DNA of 64,000 nucleotides from Chalara sp. BL73 (lineage: Eukaryota > Ascomycota > Leotiomycetes > Helotiales), in NCBI GenBank assembly GCA_918026815.1, contig CAKJVC010000086.1, positions 62,001 to 126,000 of the forward strand, given 5' to 3'. Position numbers and translations under genes: made by a program. Below are positions 1 through 64,000 of the stretch, piece after piece (the first letter of the stretch is position 1; each line of letters begins with the position of its first letter). The notes below the pieces were generated by a model, which worked only from the letters and a program-made list of their open reading frames with translations, ran no database searches and had not been told where the DNA came from.

Positions 1-226
1 GCAGTTTACTCTAGATTTAAAGCTATAATATAAAAGGTAAGCGTCTGAATAGGGATCATAGGTGTGCAATAGTTCCACGCTGATTGATTGATCGATCAGA
101 AGAAATCACCGGATCACGAGGGGTGGCTGATGCCGGGCCCTGGGTGGTGGCGGGCAAATTCTGCACAGACCAAGTGTCACGAAACACGACTTCTATCCTC
201 CTTTCCCTCTCCCTTCTATCTCAAGA

Positions 227-2629
227 ATGTCACAACCGCGGAGGCAAGGTGCCGCCACGACGAATCAACCACAGTCCAAGATTATTGAGGACAATCCTAT
301 TGGCAATGGCCTTGATGTCTTCCGCTCATCATTCAAATTATACTGTGAAGACAGAAGGATCTCTTGCTCACTAGACGCGTTGGCTCAATTTGGCCGTGAT
401 GGTAAGACAAGCTAGCATTTGTTTGAGTAATCCCGTCTAACTGGCATAGATATTCAAAATCTCACTCTCGATCTCCTCTTTGCTCTACGAAACCTCCCTC
501 CCATTCGTCTCCTCGACTCCCAAATCAGTCATGGTACCCTTCGCGTTGATCTCCTGAAGCTCAATTCCGCCGTCAGCTCCGACAACTTCGACTTCGACCG
601 TGTCAAACCTCTTCTCAATGCAGCCCTTGCGGACGAATTAGAAGATGCAATCGTCTGGGAACAAGTTTACAACGCCGTCACTGAATCTACGCCACCTCCA
701 CGACCGATCGCCTCGTCTCTTCAACAAACACCATGGCTCAGCAACACAAGCAGCTTCGCAAATTCTTCTGAACATCGCAAGTATGTGGATGTTGTGCTCA
801 AGGAGGAGCTTGGTCCTATGTATATTGGGCTCCGCGATTTCCACGAGACGTACTTTGGCGATGTGCCAGGCCTCGAGACGACGTCTGAGGCAGTTTTTAA
901 GAAGTGTATGGAAGGTAGCAATCCGCTTTTTGGCGAAGGGTGGAGCGGATGGCCGGAAGATGCAAATCAAGATGACGTTTTGAGTTGGTTCGAGGAAGTA
1001 ACTGAGAAGCTGGTGGCGTTCGCAGCAGACATGTCGAACCCGATGCATCGACGAAGGCCACTGGCACAGCCCAACAGGCCGATTCAGGGCTCCACAGGAG
1101 CGCGCAAGATAGATGTCGGCTTCGTGAACGATCCAAAAGCAGGAAAGGACTCTCAATGCCACTGGTCACAGATCCTCGTACCAGGTGAACTGAAGAGCAA
1201 TCCGTCCGCAGACATCGCTTCAAAGGCATGGCTCGACCTTGGAAGGTACGCGAGAGAAGTACTTGCTGCTCAAGACACTCGTCGCTTCGTCTTAGGTTTT
1301 ACCATCTGTGGTTCTCTCATGAGGATCTGGGAATTTGACCGGCTCGGGGCGATTGCATCGGAACAGTTTGACATTAACCTAGATGGGCTAAGGTTTGTGA
1401 CAACTATCCTCGGATTTCTCTGGATGAGTGAAGAGCAGCTGGGGTTCGATCCTACAGTCGTTATAGCGGATGACCAGCGGTTTATCGAAATTAAACGGAA
1501 CGGTATAACAGAGCGCCTAATCATTGATGAGGTTATGACGCGCGCACCCTGTGTAGCAGGCCGGGCAACAACTTGCTGGAAAGCGCATCGCGATGAAGAC
1601 CCACAGACGCCGCTTGTGATCAAAGACTCGTGGCAGTACCTGGAGCGCGACGAAGAAGGCGAGATGCTCCGCGACATGACGGATAATGGTGTGGTTAACG
1701 TGGCCCGATACTATTACCATGAGACTGTTCAGGTACAGGGTAAAGACGACGATATTCGAAGCAATGTTCGAAAAGGGCTGGATATCAGGACAGCAGCAAA
1801 CTACCGGCAGGAACCCGCAATGGCAGCCCCAAGTAGCGGTGGGGTTGGTACTCCACGGAAGGGCCGGAGTGGTGGTATCACTGGCTCGAAGCGTTCGTCT
1901 AGTCAAACTGGCGCCCCTCTGCCGCCTAGTAAACGATCCTGTTCGGCATCTCCAACCAAAGCCGACAGTAATACGCTGCCAAATCGAGTGCGTCGGCGGG
2001 TCATTCTTCGTGACTATGGAAAATCTATCTATACAGCAAGCTCCCGGCCGGCCCTGCTTGCCGCATTGGAAGGTTGTATCGAAGGTCACGAGTCATTGCG
2101 CGAGGCCGGGTTCTTGCACAGAGACATCTCAATTAACAATCTTCTAATCAACGAAGATCACAATAACCCCTCCTGGTCTTCATTCTTAATTGACCTCGAC
2201 CTCGCCATCAAAGAGCGACGAGAAGGCGCCTCAGGGGCGAAGGGAAAGACCGGCACGAGGGCTTTTATGGCCATCGGGGCGCTTCTGGGCGAGCAGCATT
2301 CTTTTATGCACGACCTCGAGTCGTTCTTCTGGGTCCTGTTTTGGATATGCATTCACTACAACGGACCGGGCAAAGATATTGGACCGACGGAGTTTGAGAG
2401 CTGGAACTACGAGAGTGATAACAAGTTAGTTCGGTCCAAGGTCGGTACGATAGGCGATGAAAGCATTTTTCTTAAAATCGCAGAGGAGAACTTCACTCTA
2501 TACTACCAACCATTGATACCATTGGTCAATAGACTGCGGAGGAAGGTATTCCCGAATGGTGAGAAGTGGAAGAAGCCGGATCCAGAGCTGTATTCCTCAA
2601 TAAGGGAAATCCTTCGCAATCAAGAATGA
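227..2629 (+). CDS. FunK1-type fungal protein kinase (two exons)
   Basis: Two exons (227-401, 450-2629) flank a 48-nt GT-AG intron at 402-449. Joining them keeps the frame open and gives about 784 residues, usual for FunK1 proteins. The kinase core is recognisable: an N-lobe region with a GELK segment near nt 1189, the catalytic loop HRDISINNLL at about residues 615-624, and DLDLA (DFG equivalent) near 640-644, followed by the family-typical HDLESFFWVLFWI helix. A low-complexity Ser/Lys/Pro insert lies between the lobes (nt 1825-1980). FunK1 kinases are an expanded fungal family with few known substrates; they often lie in accessory or TE-rich DNA and beside NLR-like genes. The start at 227 is chosen because it is the first ATG upstream that splices in frame. 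The gene looks intact. The family call is firm; the biological role is unknown. Confidence 0.88.
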
Positions 2630-3643
2630 CCCCCAGGTATTGGGTGATAGATAGCATTGTCAACAGATTAGACCCGATTTTTTAGGAGATCCCCTGAGAT
2701 CAATCTTGTTAATGACCGTTCGTGTCACCTTTACTGTCGACTAGATCCTGAGTTCGTCACAAACTGGCTCAAGCTGTCCTGAGCAAATTCTTTCAGACTG
2801 CTCTGCACTGCACTGACCCGTCCAAGTCTTTTATTTCTGCTGCGAGGATCTTAATCCTCCGCCGCTCCCAATGCCCGATGGTATGGTGGACATGCACATG
2901 ACACCTCTCTTCAACTTGGAGACATTTGTCATTTGATCTATGGGGTCGCAATCCAAGAAGCCATCGCTTGGCTAATTTTACGGAGACAAACCATTGTTGG
3001 AAATTGATGATAACAATGTGGTGGAGATGGGCGAAGTAGTGCAGCAATGTTTTCGTTCAGGTTATAAAAAGGTACAGACTTAAGACTGGAGACAATTATT
3101 AGAAGAGGGATGTTCTCATGGGAATCTGGGTATTGAAATGATGACGGTGGTGACATGAACTTTGCAGATGGTGGTATGGGCGACGATTGGTCACACCAAC
3201 ACGGAAATATATGGTAATAAGCTTATGTAATGTTAGATGGCGAACTTCTTTTATTCCCAAGACCTGTCACTGGTGTCCCGAGCGGAGGATACAATACAAT
3301 GAGAAGCTTGCAAGCCACAAAACAAAGCTTTGGACTATGTGGGACATGGTCCTTGGCGGAGCACGTGCCATTTTGAGAGGTCGAGAGAAAGCGGGGTGAG
3401 CGTAGATTTGAGTAACCTCCAACATTTCAAGGAAGCATCGAGTCAAACTCCTGCCATTATTTTAATCGAACCTCCGGCGGATCGATATTTGCTTCAGCAG
3501 CTCACATTCCAGTATACGAGTTCGACCAGTCGTTTGTAGCAAGTCCTCGAGCAGCATCCCAAACCTTCAGCTCATTGTCAGCCCTCGAACAACACTTCAA
3601 CTCTCGTCCTCACTGCTTCAAATCGCGATCGGCGGTTTAGGTC
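2630..3643. other. intergenic region without a supported gene
   Basis: Only short ORFs without recognisable motifs or consistent codon structure are present on either strand. No repeat ends or structured RNA were seen. Confidence 0.5.
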
Positions 3644-3982
3644 ATGGAGCGCAATACTCAAAAGGCAACACCTCCACAATTTCAAGTAGTAAAGGTTTTT
3701 CCACAACGTGGCGGCTTATGCCTAAATAGGCTTGTCAAGCCCACTGCTTTCAAATGCAATCGCTGTAGTCTGGGGAAAACGTCGAAACTGGTGGCTTTTG
3801 CCAAAGATAAATGGGACAAACCTGTGTGCAATGGCTGCTATGGTTATCTACTTGCTGCTTCAGAGATCACCGACTGTACGAAGGGTACACAGGATAATCC
3901 GGTCGGCGTCACGGCTTGTACACAGCGATCAACCAAGACCCGCAGGGCTGGAAATCTGCGCCGGCATCAGAAGTCCAATTAG
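3644..3982 (+). CDS. small Cys4 zinc-binding hypothetical protein
   Basis: A 112-residue protein starting at the first ATG. Residues about 38-68 hold two CxxC pairs (CNRC near the start and CNGC about 28 residues later), the spacing expected of a treble-clef or zinc-ribbon-like fold, in a context of basic and aromatic residues. Proteins with this small Cys4 core occur as lineage-specific hypotheticals in Pezizomycotina. The last 25 residues are basic and may reflect a frame change: another frame stays open beyond the stop to nt 4130. Function is unknown. Confidence 0.45.
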   Translation: MERNTQKATPPQFQVVKVFPQRGGLCLNRLVKPTAFKCNRCSLGKTSKLVAFAKDKWDKPVCNGCYGYLLAASEITDCTKGTQDNPVGVTACTQRSTKTRRAGNLRRHQKSN

Positions 3983-4873
3983 AGCTATAGAGTCTAATAA
4001 AGCGATGGGAACGATGAAGTCGACCACAGCGACGTTGTCGAAGCCGGAGTTTTTATACTTGGATATTGCACAGAGGCAATTGGCTAGGCGACGCGTCAAT
4101 ATGGTGTTCTATGCCTATCCAAGCCGATGATTGGCCTTGAAGACCGGCTCCGGGTGTCGGGACGCCGGAGCGAGGCCGAGTTTCGAGAGAGAGCCGCAGC
4201 GAGAATTCAGCGTGAAGCGAAGGAGAAAGCCAGAGTTGAGGCAAAGGCGACAAGCTTGATTCCGGGTTTCGAGAGAGTGCTGTGACGAGATCGATCCGCG
4301 AAGCACAGACTGCTGACCAAACTTGTTCCCCCTTCATAATAGCCGTCTTGGAATTGTTGCCCGGTACCCTCAAAATCCAAGCCTTCTGTGCACGGCTTGG
4401 ATTTTATTTGGATTGATACCTGTTGCATAAACAAGACGAACAGTGGCGAGCTCCAAGAAGCCTTCAACTCCATGTTCAATTGATATAAGGGTTCTAAGAT
4501 CTGCTACGTATATTTTTCAGACTACTCCGATCCATCCGAACCTTCTGGATCCCGATCCTTAGTTCTTATTCCAGTAGAGCAAGTGGCTCACTCGAGGATG
4601 GATCCTCCGGGAACTGATCACGCCCATCAAGTACTGTTTTATACATGAGAATGGAATCGCATTGGCAGCAAAAGACGTCTCGGGAAATTTCTTTCAAACA
4701 TTACTCGCATTAGCCAGAAGTCCTCTCTATCTAGTCAGGATCTCATGCTAAGTAGCATTGCTCAAAGAATGTCATGGGCTTCGACGAGGAAGACAACACG
4801 CTCTAAGGATATGGCTGAAGGAGGAATTTTTTTGTCGTCGCTTAATAAGGTGACAAAGTTGAGGCTTCTGGAA
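3983..4873. other. intergenic; short helical ORF fragment at 4127-4285 (+)
   Basis: The only coding-like signal is a 52-residue plus-strand ORF at 4127-4285 rich in Arg, Glu and Ala with strong helical character. It may be a remnant of the 3' part of the preceding small gene. Nothing else is supported up to the transposon boundary at 4874. Confidence 0.3.
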
Positions 4874-4971
4874 GGCAAGTGATTAAAATACACCCGGTGT
4901 AGGAAAAAGTGGGGTATACACCGGGTGTAGGAATAAGTGGGGCATCGCCATTTTAACTTTGGATGGGAATC
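4874..4971. repeat. left terminal inverted repeat of the MULE (outer 98 bp)
   Basis: Identical over 98 bp to the reverse complement of 8393-8490. It contains a short internal direct repeat of the acaccgggtgtagga type. Its last five bases, gaatc, are the target duplicated by the inserted LTR, and the repeat resumes at 5573-5591. Confidence 0.95.
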
Positions 4972-5567
4972 TGTAACAAATAGAGGGCAGTAAGAGGGAT
5001 TGCAATATAGCAGGTAAGGACACGTATGTTATAAAAGCACGTGATGAGCAATGCAAGTGTAATAGTATTGTATTGATATGAGATGTAGGTCTTTGAATCT
5101 ATGAGAGACTCAAGCTTGCCCTCCAAGGAGTTCTGGCTTCCATTTATGTCTTTCGCCTTTCGACTGTTCTATATCCTTTACCTACAGAGTCACCAAGCTT
5201 TTGACTTTAGTATATGTAGCAGCTGAAGCCACGACAGCTTAAGTCATACGCCATCGTAGTGGCTGCAAGCCTGTAGCCGAAAGCCTGTAGCCGCTGTAGC
5301 TGAAAGCCTGTAGCCGCTGTAGCCGAAAGCCTGTAGCCACTGTAGCTGCAAACCTGTAGCCGCTGTAGCCGCAAGCCTGCAGCTGGCTATAGGCTGGTTA
5401 CGCCGTTTGCAGCCCTGAAAGTACTGCAGCTGAAACCCACGGCAGTCTAAGTCCTACGCTTTTGTAGTGGCTGCGAGCCTGTAGCTGCAGGGCTTAAGTT
5501 CTCTCATAAAGACTTTTATTCCATATCCGGGGTCTTGAACTGATTTTGCCGAATCCTGGCTGTTACA
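4972..5567. mobile_element. solo LTR inserted in the MULE terminal repeat (family A)
   Basis: Starts TGTAACA and ends TGTTACA, and is flanked by a 5-bp direct duplication gaatc (4967-4971 and 5568-5572), the hallmark of LTR-retrotransposon integration. Length is 596 bp. The middle (about 5265-5490) is built from degenerate repeats of the gcctgtagccgctgtagctg type. Its first 100 bp recur at 45286-45386 and at both ends of the palindrome at 54681-55587. No internal retrotransposon genes remain, so it is the product of LTR-LTR recombination. Confidence 0.9.
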
Positions 5568-5651
5568 GAATCCCTAGTAAAAGTCGTGATTACTTTACAA
5601 TCATAAGTTATATTAAAAAAGAACTATATCAGTTGCTTGAATTCAAAGCTA

Positions 5652-8290
5652 TTAATATACAAAACAGTACGTTTCTTCATCTCTCTGTTGTTGTTCAGCA
5701 ATTTGTCTTTGTATACCTCTAATACCAATTTCAGTATTTCTTCCACTCATTCTGATATACCTCTCATTTTCTTCCTCTTCTACTCTTCGATCTTCATCTT
5801 CTTGGAAGTCTAGAAATGCATCTAGCTCTTCATTTGTCCAATTTGGGCTTCCTTCTATCAGCGTTTTAGTATTAATATCAAGACGTTGACGGAATTTTAG
5901 ATTAGTTTCCTTCAGATATCTCCGGCTGTACATATCCCACGTTTTTAGGCCCGCTACTCTTCGATATTGAGACTCTTTGACTTGAGGGTGTGCTGCTAGA
6001 TAGTCTTGTTTTCTAGCTAAGTATCTGTTATATACCATCTCGATTCGATTAGGGTATATTGGCCTTGAATCCGTAACAAATGTAGTCTCAAGTTGACTAT
6101 GCAGTTGAGCTTGAAGCTCAGTTTCGATAGTCGAGGATTCAGGCTCTCCAGATAAAAGTCTTACTACAGGAGTAGGCTCTATTTGTGAATTAAGCTCGTT
6201 TGATGTTTGATTTAAATGTTGATCTTCATCTTGATCTTCCTGAGCTATCTGAGCAAGCTTCCGCATACAACTAATACTCCTACTAGTATGACCAGAGAGG
6301 CCACATAACCCACACTTCCTTTGTTTAGGACCTTCTGTTGCTTCAAAGCCAGAAGGAATACGTTTTGTACTATGTTTTGTGCTATTTCGAGGTGCTCCTT
6401 TGCTAATTAGATGTAGAGGTTCAAGAATTGGAGGCTCTAGCTCTTGTTGAAACCGATTCCACCACCAGTGTAAGTGAAAATCGTCGGGAGTAAGGCCAAG
6501 ACCTACTTCTTGTCGATTCTTTACTATATGAGCACAAGGTACTCCCATCGTTTTCGAAAAGGTCCCTGAGCAGGGCACTAGAGGCTCTTTCATCTGCTTT
6601 ACATGATCTTTAACTAGTCGAAGAGCTTGTACAGTAATTGCACTAAAGCATAAACCGAATGTCTTCCGATCAAGACTAAGATCAGTTCGAATTTGGTCTC
6701 GAGCTTCATGGTAAACAATCTCCCGCATTTGTTTTCGTACAGCCATCTCAATCGATTTCCAAGTATCAAGAAGATCTCCTTGAGAGCTAAAGATGTATCG
6801 TTTGAGATATCGATGAGCTGCTTCAACTCTAGACGTAGCCGTAATACCAAAATGGGGGTATTGATTAGTCCAAGCATGAACTAGAGCTCTTTTCCTCTCA
6901 GGCCTTAACCACGTGCTTTTAATGTATTCAGTGCAAGTGGGGTAGCTAGCAAAATCAATGTCAAACTGAGCGAGTCGAGTTTGATATTCATTCTCTGTTT
7001 TCGAAGCTATAATACCATTCCAAGCTTGTATAAAGGCTTCCCAAGACTCGGTAGCTGTGAATTCAGACTTGCAGTGCTGCTGAGTATTCTTATTTGCATG
7101 CCATACACACAATAGAGCAGGAGAGTCAGGAAAAACTGTCGAAATAGCATTGCGAAGAGCTTGGTCGCAGTCAGTACTAATTGCACCAGGGCCGACAACT
7201 ACAGTAGGTGTAGCTAGAGTAGTAAATAGTTCTTTGAGTTGTAAACAAGCCCATTCATATGCACTTTCCGTTTCGTCAGATAGGAAAGCAAACCCAATGA
7301 AAAAGGTTTTGCTACTCCGGTCCACTCCTAAAAACATTTTAGTTAATAAGTTTATTAGAAGGTTTATTATTGCTTAAATAACGAACCAATTACATCAAAC
7401 AAAGGCATATTAAACCGATTTGTTCGATATGTATTATCAATTAAAATAACATCATAGTTGAATTGCAAGTGCTTGAGGCATTCAGGTAATGTGATAAAAA
7501 TATGCTGAACTCTATTGTCTTCTCCTACAGCTATTCGATAGGAAAGCTCTTGCTCTTTTAGGTGATCCATTAGAGCTTCAATCGGAGACTTCCCTTGACG
7601 TGATACTCGCCGAGAAGTAGCATTGTGATTATATATATCGCGCGGTATAAGTGGTAAAGAAGGGGCAAATTGATGAAGGAACTCCATCTGTTGCTGAGGA
7701 CGTATGCCTAAAAATGATTAACCCTGGATCTTTATGCTAAACTACTATTTAGTTACAAACTAACCTGAATCATACAAAGCTTGGTTAATAGCCTGACTTT
7801 CAATAGGCATTCGACGATGGACAGAGTGTGCGGCAGGGTGAGAGCTAGGGCTATGATTATGAGTACCAAATTGCTTATAATCTCGATGCTTCAGCTCCCA
7901 TTTTGTCTGGCAGATTGTCTCACAAGCTAGTACTGAAAATCGACAGCCAGTGTCTCGAGATCGAGACTGTTGCTCACGTGAGAGATTTTGATTTGGTTTA
8001 TATAGCCGGTCACAGCTAAAGTGTAACTTTAATCGATTACTCCCAGGTGTACGCTTACTTCTCCCTTTTATAAATGCATACCCACGTGTGCTAGCAAAAT
8101 CATTAATTGATTTCTGCAAAGCAGCCAGAGATTCGTAGGTTTGCTCCGGAGGGAGTGCCATATCAACAGCAGCTGGAGTTAAAGTAATTGCGCTAGATCG
8201 AGCTTGAGTAGAAGTGGTTTGAATGTAAGCGATTTGAGAAAGCGGGGATACAGTAGGAAGATCAAGTGATAAAGAAATAGGACAGTCCAT
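5652..8290 (-). CDS. MULE transposase (three exons)
   Basis: Exons on the minus strand are 8290-7765, 7707-7387 and 7327-5652, with GT-AG introns at 7708-7764 and 7328-7386. Both joins preserve the frame and give about 840 residues. In order: an N-terminal FAR1/WRKY-GCM1-like zinc-binding region (about 50-160), the MULE DDE domain with Asp in IDNTYRTN (near 266), Asp in TDCDQAL (335/337) and Glu in SRVEAAH (near 451), a SWIM-like zinc finger ending GVPCAH (near 549), and a C-terminal CGLCGLSGH zinc knuckle. All catalytic positions are present, so the enzyme may be active. It cuts and joins the terminal repeats listed for this element. Exon 3 carries the ordinary start of the catalytic strand, so reading it alone would lose the FAR1 region. 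Confidence 0.9.
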
Positions 8291-8373
8291 TTTAATAGAT
8301 ATTTAAAGCTATTTGAAGCAATTGATAATTATAGGACAAAAGGATTGATATAGGACACGAGATTAACACGAAA

Positions 8374-8490
8374 AATCACGACTTTTACTAGGGATTCCCA
8401 TCCAAAGTTAAAATGGCGATGCCCCACTTATTCCTACACCCGGTGTATACCCCACTTTTTCCTACACCGGGTGTATTTTAATCACTTGCC
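8374..8490. repeat. right terminal inverted repeat of the MULE (117 bp)
   Basis: An uninterrupted 117-bp repeat. It matches the left repeat exactly once the solo LTR and one gaatc copy are removed from the left side. Confidence 0.93.
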
Positions 8491-8498
8491 CTGGGGTA

Positions 8499-9142
8499 AG
8501 GGGGGCGGATACGGATACGCCGGGCGTATATCTTACTAAGCAATACGCCCCTTAGGCCTAAAGCTACAGGGGTTGCAAGCCTGAAGCTACAGCGGCTGCA
8601 AGCCTGAAGCTATAGCGGCTTCAAGCTTAAAACTACAGCGGCTACAGGCTTAAATTTGCAACGGCTACAAGTTTAAAGCTACAACAGTTATAAGTTTGCA
8701 GTTATTATAACAAAATAAAACTTAAACTGTTGTAAAATTTAACTATAATATTTTTAAAGTTATAAACAGCGTAACTAGTTTATAGTTTAGTTACAAGTTT
8801 AAAATTAAAGCAACTACAAAAACAGCTACAAGTTTATAACTGTTATAACTTTAAATTTATAATTAACTATAAACTAATTACGATGTTTATAATTTTAAAA
8901 ATACTATAATTAAAGTTTACAACAGTTTAAGTTTATGTTTTTATAATAGCTGCAAATTTGTAACTGTTGTAACTTTAAACTTGTAGCTGTTGTAAATTTA
9001 AGCCTGTAGCCGCTGTAGATTTAGGCTTGTAGCCGCTGTATCTTCAGGCTTGCAGCCGCTGTAGCTTCAGGCCTGTAGCCGCTGTAGGGGGGGCGTATTG
9101 CTTAGTAAGATATACGCCCGGCGTATCCGTATCCGCCCCCCT
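8499..9142. mobile_element. foldback/MITE-like element with palindromic arms
   Basis: The ends aggggggcggatacggatac and its complement form inverted repeats of about 52 bp, followed inward by inverted arrays of units like gcaagcctgaagctacagcgg. The centre (8640-9000) is very AT-rich. The direct duplication ctggggta flanks it (8491-8498 and 9141-9148); because the inverted repeat overlaps the last two bases, the target duplication is either 8 bp (hAT-like) or 6 bp (ggggta). No coding capacity. It abuts the MULE right end and the LINE tail. Confidence 0.75.
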
Positions 9143-9145
9143 GGG

Positions 9146-9146
<1 letters not shown>

Positions 9147-9182
<36 letters not shown>
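9147..9182. repeat. (TAG)12 microsatellite, LINE 1 3' tail
   Basis: Twelve perfect TAG copies. On the LINE sense strand this is a CTA-repeat tail instead of poly(A). Confidence 0.95.
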
Positions 9183-9184
<2 letters not shown>

Positions 9185-9467
9185 TTATTTTACGTCTGTC
9201 TGAGGCTCGCGCGAAGCACGTGGCCTACTCCGAATTCGAAGATAGGACGCTAGGAGTAAACTCCTAGAAACCAGAGGCTACAAGCCTTGAATATACAAAG
9301 GTACTTGGCGTTTTTCCTTAACCGCAAGTATTGGACAGGCAGGTATTTAAACTAAAATTAGACAATGAGCCCTCCTCTATGCTCTAGCCCTCCCACTCCC
9401 CGCGGCTCTCGCAACATCTCGAATATAGGATTTAAAAGAAAGTGTAGCAATTAACAAAAGGAAAAGA

Positions 9468-12400
9468 CTAGCTAGTTGCGCGATGCGGACAAATGTCCTC
9501 AAAAAAGTGGGTTTTACGCCACCATTCTGTTAGGGTAGTGATACCTTCACTAGTGCCGAGCAGTTGTGGTATAAGAGTGGAAGGGGGCCCTTGGGGTCGG
9601 TTGGTGCGCCTGCGAGCGATTCTGCAAAAGAAAAAGTGAAATCGTGACTTTGGAGAGCCACACGAGCAGTATAATTCCGCTTCTGTATGGTTAAACCGTT
9701 CGTGGTAGTCTTTAAAGTCGCCGTGATTTGATCTGGCTGCGATGATTCGGCCGAGCTCTTTTCTAGGGAGCTGTAGCTCTTGTGGAGGAACAGGAGCTGT
9801 GTCGATTGATAACAGTCGGTAGTTCTCGTGTGCGGCAGTCGCCCACCATTCTGCACGTGCATTTGTAGCTTGTCGAGTTTGCCATTTCTTTAAAGAAGCA
9901 AACGACAACAGGAAAGGGGAGTTAGGGAGCTGCAAAGCACCGTTGCGCGCTTCTATGTCGGCTAGCTCATTTCCGGGAACATTCGCATGGCCAGGCACCC
10001 AGCGGATATGTATATTTCCGGCTGGTGTAATGTGCTCTCTTTTCTTCCAGTCTTTTTGTGCTTGCATGAAAGAGGTAAAGATTGACTGTGAGGAAGTGAG
10101 TGACGGAGATAGTAGGCGAATTGCAACTTCAAGGTTGTCAAGGCATATCCAGACGTTTTTTGCAAGTCGGTTTAAGGGGTGTCGAAAGGCTGCTTTTGCA
10201 CCACATAAAGCTGCAATAGCTTCTGCATCAAAGATTTCAGCGCTAGGGCCGAGTGGGATAGATTCGTTAAGCGTAGTCCCGAATAGGGATAGAGAGTAGC
10301 CTGCCCCTGCATTGCCGTTCTGGAGCTTTGAGCCGTCCGTATACACTATTATATCATTTGACGGGATATCTTCAATAAAGTGCAAGAATGCGGAAGCGCG
10401 TTGTTCTTTCGAAAAAGTCGGATCCGGGGCGCCTATTCGTTTTTCTGCTTCGGTGCGGCTTTCTACCTGGAACCAAGGGGGTAGAGCTAGCATGTCGAGC
10501 TGTTCCGAGGAAGGCAGCGACAGGTACCTTCTTGCGAAGCGGGTTGGGACTCGGCTTCTTCGTGTTGGTATTAGCGGTCCTCGGATCGCGTCTGCACGTG
10601 TACGAAGGGGGTGTTGGGAGTCAAGCTTTCGAATACGAACTGTCGCGCGTAAAGCGATTTCGTCAAGCTTAAGTTCGGGGGGTGAGAGTCCTGCTTCTCG
10701 GAGTAGGACTGAATAGGGGGTTGTGAAGAAGACAGGGAGAATCGACATAGCTGAAACTCGAATTACTTTTTCAAGCTTTGTAAGTAGGCCGTCCACTTGA
10801 TTTGAGGAGAAGCCGTTGTGTGTCTGCCTTTTGCGGCCTGGCCACCACGTTTCTGCTGCAAAATAGACCACCGAAAGCACACACGCTACTACAGCTTGTC
10901 GTGTGAGAATGGGAGATACGCCGCGAAGCGTGTTGCCGAAAGAAGAGAAAGCCTTGGCTGTTTTCAGAGCTTTAGAAGCTTGAGCGAGAACGTGGTATTT
11001 AAAAGTTAGTTTTCTGTCGAACAGGACTCCAAGCCATTTCAAGTAAGGGCGGTCTGTGCTTTCGGAAACTGTGAAGGTTCCCGCCGTTACCGGCGGCGAC
11101 CTGTTTTTGTCCGCGTGCTTTCGAGAAAAGTGAAGCAGCTCTGATTTCTCTGGGTCGAAAGTGATCCCTTCCGAACGTCTCCATTCTAAAGCTTGTGCAA
11201 GCGTAGCTGATAGAGCAAGAGCGTTTTCTTGAAGAGAAGGGGAGATTTTGCAGGAGGCAGCATCGTCTGCGTAGCAGTAGCCGCCCCAAAAAAGTTCCAG
11301 GAAGAAAAGGGGAGAGGTGTAAAGCATAAAAAGGATAGGTGAAACCGGGGAACCCTGGGGCAGCCCGCATTCTATTTCGATTGCATCACCGATCTCACCG
11401 TCGAGCCGGATGCAGACTTTGCGATTTGTGACAAAAGAGGCGACCCACTCGCAAAGGTAGTTCGGCCAGCCTTGTTCGCGTAGTCTTTTGACCAGCCGGC
11501 CAGGTAGGACAGCATCAAAAGCGCCTTTGACGTCAAGCGTCAAGACAGAAGCCGTGAGGCCTTGGTTTAACGCCGTTTCGATATCGTGAGTCAGGCATGT
11601 TGTAAGATCAACTGAAGACCGTAACGGGAGGGCGCCGAATTGCTGTGGAGCTACTACGCTGTACTTGATCGCGACCCATGACATCCTTTTCGCCACCAGT
11701 CTTTCCAGGCCCTTCCCTAGCACCGAGAGTAGCGCGATGGGCCGGTAGGAACGGGGAGAAGTTCGGTCCGCTTTGTTTGGTTTGCTCAAAATAGCAAGAA
11801 TAGCGGTTCGAAAGCAAGCAGGGTGATGGCCCATTTGAATGCAAGCTCGGAACAGTTGACAAATATGCGTTTTTAGCAATGGCCACCCTAGGCGTAGAAC
11901 TGGCGTAGGGATTTCGTCTTTGCCGGGCGTAGTGTTTCCTGCTCCGAGAATTGACTGTTCTACTTCTTGTTCTGTAAGGTCCGGGAACGGCAGCGAGGTT
12001 CTCGGGATGGCGGAGGCTGTAAGTGGGATGTCGCCTACTTCTGCGGCGTTTTGTAAAAGGTTTCGCGCCAGGACGTCTCTTTTGGCCGCTAACGAAGTTG
12101 CGAGAGGGTCTTGCGGCCGTAACGGGTCTTTCAGAGGAGGGGAGCGAAACGAGCCTGTTGACTTATGCCATTTTGCAATGTTAAAAACGTCTTTGCTTGT
12201 AGCTGCTTCGTCGAGCTTTTTCTTGAAGAACGACGCTTTTGCTTGCCGGGTTGCTTTCCGCAGCACTTTCTTTGCTTCGCTTGCTGCGAACCCGTGTTGT
12301 CCTCTTCTTGCGGCGCGGTAAGCTTGTACTGCGAGGGTACAGGCATTGTCCCACCATGGCTGCCCATTATTATGCGTAAGGGCCCGTCGAGCTGAGCCTT

Positions 12401-13304
12401 GGTACGCGTTGCGTATTGCTTCGACAATGTTCGTGGCATAGTTGTCAAGTGAGGTAGTTGTGGGTCTGCTTGCGAGAGGTGGAATGCTCTCAAGGTTGTA
12501 TTTCAGGAGAGAGGTGAAAGTATCTTTTTCGAGAGTAGCGCATCGTAGTCGTGTCGGCCGTTCACGCTCTCTGTTGCCCCACCAGATGTTAGTTAGCAAC
12601 GGAAGGTGATCCGAACCGACTTGGAGTTTTCTTTTTACGCTGGTGTGCACACCTAGGCGGCGAAGGCCGGTAGACGCAAAAGCAAGGTCAAGCACGTTGC
12701 CTACTTGTTGAGTAGGCTTGTCGATCTGTGATATAAAAGAAAGGTCGTGTAGCTCGGTCCACAAGACGAAAAGGTCTGCGAGTGGATCGGACGTGCCTTG
12801 GTAGGAGGGTTGCCAAAGCAAGTGGTGTAGGTTAAAGTCACCTGCTATAAAAGTGGCTGAAGGGAAGGATGAAGCAGAGAAAGACATCAGGCTGGTGACG
12901 GCTTTTTGGCTTCTGTACGGGCTTCCTGTGGGTGCGTTATAGACATTTATGATCATAAGTGATTGGTTTGTAGGTGTTTGAATTGTTAAGAAAAGCAGGT
13001 CGTTGGCTGCTTCGTCTTCTTGCGGGAGTAGGCGTTCTTGTGTAGCGCGTAGGCCAACTCCTTTACGCACGTATGTCATAACACGAGGGGTGTTCTCGAA
13101 GGTGTCGACTGGAGAGAAGCATTCAAAAGAGGGGTGCTTCTTTGTGATGCGCCTATTTAGCTCGGTGAAAAGGCGAGGTTCTTGAACTAGAAGAATGTCG
13201 ATAGAAGAGTTGAAAGCTGTAAAAAGAGCCAGCTCATGCGAACTAGCGCTTTTTCCAACATTAATTGAAAGAATTGAAAGGGAAGAAGAAAAGGCTTTTC
13301 CTGC
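9468..13304 (-). CDS. LINE 1 ORF2: endonuclease, reverse transcriptase, RNase H
   Basis: The frame is open from just after a TGA at 13307-13305 down to 9468. It contains the start of an exonuclease-endonuclease-phosphatase domain (SILSINVGKS), then GDFNLHH and GSDHLPL endonuclease motifs, a reverse transcriptase with GLPQGSPVSP and the YADD catalytic site, an RNase H with YTDGSKLQNG and VPGHANVPGNE, and a terminal zinc-knuckle-like CSCGSP segment. The first in-frame ATG is at 13079, inside the endonuclease, so initiation must rely on a non-ATG codon, on frameshifting from ORF1, or on a lost base. No internal stop is present in about 1,280 codons, so the copy is young. Confidence 0.9.
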   Translation of the reverse strand, partial: AGKAFSSSLSILSINVGKSASSHELALFTAFNSSIDILLVQEPRLFTELNRRITKKHPSFECFSPVDTFENTPRVMTYVRKGVGLRATQERLLPQEDEAANDLLFLTIQTPTNQSLMIINVYNAPTGSPYRSQKAVTSLMSFSASSFPSATFIAGDFNLHHLLWQPSYQGTSDPLADLFVLWTELHDLSFISQIDKPTQQVGNVLDLAFASTGLRRLGVHTSVKRKLQVGSDHLPLLTNIWWGNRERERPTRLRCATLEKDTFTSLLKYNLESIPPLASRPTTTSLDNYATNIVEAIRNAYQGSARRALTHNNGQPWWDNACTLAVQAYRAARRGQHGFAASEAKKVLRKATRQAKASFFKKKLDEAATSKDVFNIAKWHKSTGSFRSPPLKDPLRPQDPLATSLAAKRDVLARNLLQNAAEVGDIPLTASAIPRTSLPFPDLTEQEVEQSILGAGNTTPGKDEIPTPVLRLGWPLLKTHICQLFRACIQMGHHPACFRTAILAILSKPNKADRTSPRSYRPIALLSVLGKGLERLVAKRMSWVAIKYSVVAPQQFGALPLRSSVDLTTCLTHDIETALNQGLTASVLTLDVKGAFDAVLPGRLVKRLREQGWPNYLCEWVASFVTNRKVCIRLDGEIGDAIEIECGLPQGSPVSPILFMLYTSPLFFLELFWGGYCYADDAASCKISPSLQENALALSATLAQALEWRRSEGITFDPEKSELLHFSRKHADKNRSPPVTAGTFTVSESTDRPYLKWLGVLFDRKLTFKYHVLAQASKALKTAKAFSSFGNTLRGVSPILTRQAVVACVLSVVYFAAETWWPGRKRQTHNGFSSNQVDGLLTKLEKVIRVSAMSILPVFFTTPYSVLLREAGLSPPELKLDEIALRATVRIRKLDSQHPLRTRADAIRGPLIPTRRSRVPTRFARRYLSLPSSEQLDMLALPPWFQVESRTEAEKRIGAPDPTFSKEQRASAFLHFIEDIPSNDIIVYTDGSKLQNGNAGAGYSLSLFGTTLNESIPLGPSAEIFDAEAIAALCGAKAAFRHPLNRLAKNVWICLDNLEVAIRLLSPSLTSSQSIFTSFMQAQKDWKKREHITPAGNIHIRWVPGHANVPGNELADIEARNGALQLPNSPFLLSFASLKKWQTRQATNARAEWWATAAHENYRLLSIDTAPVPPQELQLPRKELGRIIAARSNHGDFKDYHERFNHTEAELYCSCGSPKSRFHFFFCRIARRRTNRPQGPPSTLIPQLLGTSEGITTLTEWWRKTHFFEDICPHRATS

Positions 13305-13308
13305 TCAT

Positions 13309-14949
13309 TTAAGTACCGGGTTTTGCGAAAAGGCGCTTACCGGGCACAAGTTGCTCGGAAGGAGAAAGTATAGAGTATCGCGAGCCTTGGCCGGTAGTAG
13401 GAGGAAGTGACAGTGAGAAGGCCTGGCTTGTAGATGGTGTGCTAGGTCTTGCTGGGGCTGCAGGTATTTCAACTTCTATAGAGTCTAATACGTCCTGTTG
13501 GGCTGGAGTTGGGCAGCCAGCTGTTTTGATCCTTGAATAAGCAGCGGAGCAGGATTGTCGGATTTGAGCTTTTTGTTGCTTGGTAGGCGCAGCTTGATTC
13601 GGCTTAGGCCTAAGTAGGCACTCAGGTGAGTCGGCAGGGTGGGGTCCATGGCAGTGGAAGCAGCGAAAAGGGCATATGTGAGCTGCAGTGGAGCACGGTG
13701 TATGTCCTTTTTCCGTATGAGAGGTAGAACCACAAAGGCGACAGCGAGGAGCCCTGACGCAAGTTCTTTCGTTGTGCCACATCAAACAGCGATTGCACTG
13801 TATGGTTGTTACTTTCTTTGGCAGTAGTTTGATGGAGACTCTAGCTCCGAATAATAGAAGCGTCCGGGGGAGAGCACTAATATTGCTCGGAAATCTGGCG
13901 ATCCAAGTAGTCGAGGACGTAAAGAGGGACTCGGTGCTAAGCCGGGTTTCTGCAATTTGAGCTGGGGCAGCGTTAAGCTCTTCTGCGAGAGCCGACGAAA
14001 GTAATTCTGAGGTGACTCGGATTTGAGTTACTTGGTTGTTCTGGAAGCCTTGGAAAGATCTAGGTATTAAGGCGATCCGGTAACTGACTAAATTACTAGC
14101 TTTTTCGACCACGCATGTCCCTTTTTCAGAGAACAGAGCCGTGATTTGAGGGATCAGTGTGTCGAGCGAGTCTTGCGGTTCGGAGGAGAGAGGGCAAAGA
14201 GCGTAACCGGTTTTAGTAGTTTGGACTTCTTTGACTAGTTTTTTCCCTAGGGCTTTGTTCAGGTCGTTTTGGATGCTGTAGGTTGATACTGCCCTTAGCA
14301 CGTGATTTTCGGGAAGCCGAACAAACAGACGGTTGTCGGGGAGAGAAGCTTTTGGCAGAGCGTTCTTTTTTGGCTGCAAGCTAGCCCGGGAGGCTATTGT
14401 CGAAGAAGGGTTAGTTGTCGTGCGCTTTTGTGTGTGCGCTTGAGTGTTGATAGCGCGAGGCGTTATAGCGGGTACAGGTGTGGCATTTTCTTCGTTTGGG
14501 GAAATTGGTGTCTCGGTGGTAAGAGAGAGGCTGCTTGTGGCACTGAGAGGCTTGTGTGCACAGATGTATGGTAGAGGAGGCCGGGGAGTGCCTCGAACGT
14601 GGTTGTCGAAGTGTTGTTGCGCCACGGTTGAGATGTCTTGGCAGAACGCGTAGAAGCTTTTGCGTAGGTGCGAGGGGAGTGTCTTTACGGAGTCTCCTTG
14701 AAGTTGATCATCAAGTAGATTGGCTATATTGCTAAAGAGTAAAGTAGCTTCTTCTGCCCTGGCGGACGCAGCTGTAGTTACATCGAGTAAAGTCTCTGCA
14801 AGTGATTTTTGACGCGTTGTTGACGCGGGACCACCCGCGGGGACGCTAAGCGGCATGCCCGCTGGAGGGGAGGGGGAAAAGCAATGTGCAATGAAAGGAG
14901 CAGTAAGTGGAGAGAGCTTCAAGAAGACGGAAGCTTGCGCGACTGTCAT
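13309..14949 (-). CDS. LINE 1 ORF1 gag-like nucleic acid-binding protein
   Basis: A 546-residue protein, or 516 from the first internal Met after the leader. The N-terminal half is low-complexity Ser/Thr/Pro. The middle is an RRM-like esterase-less gag fold (FVRLPENHVLRAVSTYSI). The C-terminus has successive CCHC-type knuckles (CNRCLMWHNERTC, CRLCGSTSHTEKGHTPC, CFHCHGPHPADSPEC). It overlaps or abuts ORF2: its TAA lies two bases before the TGA that opens the ORF2 frame. Expected to coat the element RNA. Confidence 0.85.
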   Translation of the reverse strand: MTVAQASVFLKLSPLTAPFIAHCFSPSPPAGMPLSVPAGGPASTTRQKSLAETLLDVTTAASARAEEATLLFSNIANLLDDQLQGDSVKTLPSHLRKSFYAFCQDISTVAQQHFDNHVRGTPRPPLPYICAHKPLSATSSLSLTTETPISPNEENATPVPAITPRAINTQAHTQKRTTTNPSSTIASRASLQPKKNALPKASLPDNRLFVRLPENHVLRAVSTYSIQNDLNKALGKKLVKEVQTTKTGYALCPLSSEPQDSLDTLIPQITALFSEKGTCVVEKASNLVSYRIALIPRSFQGFQNNQVTQIRVTSELLSSALAEELNAAPAQIAETRLSTESLFTSSTTWIARFPSNISALPRTLLLFGARVSIKLLPKKVTTIQCNRCLMWHNERTCVRAPRCRLCGSTSHTEKGHTPCSTAAHICPFRCFHCHGPHPADSPECLLRPKPNQAAPTKQQKAQIRQSCSAAYSRIKTAGCPTPAQQDVLDSIEVEIPAAPARPSTPSTSQAFSLSLPPTTGQGSRYSILSPSEQLVPGKRLFAKPGT

Positions 14950-14970
14950 GAGTCCGTGAGAGCAAGACGA

Positions 14971-14991
14971 TAGTAGTAGTAGTAGTAGTAG
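14971..14991. repeat. (TAG)7 microsatellite at the LINE 1 / LINE 2 junction
   Basis: Seven perfect TAG copies form the tail of LINE 2 and also the 5' flank of LINE 1. Confidence 0.95.
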
Positions 14992-15277
14992 TTTATTGCG
15001 CCCGGCTAAGCCTAAAGGACCCTATTCTATATTACATTATACACTTCCTTCGGTGTTTCTAATGCCTCCTGAAGCCCATACAAAACTGCTTCTATTTATA
15101 TTTTCCAATTTCAGTAACATATATTCAACGTGGTCTCGTGCGTAGTTAGTAGCAAGTTAACTTGAAGTTCATTCCTCCAAGTGTTCAATGTCCTATTGTC
15201 GGCGACTGAAGCGAGACCTGCTGGGGACACGAGGGTGATAAAGGGTTAGTCGGGATAAAAGAAAGAAATGGGATTTC

Positions 15278-18200
15278 CTATTGTAGGGAGTTAGTTGCCT
15301 GCTCTACTTCCATGTCCAGTCGTCTTGTGGCCATGGCGAACTTGATCGTTGCTCGAACCGCGTCTATATTTGGTGTCCATTTCTCCGGGTCAGATGGAGC
15401 TTTCCCTCCCAGGTAGAAGGAGATGTCGCCTCTTCTAGTATCTGTCTGTGCTAGCATTTGCGTTCGGTGTGCGTCCCATCTCGTGCATCGGAAAAGGAAG
15501 TGCTTGACAGTTTCTGTTGCCTGTCCGCAGGCACATTGGTCAGATTCCGCTGCTCCAATCCGGTGAAGATATCCGTTCAGTCGTGCCATTCCTGTACGGA
15601 GCTGTGCTAATACGCTCGCTTCTCTCCGCTTGAGACCGTCGTATAGGGTACGAGTATGTTTTCCTGGCAGGGCGGTGTCTATTTCTCTGGAATACTTTCC
15701 CACCTCGTCTGGTAGTGTCCTTATTGCCTTTTCTGCCTTTCCCCTGTTAATAGTTGTAGATTCGGCTTGGTAGCATTGCCCTTGCGGTGTTCGGTCTGGC
15801 TCGGTAGCCTGTCGTGCGGCTTCCTTTGCTCTCCTGCCGAGCTCGAAGCTCTCCTGAGACGGGATCCATATCATCGAGATAGAATTGCCTCCTTTTCTCA
15901 GCGCAGACGCTACCTCGTAAATCTCTTTAATGCTGGTTTGTCCTGATTGATGTCTGGGTTGGCTGGTTGCTAGCAGGGCTCCCTGGTTGCTTGAAATAAT
16001 CGTGATCTGTCTTCCCACCAGATGTAGCGGTAGGCGCTTCATTGCCATCGCGATCGCGGCGAGTTCAGCCGTGTACGGGTTCTGTTTCGTTCTTGCTCCC
16101 AGCGTGACTGAGTATGCAATCGGTTCTCTACCTGTTACAATGCCGAGCGTGTCGTGGATGGCTCCTCCCATCTCCCACTATCCTCTTTCTCGCGGACGAG
16201 CTTGTCGCAACCCGGATGCCGCAGATAGTGTTCGCTATGTTAGTAGTCTCCTCCGTTCCGCGGTCGATTGTAGCGGGGAGCCGTTCCTCCCACGGAGCTA
16301 TTACATAAGGCTGAATAACCTCCATCTTATTTGTTGGCATGTTTTGATGCACGCAAGCTATCTTTTGCAATGGTGACGTGAATCTCCGGAGTGCTCTGGT
16401 GTTTAGCTTCGATATCGGATTCGTTTCGGGTAGCGTGCGGATGTTGACCCACACCTTCGTAGCCCTCTCTGCAAACCGCTCGCTCACTGTACGTATGCTG
16501 GCTTCGGCTTCTGCAACTGCGGTGGCGACGGTTCGGAAAGCCCCTGTGACGGCCTGTGCTCCGATTCTTTGTATTCGGTTCATTAAGGCCATGCCCTTGT
16601 GCCCGCAAGCATGCATCCACACATTTGAAGCGTAGTCCACGACTGGCGCTACCGTCGCTCCAAACAACTGCCTTGCAGTTGAGGGAGAGACCAGCCGCAG
16701 TCGTTTTAATGCCATCGCGGCAAGAAGGCCCTTGGTTGTTGCTTTCCCGATGTGCGGTACATACCGGAGTCCGGAGTCCATAACGACTCCTAAGATCTTG
16801 GTCGCCTCCTTTGGTGCGATTGCCTCACCTTTGATCGCGAACGGTCTGGTACTGATTCGGTCATGTCGTCTAGTGAAATGAATGATTGCTGTCTTCTTGC
16901 CTTCGAACGTGGCTCCGCTCCGCCTTTCCCAGTCCATTGCTTTGTCGATGATAGCTTGAATCCCTTCTCGGTTCACATCCGCTGATGACCCTGTAACCCA
17001 CGCGTTATAGTCATCCACAAATGCTATTGATCCCCCATTTGCATTCAGTTTGTGTTGAACTAGGTCGGCATTGAAAAAGAGGAACAGGATTGGCGACAGT
17101 GGTGACCCTTGCGGTAAGCCTGCTTGTGGCAGTGGCTGCTGTTGAGAGGTGTGGCCATTGACTAGTATGGTTGCGGTGCGTTCTGAGCAAAAAGCATCAA
17201 TCCACCGCACCAGGGCCGGTGGGATGCCTCTCGCTGCGAGTCTCTGCAACAGTCTGTCCTTGTACACTCCATTGTATGCGCCCTTCACGTCGAAGCTAAC
17301 CAAGCTAAGGACCTTCTTTGATCTCCATGCATTATAGATGTGTTCTTGCAGCAGCAGAAGTGCCTGTTCAGCAGAGCGCTTCTTTCTCGCCCCGAAGTGA
17401 TTCGTGGGGAGCAGACCAAAGGTCTCTACTGCGTGCGATATTCTTTCCGCAATCACCGACTCTAGGACCTTGCCCAGTGTGGAGAGTAGCGAGATCGGCC
17501 TCCATGATTCTGCAACCGTGTAATCACCTTTGTTTGGCTTCTTCAGCGGTATGATCTTGGCATTTCTCCATTGTGTAGGGAGTTGCCCTTCGTCCAACGA
17601 CGTCTGAAAGAGGAGCAACACCCTGTCCTTGACCACTGGCCATACCTGCTTCCATACCATGGCTGGTAACCCATCCTCTCCTGGCGCCTTCCATGGCTTC
17701 GCCGCGAACATCCTCCGTTCGACTTCTTCCATGGTCAAGGGAGGCATCGACACTGCGGTTCGCTGTGGTCGTGGTCCTTCATCTTCTATCCTCTCCGGCA
17801 GTGGGGGAAAGAACACCGACAGCAGTTCCTCTGCTTGTTCAGTTTTGTTTTTCGTGGTGGATCCGTCTCTTCTCGTCAGCGGCGGTATCTTGTCAAATGC
17901 TGAACTGCCACTAGGATCTAGGTACTTTGCCGCTTGCCAGATGTTTGTGTCATCTGCAAGGAAGTCCTCCCAGTGCGCCTTTTTCTGTCTCCGGACAGCA
18001 TCATGGTATTCCTTAGCAGCTTCATTTGCTTGCTGTTCTAGTTCAGGAAACATGCGACCCATCCGTCGTTGAGTTCTAGCTTGGTTCCTCCAGTATGTAT
18101 AGACTCGCCGCAGCTGTGTGAGATCTGTTGTCCACCATCTCTTCGCATATGGTGAAGGTTTAGCCCTTGGGGTGAGTGCATGGACTGCCTCCAGCACCGC

Positions 18201-19127
18201 GGTCATCAACCCATCTGCCTGTTGCTGTACACTGCCACCAAATGGAACGAAGCGAAGATTGGTAGCAATCCTGGCCTTTATATCAGTCCACGGAGCATTC
18301 TTGAAAAGCAGCCTTGCTTCAACAACTCGTTCCGGAGTCGCAACGTCGAACGTCGTCTGAATTGCTCTGTGATCGGACCCATGCTCGGTCGTGTGGACTG
18401 TACACTTCACTACTGACGTTGCCAATTCCTCGGAAGCCAGTACCAGATCAATTGTTGACTCATGATTCCCCCGTTGCCACGTTTTCGTTCCCCTCCGGAG
18501 CAAGCTGTGAAGGGCATGCTCACTCATGAGGTCGATGATCGGGTCGGCCTCTCCTTGCCTTTCCCGTGAGACGTCCTCTCCTCCCCATAATTGATCGTGC
18601 CGGTTGAAATCCCCGGCAAGTACCACATCCACTCGGGTGCCAATCTTGCTGCGTGTTTCCCTGATTACCTGGTGTAATTCGCATATCGCAACCCTCAATG
18701 CCTCTGCATCCTGCGGTTCAACGTAGACTGACACTACCAGTATCGACCGGTCTGGGAGTCGCAATACCGCTGCCGTGAGGTCCGATGATTGTATAGGCAC
18801 CTGTTCTGCTTCGATATCCTTCCGAATCCAGAGCATGCTTCGAACCGCCCACCTTTCCACACGTTGGACTGTGGGTACTATTTTGATCCAGTTTGGGTGT
18901 CCCATAGGGGCTGTCACCAAAGTGCCGTCGATAATCCTCGCATATGGCTCAGATATCGCCAACACTCCACAATCCTTCAATTGCTCATCACTCATTAAAC
19001 TGTGTTGCACCTCTCGCTGCTTCCGGACATTCAATTGGAGTATTTGAAAGGTTTTACGCATCCTGGGAGCGGTGGCGTGTTCCGCAGTTCCCGCTGAGCG
19101 ATTCGTGTGGCCCTCCGCATGTAACAC
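15278..19127 (-). pseudogene. LINE 2 ORF2 (EEP-RT-RNase H) with one frameshift
   Basis: The first 999 residues (19127 to 16128) contain the endonuclease (LAGDFNRHD, GSDHRAI) and the reverse transcriptase (GLPQGSPLSP, FVDDYNAW). The RNase H and C-terminal CACGQATETVKHFLFRC segment continue in another frame (16171-15278). The join lies near 16171-16176, where one base shifts the frame. Just before it the sequence VATSSSA stands where RNase H enzymes carry the first catalytic Asp (typically TDAS/TDGS), so RNase H would probably be dead even without the shift. Confidence 0.85.
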
Positions 19128-20412
19128 ACTTTGGTATTACTGCTTGACATTCACTGTGATGGTGTCCTACTTGAGCACACTTGGCACAGACTTGCGGTTG
19201 CGTGCATGAGTACGCCTTGTGCCCGATTTCCTGACATCGATAGCATTTCTGTGGACCATATCGCGGCTCGAAAACCCTAGTGTACGCTGACTCTCCTGCG
19301 ACATGGAAGTATTGGTCTTGTAACAGACGTGCTGCTTCGCTGCCTTTGGTGACATAGACTACCATTGAACCATAAGCTTTACCCGCGTCTTTCCTGCTGA
19401 GCCACCCGATCTTGGCTATGTGAACCCCGTTTTCCTCCCCAAGGACTTCGGCGGCGCCCGGTAAAACCTTTCCCTCCTGATCGAGAATAGTTGTTCGATT
19501 GACATTATCCACCTTGACCGGGTACAGTTGGTCTCGCAGCACTCGGACTCCCTCGGCCGCAGTTTTCTGGGCCGCTTCCTTGACCCGTTGGAGTTCAGCT
19601 TCGTCTCTGCATACAATCTTGATGCGTTCCGTGTTCCTGGCGTCTCTGATCACCGCAGCGCAACGCCAATTTGCTTGTCCTTCCACGGTGCGAATCTCCT
19701 CCTCAATTGCCTTCCGAACTGCCCCAGGTTGTGCCTTGCTTCTCTCTCCCTCCCCAACTCTGGACGTGTCAACCGTGCAGTACAGCGTATCGGTCATTGT
19801 TGACGGCGTGGTGCGCAGGGAGGAGAGGGTTCGTACATTGCTTGGTAAACTGTCTGGTGGCGTTCGGGCGACTTCTGCATACGATGGGGATGGGCTTGAC
19901 GGTGCTTGGGCATTGGACAGCTGGGTCTGAATCTTTTCCATCATATCCGTAACCTCTGCCTTAAGCTCTGCCTTAAGTGTTTCTATCTGCTCCGTGAAGG
20001 TCCGCGTTATGGTTTTGATCTGGGTCACGTGCTCCTTCTTCTGTTCCTCCATTGCTTTCAACAGCGACTTGACCAAGTCAGTGAGCACTTTGATCTGCAT
20101 ATTTACGCTTGCATTCGCTTTTTCGTGTACCGGCTGGTTCGGGGTCGCTGCCGCTGTTGCAGGATGTTCTCCTGCCTTCGCGGCGAGGGCCTTAACCTTC
20201 GTCGCTACATTTTGCTCCTTGGGATGCGAGCTGATCCCCGTTCGTCTTGTTTGCAATGGCATGGGAGCTTCCTGAATTACTTCAATCGTGTCCTCTGTAT
20301 CGCTTGCCACCGCCCTAGATCTTCTCTTGCTCCATTCTAATGCCTTCGACGTCTGGACGCGTTCCCGGCTCGACTGACGCGCCACGGCCTCCATGTTCTC
20401 CTTCCTCCACAC
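19054..20412 (-). CDS. LINE 2 ORF1 gag-like protein
   Basis: A 452-residue ORF with a central coiled coil (about 90-165), an RRM-like region (VNRTTILDQEGKVLPG and LSRKDAGKAYGSMVVYV), and three zinc knuckles at the C-terminus (CYRCQEIGHKAYSC, CAKCAQVGHHHSEC, CVTCGGPHESLSGNC). It overlaps the start of ORF2 by 74 nt. A related fragment lies at 38898-39299. Confidence 0.85.
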   Translation of the reverse strand: MWRKENMEAVARQSSRERVQTSKALEWSKRRSRAVASDTEDTIEVIQEAPMPLQTRRTGISSHPKEQNVATKVKALAAKAGEHPATAAATPNQPVHEKANASVNMQIKVLTDLVKSLLKAMEEQKKEHVTQIKTITRTFTEQIETLKAELKAEVTDMMEKIQTQLSNAQAPSSPSPSYAEVARTPPDSLPSNVRTLSSLRTTPSTMTDTLYCTVDTSRVGEGERSKAQPGAVRKAIEEEIRTVEGQANWRCAAVIRDARNTERIKIVCRDEAELQRVKEAAQKTAAEGVRVLRDQLYPVKVDNVNRTTILDQEGKVLPGAAEVLGEENGVHIAKIGWLSRKDAGKAYGSMVVYVTKGSEAARLLQDQYFHVAGESAYTRVFEPRYGPQKCYRCQEIGHKAYSCTQPQVCAKCAQVGHHHSECQAVIPKCVTCGGPHESLSGNCGTRHRSQDA

Positions 20413-21057
20413 AACTACCGATTCTCACTAATTTGATTGCTGGTTGACTTGATTGCTGGCTGCCCTCAAATGCAATTCTCCTCGACAGCGACGATGACTG
20501 TTCGTAAAAGGGTTACTGGCGGTCGGATTTTCGATTGTCGTTGTTCTTCCACGTGACCTCGCTTCGCTTCCGGCGCGACGCGTCTGACGCGTCTCACCAC
20601 CTGCCTCCATTCTATATGCTCTCTTCGAATCCTCTTTTCCAAGTAGAAGGCGAATTCCCGTTTCACAGTCCGGTCTCAGTGTTGGTCGGGTCTGGTACAG
20701 TCTCCGATGTTGATCGCTCTCTTTTTTCACCATACTACAGTCGCTAGCGAAATCGGCTTCCGCCTTACACATCTAGATTTTATGCTAAGCCACAATGCCA
20801 AGACGCTAGCTGCCTTATCCATGTATTCATGCGCCACACTTTAAGGTGTCACGTGCGTCGGTGGGGTAACCAGCTTCGGAGGACAGAGAGCCGTAGGTTC
20901 TTGATGGGAATAGGGGTCTGACTGACGTGGAAAAGAATCAGTCTAATACCAGACTCCAGGGTACAGTTCCGAGCGCGACATGCCCAGTAAAGGAGCCTGA
21001 TATTCCGAATTCTCCATCATTCGTCTTCGTCCGTCAGAACCACTAGCATCGAATGCA
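20413..21057. other. LINE 2 leader and flanking spacer
   Basis: The part next to ORF1 is probably the 5' UTR of LINE 2. A minus-strand open frame (20428-20772) lies in it but has no recognisable motif and a composition like the leader. From about 20780 to the GTPase stop nothing is identified. Confidence 0.4.
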
Positions 21058-22017
21058 TTACCTGTAATTCGCCAATATCCGCTTGTATTGGCCAAGTTTC
21101 TCTTCTCCTTTCTTGATCTCCTTCTCGATTTGAGCACCTTCCTCTTCAAATCCTCGGTCATACTCTATTTCTCGCTGTGCGTCTCTCTTTTCTTGAAGTC
21201 TTGTCGTATACTGTTGGACCTTTCGACGGAGCGTCTCTAGTGCAAAACGGCCAGCATCAGTCTCCAGAAGCGGCCTATCACTGTCCACAGCCTGTTGCTC
21301 AATATTTGATCTCATATGGGATGGCGGGAATACATGCTCCAAATATGGGCCAATAACACGAAACGATGCATTTTGGGTGCCGTCATGCCGTCGGTAGATG
21401 GCACCACAGGCCAAAATTTCTGCCCAGTAAACGCTCCGCAGCTCCTTTTCACGATATTCCCCAACCTGTTGTTGGAGGCTGTCCCACATTGTGGTAACCA
21501 AGGTGACGCGGCTCAGAAAGTGATCCCCACAGAGCTCCCGAAATAACTGGATATTCTTCGTAGCCGAACCGCCTATTCTAACGTCGGTGATTCTGTGTAA
21601 ATATATTATGCCGGAAAGGTAGATTCCCTCAGATGACGTTCCGCGCAGGAATTGAACAAACTGGTCGAGGATAGAAATATCGGAGTTCGTGGCGCTGTCA
21701 AACCCGGGGGTGTCGACGAGAATTATGTCACAGCCGCCGTGGACAAAAGCATCATGCCTAAGGATTTCCGACGTGGCTACAGAAAACACGCGTAAGCTAG
21801 ATAGACAGGAAGATGGGACAGTGTGGGTGGCTTCTAACATGGTTCCAGCTCGTTAACCCAGTCTCCACCGGTAGCTACGTTTGATCAAAGATGTTTTGCC
21901 CACGCCCGTGACACCCATGACTGCTAGCAAGATCTTCGGCCTCCATTTAGCAAGAGGGAGACTGATGCATTTGCACACATAGAAGGAATAGAAAGTAGAT
22001 TTCAATGAAATTGACAT
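21058..22017 (-). CDS. P-loop GTPase of the fungal AIG1/IRG-like type (two exons)
   Basis: Minus-strand exons 22017-21879 and 21833-21058 flank a 45-nt intron (21834-21878), giving 304 residues. Only splicing brings in the G1 motif GVTGVGKTS (residues 35-43). G3 is DTPGFD (87-92), and TTMWD (160-164) occupies the G4 position. The signature LSGIIYLHRITDVRIGGSATKN after G3 is typical of a fungal GTPase family that occurs alone or fused to NLR-like genes. The last 70 residues form a Glu/Arg/Lys-rich coiled coil. The gene is divergently transcribed from the p23-CHAT gene, with 367 bp between the start codons. Its proximal promoter has a decayed copy at 35464-35634. Confidence 0.85.
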
Positions 22018-22384
22018 GAAGACGACCTCTGATTGGCTCCAGGTCCACTTTTTAGGCTACTCCCGCCTCATTGGCGGTTTAAGGGATACTCTTATCGCCA
22101 AACGTCCCCCGGCCATCTGGTTCTTCTCTCTGAACATGATCGGCATGCGCGACTGATTGCGAGTAGGATAAGAGGCAGGGTTTTCGTCCAGCTCCCCAGG
22201 CAAGGTCTGCCTTCTCTCCTGTAGCAGAAGCACTGCTCTCCCCTAAAGGCTTAGAGCAAGATCAATAGATGCTTCGTTAAATTTTCTTGACCATCGAGTT
22301 ATTTTCTTCGCGCCCAAACGCTTCTTGCTCCCCTGCAATGGCCTTTCTTTTCTTGACACCTGCAATCTGCATCACGTAACATCA
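21967..22384. promoter_or_regulatory. shared divergent promoter of the GTPase and p23-CHAT genes
   Basis: The interval from the GTPase start (22017) to the p23-CHAT start (22385) is 367 bp and must hold control sequences for both genes. Bases 21967-22136, which include the GTPase 5' end, are closely repeated at 35464-35634. No TATA box or named site is claimed. Confidence 0.5.
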
Positions 22385-25300
22385 ATGTCTACGGACCCAG
22401 TGACCCCCGAAGGTGAGGATCACCAGCCTTCGGTCTGGGCCCGTCATCACAGCAGTAGACTGACAATGTTCATCCTTTCCTATAGTCCTTTGGGCTCAAC
22501 GCTCGTCCAAAGCTGACGCCGCCAAAAATTTCATCTGCCTTACCATCGCCATTCCCGATGTGCTTCCTTCAAATCTCAAGCTGGGCCTGAAGCCGCAATC
22601 GCTCACTTTTACTGGCCATTCCGAGTCCAATAAAAAGACCTATCGTCTGGAACTTGAATTCTACGCGGAGATTGACGAGAAGGAGAGCAAGGTCCACCAT
22701 ACGGACCAGAAAATCGAGATGTTGTTAGCAAAGAAGGAGCTCAACGAGTCGTACTGGCCGAGGCTGTTGAAAGATTCCAGGAGAGCCCATTTCTTGAAGA
22801 CCGACTTCAACAAGTGGGTTGATGAGGACGAACAGAATGAGGCTGCTGACAGTGACTTCCCCAACCTAGGCGGTATGGGTAGGTAGATATTGTCCTTCTC
22901 ATTACCGGCAAGGCTATCGAAAGTTTCAGCTAATGCTCATTAAACAGAAAGAATCCCAGAGATTGGGGACGAGCAAGCAGTGGTAACCCCCAATGATGGA
23001 CATCCTGGCCTCGCTAGTAGGCCGGACAACCGGGCCGACATTCTATTCAAGCAATATGAGCGGACAGGTAGGACGGAAGATCTGGACGAGGCCATCACCA
23101 ATGCGCAGAGAGCGGTCAATATCACACCGAGAAATCACCCAGATCTGCCTAAGAGGCTTGATACATTGGCCTATATTCAGCGAAAGAGATACGAACAGAC
23201 AAGGAAGAGGGAAGAGTTGGAAGGGATCATCTCCAATCTGCAGCAAGCAGTTGATATGACACCTAAAGATCATCCCATCCAAGCTTTGCGTCTCGATATT
23301 ATAGGCGACCTGCTAATAAGTCGATATGAACGGACCATGAAGCTGGACGACCTGGACGACGCCATCTCCAAAGCACAGCAAGCGGTTGAAATAACACCTA
23401 CCGACCACCAAGATCTATCTAGGCGGCTGGACAACCTGAGCAGCGTGCTAAGTCGCCGATACAAGCAGACACGCGATTTGGACGACCTGAATAAGGCCAT
23501 TAGCAGAGGTGAAGCAGCTGTAGCTGCTATGTCTCACGTCTACCCGAATAGAGCAGCTCTATTAAGCAACGTGGCTCTATCCTTTCGACTCATGTTCGAA
23601 CGGACTGGCGACCTCACCTATTTGAACAATGCTGTCGACAGAGGTGAAAAAGCTGTGGCGGCTATATCTCACGATCATCCGGATAGAGCAGCTATGTTAA
23701 GCAACCTAGCCGCCTCATTCCGGCTCAGGTTCGAGCGGACTAGCAACATCAACGATGCGAACAATGCTATTGCTAGAGGAGAAGAAGTCGTAGCAACAAC
23801 ACCTTATAACCACTCAGAGAGAGCAGCTCGATTGAGCAATCTAGGCGGTTCCTTCCTCCGCAAGTTCGAGCGGACTGGTGATCTCGGCGATTTGAACAAT
23901 GCTGTTGGCAGAGGAGAAGAAGCAGTGGCAGCTACACCTCATAACGACTCGGGGAGAGCACATTGGTTAAATAACTTAGCTGCCTCTCTTCGATCCAGGT
24001 TCGAGCGGACTGGTAACATAAATGATGTAAACAACGCTATTGGCAGAGGAGAAGAAGCAGTGGCGGCCATATCTCACGACGACGGGGAAAGAGCAGATTT
24101 GTTGAGCAATCTATGCATTGCTTTTCTCCGCAGGTTCGAGTGGACTGGCGATCTCGACGACTTGAACAATGCTGTTAGCCAAGGAGAAGAAGCTATCGCA
24201 GCCACACCATGCGACCACCCGAAAAGGACAGCTATGTTGAGCCACCTGGGTAGCTCACTTAGACTCAGATTCGAGCGAACTGATAATCTTAACGACTTGA
24301 ATACTGCTATTCGCAGAAGTGAAGAAGCAGTGGTGGCCATCCCCCATGACCACCCAGAAAAAGCAGCTCTATTGAGCAACCTCGGCCTGTCTCTTCTAAC
24401 CAGGTTCGAGCGGACAGGCGACCTCAACGACTTGAACAATGCTATCAGCCGAGGAGAAGCTGCTCTAGCAACCATACCCTGCGACCACCCGAAAAGGACA
24501 GCTATGTTGAGCCACCTGGGTAGCTCACTTAGACTCAGATTCGAGCGAACCGATGATCTTAACGACTTGAATACTGCTGTTCGCAGAAGTGAAGAAGCAG
24601 TGGTGGCCATCCCCAATGACCACCCAGAGAAAGCAGCTCTATTGAGTAGCCTTAGCCTGTCTCTTCAAACAAGGTTTAAGCGGACTGGTGATCTTGACGA
24701 CTTGAACAATGCTGTCAGCAGAGGAGAAGCTGCTCTAGCGACTATACCCCGCCACCACCCGAAAAGAACAGTTATGTTGAGCAACTTGGGTAGTTTACTT
24801 GGACTTAGGTTTGGCAGGACCGACGAGCTTAGCGACTTGAATTCTGCTGTTCGCAGAGGTGAAGAAGCAGTGGTGGCCATCCCCCATGACCACCCAGAGA
24901 AAGCAGCTCTATTGAGCAACCTCGGCCTGTCTCTTCTAACCAGGTTCGAGCGGACAGGCTACCTCAACGACTTGAACAATGCTATTGACAGAGGAGAAGA
25001 AGCTGTAGTGACTACACCTCACGACCATCCGGATAGAGCAACTCGGTTAAGCAACCTAGGCAAATCCTTCCGACTTAAGTTCGAACAAACTGGTAATCCC
25101 AACGACTTGAATATTGCTATTCGTAGAGGAGAAGAAGCTGTGGAGGCAATACCTCACGGCCATCTAGATAAAGCAGCTACGTTAGAAAACCTAGCCAACT
25201 CCTCTATGCGCAGGTTCGAGCGAACTGATGATCTCAATGACTTGAATTTTGCTGTTCGCAGAGGTGAAGAAGCCGTAGCGGCCATCCCCCATGACCACCC

Positions 25301-27849
25301 AGAAAAAGCAGCTCTATTTGAGCAACCTCGGCCTGTCTCTTCTAACCAGGTTCGAGCGGACAGGCGACCTCAACGACTTGAACAATGCTATCGACAAAGG
25401 AGAAGAAGCTATAGCGACTACACCTTACAACCATCCAGATAGAGCAACTCGGTTAGGCAGTCTAGGCGGCTCCCTTCAACGTAGGTTCGAGCGAACTGGT
25501 GATCTCGGCGACTTAAATACTGCTATTCGCAGAGTTGAAGAAGCGCTGGTAGCCATACCTCACGATCACCGGAATAGAGCAGGTCTATTAAGCAATCTAG
25601 GCTCCGTCTTCCTTCGCAGGTTCGAGCGGACTGGCGATCTCGACGATTTGAACAATGCTGTTGGCCGAGGAGAAGAAGCAGTGGCAGCTACATCTCATGA
25701 CCATCCGGATAGGGCAACTCGGTTGAGCAACCTAAGTATCTCTCTTGGACTTAAGTTCGGCAGGACCAGTGATTTCAACAACTTGAACTCTGCTATTCGC
25801 AGAGGCGAAGAAGCAGTGGCGGCCATCTTCAATAACCACCCGAATAGAGCAACTATGTTGAACAACCTGGGTAACTTCTTTCAAAGGAGGTTCGAACTGA
25901 CTAGTGATCCCAACGACTTGGACTCTGCCATTCGCAGAGGTGAAGAAGCTGTGGCAGTCACACCTCGCGGCAATCCGAATAGAGCAGGTTTCTTGAGCAA
26001 CCTAGGCCTGTCTCTTCGAACGAGGTTTGAGCGAACAGGGGATCTCGACGCCTTGGATACTGCTATTCGCAAAGGAGAAGAAGCTATGGCGTCTACACCT
26101 CACAACAACCCAGCTAGAGCAACCGTGTTGGGCAATCTAGGCTCCGCACTTCTCTGCAGGTTCGAGAGGACTGGAAGCCTTGGTGATTGTATCCAAGCTA
26201 TCTCCATCTTGACAGAGGCTGTGGTGATGCCCAGCGCACCACCACAAAGTCGAATTGAAGCAGCATTGCTGGCTGCCAGTGTACTGGCCAAATACCAGAG
26301 CTGGGGGGAAGTCAGCAGTATTACAGAGATAGCTGTGAATCTTCTCCCAAACGTCAGCCCACGCGCGTTGAGGCAAAATGACCAGCAGCATATACTGGCA
26401 CAATTTGCTGGTCTGGCATCTCTGGCTACGTCTGCAGCTCTCCAAGCAGGAAAAGGCGCTTGCCAGGCTGTGGAGCTTCTGGAGATTGGTCGAGGCATTA
26501 TCATGGAATTACGATTCGGAACCCGAACGGATCTCACAGACCTTAGAGATGCGCACTTGGACAAGGCAGAGCAATTTGAACGGCTTCGTTACGAACTGGA
26601 CTCAGGCGGGCCTCTTTCAGCAGTTACAGCGGATATACCGACCTCGATACCAAAGCGGAGTCGACACGACGCAAGCCTCGAGTTCGACAGGATCATAGCC
26701 GAAATCCGCCGTCTACCCAAGTTCGAAAATTTCCTTAGACCTCTCCAAGCAAGTGAGTTGATGGATGCTGCATCTTCTGGTCCGATTGTTATTATCAATG
26801 TCAGTGACCACCGCTGCGACGCGCTTCTCGTCAAGCTTGACAAGATATGGGAATTGCCTCTTCCTCGTCTGCGTCATTCAGACATCAAAGACTGGGTCAT
26901 GAGATCCACTCCTTCAACGGCATTGCTAGAATGGGTCTGGGAGAGCACAGCGCTCCCGATCTTAGACGAACTTGGGTTTCGGGAGACCCCGACGAGCAAG
27001 TGGCCTCGCATATGGTGGATTCCAACTGGGTTGATGAACCGACTACCACTCCACGCCGCCGGACGCCATTACGCGGGTTCCGCCGAGACTGTACTTGATC
27101 GGGTAGTATCGTCATACAGCTCATCTATCAAGGCGCTGGTTTATGCCCGACAGAACGCAGTGCAGAAGGATCTCGATGATGCTTCCAACGCAGCTCTGCT
27201 TGTTTCAATGCCCACAACACCGTCGCGTTCTGATCTCAAACCTGGCGACCTCATGTTCGCCGAAGAGGAGATTCAAATTCTGGATAGCCTACTTTCTCCT
27301 TCGACACCAAAATTGAAACCCAAGCAACCACGTAAAGCACATGTCCTCGGCAGTTTAAACACCTGCACGATATTCCATTTCGCTGGTCATGGCAATTCAG
27401 ACCCCCTGGATCCTTCAAAGAGCTGCTTACTTCTTAACGACTGGGTAGAAGACCCATTGACGGTTGAGGATCTCGTCGAATTAAAACTATACCGGAATCC
27501 TCCTTGGCTTGCTTACCTCTCAGCTTGTTCGACAGGAGAGAATAAAACTGAGAACTTGCAAGATGAGGCAATACATCTAGTGAGCGCCTGTCAACTGGCA
27601 GGCTTTCCACATGTCGTTGGATCGCTATGGAAAGTGGACGATGAGTGTTCTGCTGATGCGGCCAGAGAGGTCTATGAGACTCTACGAGACAAAGGATGGA
27701 ACAGTGAAGCAGTGGCATTGGGCGTTCACAATGCTTCAAGGTTTCTACGGGTTAAAACTGGTGGTGGACGTTGGAGGGGCATCGGTGCTGAAATACGGAA
27801 GGAAGGTAACCCCTCCATATGGGCTGCTTATATTCACGTTGGACCCTAG
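22385..27849 (+). CDS. p23/CS - TPR-like repeat - CHAT fusion protein (one frameshift in this copy)
   Basis: Exons 22385-22412, 22486-22878 and 22948-27849, with GT-AG introns at 22413-22485 and 22879-22947. Residues 1-140 match the CS domain of p23/Sba1 HSP90 co-chaperones: VLWAQRSS near the start, LTFTGHS in the middle, and YWPRLLKD then FLKTDFNKWVDEDEQNE at the end. The third exon continues in frame into about 23 tandem 45-residue TPR-like repeats (core RGEEAVAA...LSNLG.S...RFERTGDL.DLNNAI), then a C-terminal CHAT domain with His in FAGHG (codon 27388-27390) and Cys in LSACSTG (27526-27528). Predicted length is about 1,770 residues if the frame is continuous. An extra T in the TTT at 25317-25319 shifts the frame; sister repeats have TT there. 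Whether this is an assembly error or a real lesion cannot be told. The repeat part has no in-frame Met before about nt 23250, which favours the fusion over two separate genes. Confidence 0.78.
22995..26200 (+). repeat. tandem 135-bp (45-residue) repeats
   Basis: About 23 copies, with period 135 bp confirmed by the spacing of the gaacaatgct motif (23624 and 23759). Adjacent copies differ but some non-adjacent copies are nearly identical, for example around 24210 and 24480 (270 bp apart, two units) and around 24342, 24882 and 25286. Such patterns point to unequal recombination. This is a solenoid suited to ligand or partner binding. Confidence 0.85.
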
Positions 27850-27919
27850 ATTGGAGGAATCTGCGAGAGGCTGCTCAAGGTTTTTCTGTTCTATTCCCTT
27901 TCTATAACTGCGGCTTGAT

Positions 27920-28684
27920 GATCGATTTTGCAAAGAACACTGCATTATTCCATTGTGTATGCCTGCGCATTCTTCACATATTCTTCAACCTTTGGATGTT
28001 AGTTGCTTTGCGGTGTTGAAGCGTTTTTACGGACAAGCCGTAAAACAGCAAATGCGGGTCGGCATCAACCATATTAATAAAACCGAGTTTTTACAGCTCT
28101 ATCAATCCGTACGACAAGCAACTTTTACTGTTACTACGGTTCAAAGTGGATTCAAAGCTGCTGGATTGGTTCCTTTTAATCCAGATCACGTATTAGATCA
28201 GCTACATGTACGGCTTCGTACGCCGACTCCTCCACCCACTACGGAGCTTACTACAGCCTGGGTGTCTGAAACACCTCATAATATTGTTGAATTGCAATTG
28301 CAAACCAAGATTGTTCAAAGATCGATTCGATATCGTACGCAAAGCCCACCTAGTCCTACGGTTCAAGCTGTAAATCAACTTATCAAAGGATGCCAATTAG
28401 CCACGCACCATGCTACTCTTCTTGCGGCTGAGAATCGACAATTACGGGCCGCAAATGAAAAAGTCAAAGAAAAAAGAGCTGTAAAGAAATCATTCGTACG
28501 CAAAGGAGGTGTTTTACGGGTTTCAGAGGTTCAAAACAGGTTGAATCAAGCTACAGCTGATATTGAAGTTGTAAATCAGGTAGTTGATCAAAACGTAGCT
28601 CCAGCACGTACACGTGCCCCAGCGAAGTGTAGTATATGTAAATCGCTAGAGCACACTGCTCGTACATGCCCTGACCGTCAATAA
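27920..28684 (+). pseudogene. C-terminal remnant of a Fot1/pogo transposase
   Basis: The reading frame opens around 27920 with the DDE_1-type segment CMPAHSSHILQPLDVSCFAVLK, in which PLD carries the third catalytic Asp, and runs to 28684 ending in a CSICKSLEHTARTC zinc knuckle. The N-terminal DNA-binding domains and the first two catalytic Asp residues are missing. The relic starts about 70 bp after the stop codon of the CHAT gene. It is a different lineage from the intact element at 31609-33445. Confidence 0.8.
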
Positions 28685-29131
28685 ATCAATTATTCCAATC
28701 CGCAAATTGATATTTTAAGTAGTTGTGATATAATTGCAAATCAAAATTGAAAAAAAGTGGTGGTTGCAGGGATTGTGGCCAGGATGATGATTTGGCCAGC
28801 TAAGTGATCAGGTACGTTAGGCAATTCGATATTACCTAAGCGCAGGGGAGGGAATGGGCGAATTGGTTGCTAGTAAAAAACAGTAAAAAACAAAAAAATT
28901 GCTTACTGCTGCCTAGTAAGGCATATTTTCAAATCTGCGAATTCCTCTATACTTGCTGAACAAAATCACTACTTTGTTAAATCTAGTCATTTCTGTACCT
29001 GCCAAAACCTTACCCGTTATTAACTCTTGCACAACAGTGTTACTGGGCGGCCTATAGACACTCTTCTTGCGGTTTGCAGTCCATTCCGTTTCGAAAGCCC
29101 CACCAGTACCCACATCAAAATCTTGGTTGCG
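28685..29131. other. spacer
   Basis: Probably holds the 3' end of the Fot1 relic and the 5' flank of the next gene. No feature is supported. Confidence 0.4.
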
Positions 29132-29959
29132 ATGTCATCGATTGGGAAAGTCACAAATTCTCTCCTTTCGGCGACCAACGAGAACACCGTCGCGCTGTTG
29201 AATATTAACCTTGACTTTTCACTCATCAGATGCGAGGCTCCCAAAGAATTCAAAGCCATTGGACGGGCGCTCACCTCCGCTCGGCGCAGAGAAGCAGAGG
29301 ACGGTGCTATACATAAAACTGCTCGACGACTTGGTGCTCTTTTTGAGCAACTGATTCCTTCGACCCCAAAACTGCTTAAAGCTTATGGCCGCCGAGCGTC
29401 AGAAATAATCGAATCCCCAGGCATCAATCCTCAAGGAACTGATAGAGACGGTCCATTTGAAGCCTATGTTGGTACAGATTGTACATCAATATGGGCGGCT
29501 GCAACTTCAGGCCCAGCATCTCTAGGCATACATCTACTTGCTTGTATGCTAGCACGTGCCTGGGATGTTAAAGAAGCCATTTCTATCTGGGTTGAGCTAG
29601 TAGCCGAAAGGCGGAAAGAGGTGGAAGTATCCATATCGGATAATAGCATAGTTTCAGCGACAACGCTTGTTGCAGCACGTCAAGACATCTCTAGATCCGA
29701 GATAGCAATTTGGGATGCTAGTGCGCGGTCATGGCTCCGTCGTGCTGATCAAGCAAAAATGGCTAGTCGCGATCAATTTTTGCTTATAGTCAAAAACGTC
29801 TCCATCCCCTTCAGATGCCACGCATCTACTTATACCAAAGTATTAGATGCATGGGTGAAAGGCATGGAGTGCTTAGAGAGGTTACTCAGTGGACTGCCCC
29901 AACAAGTCTCCGATCGTGCGATTCTCCTAGGGTTGATTGTGGAGGCTCTGACGGTCTAG
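29132..29959 (+). CDS. truncated fungal hypothetical protein
   Basis: Starting at MSSIGKVTNSLL, 275 residues are open. The sequence resembles the N-terminal part of a large uncharacterised Pezizomycotina family (recognisable by TSIWAAATSGPASLGIHLLACMLARAWD and the motif ISRSEIAIWDASARSWLRRAD). As I recall, full-length members are roughly twice this length or more, so this copy is cut at 29959. A longer frame from 29027 exists, but the ATG at 29132 fits the family start. No catalytic motif is evident; the function is unknown. A tiny LINE insertion lies just downstream. Confidence 0.6.
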   Translation: MSSIGKVTNSLLSATNENTVALLNINLDFSLIRCEAPKEFKAIGRALTSARRREAEDGAIHKTARRLGALFEQLIPSTPKLLKAYGRRASEIIESPGINPQGTDRDGPFEAYVGTDCTSIWAAATSGPASLGIHLLACMLARAWDVKEAISIWVELVAERRKEVEVSISDNSIVSATTLVAARQDISRSEIAIWDASARSWLRRADQAKMASRDQFLLIVKNVSIPFRCHASTYTKVLDAWVKGMECLERLLSGLPQQVSDRAILLGLIVEALTV

Positions 29960-30042
29960 CGAATCTTGAAATAACAGCCTAGGAACTGGGAGAAAGATTT
30001 CGAGTTCAGGTCCTTGCACGTACAGTAAAGTTCGAAATCGGC

Positions 30043-30082
30043 ACTGAGTAGTTTATTACGCCCGGCTAAGCCTAAAAGGCCC
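30043..30082 (-). mobile_element. 40-bp dead-on-arrival LINE insertion with 12-bp target duplication
   Basis: The 40 bp contain tagtttattacgcccggcta, matching the 3' terminus of LINE 2. They are flanked by exact copies of ttcgaaatcggc at 30031-30042 and 30083-30094. Confidence 0.85.
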
Positions 30083-30095
30083 TTCGAAATCGGCT

Positions 30096-31608
30096 TCAGT
30101 TCGGAACACTCAATGATTTTATTTTGCCCCATTTTCTTGATGCACTAGTACTATTATGGCTAGACAACATACATTAGCCCTCTGGCTCCGGACGCGAGAA
30201 TTCTGAGCTTCTGCCTAAGGTTGGACATCGGGCAATAGAACTTTCTAGATCTAGCCCTGAAATGCTTCTTCTCTTTGTGCTTTCCTTAGATACCTTTTCT
30301 ACCCCACTCTAACTTTTCTAGGTATGACGTAGATACTTCTAGTTATTCCATTCACTCCCTTTCAACTCCCTCATTGCTTCCCCGCACGTTCACAAGTCAA
30401 GAGTTTAGTCCCGCTTGAGCTAGCAATCTTGAAGCTGCCCACTACCAATCACAGCATCTCCTTCCCTGTCCAAGTATCGTGGCCTGAGGCCTCAGACCTG
30501 ATTGTCGGCTCGGCTGATAGTGGATCTATGAGTCTACTACAGTAGGAGGTGTTACAAGGATCGAGCGTACGTCCAAATAATCCATGCCAAATTCTAGCTT
30601 TTTAAACTTAAGATATCAAATTGATACTTCTCAGATTTGAGAATCATTGTTTGCCAACAATAGACCACTGCTGGAGGAGTCATCCGGAGCAGTCTTCCGG
30701 AAGCGCGCTTAACCATGCGTTTCGCAATGGTCAGTCTCCAATCCAATCGTAAACGTTGTGCAAAATGTGTTGTGGCTATCTAAAAATAGAATGGTGGTAT
30801 CTCGAAGATCTGAAAACAGAACATCTCAAATCGTAAATTCCAGATCTGGATTTTTGGATTGATGCCTTTATATTTTAGAACAGTAGTTATGAAGCGCGTT
30901 TCCAGAAAGCTGTTCTAGGACGGTGACCTGATGCATTGAACCAATCATAAGCGAGAACACTCTTGGTTCCCATTATTACCGAGGTATGTCATTGGTTAGT
31001 TACCGTTCGGTTGTGCATTTCGGTATCCTAGGATATTGAAATGCTTCACACATTCTGAGCCCAGCCAGCCAGAAAGGTTGCTGACACAGCCTCTCTGGTG
31101 AGCACCTGCTGTATATACTCTTCTCACGGCCAGAGTCGAAGAAGACAGCTTGTGCTGGTAAGTTCGAATCCTGCAGCTGCCAACCCATCATGCTCAAGAT
31201 AATAGCGTGGCCAGTAGAGCGATAGATATGCGAGTAGCAACGGCAGCTTTGAAAGCGACCGCGACTCGGTCTCGGATTGTCCTTAGGGCCTGACAGTTCA
31301 CGCGCGGCTCCGGTCATAGTTGCAGATAGGATTGTGCTGGGGAACGATCACGGGCGGTGATCAGCATTGGAGGAAAGTAACCGCAGTGAAGCGTTCTTGC
31401 AAGCAGGCAGCAACTCGAGGTTTTTCTACCTCAACACGGCCTCAATTAGACCCCCAGATCTCAGATGCGGTAACATTATACACAATACAACACAATAAAC
31501 ACACAATTCTGTGGACCTGGGAGAGCATTACTACTTACTGTAAATGCAGCCCTACCTGGCAGATTCTTCAACCCTCATTAAAACGACATCATCAATTTAC
31601 AGAGCATA
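30096..31608. other. non-coding spacer with one small inverted-repeat element
   Basis: No convincing gene. It includes the inverted-repeat element at 30685-30920. The sequence flanking the Fot1 insertion site appears to be old repetitive DNA. Confidence 0.4.
30685..30920. repeat. small inverted-repeat (MITE-like) element
   Basis: Imperfect inverted ends of about 26 bp (tccggagcagtcttccggaa with a right copy near 30894-30920). A stretch after the left end, cgtttcgcaatggtcagtct, recurs at about 49211, so it belongs to a dispersed family. No coding capacity. Confidence 0.5.
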
Positions 31609-33445
31609 AGTCGGAGGCCCCCCCTTCCGGCCACCCCCCCCTTCCGGCCACCTCGCTTAGCACACCGCCACTTCGTACCCTCATATATAGAACTCAAATA
31701 GATCAATAGAATCTTATTCAATTGCTCTACAATTTTGCAAATCTCTTGATAATATCATGGAGCCCTCATATACCGAAGAAGATGTCATGCGAGCACTTGA
31801 TGAGGTTGCAAATGGGAGGTCTGTGCGGCGGGCGGCCTTGGAATACGGTGTTCCAAGGTCTACTCTTACAGACAGATTAAATGGCCACACATCACGTCAA
31901 GAAGGAGCAGAACACTTGCAAAAGCTTGCACCAATTCAGGAAAAACGTTTGACAGAGTGGATTCTAGTTCAAGAGTCTTTAGGGCTTAGTCCTACTCATG
32001 TACAGATCAAGGATTTTGCTCAACGCCTTATTGCTATCCGTGGAGACACGACTACACTAGGAAAACGATGGATACGAGCTTTTTTAAAAAGGAATCCTAT
32101 GCTAAAGACCAAAAAGCAAGTCAGGATTGATTCTACTCGTGTCAATGGCGCTACAACAAGTATTATTAAAGCTTGGTTTCAAAAATTAGAGATTCCTGAA
32201 ATCAAGGCTATTAAACCAGAGAATCGTTGGAACATGGACGAAGCTGGTATAATGGAAGGTCAAGGATCTAATGGGCTAGTGGTAGGAAGTGTTAATCGAC
32301 GTTTTATTCAAAGAAAACAGCCTGGTTCTAAAGCGTGGACGTCTTTTATCGAATGCATTTCAGCTACAGGGGTAGCAATTTCTCCATTAGTCATGTTTAA
32401 AGGCAAAACAGTTCAACAACAATGGTTTCCTACTAGTTTGGATACTTTTAAAGATTGGAAGTTTACTGCAACTGAAAACGGCTGGACATCTGATGAAACA
32501 GCTTTAGAATGGCTGACGAAAGTGTTTATTCCTTACACTACTCCAAGCAACCCTAAAGAGCCTCGACTACTTATTTTAGACGGACATGGGAGTCATGAAA
32601 CAACAGATTTTATGTATATGTGCTTTCAGCATAATATACACTTGTTATTTCTACCACCACATACATCTCATGTACTACAACCTTTGGATTTGTCCATTTT
32701 CTCTCCTTTAAAGGAATCATACCGCAAAGAAGTTAGTTACTTAAGTCTTATAACTGATTCTACACCAATTGGAAAGCGAAACTTTCTAGTTTGCTATCAG
32801 AAAGCTCGCCAAAAGAGTTTAACAGAAAAGAATATCCGAACTGGCTGGAAAGTTACAGGTTTATGGCCAAAAAATATATCCAAGCCACTTATGAGCCGTT
32901 TGCTATTAGAAAATAGCAATAAGGCCGTTCAACCAACTCAACAAGACGTTATTAAAGAATCAGGACTAGTATGGAATGAAAATATATCACTAGTTGCTTG
33001 GAATACCCCCAAAAGATCAAAAGATCTACGTTTACAAACTGAAACAGTTTCCAAATTGGGCGAAGTCGACATGCCAACTTGTCGACAACTCTTTAGGAAG
33101 ATTGTAAAAGGATTTGATGCAAAGGACTACGCTTTAGGGCAATCAGAGCTTCGAATCAAGCAATTGGAAACTAGATTGGAGCAATTGGCACCTAGAAAAA
33201 GAAGAAAAGTTCAAACTAGTCCAAATTCGAAGTTTGCAAATATTAAGGCTATTAAAGAAGCTCAAATCAAGGCGGGAGACCGTGAAATTGAAGAAGAAGA
33301 CTCTGATTCTACTTTAGATTCAGTGTCTACAGGCGATTGTATAGAAGTTGAGGAACCATAGAGTTATTAGGGTTGTAAGTAGTAGGTGTCATGCTAAGCG
33401 AGGTGGCCGGAAGGGGGGGGTGGCCGGAAGGGGGGGCCTCCGACT
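31609..33445 (+). mobile_element. intact Fot1/pogo DNA transposon
   Basis: Inverted repeats begin agtcggaggccccccc and contain a twice-repeated ccttccggccacc unit. The element is flanked by TA on both sides (31607-31608 and 33446-33447), the Tc1/mariner-pogo target duplication. Length is 1,837 bp, the normal size for Fot1-like elements. It carries one intact transposase. Confidence 0.93.
31757..33361 (+). CDS. Fot1/pogo transposase
   Basis: An uninterrupted 534-residue protein. An N-terminal Psq-type HTH (VRRAALEYGVPRSTLTDRL, about 20-45) is followed by a CENP-B-type HTH (about 55-120) and a DDE_1 catalytic domain with Asp in NMDEAG, Asp in LILDGHGSH and Asp in LQPLDLSIFSPLK. A coiled coil and basic stretch near the C-terminus (RKRRKVQ) could be a nuclear signal. 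All catalytic residues and both terminal repeats are present, so the copy may be autonomous. Confidence 0.93.
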   Translation: MEPSYTEEDVMRALDEVANGRSVRRAALEYGVPRSTLTDRLNGHTSRQEGAEHLQKLAPIQEKRLTEWILVQESLGLSPTHVQIKDFAQRLIAIRGDTTTLGKRWIRAFLKRNPMLKTKKQVRIDSTRVNGATTSIIKAWFQKLEIPEIKAIKPENRWNMDEAGIMEGQGSNGLVVGSVNRRFIQRKQPGSKAWTSFIECISATGVAISPLVMFKGKTVQQQWFPTSLDTFKDWKFTATENGWTSDETALEWLTKVFIPYTTPSNPKEPRLLILDGHGSHETTDFMYMCFQHNIHLLFLPPHTSHVLQPLDLSIFSPLKESYRKEVSYLSLITDSTPIGKRNFLVCYQKARQKSLTEKNIRTGWKVTGLWPKNISKPLMSRLLLENSNKAVQPTQQDVIKESGLVWNENISLVAWNTPKRSKDLRLQTETVSKLGEVDMPTCRQLFRKIVKGFDAKDYALGQSELRIKQLETRLEQLAPRKRRKVQTSPNSKFANIKAIKEAQIKAGDREIEEEDSDSTLDSVSTGDCIEVEEP

Positions 33446-33447
33446 TA

Positions 33448-34515
33448 CAGAAGGCACTTGAGCCACACCGGGCACACACAGTCACACAATTTTGGGGGAG
33501 TCAGGGTCTTGCGGGGTTTGCATTTGCCGGGGTATAAAGTATTTGCTGATGCAGTGCATAAGAGGCAATATGTTGTTCGACCTTGGGGGTCCTGGCATAC
33601 TCACTCGTGAGCAAAAGAGTAGGATCTAGAAGTCGATAGCTTCAATACAGGTTTATGGAACTCCTACCATTATTTTAGCGGAAGATACTGCTCTACTCGA
33701 CTTCTCTCTATATTAGCTGCAAGCGTACCAGGAGCGTCGAATCCACAGATATCTTATTTCAAAAAACCCGACATGAGCTGTATACACCTTGCTGCTAATG
33801 TCCGATGCGCTTGCTTCTCCTCTACCTGAAAATTTTGATCTCTACACCTATTTTTGTCTGTTCCGTGGCCTTCTCCCCTGACGGTACCTTTTCTATAACA
33901 TCTCCTTTTCTATCAACATCTTCCTGAGGGTGGGGTAAACATAACCTGGTCAGAAATTGGCACTATCAGGGTCAAATGTCATCCATGAAGTCCCTGAGAT
34001 CAATCACAAGACGAAACTACTAATCGACGAATTCCTCGGGAAGATAAAAGATCCCTCGGGTGGTGGGGTGGTAAGCGCACCAAGGCTTACCAGATCGTCA
34101 GAGAAAATGCAGAGCGTCGTGAAATACTCACACGATAGAGATGGAATTGACAAACGCACCCCAAAATATATCTCTACCAGTTGGATTTCGGATGTGGTGG
34201 TGTTTGCCCCTTGTCTCTGCCTGAGCCAGCAATAGATTGAGGGGTGATCCTATGGTCGTTGCTTGTGGGTCATCGCGTGTGGGTCATCGCATGTGGGTCA
34301 TCCTGTGTGGGCCATCCCCTGGCTCGAGTTATACCGATGGTTGATTGATTATTGAGGTGGCCCTCAGTTTATTACCTCGTGAAGTTGAGGCCCTTCCAAT
34401 GTTGAGGGCATCCATTTGGATTATCCTCCAGCTCTCTGGCCTCCTTGCCCAAAGGTATAAAAACTCCCTTCCCCTACTCCTCGACAACTCTCACTTTGGT
34501 TCAAATATTCCTGCG
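33448..34515. other. spacer with a minisatellite and TATA-like site
   Basis: No gene is supported. It contains four 14-bp repeats at 34264-34319, and ggtataaaaac about 60 bp before the next ATG, a plausible TATA box. Confidence 0.4.
34264..34319. repeat. 14-bp minisatellite, four copies
   Basis: Degenerate copies of tgtgggtcatcgcg. Confidence 0.85.
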
Positions 34516-35256
34516 ATGGATACGCAATCGGCGCAGTCAGAGCAGAACATAGACTACTACGTTCCGGCAAACAATTTGGACTTTGCTATGATGCAAGAAC
34601 CATCGACACAGTCGACTGAGATCACCCAGAGAGACCTGTGCTTGGAGGATTATATCGGCTGCGGCGAAACAGTTTCACTCTGGGATCTACCGCATACTGG
34701 CCCTTATACTCAACCTCAATACGGCGGTGAATCATCTAGAAGCCATGAACTATGGATCATGGATCCGACTCTCGATAATTCCTACCCTGCTGAGAACATA
34801 CCAGACAACCAAGTATGTACGAGCGCCGACGCATCTCACGAGACTTTCTTTCGTGTCGAAAATATACCACAGCACGATGCGCCGACCAACAGCACGTATC
34901 CCCTACGTGCCACAGTCGACAGTCACACATCGCAGATGTGGCCAGGCCTCCCCGAAATCTTCGAACAGCCTTCATCTTCTGATACTTTTTCTACGCCTCT
35001 TGGTGCGGCTACCACCTCATCCCAACAGCCAGCTAATACAGCTACTTCACACGCCCGCATGATGCCATCTCAGAACACAAATCATCAACTAGATAGCTAC
35101 CTACATCACAACGATATAGCCTCTTACAGTGCCGTTGCTACACCCTACGATCAAGGGAAAGCGCAGGTTTTTCAACTTGCCGGTCCTACGGATATGGTGC
35201 CAGTAATAAACTGCTTGCCCAACGGCGTTCTTAGTATTTTCTGGAAGAAGTTTTGA
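34516..35256 (+). CDS. hypothetical Gln/Ser/Thr-rich protein
   Basis: Starting at MDTQSAQSEQN, 246 residues are open. The protein is acidic to neutral, poor in Lys and Arg, rich in Gln, Ser, Thr, Asn and Tyr, and looks disordered, like an activation domain. No DNA-binding domain is present. The ATG is preferred because ggtataaaaac lies about 60 bp upstream; the in-frame sequence before it looks non-coding. It could be a stand-alone protein or the 5' part of a broken gene. Function unknown. Confidence 0.4.
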   Translation: MDTQSAQSEQNIDYYVPANNLDFAMMQEPSTQSTEITQRDLCLEDYIGCGETVSLWDLPHTGPYTQPQYGGESSRSHELWIMDPTLDNSYPAENIPDNQVCTSADASHETFFRVENIPQHDAPTNSTYPLRATVDSHTSQMWPGLPEIFEQPSSSDTFSTPLGAATTSSQQPANTATSHARMMPSQNTNHQLDSYLHHNDIASYSAVATPYDQGKAQVFQLAGPTDMVPVINCLPNGVLSIFWKKF

Positions 35257-35327
35257 TTCTCTACTGCTTCGTAGAGAATATACGCTAATGATGGTCGTTT
35301 ATTAGCAATTAATGTATGGCTGAGTTG

Positions 35328-35452
35328 GTTCACGGTTCCTGGCTGCACATTGTACGTAGTTAATTCATTCATGGCCATTTAGTTCCTGGCTGTCACGTAG
35401 TCAATTCATGGCCATTCGGTTCCTGGCTGTTACGTAGTCAATTCATGGCCCC
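35328..35452. repeat. about three tandem copies of a 37-48 bp unit
   Basis: Copies contain ggttcctggctg, then cacgtagt(c/t)aattcatgg and ccattt/cggt. The last two are nearly identical and the first carries a short insertion. Confidence 0.75.
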
Positions 35453-35463
35453 AGCATTGAACA

Positions 35464-35634
35464 GCATTTGCACACATAGAAGGAATAGAAAGTAGATTTC
35501 AATGAAATTGACCTGAAATACGGCCTCTGATTGGCTCCAGGTCCACTTTTTAGGCTACTCCCGTCGCATTGGCGGTTCAAGGGATACCCTTATCACCAAC
35601 GTCCTGTGCATCATCTGGTTCTTCTCTCTGAACA
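35464..35634 (-). promoter_or_regulatory. decayed duplicate of the GTPase promoter and start region
   Basis: Closely matches 21967-22136 over about 170 bp, including gaaggaatagaaagtagatt and cctctgattggctccaggtc. The position equivalent to the GTPase start codon (minus-strand ATG at 22017-22015) is changed, and no GTPase coding sequence follows, so it is a non-coding relic. Confidence 0.8.
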
Positions 35635-35839
35635 CGTCCGCTATAGAGGAAGATGCTGACAGGAATCCACACCTACAGTACAGACTAATTTCAAAGTATT
35701 CTCGATGCCTGGACATGCATGTCACACATTTTAGTCAATAATGAATACAGCTCACTTCAGAATGTAGATTGAATATCCAACCCTCGTCAAAGGAACTATT
35801 GCTAGGAGTAATTACTTCTCATCAAAAGGATCCCTTAAT

Positions 35840-36942
35840 TCATTCTAGACGTCTACGCTTCTTGCTTGAACCCTCTATATCAGAATCCGAAGTTGTTCGA
35901 AGTTTTAGCTCATCAAGTTCTGCCTTCAAACTGTCCTTTTGTGCTTTGATATTCGCGTATGATCGCTCCACCTCGCGGATGTCTCTTTTCAAACCATCAT
36001 TTTTAACTAAGCCATGTTAACGGACGAGTAAATCTAATGAGTACGTTAGAGCTCACATTCCAGTTTACTCTTGGCGTCTGAATTGTGTCAGCACCAATCT
36101 AAGCAGATTGTCAAATACGCTCGGCTTCCATACCTTTAAGCAATTCAACTTCCCTCTGGAGTGAGTCTATGCGAGCTTTATATCTTGTTATCTAGGGAAC
36201 AAAGAGGCAGTAGATAGTCGACTTGCCTTCCGTTTGTCGTTCTCCGGCTTGTCGATTCTCCTGGGTGGCTTGTAACTGTGCATAGCTCATACGTAGTTGG
36301 CTATTATTTGCTTGGAGCTCACCAATGAATTCTAGGGTAGGAAGTGAGCCGGGGGATAACCGATTGAAGATCTTACTAACGAATCGAAGTTCGCAATATA
36401 ATAGGCAGAAGCCTCAGAGTTTCTTGCGGAATGCTGGCACTAGAGCCGGAAGACGGGGCTGCTGCCATTGTTCGAAACATAGTATGGATTTCTCTTGGAT
36501 CAGCAGAATTCAGCGTAGTACATTCACAAAACTTACCACGAAGCAGAGTCAATCGACTATCTTCACCAATATATGAAGCTTGTGCCGAGTCCTTGCGTGA
36601 CTATCAGGAATCGGAGTAGTGAATCGAATGCATCACTTACCAGATCGGTAGCGATCTGGAACCCGCCACCTGGAGGTATAGGCGCCCCCATACTTTGCAT
36701 ACTGTTACTAAACATGGTTATTGCCCTTCTCTAGGTGCCTTCCGTAACAATATTGACTAACTTATTCTGGGGAGGTGACACGCTTTCCCTTGATTCCGGC
36801 GTAGTCTCTACAACATGAGAGATTGCCTCAACGGGATTCTAACTTGTCAGCACATGTGTTCCAGCTTACATTGTCTCTAACTCACGTAGAAAGAGGCGCC
36901 ATCCGAAATAGGTGCTGCCTCATTTAGAGGTGGTGCGCTCAT
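35840..36942 (-). CDS. nine-exon coiled-coil protein with C-terminal nuclear signal
   Basis: No long ORF exists, but nine short exons can be chained in frame on the minus strand: 36942-36886, 36838-36762, 36707-36641, 36591-36537, 36491-36381, 36331-36223, 36183-36134, 36077-36057 and 36006-35840. Introns are 39-56 nt with GT-AG ends, and the product is about 237 residues. The N-terminus is Pro/Ser-rich; a helix follows (LRLLPIILRTSIRQFIGEL); the rest is a long coiled coil (LQREVELLKDAKSKLEC; SYANIKAQKDSLKAELDELK) ending in the basic segment SSKKRRRLE, a likely nuclear localisation signal. The consistent phase across eight introns argues for a real gene. Introns 2 and 6 have alternative acceptors. 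Family not recognised. Confidence 0.65.
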
Positions 36943-37299
36943 CTTGATAGGCAAGCAGATAGATAAAGTAGTGTCCAGGCTCCGGTTAGTGTGGTGACTG
37001 TAGTGATTATATGGTAATGCGTGTGGAGTGTGAAAAAGGAGACCTAGCTGGAGGGGGGGGTGGGGGGTGCTCTTTATACTTTCAAAGTGCTTGGATTGAC
37101 GGTGCGAAGTCTGCCTCGTCGTTTTAGAGAGCGCTCCTCCGTCCAACAACTCATTCTCGAATTCCCGGTCGCCTGGCCATTGATTCCTGTGGATCGTGGC
37201 CAAGTGCGAATAAAACCTCGAATTTGCCTCCCTCCTCCGCCGAATCTGCCTCGTTCGCACTTCTTGATTATATCGGGGGGTAAGATGACTGCAGTATAG

Positions 37300-37611
37300 G
37301 CCGACGATTTTCACCTACACTGGTGGTGGAATCGGTTTCAAGAGCTAAAGCCTCCAATTCTTGAACCTCTACATCTAATTAACAAAGGAGCACCTCGAAA
37401 TAGTACAAGACATAGTACAAAACGTATTCCTTCTGGCTTTAAGGCAACAGAAGGGCCTAAACAGAGGAAGTGTGGGTCATGTGGCCTTCCTGGTCATACT
37501 AGTATGCGGAAGCTTGCTCAGAAAGCAGCGGAGAATTTGGATGTACAAAAACGGTCATTTAATTTACATATACTTTGTTACTTATTTACACGAAAGTGCT
37601 TAAGTAACTAG
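37300..37611 (+). pseudogene. C-terminal fragment of a MULE transposase
   Basis: A plus-strand frame starting DDFHLHWWWNRFQELKPPI matches the C-terminal part of the transposase at 5652-8290 (same WWWNRFQ, LEPLHLI and KRIPSGF motifs and a CGSCGLPGH knuckle). A deletion removes the residues after HTS. No terminal repeats or catalytic domain are present, so it is an isolated relic of a second copy. Confidence 0.85.
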
Positions 37612-37689
37612 AACCACAAGAGCCAGGCCAGACCTGCACACACTGGCCGACATCTATCCCCGGCTACGCAGACTCGAATTTCTTTCAAT

Positions 37690-38115
37690 TGGTCGTTTGA
37701 CAAGGCATCAAGGCAGGTTCGAAGTCCGTAAGAGAATAACCACTATCGACATGAACGTGCAAGAGTTAAAAGGTCTGCGACCTTTACGAATACAAGATTC
37801 CTTCTACGGGGAGGGTGGTGTTCTGGAATGCGCAGATGATTACGGTGAGATGCTGTTACAAATCGCTGACATGGCATTTGCGGAGGGACGAAGTAATGTG
37901 TGGGAGAAAGGCCAAAAGGAAGATGCTTTATATCATTAATACATTTTCCGTATGCTCAGAACTGGGTAGATCGCGACCATGATCGAGCCCCATTTGTCTT
38001 AGTTCGCTTGGAACCTTTCAATCTCATGGTGAACAAGAACATGAACATCATTTCGGTTTTGGATTGGGAGTGGAGTCGCGTGGTACCAGGCGTATTTTGT
38101 TCGACAAGGTCATAA
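37690..38115 (+). pseudogene. fragment of an APH-type phosphotransferase-like protein
   Basis: Two frames (37697-37939 and 37900-38115) together resemble the C-terminal half of fungal aminoglycoside phosphotransferase-like kinases: FPYAQNWVDRDHDRAPFVLV followed by LEPFNLMVNKNMNIISVLDWEWSRVVP. The conserved HGD catalytic triplet expected just before LEPFN is missing (the sequence reads VRLEP), and the ends are lost. A dead relic. Confidence 0.7.
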
Positions 38116-38664
38116 TCCTCTTCCTCTATCTTATGGTTATCTCAAACCAAATGGTGGGATTCTAATTAACATATAATAGACAGCTGCAATGCGAACTTAT
38201 GGGTGCTCTCACGCTCCTACATTGTCCGTATGCCCTATTGCCTCCTCCAATGTATCCGTTCTATCAATTATCAGATCTAGGAACTCCACAATAGCATAGA
38301 TGCCCGTTACCTCAAGTCAGTGTCTCGACTTGACGAAGGAGAGAACAACGTCGCTTCTAACAAACTAGGGTGCATAACATTTCTAACTTACTCTGCGGAT
38401 TGACGGGAGCCAGGCCAGGTTGATTGTGGCGATAGCATCTGAAATGGCAGTTGATTCTGGGAACAAAGTGACGGAATTGGCGGAGAACGTTCGAGAGGTA
38501 GCCATTGGTGTTCGGGGTGTGAAGAGTGCCGAGGACCCTGCACTCGCCGAAGACACTGACGATCTGTTCTTTTTGACTCCGATGCCAATAAAAGTGCTAT
38601 GAAATAGCCCAAGAAAAAAAGAAGCAACGGCGAGAACAGGCACACTCATACCTGCGCAATAACC
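38116..38664. other. spacer, possibly the 5' part of the NACHT relic
   Basis: A plus-strand frame at 38420-38602 has helical character (MAVDSGNKVTELAENVRE) and could be part of the N-terminal domain of the following NACHT-like gene, but no family is recognised. Confidence 0.3.
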
Positions 38665-38891
38665 ATGACGGCTGGCAACACGAAGACCAACGCAAGTAAT
38701 GCCCGACAGACCCTGCTCGAGTCTTTGCGATTCAAGCAAATCGATACTCGGCATTTGAGCATCAAAAAAGCACACGCCAACACCTGCCGAATATACAACC
38801 AATGGAAAGAGAAAGGACCGCTCCGCAGCGACAACTTTCTATGGATCAAGGGAAAGCCAGGGGCTGGAAAGTCAACGCTTATGAAGTTCCT
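38665..38891 (+). pseudogene. NACHT-type NLR fragment with P-loop
   Basis: The linker and start of a nucleotide-binding domain: LLESLRFKQIDTRHLSIKKAHANTC, then FLWIKGKPGAGKSTLMKFLL. The first segment is the characteristic fungal linker before the NACHT Walker A, which is GKPGAGKST here. The match stops at about 38890, where LINE-derived sequence on the other strand begins. No NACHT Walker B or sensor repeats follow. The gene was broken by a transposon fragment. Confidence 0.8.
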
Positions 38892-38897
38892 CCTTGG

Positions 38898-39299
38898 TCA
38901 AAGACAAACTCGACTTTGCCAGAAAAAGCGGCGTTTTGGGCGTTCTCGGCGTTCAAAAGCTTTGGTGTACCCTGATTCTCCTCCAGCATAGAAGAACCCT
39001 TCTTTGAGAAATCGTTGCGCGTCCAGCCCCCTTTTAAGGTATACTGCCATTGAGCCATATGCCTTTAGAACGTTACGTTTGCTGAGCCACACTATCTTTT
39101 CAATCTGAGTGTCGTTTTCCTTGCCAATGGTCTCAGAGGCTTCGGTCCGTATGTTACCTATCTCGTCTAGCACCGCTGTGCGGTTGACGCTGTCTACTCT
39201 AATAGGGTACAGGTCGTCTCGTAGGATCCGTGCTCCTCGTGTCAGCTTGGGAGCGGTATGTTGAAGCCAGACCAGACATCGCCCATAGTGTATCGACAT
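38898..39299 (-). pseudogene. LINE ORF1 (gag) fragment
   Basis: Minus-strand residues RILRDDLYPIRVDSVNRTAVLDE and WLSKRNVLKAYGSMAVYL align with the central part of LINE 2 ORF1 (19054-20412). Zinc knuckles and ORF2 are absent. It lies against the broken NACHT fragment. Confidence 0.85.
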
Positions 39300-39550
39300 G
39301 TTCGGTGCCTACGGCCTTCTTCTATCCTTCTACTACTTGAAGAAAGAGCTGCCCGGACTCTCCATATCGTCCTTGGGAGCGATATGTTAAAGCTAGATCA
39401 GACATCGTCACAAACCCATATGAGCTATTGCTCTCAGGGTTGAGAGTTCTCTGACTAGTAAGGATATTAGAATGAATACTATCTGGACTTAATATAGACT
39501 GGCTTCGTCCATTATAATGGCCTGGAGTCGGCCAACTACCTCGCGGAGTC

Positions 39551-39870
39551 TCACAGGCGATGTCTGAGGGCGTTGCTAGGTCTATATGTTAGCGGCGATT
39601 TGATCTTGACATAGTGCGAGAATTCAGGAAAATGGTTTGACCTACATGCTGTTGGGCTGAACATAGGATCCCAATCAGCGTTCCCTTCCTGAAATCGTTT
39701 GATTTTACCTTCATTAACAATCTCGCCTAGTCTTGTAAATCGAGATTCAGGTCTCCCTTGCAACTGCCGTTGGGCATTCCTTTGAACTATCCATTTCATA
39801 TCCTTCGTTGTTACATTCTTTCCAAGTCTCCATTCTTTAAATTTCTGCGTGTACTGGTGTCGACTAGTGC
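39551..39870 (-). pseudogene. partial Clr5-domain protein
   Basis: The minus-strand frame reads HQYTQKFKEWRLGKNVTTKDM, which is the end of the fungal Clr5 domain, and then a helical MKWIVQRNAQRQLQGR segment. The first half of the Clr5 domain and any following repeats are missing. Clr5 domains are often found in fungal ankyrin or NLR-like proteins. A remnant. Confidence 0.65.
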
Positions 39871-40315
39871 CCGCAAATTAGCAACGCCCGATTGTTATAC
39901 TATATAGAAGAATTACTTGAGGAGGCGAAAGTAGGTTCCCTTGCAGGGAGACACTAAACGAAGCCTTTGCGCATCCTTGCCCGATGCGGCGGCCGCGGTT
40001 TCCTGATGCGCACATGCCGTCTGCTCATTTACTTCTTATAATAAAACTCTACACGCGTTAGATTCTAAGTAAACAAACCCCTATAGACGACTTAGCCTAA
40101 TTAAACCGTATTTAGAGGTTCTATTCCAGTTACCTAACTATGACCTATTACATATATATAACTAAAATGATACATATTGTATGTCATTTAAGTAATTTGA
40201 CGTTAAAATTATAACATACAGCAACTAGAGCATACTATTCTAAACATGTTCCTAAAACTTATAACCCTGATCTCAAGACATTTCCCCATTCGATTGTCAC
40301 TCGCCTCAACGGAAA
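39871..40315. other. AT-rich spacer
   Basis: No gene or repeat ends recognised. Confidence 0.4.
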
Positions 40316-40784
40316 CTAGGCACCCGAATGAATGTATGTCGCCCACATTGTGGATCGTGTGGGGTTATTGAGGCGAACGTGTGAGACGGCACACTGTAGG
40401 GCCTCTGGTATATCCTTATTTGAAACCTCATTGCCCTTCTCAATCAAATATGTGTAGAACAACTTCGCAACCTCAACGCAAATGTCATCATCTGCGGTCC
40501 ACAACGAACCTATCACATGTGCAAATCCCGCTACTTGAAATCCGTTGACCAGATGAAGCGCCTCATCTGCGAGCCGTTGCACTTTGGCCTCTGCGGTCGA
40601 GCATGCTGAAAGATATGCTATCCAGGCTATTCGCATTCCAGATCACGCCCACACTTGTGTCACATCCAAGGTCGCCTAGGAAGGCTGATTTGGCAATGAA
40701 AGGTTGCTCTACCACGTAATCCTTGTCCAAATTGACGCCCAATCGGGATTTTGTCCTGCTCGGCCGCTGGCAACGGGGTGACAA
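40316..40784 (-). pseudogene. CHAT-domain C-terminal fragment
   Basis: The C-terminal half of a CHAT protease-like domain: SRLGVNLDKDYVVEQPFI (frame 40784-40563), then IAYLSACSTA with the catalytic Cys, LADEALHLVNGFQVAGFAHV, and the terminal MWATYIHSGA (frame 40636-40316). A frameshift separates the two parts, and the His-bearing half and upstream repeats are gone. It belongs to the same family as the CHAT domain at 27240-27849 but is clearly diverged, so it is a separate gene remnant and not a recent copy. Confidence 0.8.
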
Positions 40785-40995
40785 GTCATTGTTGACGATG
40801 AATGCAGTGAATAAGCGAGTTAAACTGTGCAGAAACCAGAATTTCGATTTAAAGCTTCGATGCGGTAGTCACTAAGCAAGCTGCACTGGACCCTGGACAC
40901 TTATCCCTCAGCCTATCAATCAGCCCATGTTGTCTATGTAGTTCAGCTCATGCAGCAGCCACACCAACCAGCATGTGACAAGTGTTTATACCTCT

Positions 40996-41277
40996 TCATC
41001 GCATGTTGTTCTCTGGTAAATCATCCTGTGAGCTCAGCTCTAAACCAGGGTCTTCTGGACGCTTAACGCCCTCGGGAAATATTGACACTACGCCCGACAG
41101 CATCTGCCGTGGTATGGAAAGTGAACGTTTAGGACTATGCAGCATCCAATAGTTACCGGTCAATGCCCACCCAAACATCGAAACTGTTTTGGCCACCCGG
41201 CTCGGGAAGACCCTTTGCGTCTCTAGCCACCCATCAAGATCGAAAACAGAGTCCTCTGCCGAGGCCAGACCCTCCAA
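40996..41277 (-). other. unassigned 93-residue open frame
   Basis: An open minus-strand frame between the CHAT relic and the AAA+ gene. It has balanced composition but no recognised motif, and could be an exon of the lost CHAT gene or non-coding. Confidence 0.25.
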
Positions 41278-41480
41278 GGACTAAAATTATCGCCGCCATT
41301 ACCTTTACTCTTCTTAATCAATTGAGACCTTGAAGTGCATGAGCTCGAGCAAACCCTAACGGCGTAAAATCTTGTGCGCATCTTCTCCGCCGTGGTGCGC
41401 AGCCTGAGTCTGCCACGAAATCAAAGCCGTGTACTGTAAGCTCTGTTTTGACACGACGGCCAGTCTGAATAGAGGTGGAA

Positions 41481-44400
41481 ATGGAAGCAGTGACCCACGA
41501 GAATTTGGACTTGGACGAGACTGACATGGATACCACCATGGTAAAGAACACTTTGGTGAATGGGATAGTTGAGGTGAACGGGAGGGAGAAAGAGAAGCTA
41601 GTCAAGAACACCGACAGGTGGGAATTGCTTCACAAGCAAGGGGCAGGAAAGCGAGCGTTGTATGACGAAGAGATTAAACAGCTACATGACGATATCGCCT
41701 ACGAGAAGGATGTTCTGCGAGCAGTGCAAGCGGAGAAGCAGCGACAACAACACCTGCGCACCTTGCGTAAGGAACTCGAACTCATTCGCAAGTCTACAGA
41801 GGTTGCCAGCAACTCTGTCCACGATGGCCAAGATCAGCAACCCAAGGTCGACGCCAAGAAATGGAAAATAGCTCCATCACAAGCCCAAGAAGAGTGGGAG
41901 ACGCGGAAGAAGAAGGAGTCTGGCAACGACCATATCGACGAGCTCATGCGTATGGTCGGCTTGGAGGCAGTGAAGTTCAAGTTCCTGGAGATGCTACACA
42001 CGATTGAGACGGCACGACGACAGGAGGAACTGATCCAGAAGAGCGACGACCCGGAGAGTAAAAACGCCAAGCCCATGTCCAAGTGCTTCCACGCCGCTTT
42101 CATTGGCAATCCCGGCACGGGCAAGACCACAGTGGCAAAACTCTACGCCAAATTCCTCAAATCACTAGGCATGTTACCACATAAAGACTTCCACAAGACG
42201 ACTGGTGCTTCTCTCCTGCAGGGCGGCATCAAGGCCGTCAATAAAGCTATCAGCAGTATCGACTCTGTGCCCGAGGGGGTGCTGCTCATCGATCGCCCTC
42301 AACCGCTTGCGACGGAACAAGGACGCGAGGTCGTCGAGTACATGATACATGAGATGGATCGGCTGCAAGAAAAGGTGGCCTTCGTCTTTGCCGGTAACAA
42401 GAGGGACATGGAGACATTCCTCAACTTCGACACGCGCCTCCGGCAGCGAGTGCATTTCGACTTGAAGTTTGAGGACTTCAAAGACCCCGAAATCTTCCAG
42501 CTGCTCCAGAAGCAGTTGAAAGACAAGTACGGCGGCAAGATGCGGCTTGAGATGGGCGACGACGACCTGTCCATGCGGGTCATCAGCCGCCGCATAGGCC
42601 GGGGGCGTGGCAAGAGCGAGTTCGGCAACGTACGAGACGTCGAGGCCGCCGTGAAACAGATTCAAGTCCGCCAGGCGAACCGGCTGGCTGAGAGGCGCAA
42701 GGCTCACCAGGAGGCCGACGACTTTTTCTTCAGCAAGACGGATCTGGTTAGCCTGCCGCCTGTGGACGCACTCGACCAGAGCGCGGCGTGGACGGAACTA
42801 AACAAGATGGTCGGCCTCGACGCTGTCAAGCAGGCGGTACGCGTGTTCGTCGATAGGGCTCAGACAAACTACCAGCGTGATCTCGACGAGCAGCCTCCTG
42901 TGCAAATCTCGCTGAATAAAGTATTCTTAGGTTCTCCCGGCACAGGCAAGACGACTGTGGCCAAGTACTATGGTCAGATTCTCGCCGATATTGGGCTCCT
43001 CAGCCGCGGTGAGCTTATGGCCAAGAACCCGGCAGATTTCATAGGCCAGGCACTGGGTGAGTCGGAACAGAAGACCAAGGCCATCCTCGACGGAGCGAGG
43101 GGCAATGTCCTCATTATCGATGAAGCCTACGGCCTCTCGGGTGCGAGCAGTGGTGGTGGCAGTAGCGACGAGCACACCGGCCATGCTGCCGATTCATACA
43201 AGTCAGCCGTCATCGACACCATAGTTGCCGAAGTGCAGAGCACTGCGGGCGAAGACCGCTGCGTCTTGTTGTTAGGCTACAAGGAGAGCATGGAGAAGCT
43301 GTTCCAGACGGTGAACCCTGCCTTGGGCAGGCGGTTCCCGCTGAGCTCTGCCTTCGAGTTCGAGGACTACACCCATGAGCAGCTCAGGCTTATCTTCCAT
43401 GTGAAACTCAAGGAGGCCGGGTTCCGAGCCACGGACCGTGCCGAGGAGGTCGCTCTGGAAGTTCTGCGCAGATCGCGAAACAACCGCAACTTTGGCAACG
43501 CTGGCGAGGTCGACATCGTCTTGAACAGGGCAAAGGACAACCAGCAGAAGCGTCTCTCCGGTGCGGCGGGGCGTGGCAAAGATCCGTACCTATTCGAGGC
43601 GCAGGACATCGACCCCGACTTTGACCGCCTTGACAGAGCCGACGTGAGCATCCGGAAGGTCTTTGAAGATTTCGTGGGCATGGAGGATCTGGTCAAAAAG
43701 CTGGAAGGCTACCAGCGGATCATACAGAACTCAAAGAAGTTCAAATCCGATGCAGAGAGGCTGATCCCGTTCAGCTTCCTCTTCAGGGGCCCGCCGGGTA
43801 AGAAAAGTCTCGCCCACGGCAGCAAAGCCAGTCAGTTACTAACAAATCATGTCTAGGCACGGGCAAAACCACTGTGGCCGAGAAAATGGGCCAGATCTTC
43901 TACGAGATGGGCTTTCTAGCCACCAAAGACGTGGAACGCTGCTCGACGACAAATATCATCGGCGAGTATGTCGGCCATACGGGTCCCAAGACGCAAAAGG
44001 TGTTCGAAAAGGCCCTCGGAAGGGTCCTCTTCATCGACGAGGCATACCGGCTTGCCGACTCTTCGTTCGGGAGAGACGCCCTCGCCGAGGTAACTAACAT
44101 TCTAACTCTGCCCAAGTACAAGAACAAGATGGTCACCATCCTTGCTGGCTACGACGATGAGATCGACCGCTTGATGACAGTGAACCCGGGTCTGACGAGC
44201 AGGTTCCCCGAGGTCATCAACTTCCCGAGCATGTCTCCGGAGCATTGCTGGGAGCTACTGTTCAAGCGTATCAAGGCCATCCAGGAGAAGATAGATATAT
44301 CCCCGGTCAAGGACAACAGCGAGGTGGCGAAAAGGCTTTGCCCTATATTTGCTAAGCTCTCTCTCCTTCCGGGATGGGGTAATGGACGAGACGTCGAGAC

Positions 44401-44884
44401 GCTCTCCGAGAACATCGTGGGTCACATAATGCGGTCGCACTCACCGTCGCTCGAGCTTACCGAGGAGACTGTCTCGGGCCAGATGAATGCGCTGCTCCAG
44501 GAGAGACGGCGGCGCGCCGCCGCGGGCAGGCGCGCTTCGGTGGTCTCGGCTGGCCGACGTGCTTCATTCGCCTCCTTCTTCCCAGGGAACGGCCGCGACG
44601 AATCGCCTGAGCGCGTGCAGGACCTCGATTTAATTGCAACATCCGGGCCAACCATGAATGTACAGTCCCACAACATAAACGTGAACGCTATGTCGCGGGT
44701 CCAGGAGCTCTCGGACAATGATGACGACGAGGAAGAAGAAGATAAGATGAGAGAGTTTTTAGGGCACGCAGGCGTGTGTTCCCAAGGCTATGTCTGGAAC
44801 AGGGTTGCGGATGGGTGGAAATGCGAAGGGGGGAGCCATTTCATGTCAGATGATGATGTCCGGCGAAAGATGAGCGAGGCATGA
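41481..44884 (+). CDS. triple AAA+ ATPase, CbxX/CfqX-like (two exons)
   Basis: Exons 41481-43797 and 43857-44884 flank a 59-nt intron that splits the third Walker A and splices in frame, giving about 1,114 residues. An N-terminal coiled coil (about 45-110) is followed by three CbxX-like AAA+ modules with Walker A GNPGTGKTT (near 214), GSPGTGKTT (near 490) and GPPGTGKTT (near 775). Walker B is LIIDEAY in module 2 and LFIDEAY in module 3, but LLIDRPQ in module 1, so that module has lost its catalytic Glu. The C-terminus has a basic-Ser linker, an acidic patch and a conserved-looking CSQGYVWNRVADGWKCEGGSHF tail. Fungal proteins of this type are remodelling ATPases of unknown function. The start ATG at 41481 is six bases inside the open frame. 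Confidence 0.88.
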
Positions 44885-45285
44885 ATTGCTGGTATTTTCT
44901 TTACATGATACATTTCTCTAGGTCCAAAATCTAACCTTAATCTTTGCTGGGATTGTGACGGCTGTGATGGCGTTCTATCTGCAGCAGGCGAGGGCAGGGG
45001 GATCAGTGTAGCAGTCGACTGGACTTTGCTCGTATCCGTCATCAAGGTTGCCCTCTCCGCCGGGTATTATTGCCAGTGCGGATACTGGGCCGAAGCAGCC
45101 CTGAACCCACAACCTACCTAATAGGTACGTATACAGTCCATGGGCTTGGCTAGCCGGCGGGCGAGTATTACTAGGGAAAAGGTGTGACTGGCTTGCATTT
45201 TTGAAAGTAAGGCGAACGGATATGAATTGGTAGACAAGTGGCCGGGTAGAGGATGTGACTGGCTTGCATTTTTGGAAAGTAAGGC
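44885..45285. other. 3' flank with a pair of direct repeats
   Basis: No gene. Two 33-35 bp copies containing gtgactggcttgcattttt lie at 45181-45213 and 45251-45285, 70 bp apart, directly before the LTR fragment. Confidence 0.6.
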
Positions 45286-45386
45286 TGTAACAAATAGAGG
45301 GCAACAGGAGGGATTGCAATATAACAGGTAAGACACGTGACTGCAATAGAATAGGAACAGTGATGTATTGATATCAAAAGTATGCT
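45286..45386. mobile_element. family A LTR fragment
   Basis: The 101 bp begin tgtaacaaatagagggcaac and match the ends of the solo LTR at 4972 and the palindrome at 54681. The match ends at gtatgct, just before the LINE-tailed element. Confidence 0.8.
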
Positions 45387-45389
45387 GGG

Positions 45390-46735
45390 ACCATTTACAA
45401 CCATACTTTTAGATCCTCATAGGAACATGGCAGCAGCAACGTCGTCAAACCGTTTCACGCCTCTATCGATAATTACCTCAGACCTAGAAAGCAGAAGCCT
45501 TCCAACATCGCCCCCATCGCCCCGAAATACGTCTCCAACGCGCTCAGACGCGTCTCTATCACGAAGTACATCACCGTCACCATCTAACGTCGCTCAACCA
45601 TACCGATCCAACGCAACACGCCGAGCCACATATGCCGAGATATGGAGCCATACAAATCTCCCTCCGATACAGTTAGCGTCTTGCGGATTCCGCTACTTTG
45701 TGGAGTTCCATGAAGATGCCTGCATTTGTCACGTCTGCGATATGTACGTTACCATGCAAGAGCTGGACACCGAAAAAGAACACAGCAACAATGACATCCT
45801 CCGCCTTCATGCCCAAGATTGCATCCTAGCAGATACACTATTCGACTTGATGAACAATCCTACGGATATTTATACAATGACTGACCGTTCTCGTTCGCGA
45901 TCATCTATCTCGTCACCGCTACCGTTGTCTCCTGTCAAATCGACTCGAGAATGCATATCGTCAATAGGAGCCGCTGCCAATTCTCCCGTTCCCTCACCTT
46001 CTTCCTCCAGTGACGTACCTATGGAAGCATCGCCATCTACCCCTCATTTGCCCTCCACTTACCCGCTTTCACCAGCGCGACCCTCATACGCAGCTGTGGC
46101 TGCCCGACCTCCGTCAACCTTACGTACTCCAACCCCGAAAGACCAGCGTCCTCCGTTCCCGAAACCACTATCATCAAGCAGTCCGCAACCTACAAACGTA
46201 GCTATAAGTTCGGTGCGAGCGACACCTCCACACCAATCCTCGCCTTCATCCTCTCCTGTCCTATCAATCCATGACCTCGAACGTCGTTTTCGTAACAGAC
46301 TGAGCCCGATTCAAGACCGATACAACCAGCAGTGCCGACGAAAGCCTCCCAGCGTTACTCTCGCACGACTCTTGCACGCTGTTGCGGACCTTCTTGGATC
46401 TTGCGACGCAAACGATGCCCTCAACACTTGTCACTCTTTCGCTCTCAACTAACCCCACTACGCACCCTCGTGCCATGACAGCAGGTCTCGCTTCAGCGGC
46501 CGACGATAGGAAACTGAACACTTGGAGAATCGCCTTTAAGTGCACTTGCTAACAAACACCCACGAGATCTCGCTGAAATTAGAAGAAGATATCTGTCTGG
46601 GAGAAAACCGTGAAACGTTATAGTATGGGCTTGTACGAGACTATTAGCTGAATTGAAAGAAGTGAAATATGTAATTACAGATTAGTGCCCTTTAAGGCTT
46701 AGCCGGGCGTAGACTTCATTCATTCATTGCTGAAG
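45390..46735 (+). mobile_element. non-autonomous LINE-tailed element carrying one ORF
   Basis: A single plus-strand ORF (45427-46452) is followed by about 235 bp of 3' sequence ending ggcttagccgggcgtagact and then cattcattcattg. The first part is the conserved LINE 3' terminus seen in LINE 2 and at 30043-30082. No reverse transcriptase is present, so it would depend on a Tad-like LINE for mobility. The 5' boundary next to the LTR fragment is approximate. Confidence 0.6.
45427..46452 (+). CDS. BIR-like zinc-binding protein of a LINE-tailed element
   Basis: A 341-residue protein. Residues about 60-135 contain RRATYAEIW, LASCGFRYF, CICHVC and, about 25 residues later, LRLHAQDC. This order (R.T[FY]..W, AGF.Y, CxxC, then H and C) is that of a baculovirus-IAP-repeat zinc fold, although the final H-C spacing (three residues) is shorter than in classical BIRs. 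The remainder is Ser/Pro-rich with SYAAVAARPP, a motif also frequent in LINE gag proteins. Cellular BIR proteins act in cell death and mitosis; here the context suggests a gag-like role. The BIR assignment is an inference from motif order only. Confidence 0.55.
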   Translation: MAAATSSNRFTPLSIITSDLESRSLPTSPPSPRNTSPTRSDASLSRSTSPSPSNVAQPYRSNATRRATYAEIWSHTNLPPIQLASCGFRYFVEFHEDACICHVCDMYVTMQELDTEKEHSNNDILRLHAQDCILADTLFDLMNNPTDIYTMTDRSRSRSSISSPLPLSPVKSTRECISSIGAAANSPVPSPSSSSDVPMEASPSTPHLPSTYPLSPARPSYAAVAARPPSTLRTPTPKDQRPPFPKPLSSSSPQPTNVAISSVRATPPHQSSPSSSPVLSIHDLERRFRNRLSPIQDRYNQQCRRKPPSVTLARLLHAVADLLGSCDANDALNTCHSFALN

Positions 46736-47078
46736 GTTATAGAACCTAAACTACAGGAGAGAATCCCTCTACTTAGAGAGGTGTGATACCCACATGTCAA
46801 CACACTGATGCCTACAGGTGCCTACTGGTGCCTACAGGTGCCTACAATAGACTTTAGGTATGGTCCTTAGACCTAACCTGCTCAACAGCATCCTTATCTT
46901 GACGTCGCGAGAACACACATCGTAAGAGTTAATGGAGAAATGACCTTTGGCTTTAAAATGCAAGGTTCGTCCAGTTACCCTATAGTTCTCCATTTTAATT
47001 AAGAGCCCTCAGTAAAATCATATGCTGAACCGTGGAATTTAGGTTTTCAGAAATCCCCAAAAACGTATAAAGTGGTAA
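46736..47078. other. spacer with a 10-bp tandem repeat
   Basis: Four copies of gtgcctacag-type units lie at 46808-46847. Nothing else is identified. Confidence 0.6.
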
Positions 47079-47313
47079 TGTCACGGCCCTGGCCCTATCT
47101 CGCTTAGAGCCCCTTAGGGCTCGGCCCTGACACCACAAGGCTTCGCTTACACTAGCCCCTGGCCAGTCTCCTGTGTATAAAGCACTGCTTTCCTTCCCTT
47201 CTTCTATCTGTAGCCTTTTCGCTTCGTTATAACAATTGATAGTCGTTCATACCTTTGAGTCCTTCTCCCTGAGATCCACGGGTCAAGATCCCTGTTCGCC
47301 TTAAGTTGTTACA
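47079..47313. mobile_element. solo LTR, family B
   Basis: Begins TGTCACGGCCCTGG and ends GTTGTTACA. It matches 53818-54021 and 58810-59013 in inverted orientation. It carries a TATA-like gtataaagcactgc in its middle. No clear target duplication; its end lies 5 bp from the start of the next MITE. Confidence 0.75.
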
Positions 47314-47317
47314 TATA

Positions 47318-48653
47318 CAGTACTAGTCCAAAAGTCTTCGCGTTTTCGCGATTTTACACCACAACTCGCCCTTTTTGCAGCCAATTTACTCAATAATATT
47401 ATACTACAATTAAATTTAATATTAACAACCAATAATATTTTTTAATAATTCAACTTTAGTTTACTAATAAACTTTATTTGATTATTTTAGGCTTACAAAG
47501 TTCTAGAGTGTTTAATTTACTAAAGCCGAAATTTACACGAATTTTGGTGTTGTTGGAACGCATGTAACTAGTCACGTGAAGAGTTGTGGGTCCCTTTCGG
47601 GACCTACAACCTCTTCGCGACACGTAGCTTAGAACACGGGAGGGCGATGGCTCAACACCTGTATGTGGTGCCCTCTACGAACCTCCAGCAATTCTGTATA
47701 CTTGCGCACTGTACAGAATTGTCTGCAGAGCTGAGATTGAGTCGGTGGTAGAGCTGTGTGCTGTTTTGCGTGGGTTTTGGAGGATTTGACCCTTTTTGAG
47801 GGGTTGGAAAAATTTTTCACACACGATACACATCACGGAATAGAGGACCTCACTATCACAACGACAATTACAAAACCCTTTTTCGAATGCTCGATTGCTT
47901 GCGACTATTCGACTACTCGAAAAAGCCCTCTAGAGTCGAGACACGAAAGATGTCACTTGGGTTATACAGACTGTTGCGGAGAGCCACGGAGTCTAGGAGG
48001 GCAGCGCAAAGAGGATGGCGCCTGGAACAAAGACCGTGTTTCTGAGGTTTTCCCTGCGGGGTTTTCCCTTAGTTTGTGCTTAGCACAGCGAATGCACACG
48101 CTCTCGAACTTACTTATGCTTAGCAGTTAGGGAACAACGCTAGCATCGATCTTCTTGGACGTACTCTGGCAAAGTACAAAGGTCCATACCTGTAACTAGA
48201 ACCTCAATCTAGGGGCATTAGGCCCTTAGCGCCCTATCTTCAATTTTGGAGGCCAAGTAGTTTGACTTAGGACATTCTACGCCAAGGCGTTAAATAGGAA
48301 TCATCATCATCATCATCATCGTAGCTTAGAACACAACGGAATCGACACACATCTTACACCTGACGCCAACGAGCATACTAAGTGAAATCACTAGTCTGCC
48401 CGGCGACCCGTGAGATGCAGTCGACCGACAGGTGTAAATTAGCTAAATTTCGCGACTCTTTAACTTTTTCGCTTTGTATTACTATAGCAATAAAGATTAA
48501 ATCACAATAAGAAATATTTTTTTTTTAGTTAACTTAAATATAAACAAGTTTTATATATAAAATTTCACTGTCTTGTGGCTAATTCGTTAATGCTGTAATA
48601 CGTGACTTTTGGTGTAAAATCACAAAACCGCGAAGACTTCTGGTGGGTGACTG
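47318..48653. mobile_element. Tc1/mariner-like MITE, split by a nested LTR
   Basis: Ends cagtactagtccaaaagtct and the complement of the right end cagtcacccaccagaagtct share agtcttcgcg and gattttacacca, giving inverted repeats of about 45 bp. TA lies outside both ends (47316-47317 and 48654-48655). Without the 880-bp insert the element is about 450 bp, AT-rich and non-coding. Confidence 0.75.
47551..48430. mobile_element. LTR-like insertion, family C, 5-bp target duplication ggtgt
   Basis: Begins TGTTGGAAC and ends CCGACA, with ggtgt on both sides (47546-47550 and 48431-48435). Near its start, gaagagttgtgggtccc pairs with ggacctacaacctcttc to form a strong hairpin (47578-47618). The motif cgtagcttagaacac occurs twice (about 47623 and 48321), and an (ATC)n run is at 48300-48321. 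It contains no retrotransposon domain; a 124-residue open frame at 47756-48130 has no recognisable similarity. Confidence 0.75.
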
Positions 48654-48655
48654 TA

Positions 48656-49452
48656 CTTCCTACCGCCAACAACTCGCTAGTATTATCAGCGTCTAGCTTC
48701 AAAACCACAACTCCAAAGAATACAGTTCACAATCTTCTCCTCTTTCTTCGCTAACTTCTCTGGCTTTTTATCGCAAGCGAAAGGTGTCGTAATGGATGCC
48801 TGCAAGACGAGCCAGATTGCTTAGCTTGAGGTTGTACAGAAGTTGTCATAGATTATGGATATAACTGCGAATCACAGATTTTGAAGACGAAAATTGAGCT
48901 GCAGAGACCGTAACTCCATCAATAGTATCGTGTTCACTGTCGCTCTTTAGGAATTCCGAAGCCAGTGGGCAATCCTGGCGACATTTTGAGTCTGCTGCTA
49001 TTGATTGGTGGCGACACCGTTCAAAAGGGCCATCGCTCAGCTTTGGTTTTCGTGGGAGAACAATCAAAAAGAGAGGCAATGTATAGATAAAAAGAAATGC
49101 TCGATTCGACCCCACCTTTAAATTTTTGACGTTTGTAACAAGAAATATCTAATACCGTCTTCCACTTGAATGACATCGGAGAGTCAATTGAAAATATTAG
49201 GAGTTAACCATACGTTTCGCAATGGTCAGTCTCCAATCAATCGTAAAACGAGAACTCAGAAATGGACTGGGCCAAAAATTGCTTCTATCTAGCCGACGCC
49301 GCACCATCTGCTTAACAATGGATTTGCAAGTAAAACAAACAATACTGGCATCCATCCAGAAACGGACGCCTCCAAAAGTGGATGCCTGAAGATATTCTAT
49401 CAAGGTAAGGTAAAACCAAAAGTGGCTTACTGATCAATTTTTGGATGCTTAC
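48656..49452. other. non-coding spacer
   Basis: No gene is supported. About 45 bp at 49203-49247 (cgtttcgcaatggtcagtct) are shared with the small element at 30685-30920. Confidence 0.4.
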
Positions 49453-49812
49453 GAAGTACAGCGGTTAATAGTGGTCACTCGACTAGCAAAGGTTTTCCCT
49501 TGGAGCAGCCCCACCAGACTTGTTTAGGCTCTTCAGTAAGAAGCTTTGTCTTAATAGGTATGTACGCTTGGCCCAAGATCTATTACTTTTTAAGGATAGG
49601 TCGTTTACAAAGGTACAGCGGTCAATAGTTGTCACAGCGCTAGTAAGGCTGTCTTTTCAGTTAAAACTGCCTACCCTAAAGTAGTGATAGATCTTTAGCC
49701 AAGCGTACCCATTAAGACAAAGCAGAGCCTAAACAAGTCTAGCGGGACTGTCGTAAGGAAAAAATATTGCTAGTCGAGTGACAACTCTTAACCGCTGTAC
49801 CTTCGTAAAGTG
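49453..49812. mobile_element. palindromic MITE with nested relative
   Basis: The outer ends (tacgaagtacagcggttaat and the complement of its right copy, ending accttcgta) are inverted. Inside, ctagacttgtttaggctct and tttgtcttaat also pair across the element. A second copy of the end, aaggtacagcggtcaatagt, lies at 49610-49630, so one element seems nested in another. Related short element at 50293-50376. Confidence 0.65.
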
Positions 49813-50292
49813 AAAAGGCAACCTTACCGGCGTTGCGATAATTATTGACCTGTACCTCCATACATCAGATTACGATCCCACACACGCAGATTGATGCTAT
49901 ATATCGTCGTTGCAGATTGTCAAGATGCAGTAGCTAATAATGCAGATATGTTACTTTGAAACCGCTTACCTGGTGTGCGTCGATGAATGCGATGAGAAAA
50001 TTAAACGTATTGGTCACACTGGCTAGAAGATGTTGGACAGCAGAACTGACTGCTTGTTGGAAGGGTGAACCGGGCGATCAGAGGTCTGTGAGTCTTTCTC
50101 CATATGCGCCGCCCAATTCTAGAAGTTCGATATCCATTATTTGATCCAACCATAGACGTCGACTATGAGTCATTTCTCAACTTTCCCCCGCTTTGCCCGG
50201 ATAGAAGCTAGTTCTGGCCTAGCCTACAAGACCTTATGTTCTACCATCACCGAATCATGAGTCATTTTTGTATCCCTGCCATTAACGAAACT
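49813..50292. other. spacer without a supported gene
   Basis: Short open frames lack motifs. Confidence 0.4.
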
Positions 50293-50376
50293 CTACGAAG
50301 GTACAGCGGTCAAGTGCCGATTGCCAGAACTTCCCCCTACTCGTAATATTACAAAATTAACCCCTGTACCTTCGTA
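50293..50376. mobile_element. short MITE of the same TIR family
   Basis: An 84-bp element with ends tacgaaggtacagcggtcaa and ttaacccctgtaccttcgta. Confidence 0.65.
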
Positions 50377-52029
50377 AAAGAGTCTCCCGGACTGCTGTAG
50401 AGAGAAACCCAATCTTCGTACTGCAAACGTTGGTCGAGGCAAGGCGGTGCTTGGGTAGAAGCCCTACAAAGCGAAGCCGTTTATGGATGATGTGTCTTGA
50501 ATTGCTTCAGTGATTCGATTCGAAGGCGAAGAGATCTCTATGCTTAGATTGAATCAGCACCACCTCGATGCTCGAAGGCCAAGCTTTGCACAACCATATG
50601 TTCGACCCCAGCCACGAGTAAAAACTGAACTCAAATTAGGTATGATTTCTCCCTATGAGTCACAGCTGCAAAAGGAGGCTGGCTCCGGGGAATGTGAAAA
50701 TTGTGTAGGTATCAAGCACCATCCCGAGAAGTTTCACGTATGCACCTTCTCGTCGCCTCGAAAGAGCGGAACGATATGCTGCCTAGCAAGACTAGTTGTA
50801 AAAAGTTAAATATACTCTAGAAATTGAGATTATTTCGACTCTTATCGGCTGCTGTAAGCATTTATCGCTGCAACAAAGTGCTAGAGTTTGGCAAGTCGGG
50901 AAGAAGAATAAGGAGGGGATAAGTGAGGGAGACTGCAGCCGAAGCGTGTTCAGGGCTCAGCCTTGGCTCGCTCGACGCTCGGTCACGTGACTGATTAAAG
51001 CAGCCCGGCTCCCGTCCACATCTGGAAGTGGAATTTGGCGACGTAACTTTTGGAGAATGTATAATCTATATATACGTACGCCAAAAGTTGCGTTAAAATA
51101 TTTTATTGCAAAATTTAACTTGTACTACAACTTTTTGGCGTAAGTATATATATATTATACATACTCGGAATAGTAGGTTCCGAAGATCGCATTTTGGATT
51201 TTAGAAAAAAATAAAAGAGGAATACTCGTAAAGTAAGCACAGCAGCAAGTAATAACTCAGCGTGCTAAGCTAAAAATAAATGAATATATATATAACTTTC
51301 AAAAAGAAAATATGCACAATAGAAGTAATAACCAAGTAAATAAACGTTGGCATTTGTTAATTTAGATTTTATATTAGGGTTAAGCTTAAACAACGACCCA
51401 AAAAATAATTTCTGTTTTTAAATAACTCATAAACGGTTATAAATATTGACAAAAATACATATTGACAAAAATACATATTGACAAAAATACATATTGACAA
51501 AAATACATATTGACATTAACGACCCTAAATATAAGTAAAACTTTAAATTTAGGCAGTAAATAATAGTCACAATTTTTAGGGGTTAATTTTAATTATAAAA
51601 AAACACAACAAAAAGGTTAAACCCCCCCCCCCCAAAAAGATAGTAATAACTAATTTTAAATGTTAAATTATATAGTAAGAAGGACAAGATAGCGTAAATG
51701 TAGCTAATAAGCTTTTAAACGCTAACTGTATATATTAGATCAAACCTTAATAAAAGGATATGAAGTTAGGGTTAAAAACAGTTAAGATTTTCACAGTGTG
51801 ACAAAAAAACTAATCAAAGCTGTGATTAATCATGATTAATTAGACCTGATTAATCATTATTAATGATTATTTAGTGCTTTGATTAGCTTTAATTAATGAA
51901 TTTGATTAATCATGATTAATCAAAGCTTATATAAGCAAATAAAATTTTAAATAACTAAAAATTTAAAAAGACTTTTTTAATATTAATATTAATATCTAAA
52001 AATTGATTAAGTTGATTATAAACTAGACA
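50377..52029. other. AT-rich non-coding region
   Basis: Increasingly AT-rich with no gene. It holds a small inverted pair tacgccaaaagttg / caactttttggcgta around 51071-51140, a 16-bp tandem repeat (51444-51507), a run of ten C at about 51621, and palindromic ttgattaatcatgattaatc copies around 51820-51925. A 99-residue frame at 50510-50809 is weak. Confidence 0.5.
51444..51507. repeat. 16-bp tandem repeat, four perfect copies
   Basis: Unit attgacaaaaatacat, plus a partial fifth copy. Confidence 0.95.
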
Positions 52030-52437
52030 ATAAAAATATTCTCTTCTTTAAACTCTTGCTCTTCGATTTCTTTTTTAATATCTTCTTCGTCTTGTATAAT
52101 ACCCCAATTTTTAAGACATATACTTTTCTCAAAAGTTTCTTTATTAAGTCGATTTCTTAATTTATTAATAATTAGCGCGCCGTTTGAGAAAAATCGTTCC
52201 GAAGGCGCACTAGTAGCGGGAATTTGTAAATACTTTCTAACTATTAAAGATAAAACCGGAAATTTATCTTTATTAATAGACCAGTATTGTAAAGGTTTAA
52301 TCTATTATTAAATTAATAAATTAAATTAAAATCTTTAACCTTTAAGTTTTAACTTACGTTTTTAGTAACTCTTTTTTCTTGAAAATATAAAGTTAATTCA
52401 TTTGAAGCTTCTTCGCTATTATTGTTATGTAAATATA

Positions 52438-52640
52438 TGTAAGGTGCTGGAGTAGGGTGGCACAAGTCAGCTGCAATTGATACGAAGACTAATCTCTACC
52501 TTCTCTACTACGTCCCGAGTCCCTTACTTATACCCTCCGAACCCCTGGCGACTCCCTACGTGCCCATACATGCCAAGCCTTAGTGTCTTTACCGAGCCCC
52601 TCTCAGTGCCCCTTAGCACGTGACATCCTGGCGCCTGACA
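52438..52640. mobile_element. solo LTR, family D, target duplication atata
   Basis: A GC-richer 203-bp block starting TGTAAGGTGCTGG and ending GCGCCTGACA inside AT-rich DNA, flanked by atata at 52433-52437 and 52641-52645. Confidence 0.88.
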
Positions 52641-52917
52641 ATATATATTTGATTCGTCGTCGTCGGAATTAGAATTGTATAAATCTAAAGCTTCTGTTTC
52701 TTAAATTATAAGATTGTTTTTTAAATAATCTTTTTTATATCTATAAGAGTTACTTTAAATCAATTTTTTTCAATTTTGGTTTTAACTTACGTATTAAAGT
52801 CTAATTCTAATCGAGTTTCGATGTCGCTTATTTGACCGGTAGTTAAACCTATATTACTTAACCCTTCTTTTTTAATTCTAGGGTCTAATATTAAAGCTAA
52901 ATAAATAGCTTTATTAT

Positions 52918-53091
52918 TGTTGGAACATCGATATCGCCTGACTACGTGGCCAAAGCGTATCTTGAAACACGCATATATATCTTACCTAGCTAGTACAGAC
53001 TAACAACAAGCAATCAATGAAAAATACAGTACAGTCGTTATATCTTTCCTTTCACTTAATGATATCACTATGATCCCCTGTAAAGCCAACA
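52918..53091. mobile_element. solo LTR, family C-like, target duplication attat
   Basis: 174 bp starting TGTTGGAACATCG and ending AAGCCAACA, flanked by attat at 52913-52917 and 53092-53096. It shares only its first bases with 47551-48430. Confidence 0.88.
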
Positions 53092-53817
53092 ATTATCGTC
53101 GTAAATATTTCCTTTTTTAGGATAATACTTTAATAATTTTGCTATTCCGCGATTTATAGCATCTTTCAAAACTGAATTCTATTTTTATAATTAGCATTTT
53201 TTTTATATGGGTTTTTTAGTTTTTTAAATTTAAAGCAAATTCTTACATTATTAAATTCAATTCTTAACTTTTCAAGCTTATTATATATAATATATAATTC
53301 CGGAATAATATAATAAGCTGTAGGGTAATGTTCGGCTTGCAATTTAGTAGTAGTTTTAACAAATACATTTAATATTTGTAAACACTTTTCTAAATAATTC
53401 ATTTCGGAATCTGATAATAAAATAGCTTTATTTTAAAAGCATTTGATTCAGAAATCGATATAACTGATTTAATAGGCTTATATAAATATATAAAATTTTT
53501 AAGCATATTAGCAGTTGACAACCAGCGAGTTGATTGATCTATATTAATTAGTTAATAAAATTAAATAAAAAAACAATTTGTTTTACAAAATATATTTACC
53601 TAATTGCGGAAAATTGTAATTTTCGATTTTTTGAGCTTTAATTTGATCTTTAAATAAACGTCGATTTTCTTGACTATATTTTAAACCGATTATTATTTTT
53701 CGAACTTTTTTCCAAACAGATAGTTCTATTTTTTATTAGTTATTTATTTCTAATATAAAATAAAATAAAACTTACTAGAAATATTGTAACAATCGGTATG
53801 CCCAAGGCACGGCACGG

Positions 53818-54021
53818 TGTAACAACTCAAGTCGAACAGGGATCTCGATCCATAGATCTCAGGGAGAAGGACTCAAAGGTGTGAACAACTATCAATTGTT
53901 ATAACGAAGAGAACAAGCTACAGATAGAAGAAGGAAAGGAGAGCAGCGCTTTATATACAGGAGACTGGCCAGGGGCCAGTCTAAGCGAGGCTCTAAGCGA
54001 GCTAGGGCCAGGGCCGTGACA
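53818..54021. mobile_element. solo LTR, family B, no target duplication seen
   Basis: 204 bp from TGTAACAACTC to GCCGTGACA, nearly identical to 58810-59013. The flanks (cacgg, agtag) differ, so it may be a rearranged copy. Confidence 0.85.
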
Positions 54022-54680
54022 AGTAGTTAGTTGAAGTAAGTAAAGTAAAGCAAGTAATCGATTGATTTATTGATTGAAAAAAAAAAAAAGAAAGCAAAAG
54101 GACTATAGGAAATCAAGACTTATATAGACTAAATTCCAGCGCGCAGGGATTCTGGTGATTTCGAATCACTAAAATTAGCGTGTTTTTTCCATCAAAACAA
54201 TGACATTTTGAACTCTTCGGGAAACATAAAGATATACTGTAAATCGCTTTATATTAAAATATTTCGCGTATTAGAAAGAGGCCTTTTAAATAGTATAACT
54301 CCGGTGTAATTTAGTTAAGTTTTAGTAATATAGAATTTAAGTGAATTGGGTTATTAAAATTATATAGACTAAATACTTCAAAATAGCTTCAAAAATACAA
54401 AATCAAAACTATTGATAATAATATTACTTACCCTATACTAAATTAAGATTATATAGGCTTAATTGAAAAAGCACATTCTAAAGAGTCTATATATATAAGA
54501 GTCTTATAATTTAGTTAAGAATCGAAAGCGTAGTTAGGTTTTGAATATTTGAAGCAAAATGTCACGGCCCTGGCTTTTTCTCGCTTGGAGCTTGGCCCCT
54601 GATACTACAGAGCTCGGTGGAGCTTGGCTCCGAACACTGCAAATCTCGACTTTTTGGAGCTTGACTACAGACACTACAGG
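54022..54680. other. AT-rich spacer ending in a truncated family B LTR
   Basis: No gene. From 54560 the sequence begins TGTCACGGCCCTGGC like a family B LTR but soon diverges, and it runs straight into the palindrome at 54681. Confidence 0.5.
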
Positions 54681-55587
54681 TGTAACAAATAGAGGGCAGC
54701 AGGAAGGATTGCAATATAACAGGGATGCACACGTGACTGCGATGTGATAGAAACAGTGATGTATTGATATCAAAAGTATGCTTGTCAGTCTAGCAAGAAA
54801 ACTCAAGCTTGCCTTTCTTCAGAAAGCTCTAGCTGTTCCTTATATCTTCTAACTGTGCTGAAGCTGTATGCCTGTGGCTGCTGTAGCTGTATGCCTGTAG
54901 TTGTTGTAGCTGTCAGCCTGTGGCTGCTGTAGTTGTATGCCTATGGCTGCTGTAGCTGTCAGCCTGCGGTTGCTGTGGCTGTATGCCTATAGTTGTTGTA
55001 GCTGTCAGCCTGTAGCTGTATGCTTGTAGCCGGCCACAAGCTCACAGCTACAAACAACCACAGGCTCACAGCTACAAACAACCACAGGCTCACAGCTACA
55101 AACAGCCACAGGCATACAGCTACAGCAACCACAGGCTGACAGCTACAACAACTACAGGCATACAGCTACAGCAACCACAGGCATACAGCTACAGTAGCTA
55201 CAGGCTGACAGCTACAACAACTACGGGCATACAGCTACAGCAACTACAAGCATACAGCTACAGCAGCTACAACAACTACGGGCATACAGCTACAGCAACT
55301 ACAGGCATACAGCTACAGCAGCCACAGGCATACAGCTACAGCAGCTACAGGCACATAGCTACAGCAGCTACAGGCATACAGCTACAGCAGCCACAGGCAT
55401 ACAGCTTCAGCACAGTTAGAAGATATAAGGAACAGCTAGAGCTTTCTGAAGAAAGGCAAGCTTGAGTTTTCTTGCTAGACTGACAAGCATACTTTTGATA
55501 TCAATACATCACTGTTTCTATCACATCGCAGTCACGTGTGCATCCCTGTTATATTGCAATCCTTCCTGCTGCTCTCCATTTGTTACA
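54681..55587. repeat. 0.9-kb near-perfect palindrome of LTR-like arms
   Basis: The left arm from tgtaacaaatagagggcagc and the right arm read backwards from tgttaca at 55587 match almost base for base for at least 190 bp, then continue into inverted arrays of the gctgtatgcctgtggctgct unit. The turning point is near 55035. The right arm is longer because its unit array is expanded. The outer 100 bp are the family A LTR end. No target duplication (acagg, tacac). Confidence 0.9.
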
Positions 55588-56395
55588 TACACATTCAGAA
55601 ATAATGATTTTAGTACTGTTTGAAAGCTACGATTCGGTGCTTTAATATAAGCCTAGTATTATAATTATAGCGTTGGTATTACGTGAGTTATTCTAACCCT
55701 AATAATTAAAGTTATAATAAGAGTTGAAAATTCCTTAGGGTAAAGCTTAATTTCAGCCTCACCAGTGGTACCGTATTACGCCGTATTACGCTATATTACA
55801 GCGTATTCTGACTAAGCAGTGCGTATTCTTAAAACCGAACTATTACGGCCTACCGTACCGTATTATACCGTACCGTACCGTAATTTACGCCGTGGTATTT
55901 TTACGGCCACACTACTGGCTACACTGGTCAAATCTCTGTCAGGGGTCTGGCTACGAGAGCCGATCACGCTTGAAGACGTTTCATTTTCCCCCCATCCACA
56001 TCTCAAGGATGAACTCTCCCGACTTGAGGCTCTAGAGCAACGGACGATTAGTCTATGGGATATCTCAAAATATTCTTGATACTACCATGTAGGACAACTG
56101 TCTTAATGTTGAGTGTTACACTTCGCTTTAGTCTATGTATCATATCTGCAGCTTTCCTCGGACAGAGTTTATGTTAGCCCTTACCATTCTGATTCTGTCG
56201 ATCTACAAACTCCCATTTCGATCCCCACCCCCTCATCATATGCCTTTCGAGTAAGAGACTTGCGACTCCTCTAGCCTTGAACTTCGACGGCGTCCTGAGC
56301 TCAGTTACTAAACGGAGACGCATTATGTAGCAGACTTATGTCATCTCCTATTATATATGTGCTATATGCAAGCTGTTTCTTCCTCTAATCTTTCC
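55588..56395. other. spacer with taccgtaccg repeats and a short coding relic
   Basis: Around 55770-55900 there are many degenerate ccgtattacg / taccgtaccg units. A plus-strand frame ending at 56079 (PHLKDELSRLEALEQRTISLW) looks protein-like but no family is recognised. Confidence 0.35.
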
Positions 56396-57870
56396 ATGCC
56401 ACGATTCACAGTCCACTTAATCCTACCCCGCTGTTCTCTGCCGTCACGTGCCCGCTATGGTGAGCGCATGGTCCGTGCGCTATGCCTGAAACTTTGTCGA
56501 TTTCATTCACTTAACAACTGATCAACCGCTCACTCTAGCGTTTTTTACTTAAATTCCAATAAGCTAATAGATTTCGAAGGCTTCATGTGAGCCGCTGGCG
56601 AGCACCCACGTATTTAGGCTACGGTGTGTGTGTGGCTGTGTGCGGTGTGGCTGCTTATTCTATACTTAGATCTTCGGTAAAAATATATAACAAGGCTGTT
56701 TCCCCCGAGTGCGGTCGTTCTCTCAATGGTAACAAGCCCCCCACAATGATCAACAATCCAATAAACTTACTTCTCGTGAATACAGCGGAAAGACGGAAAT
56801 CCGAAACAGGCAACAGAGAGCAATCTCTTAACAACTTTAATTGGGAAATTGAGTGTGTGCACAAACAATTATTTAAGAGTGGAGACTTTTCTAACTGCAT
56901 CAATACTTGTCTAGCGCAGAAATTCACAAAACTAACTTTAAAAGACTCAAGTTGTGAAGACTCTGATCGCTTAAGCGGGAAAGTTTTCCTGCTTAAGCGA
57001 GCCCCACATCAAATCGAGGAATCTCTACTCCCCTGTCCACAACCCCACATTTTTGAGCAATCTCCGTCTCATGAAGTTAATAAATCATCTAATGCCGCAG
57101 CATGCGAGCCGGTGCCAATTCCAGGCAGCACCTCCGACGAGGCAGGCTCCAAAGATTTACTGAGCCAGGCCGAAGGCGCTATTCGCCGCCAACTTGTGAA
57201 CAAAATCAACACGCTACACACTGAGCAAGGCCCAGCTTCGTCCAGAGCCTTCCTTTCTGCCCTTTGCGCGTTGCCATCCAAAGATTTTGATCGACTATGG
57301 AGTACCGCTCTGACAAGTAATGTAGAAGACTCAAGTATTAATAAGGAAAGGAGAATCCGACAAATTTGGGAGGCAAAGCTTGAAAAGTTCATTAAGAGTG
57401 TTAAAGGAGACTTAATACAGCTCGTCAATAGTCACTGGGAACAACTTGTTATTGGTCTAATGGTGCAAGAACTTCAAGGCGACCCTTTTAGTAGTGATAA
57501 GCAAATACGCCGCCTTTATCATCATCGCGAACTCGGGCTGCTGAAGAAAGAAAGACAGCTACACTGGTTACGGCGTGCCTTGGCATTAATTAGAAACCTT
57601 CGTAGCTTCGAAGAATACCTGGAAGAGAATGGCAAATCCGTGGAAAACCAAACCCAACGGCTCCGTCAAGCCTACCTGTTTTATATATATGCTGCTAGTT
57701 CCAATTTGTCTGACACGAATGTGGACAAGGTTAAGGAGGCTTTTAAGGAAGACCTTCGATACGCTAGACGCTGGATCATTTTCTTAAAACCTCTTGGCAT
57801 TGGCGCCCTGCTTGTGTGCGGCGAAGCTATTTCGAGACTTGTGTCTGTAGGGCCAGGGTATTGGATTTAA
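56396..57870 (+). CDS. probable mitochondrial membrane protein, unknown family (two exons)
   Basis: The long frame at 56564-57870 has no suitable ATG near its start. An upstream exon 56396-56459 joined through a 104-nt GT-AG intron (56460-56563) supplies one, and gives about 456 residues. The N-terminus is then rich in Arg and free of acidic residues for about 30 residues, as in mitochondrial presequences, followed by a hydrophobic segment (YLGYGVCVAVCGVAAYSIL, about 40-58). A second hydrophobic helix lies at the end (FLKPLGIGALLVCGEAI). The middle is soluble and helical (ERRIRQIWEAKLEKFIKSV). Without the intron, translation could start at an internal Met (56746). Function not recognised. Confidence 0.55.
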
Positions 57871-58552
57871 CCTATTGCTAACTGTGTATTAGGTATCAAA
57901 CACCGGGAAATAATATAGAAAATCTCGCTTGGCTAGCAAATAACATAGAACAGTGTCATACTATTAATTTTCGGGCTCTCAGTAGTATTTTCGATTTACC
58001 AGTGGAGAATTTGATACAGAGTTATTGCGTGGGGAACTATCTGCACAAATTAGAACTCATTGCAAAAATTCAGACAGTTGCTAGCTAGTAGTTTTGTGAT
58101 AGAATATATCATAGTGTCCCCAGAGTGGACTGCAAATTCGGACATAATATCTGCAGCCTAGAGAGTTGCATGTAGGCAGCAACTTACTACATTTCCTGTG
58201 TTGTCTATCAGGTGCTTGGTATTGCCTCAGGCTGTAGAGGTTTTTTTTACCCAACTTGTAGGAGGAACCCCAGCCAATCACACCTGAATTGAGTCGACCA
58301 AGCTTGATGGCGCTTCGATGCAGCGACCTGCAACCTTGGTTTCAAATCCGCCATTTAATCCGCCCAAGCCCCTCTGCAGTGACACACATTTTGCTCAAGT
58401 CCCTCAGACTTCGCAGTCCGTTATGGCCATTCCACATACGCGTCTGCCAACCTCTGATCCTGTCGAAGCATCCGCATCAAAACCCTTGAGAGAACAATTC
58501 CAAGGTTTGTTTAAGTTTGTTTTGTTCAACAAGCAGTATGCTAATATTTATA
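57871..58552. other. spacer without a supported gene
   Basis: No consistent coding signal or repeat ends. Confidence 0.4.
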
Positions 58553-59387
58553 CGGCAAATATCTCAAATACCATACTTTTTTTGCTGAATATCTCATATA
58601 CCACCATTTGTCTCTTGGCGCAAAACAGTAGTATTTCAGATACTGACAAAATGATGGTATATGAGAAACACTAATATATCTCATATACCATCGTTCGTTA
58701 GAAGGTACTTTGAAGCCCTGTAAGTTACGCTAAAAGACTAAAGCACTTAACGCACAACAAATATTCGTATTTTGTTGATTATCTTTCTTTGTAACGTCAT
58801 TATAGCTATTGTAACAACTCAAGTCGAACAGGGATCTCGATCCGCAAATCTCAGGGAGAAGGACCCAAAGGTGTGAACGACTATCAATTGTTATAACGAA
58901 GAGAACAAGCTACAGATAGAAGAAGGAAAGGAGAGCAGCGCTTTATATACAGGAGACTGGCCAGGGGCCAGTCTAAGCGAGGCTCTAAGCGAGCTAGGGC
59001 CAGGGCCGTGACAGCTATAGCGCTTTACGTTAGTGATACTTTTTCGAGAATTAGGCATACAAATATAAAAGGCTGATTAACTAGATAGCGGCTGCGAGCT
59101 TTTAAAGGTTAATAGTGAAATATTTGCAAGTCAGGATGCCGTCGATATGGTATTACTTTTACGATACGTTACAAAGTCTGGAAAAGAATATAAAAAATAA
59201 AACCCGAGAAATAAAGAGTTAGAAAAAATGATATTAATTTAGGCTTATAAAGCCTATAAAACAAGCTTTACAGTGTGTGTTGACGAATATCTAATATACC
59301 ATACGTTTGTTGACGTATATCTCAAATACCATAAAAGTGATATATGAGAAATATGATCACTTTTTTGTGGTATATGAGATATTTGCC
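58553..59387. mobile_element. MITE with repeated subterminal motifs, carrying a solo LTR
   Basis: The ends cggcaaatatctcaaatacc and, inverted, gtatatgagatatttgccg pair. Further copies of atatctcatataccat in both orientations lie near each end (58587, 58652-58690, 59287-59365). A family B LTR is nested inside. No coding capacity. Confidence 0.65.
58810..59013. mobile_element. solo LTR, family B, target duplication gctat
   Basis: 204 bp from TGTAACAACTC to GCCGTGACA with gctat at 58805-58809 and 59014-59018. Confidence 0.93.
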
Positions 59388-59639
59388 GATATTTATTTAT
59401 ATGACACTATATGACACTCCTAGAATATCCTCGTATTCCGCAAACCCATAGCCAGACTCGGAAACGGAGGCGGACGAGTCTGTCGAGAACAATACAAAAC
59501 GTAGCTGTTTGACAAAGGAAAACTTGAAAGTGTTTGAAAAAATGACAAGGGCTCAAAATCGTCACAGCCTAGGAAGCCGTCACAATTTGAACCAAACTCA
59601 TCTCGTTCAAACGCTGCGTCAAAACTCTCTCAGACATCC

Positions 59640-60330
59640 AAATCCTCAAATAAGACAGTGTCTACGATAGATTCGAGCTTCCCACACATTGTCTTCGAGA
59701 AGGGTGTTCTTGATCCACTCAACTCCGCGCCTCCTGAAAACCTTAGAGCCCGCGATACGGAATTACCAACTGAGTCAGGATACGATGCCTTTGTCTATCG
59801 GACACAAGAAGCTCCTAATGAGCAAACTATATTGCTAGAAACATCTAGATTACTTAAAGAATATGACCGAGGATACCGTCCAGTTTATAACCAAGCATTT
59901 AACAACTTCCCAAAGAGCATGGGGTTGAATACCGGATGATCTGCTCCACGGCCAGATATGAATCAAGGTCTTGATCTAAGAGAGTTCAAACCATTTCCGG
60001 TTCGTCATGAGCTTAGTGGAGCTGCAGTTCCCACTTCGGAAAGCAATGCCATCACAGTATCACATCTTAGCGGCGAATGGGGCTGGGGGGAAAGATATGA
60101 TACAAGCACGAACTCATGCTGCATACGATGGTGCCTGCATGGTTTATGGCAGAAACAAAGCACGCTCATTCCTCGAAAGTCCTGATCCTGCCGGCTATGC
60201 ATATGTCCAAATTTTCACTACGGACGGTACTACATTCAACACTCTCGCTCACTATTCACCTGAATCCCAAGATCAAGTCAAATACCATCAATATCCTACC
60301 TCTAACTCTTTTCTTATTTCATTGATGTTA
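59640..60330 (+). pseudogene. broken copy of an uncharacterised fungal protein
   Basis: A recognisable frame (ESGYDAFVYRTQEAPNEQTILLETS... NNFPKSMGLNTG) meets a TGA at 59937, resumes in the same frame (MNQGLDLREFKPFPV), then shifts at the G-run near 60085 into KDMIQARTHAAYDGACMVYGRNKARSFL. The whole resembles one family of fungal hypothetical proteins. One nonsense and one frameshift mutation make it a pseudogene; the 3' part is replaced by DUF3435 sequence. Confidence 0.65.
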
Positions 60331-60339
60331 ATCCGGGGT

Positions 60340-61240
60340 CGCCACAACCCCCGCCCACGACTCTTTATCGAGCTGACGGCCGAGTTCACGAAGGGATTTC
60401 TAGGCATGAAAGATGCGTTCGTCCCCTGCCCCTCATCTTCGTGTGTGAGCTAAGTGTGCTCTAGCAATGAGTTTAAGGAGGTCATCTACGACCCGACGCT
60501 GGTGCTTAGCCCCGCAACACACTCTTGCTCGGCATGCTCTTCAAAGTCCAGGCCATCAAATCTCCGAGCATTGTTTCTCTGGAAAAGCTGTATAGTTTAA
60601 GTGTTCTTAAAGGGATGAATGGGCAACAGCTCCCGCTCTAGGACGTGTTGAGTGACGATTTTATATTTTTCCAAGCCATACAAATCGCCTATGGCGATTG
60701 TTTGGCACCACAATTACAGCTACAGCTTCATGCAGGTAACGAAGCCATACGCCCTTCGTGATGGGGCTGCCAAAGGGCTGAACGAAAGCCGTAAGTTTTA
60801 ACATCCAAGACTCATCGACTGTTAACTAATCAAGGATATTTGCATAGCTGATGTCAGCGACTCGCTCCAGAACCTCATCTCGCAGCATTCGAGGAGATCC
60901 CGTGGGAAAAGAGCAATATCAGAAGGCTCGTCGTCGCCTTCAGAGTGAGAAGCAGCGGCAGCGAAGGCTGCTCCTGGTTGACCTCGTGGAATATTTCAAG
61001 AAAGAGCAGTCTGGCATCGATAGTGAGCGGCAGTTAGCTGGAAAAGTAGTCGACGAGGATACGCGAGACGCATTAGCGTAATCAGATCAGGTGGCGCCGG
61101 AACACCTTCTTTGATCGACGCTATCTTGACGCTTCTTGAGACGTCCCTGGAAAACGAGTATCAACGAAGAATTGCGGCGGTCAATGCGATCAGCACGTAC
61201 TGCGGCGTGGACGCCCGTCGGGCTCTTTGAGCCGACACTT
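60340..61240 (+). pseudogene. DUF3435 (tyrosine recombinase, Starship-captain-like) relic
   Basis: In several frames the plus strand reads RLFIELTAEFTKGFLGMKDA, EVIYDPTLVLSP, MNGQQLPL-stop-DVLSDDFIF, QVTKPYALRDGAAKGLNES, then after a probable intron VSDSLQNLISQHS and finally the C-terminal EYQKARRRLQSEKQRQRR and QLAGKVVDEDTRDAL. These follow the order of fungal DUF3435 proteins, the tyrosine-recombinase-related family that includes Starship captains. Several stops and frameshifts are present, and the N-terminal half is missing. I read it as dead; motif order, not alignment, supports the call. Confidence 0.65.
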
Positions 61241-61285
61241 TCTGGGGAAGCATGTCAGGAAGTTGCAAGAAGCGATGCACATTGA

Positions 61286-62500
61286 TTGTAGTAGTAGTAA
61301 TTTCATTAACGCCGGGGAAGCAAGTCCCAGAGACACAGTCGAAGATCCGCTAAGCCTATTCTAGCTACGTCCAAACTCGGTTCTACGCCCAAAACAGCAA
61401 TACCTAAACAAACTCGCTAACTGTTCTCTACAAGCGTTTTCTGTTCCGTAAAACTTGTCTTACCTATCCTATCCCCATTCTATAGCCCGTGCCCGTAGAT
61501 AACAAAGACCTCTCTCTTGCACCCAATAATCCTCCACAAATGTCGAGTCGGTGCAAGTAAATCATCCTATAATAGACCGAAATAGCTAACCACCCAGATG
61601 CCGGCAACTGCATGCGATGGTAGAGGGGTTGTGCTGGATTGAAAATAGGCTGGAATAGATCGCATTAGTCGTACGAATGCAATGGTGATGGTCGTAACTT
61701 GGCAAGCTCCCGTCGGTAAACTGGACACCCTGGGTCAGTAGTCTTGTGGGCACCCTTTCCACCGCATGGTGCGCACTTAAAGGTCGTCGAGGTGCATATC
61801 GATGCGGAATGCCCTGGGAGTGCACACTGTCCACAGATTGGAGCCGGCGCTCGGCAACGGTAGTGTAAGTGGCCGTAAAGGTGGCAGCGATAGCATCGTG
61901 CAGGTTGACGGCCGAGAGCAAACGGGCGAGTGTATGCGCACTCCCCGTTTGCCATAGTAACCCTCATCTTTGCCAAAAGCTGATCAACCTCCTCCTTCGT
62001 GTCCAAATATACAACCATCGAGCGACACTCCTTGTCAATCGACACATTCCCAAGCCAACGCATCTTATGAACCTTGACCCCATTTAGCTGACCGAAAACC
62101 GAACAACCCATCTCATCTACCGCTGCTCCATGATATGCTCTGTCAACCCTCATTGGATACCACTGTTCTCCGTACCCCTATCAAAGTGTGTCCTACCCAA
62201 GTGTCATCCTTCCGTACGTTGTCGACGTCCTTACCGTGGAAGAGAAGCCGGTACCGGCTATTCCCCTTAGGATTGACTCCTAAGCACGTTATGTCCCTCT
62301 CCTTCAGAGCCTCATTCACACGTCTGCGCACGGCACCTGCGTTTCCCTCCTTGATCTCCGACTGAGGTCGAGTCCAATCCCCGGGATCTGACCTGGGGCT
62401 ATCGATGGCGGTGGAGATGGAGGTGACGGCGGGGGTGGAGGGCCTATAGAGGGAGATGCATTGACTCGTGGCGGCGAGAGACTTGTATTTCTAACCTAAG
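61286..62500 (-). mobile_element. gag-only LINE derivative
   Basis: The 3' end is marked by gtagtagtagtaatttcatt at about 61289. Reading upstream on the minus strand there is about 370 bp of 3' sequence and then an ORF1-like gag, with no reverse transcriptase between. An internal deletion derivative or a genuinely non-autonomous LINE. Confidence 0.6.
61665..62400 (-). pseudogene. LINE ORF1 gag remnant with zinc knuckles
   Basis: The upstream frame (from EIKEGNAGAVRRRVNEALKERD) shifts near 62145 into a 162-residue frame (61665-62153) with MRWLGNVSIDKECRSMVVYL and the knuckles CYRCHLYGHLHYRC, CGQCALPGHSASIC and CAPCGGKGAHKTTDPGC. The frameshift disables it. It is distantly related to the gag of LINE 2. 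Confidence 0.75.
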
Positions 62501-63553
62501 CTATGGTACAAGAAGAGGTTCGACGTGCTCTAATCTACACAAGAGCCCTCTTAATATCTTTCCTGCTAATCGAAGGGTCGTCGCGTTAGCTCTCCTTCTT
62601 TTGATCTGCTTCGAGGGTTCCGGGGCCCAATCCATCACCCTATATCTCTCCCGCAGTTTGCTCCTTAAGCCTACCCCATGCCTGCCACCCTACTGGACTC
62701 TGAACATGCTATTGTAGACCGACACGCGCTTCCGTCCTCTCGAGCCATATAGACAGTGTCTCTGTCGCTGCCATTATACGCTGCGCCCCATAGCTATTAA
62801 CTACTTCGCGCTACCTTGCCACATCTCTGCTCACAGCAAGGCCGACCGTGCCTCGCAGGAGTTGCTACTATAAAACCCAAGCCTGCGGCTCTATAGTAAC
62901 GTGTCCGCTCCCACTAACCAAAACGTGTGCTTTGTTTTCCTCTGTGTGTGTTCCAAACCTAGTATCTCCGATGGCTTGTCATGCCCCAGTTCCTCTTCAG
63001 CTGCCGGCCCTTCTGCCTTGTCTGTTGTAGAATCGCATGGTCAAAAAAGGGGCTGGTATTGTATTCGTGTGATCCCGTAGATTTGTCCTTGGGCCTATCG
63101 CTACAGCGGTCTTCTTTCGTGATCGAAATCGCGTCCAACTATTACCCTCCGAGTACGCAGCACTTTCCAACAAGATCCCCAACTTTCTCCCAGTCTCTTC
63201 TACCCGCGCAGCGCGTACACCACCTCAGATTCCCTTTCTTCATCGAATGCTTTGACCTTTTCCACACGTTGAGTCTTCCTAGAGCGTTTGCAGCGCTTCG
63301 CGGGGCTCCGATAAAAAGGCAAAAACTCTGCCTACGCCCCAGAGGTGTCCTGTCTGCCCGGTACAGTCATTGCTGCTCAGGCCATTAACAGCGTAGAATT
63401 AATGACGAGCTTGCTTGCAAGGCAAGGGACCGAACAGTCGGATGGTTTTCGTACCCATTTCGCTGGCAGAATCCTCTGTGCTGAAAAGGCCACGTCAGCC
63501 AACCCCTCGCGACGCCTTCGGCGGCAACGAGGAAGTATCGATAGCGACCTTAA
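62501..63553. other. unassigned region before the terminal LINE fragment
   Basis: No clear gene. It may be the decayed leader and ORF1 region of the LINE whose ORF2 follows, but no gag motif is readable. Confidence 0.35.
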
Positions 63554-64000
63554 TCAGCTCCAGCTGGTGACTTTGTTTTACCTCAGGTATCTTCCTCTCT
63601 GAGGTGGCCCAAAACGCTAGATCGGTGCTTGTATTCTAGAACGCTACAGCCAAGTACGATTCTGCTAGGCGATTTTAATACGCATCATCCTTGGTGGGAT
63701 CCATTAGCAAAGCCTAGTCCGAATGCCGACGAGCTAGTCAATTGGATCGAAAATCAAGAACTAGCGCTATTGAATACGCCTGGCGAAGGCACCTTTTTTC
63801 GGCCACAGCTAGCTAGAGAATCGGTACTAGATCTGACTTTAGTTTCGAGCAATTTAGCTGAACTAGTCGACGACTGGCAAATTTTGCCTGACTTAGGCTC
63901 GGACCATTACGGAATCCTTTTTACAATACGCGGAACTAGCACTAGCTCGGATTTCGACAACAATATGCAAACTAGATTCAATACGCAACTAGCTGACTGG
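63554..64000 (+). CDS. LINE ORF2 endonuclease domain, running off the window
   Basis: The frame is open from after a TAA at 63551-63553 to the window end. It shows STILLGDFNTHHPWWDP, then ESVLDLTLVSSNLAEL and LGSDHYGILFT, the D-x-N and S-D-H motifs of EEP-type LINE endonucleases. The N-terminal third of the endonuclease is absent or degenerate in this frame. It is plus-oriented, unlike the other long LINEs here, and belongs to a different lineage. Confidence 0.8.

Follow-up and report, generated by a model that had tools for sequence, protein, structure and literature searches.

The window, a stretch of 64,000 nucleotides (C80:62001-126000) from an assembly of 58.7 Mb in 199 contigs, contains a chimeric gene on its plus strand. 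Exon 1 (22385-22412) carries a start codon and ends in phase 1, and is followed by a GT-AG intron (22413-22485). Exon 2 (22486-22878) contains a CS domain, an FNKW motif and an acidic stretch, and ends at GGM; the two exons encode the 140-residue front half of a p23 protein. Intron 2 (22879-22947, 69 bp) is also of the GT-AG type, with its donor at the position of the p23 intron 2 and its acceptor ahead of a TPR frame that is joined in frame from 22948 on. This first frame of exon 3 (22948-25319) begins with a partial TPR unit and continues with 45-residue TPR units from 23055 (TPR_10, 52.5 bits; Pfam cut-off 27.5). A one-base frame break lies in the block 25308-25326, where the sister repeats at 24363 and 24903 stay in frame. 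The second frame (25321-26160) completes the broken unit and then, from 25351, has six clean TPR units (TPR_10, 40.8 bits), and the CHAT domain and stop codon lie at 26920-27849. The CHAT match scores 130.5 bits (cut-off 24) over profile positions 2-288 of 289, and the motifs HFAGHG and LSACSTG are present, with the His codon at 27388 and the Cys codon at 27526. Pfam found neither NACHT nor NB-ARC in the three pieces of the gene, and the product is not an NLR. Rfam gave no match over 20000-30000. Transposase remains lie 59 bp downstream of the CHAT stop; further on, 31691-33358 is a full transposase frame.

An earlier note on this DNA had described the two canonical introns with their in-frame join, a p23/Sba1-type CS domain, about 23 tandem repeats of 45 residues, a CHAT domain with intact His and Cys, and a lack of usable Met codons for about 300 bp after the splice. 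Our analysis agrees on all of these: the array has 22 clean units and one unit holding the frame break, and the TPR frame has its first Met at 23256, 308 bp past the acceptor. The CS domain scores 23.8 bits against a Pfam cut-off of 21.3 and matches yeast Sba1 with an E-value of 8e-22. A genome scan with the Pfam CS profile found four places at E 1e-3 and missed the CS domain of the window, whereas hmmscan of the joined protein passed the cut-off.

Besides a chance-level match (E 0.095), the genome has one other p23, an ordinary copy on contig C11 composed of four exons (exons 3 and 4 joined by eye) with a normal tail. The CS module of the window retains 44 of the 45 near-invariant p23 columns and is changed in 35 of the 92 others, a conservation that in part dates from before the fusion; the pattern of the C11 p23 is the same, with changes in 1 of 45 and 41 of 92, respectively. 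When the FNKW motif is aligned to Sba1 and human p23, F and W are kept. Their counterparts in the FDKW motif of Sba1, F121 and W124, are described in sections of PMC7864943 as important for Hsp90 binding and ATPase inhibition. These results support the idea that the CS part is derived from p23 and carries the residues by which yeast p23 binds HSP90, and judging from its sequence the module would be fit for HSP90 binding. Because exons 3 and 4 of the C11 p23, which encode the glycine-rich part and the acidic C-terminal tail, have no counterpart after exon 2 of the window gene, its CS module is p23-derived but is not itself a p23. The p23 tail is needed for client maturation. In the AlphaFold model of the CS module the mean pLDDT is 66 and falls below 50 over most of residues 94-130; since this low-confidence part includes the HSP90-contact segment, only the core fold of the model was used. 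Within 1 kb upstream, no heat-shock element was found at the window gene and one near-match was found at the C11 p23 (shuffles, 0.27 and 0.23).

The earlier note had also named the lack of the combined architecture in any other genome as an outcome that would speak against its reading. With the 1151-residue query, the CS region found only 2 of 633 candidates (about 633-2014 residues) at E 0.001, namely P0001 and a nematode protein. P0001 has 920 residues, with a CS part 71% identical to that of the window gene (16.3 bits, below the Pfam cut-off of 21.3) and a HET domain at 497-652. Its likeness to the window gene fades at about the end of p23 exon 2; beyond the CS part the alignment crosses the intron of the window gene and amounts to noise. 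P0001 starts with MSATPEVLWAQ and has no trace of intron 1 on its contig of 3248 bp, which may therefore be a cDNA. Among candidates of about 243-771 residues, 55 of 166 passed E 1e-5, and in the 17 of these inspected whole the CS part was not joined to any immune-type domain. Those 17 were p23s, run-on gene models, intron read-throughs and broken or chimeric entries, two with dehydrogenase domains. A tail screen flagged 14 of the 55, of which 9 were among the 17 and the others were P0132, P0157, P0168, P0171 and P0175. The CS part alone found 1539 of 1566 candidates at E 1e-10, and the best 120 of these look like ordinary p23s, with 66-76% identity. Thus, no second protein with CS and CHAT turned up in either size range, and what was found elsewhere is one p23-type CS part with a HET domain, which adds a further case of a p23 front half on a fungal immune-type protein. 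The architecture seems to be new, and was seen in one TPR-CHAT gene, that of the window, and in one HET protein of different origin. In literature of partial coverage, which does not prove absence, we found no description of p23 or CS fused to CHAT or HET.

Where the CS copy came from is less clear. The window CS and the C11 p23 share 86 of 139 residues (dN 0.28, dS saturated; codon-position differences 40/25/74), exon 2 is 67% identical in DNA, and introns 1 and 2 have the same positions and phases in both genes. The p23 identity together with both shared intron positions and phases is beyond chance. In a tree of 44 hand-picked rows, the C11 p23 clusters with rows named Mollisia, Coleophoma, Amorphotheca and Xylogone (99/98), which we take to be Leotiomycetes, so that the host probably belongs there too; in a 124-row tree its group is a set of 43 rows (97/91). 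The window CS lies outside this group and adjoins P0001 (98/85 with 124 rows, 95/88 with 44), although the bootstrap is unsettled in both trees and the two form long branches in the larger one. The trees thus give moderate support to a sister relationship of the window and P0001 CS parts. The AU test did not reject a grouping of the window CS with the C11 p23 (p 0.168), nor of both with the Leotiomycete rows (p 0.301; 0.331 with P0001 added), and gave p 0.066 for window, P0001 and C11. Local duplication, an old paralogue and transfer are therefore all compatible with this test, which does not settle the source. The window CS and P0001 have three rare residues in common; since the highest count among 134 control pairs is also three for each of them (means, 0.18 and 0.28), such sharing is weak as proof of a common CS lineage.

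The 22 clean TPR units have a mean pairwise identity of 50% in protein and 63% in DNA, and the most alike pairs reach 87% and 92%, respectively. Sections of PMC4986451 report that fungal NLRs can have strongly homogenised TPR repeats, and define highly internally conserved repeats by at least 85% identity over 100 residues; the best two- and three-unit blocks here come narrowly below this, with 84.4% over 90 and 83.0% over 135 residues. L018 and L019, two TPR-CHAT sister proteins from this genome, have their start Met, by eye, near the point in the repeat at which exon 3 starts, so the p23 part seems to stand where an ordinary TPR-CHAT gene would begin; a third sister, L017, starts elsewhere. 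The genome has 15 CHAT matches, some of them pieces of one gene, and among these only the main CHAT match of the window lies next to a p23 match. A search for close DNA copies of the CHAT end found, apart from itself, two short stretches on contig C38 (67 and 70%). A PDB sequence search with the CHAT frame gave no match, and two weak PADLOC matches to the repeats (E 0.002 and 0.007) were set aside as evidence. According to sections of PMC10197012 and PMC12881547, CHAT proteases of fungi are found together with TPR repeats and close to gasdermin genes, and the latter source describes a TPR-bearing CHAT protease of Podospora that activates gasdermin. A gasdermin gene lies nearby in a share of the fungal cases; here, scans of some neighbouring frames with Pfam, PDB and PADLOC named none.

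We give about an even chance to the reading that this is a chimeric gene whose CS module tethers a TPR-CHAT receptor to HSP90 as a client in cis. A partial second p23, comprising exons 1 and 2 and the intron-2 donor, would have come to lie upstream of a fungal TPR-CHAT gene, and the two would be joined in vivo by splicing from the ancestral donor. The CS module probably retains the surface by which p23 holds closed HSP90, while the p23 tail is lost and the TPR array stands in its place. The tether would most likely serve folding of the receptor and keeping it inactive, and a ligand on the TPR array would then release the CHAT part, presumably an active protease with a role in immunity. The fusion is supported by the fact that the CS part and the TPR frame are separated only by the 69-bp intron, in which a terminator and a new promoter would hardly fit.

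The earlier note had proposed a receptor-protease with its own HSP90 adaptor. The p23-derived CS with its HSP90-binding residues agrees with this, whereas CHAT is out of frame as assembled: the supposed single open frame from CS to CHAT is interrupted, since the frame 22944-25442, which opens 4 bp upstream of the acceptor (stop at 22941), ends at the stop codon 25440-25442, and CHAT lies in the frame 25279-27849. Because of the one-base shift near 25.31 kb, the spliced gene as assembled encodes a CS-TPR protein that ends at residue 971, short of CHAT, and we have little confidence that this allele gives a working CHAT product. In principle, 32 GT-AG candidates could bridge the break, but none is convincing among the best 25 of them: the top two have donors that agree with GTAAGT at 4 of 6 positions and have no branch-like motif, and candidates with such a motif have donors of 3 of 6. 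This allele may be dead. It is possible, but on balance doubtful, that the whole gene is a chimera now in decay; the fusion would have arisen by a duplication that landed in a region rich in transposons, and the frame break would be an early lesion. The break itself, the nearby transposase sequences and the lack of an orthologue in either size range would fit this, but the CS part is open, and so are the repeats and CHAT on both sides of the single break (930 and 843 codons). Moreover, the 28 + 11 + 73 nt around the break show no other difference from the sister repeat at 24363, so the shift is either younger than the homogenisation of the repeats or an assembly error. Intact alleles may exist.

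Intron 2 allows another arrangement of the locus, which we consider improbable, in which it is retained to give a short CS-only protein and the TPR-CHAT protein starts separately. If intron 2 is retained, a stop codon follows exon 2 directly, one or two codons on, and the product ends in GGMGR; a similar end, such as GGMGE or GGMGT, is seen in several p23 entries of the database with about 140 residues. However, a separate start at the first Met of the TPR frame would cost two full units and a partial one, and the 69 bp contain a GTAGGT donor, a GCTAAT branch-like site and an ACAG acceptor that keep the frame. Least probable of all, the CS part could be a bait, that is, an integrated decoy of the kind known in plant NLRs, for foreign proteins that aim at p23 or HSP90 and whose hit fires CHAT; its presence on a HET protein would fit such a role, but the kept near-invariant columns suit tethering as well as luring, and nothing in this analysis points to a foreign binder.

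The tethering reading can be extended, tentatively and with less than even confidence, to a mobile splice cassette: the p23 front half, with start codon, CS domain and phase-1 donor, would be grafted by fungi onto immune-type proteins such as HET and TPR-CHAT proteins, each of which would become an HSP90 client in cis that replaces the p23 tail. The cases of a p23 front half on an immune-type protein are only two, the window gene and P0001. If the cassette exists, it would be a built-in chaperone leash on self-destruct receptors. With a receptor that has its own HSP90-binding module, HSP90 dependence could be tested by single-residue changes, and a co-chaperone would join the set of N-terminal domains that are recombined among fungal immune-type genes. 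The terms p23 and Hsp90 are absent from the two fungal NLR surveys searched, and literature of partial coverage yielded no study of HSP90 dependence in fungal NLR-type receptors.

Compared with the HSP90 co-chaperones p23, Sba1 and Wos2, the window gene is alike in its CS domain, the structure of exons 1 and 2 and the FxKW motif, but it has no exons 3 and 4 and is fused to TPR-CHAT. It resembles the gasdermin-activating TPR-CHAT protease of fungi, as described in sections of PMC12881547, in having a TPR_10 array followed by a CHAT domain with His and Cys, and differs from it in the N-terminal p23 module and the frame break. P0001 shares the p23 front half that ends at about the exon-2 boundary, but has a HET domain and a different middle part in place of TPR-CHAT. 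Csx29 of the type III-E CRISPR system has the same layout of TPR and CHAT and a weak match (30.8 bits), but it is prokaryotic, and the window gene does not reach the NF041237 cut-off of 300 bits. Sections of PMC4986451 state that NLRs of plants and animals depend on HSP90 through separate adaptors such as SGT1, that HSP90 serves them together with SGT1 and RAR1, and that every complete fungal genome analysed there contains SGT1 matches. SGT1, the HSP90 adaptor of plant NLRs, is a separate TPR-CS-SGS protein with the TPR part first and no CHAT, whereas in the window gene the CS domain is of the p23 type and is part of the receptor.

The p23 part that opens the chimeric gene (exons 22385-22412 and 22486-22878, plus strand) has a P-loop gene upstream in divergent orientation (21061-22053, minus strand), in which the motif GVTGVGKTS was spotted by eye. 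In the Pfam search, its segment 21853-22053 gave only matches below the cut-off, and its segment 21061-21852 gave none. The gap of about 330 bp between the P-loop gene and the p23 part may be a common promoter region.

At the other end of the chimeric gene, a piece of a DDE transposase (27908-28681, plus strand) starts 59 bp past the stop codon of the CHAT frame, at 27849; it matches positions 97-177 of the 177-position DDE_1 profile with 39 bits. An open transposase frame lies 3' of this piece (31691-33358; DDE_1, 147.5 bits). The plus strand also carries an ATG-initiated open reading frame 275 codons long (29132-29956), for which Pfam gave no match above the cut-off and a PDB search no hit at E 1.

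Elsewhere in the window, a fungal protein kinase frame is found at 431-2626 (plus strand; Pkinase_fungal, 476 bits), and AAA ATPase frames at 41469-44881 (plus strand) comprise two AAA stretches with AAA_lid_6 and an overlapping further AAA frame. Two long minus-strand frames (9471-13304 and 16131-20424) resemble LINE-type retroelement proteins by eye. The stretch 52001-54000 is AT-rich, with a G+C of 0.297 against about 0.50 around the chimeric gene.

A second CHAT piece in the window is located on the minus strand at 40319-40627 (C80:102319-102627 in contig numbering) and covers profile positions 190-289 with 52.5 bits. By protein identity, the closest CHAT relative in the genome is L021, on another contig (C130:64000-73900), with 50% over 272 aligned columns; it has one internal stop in the CHAT listing of the genome.
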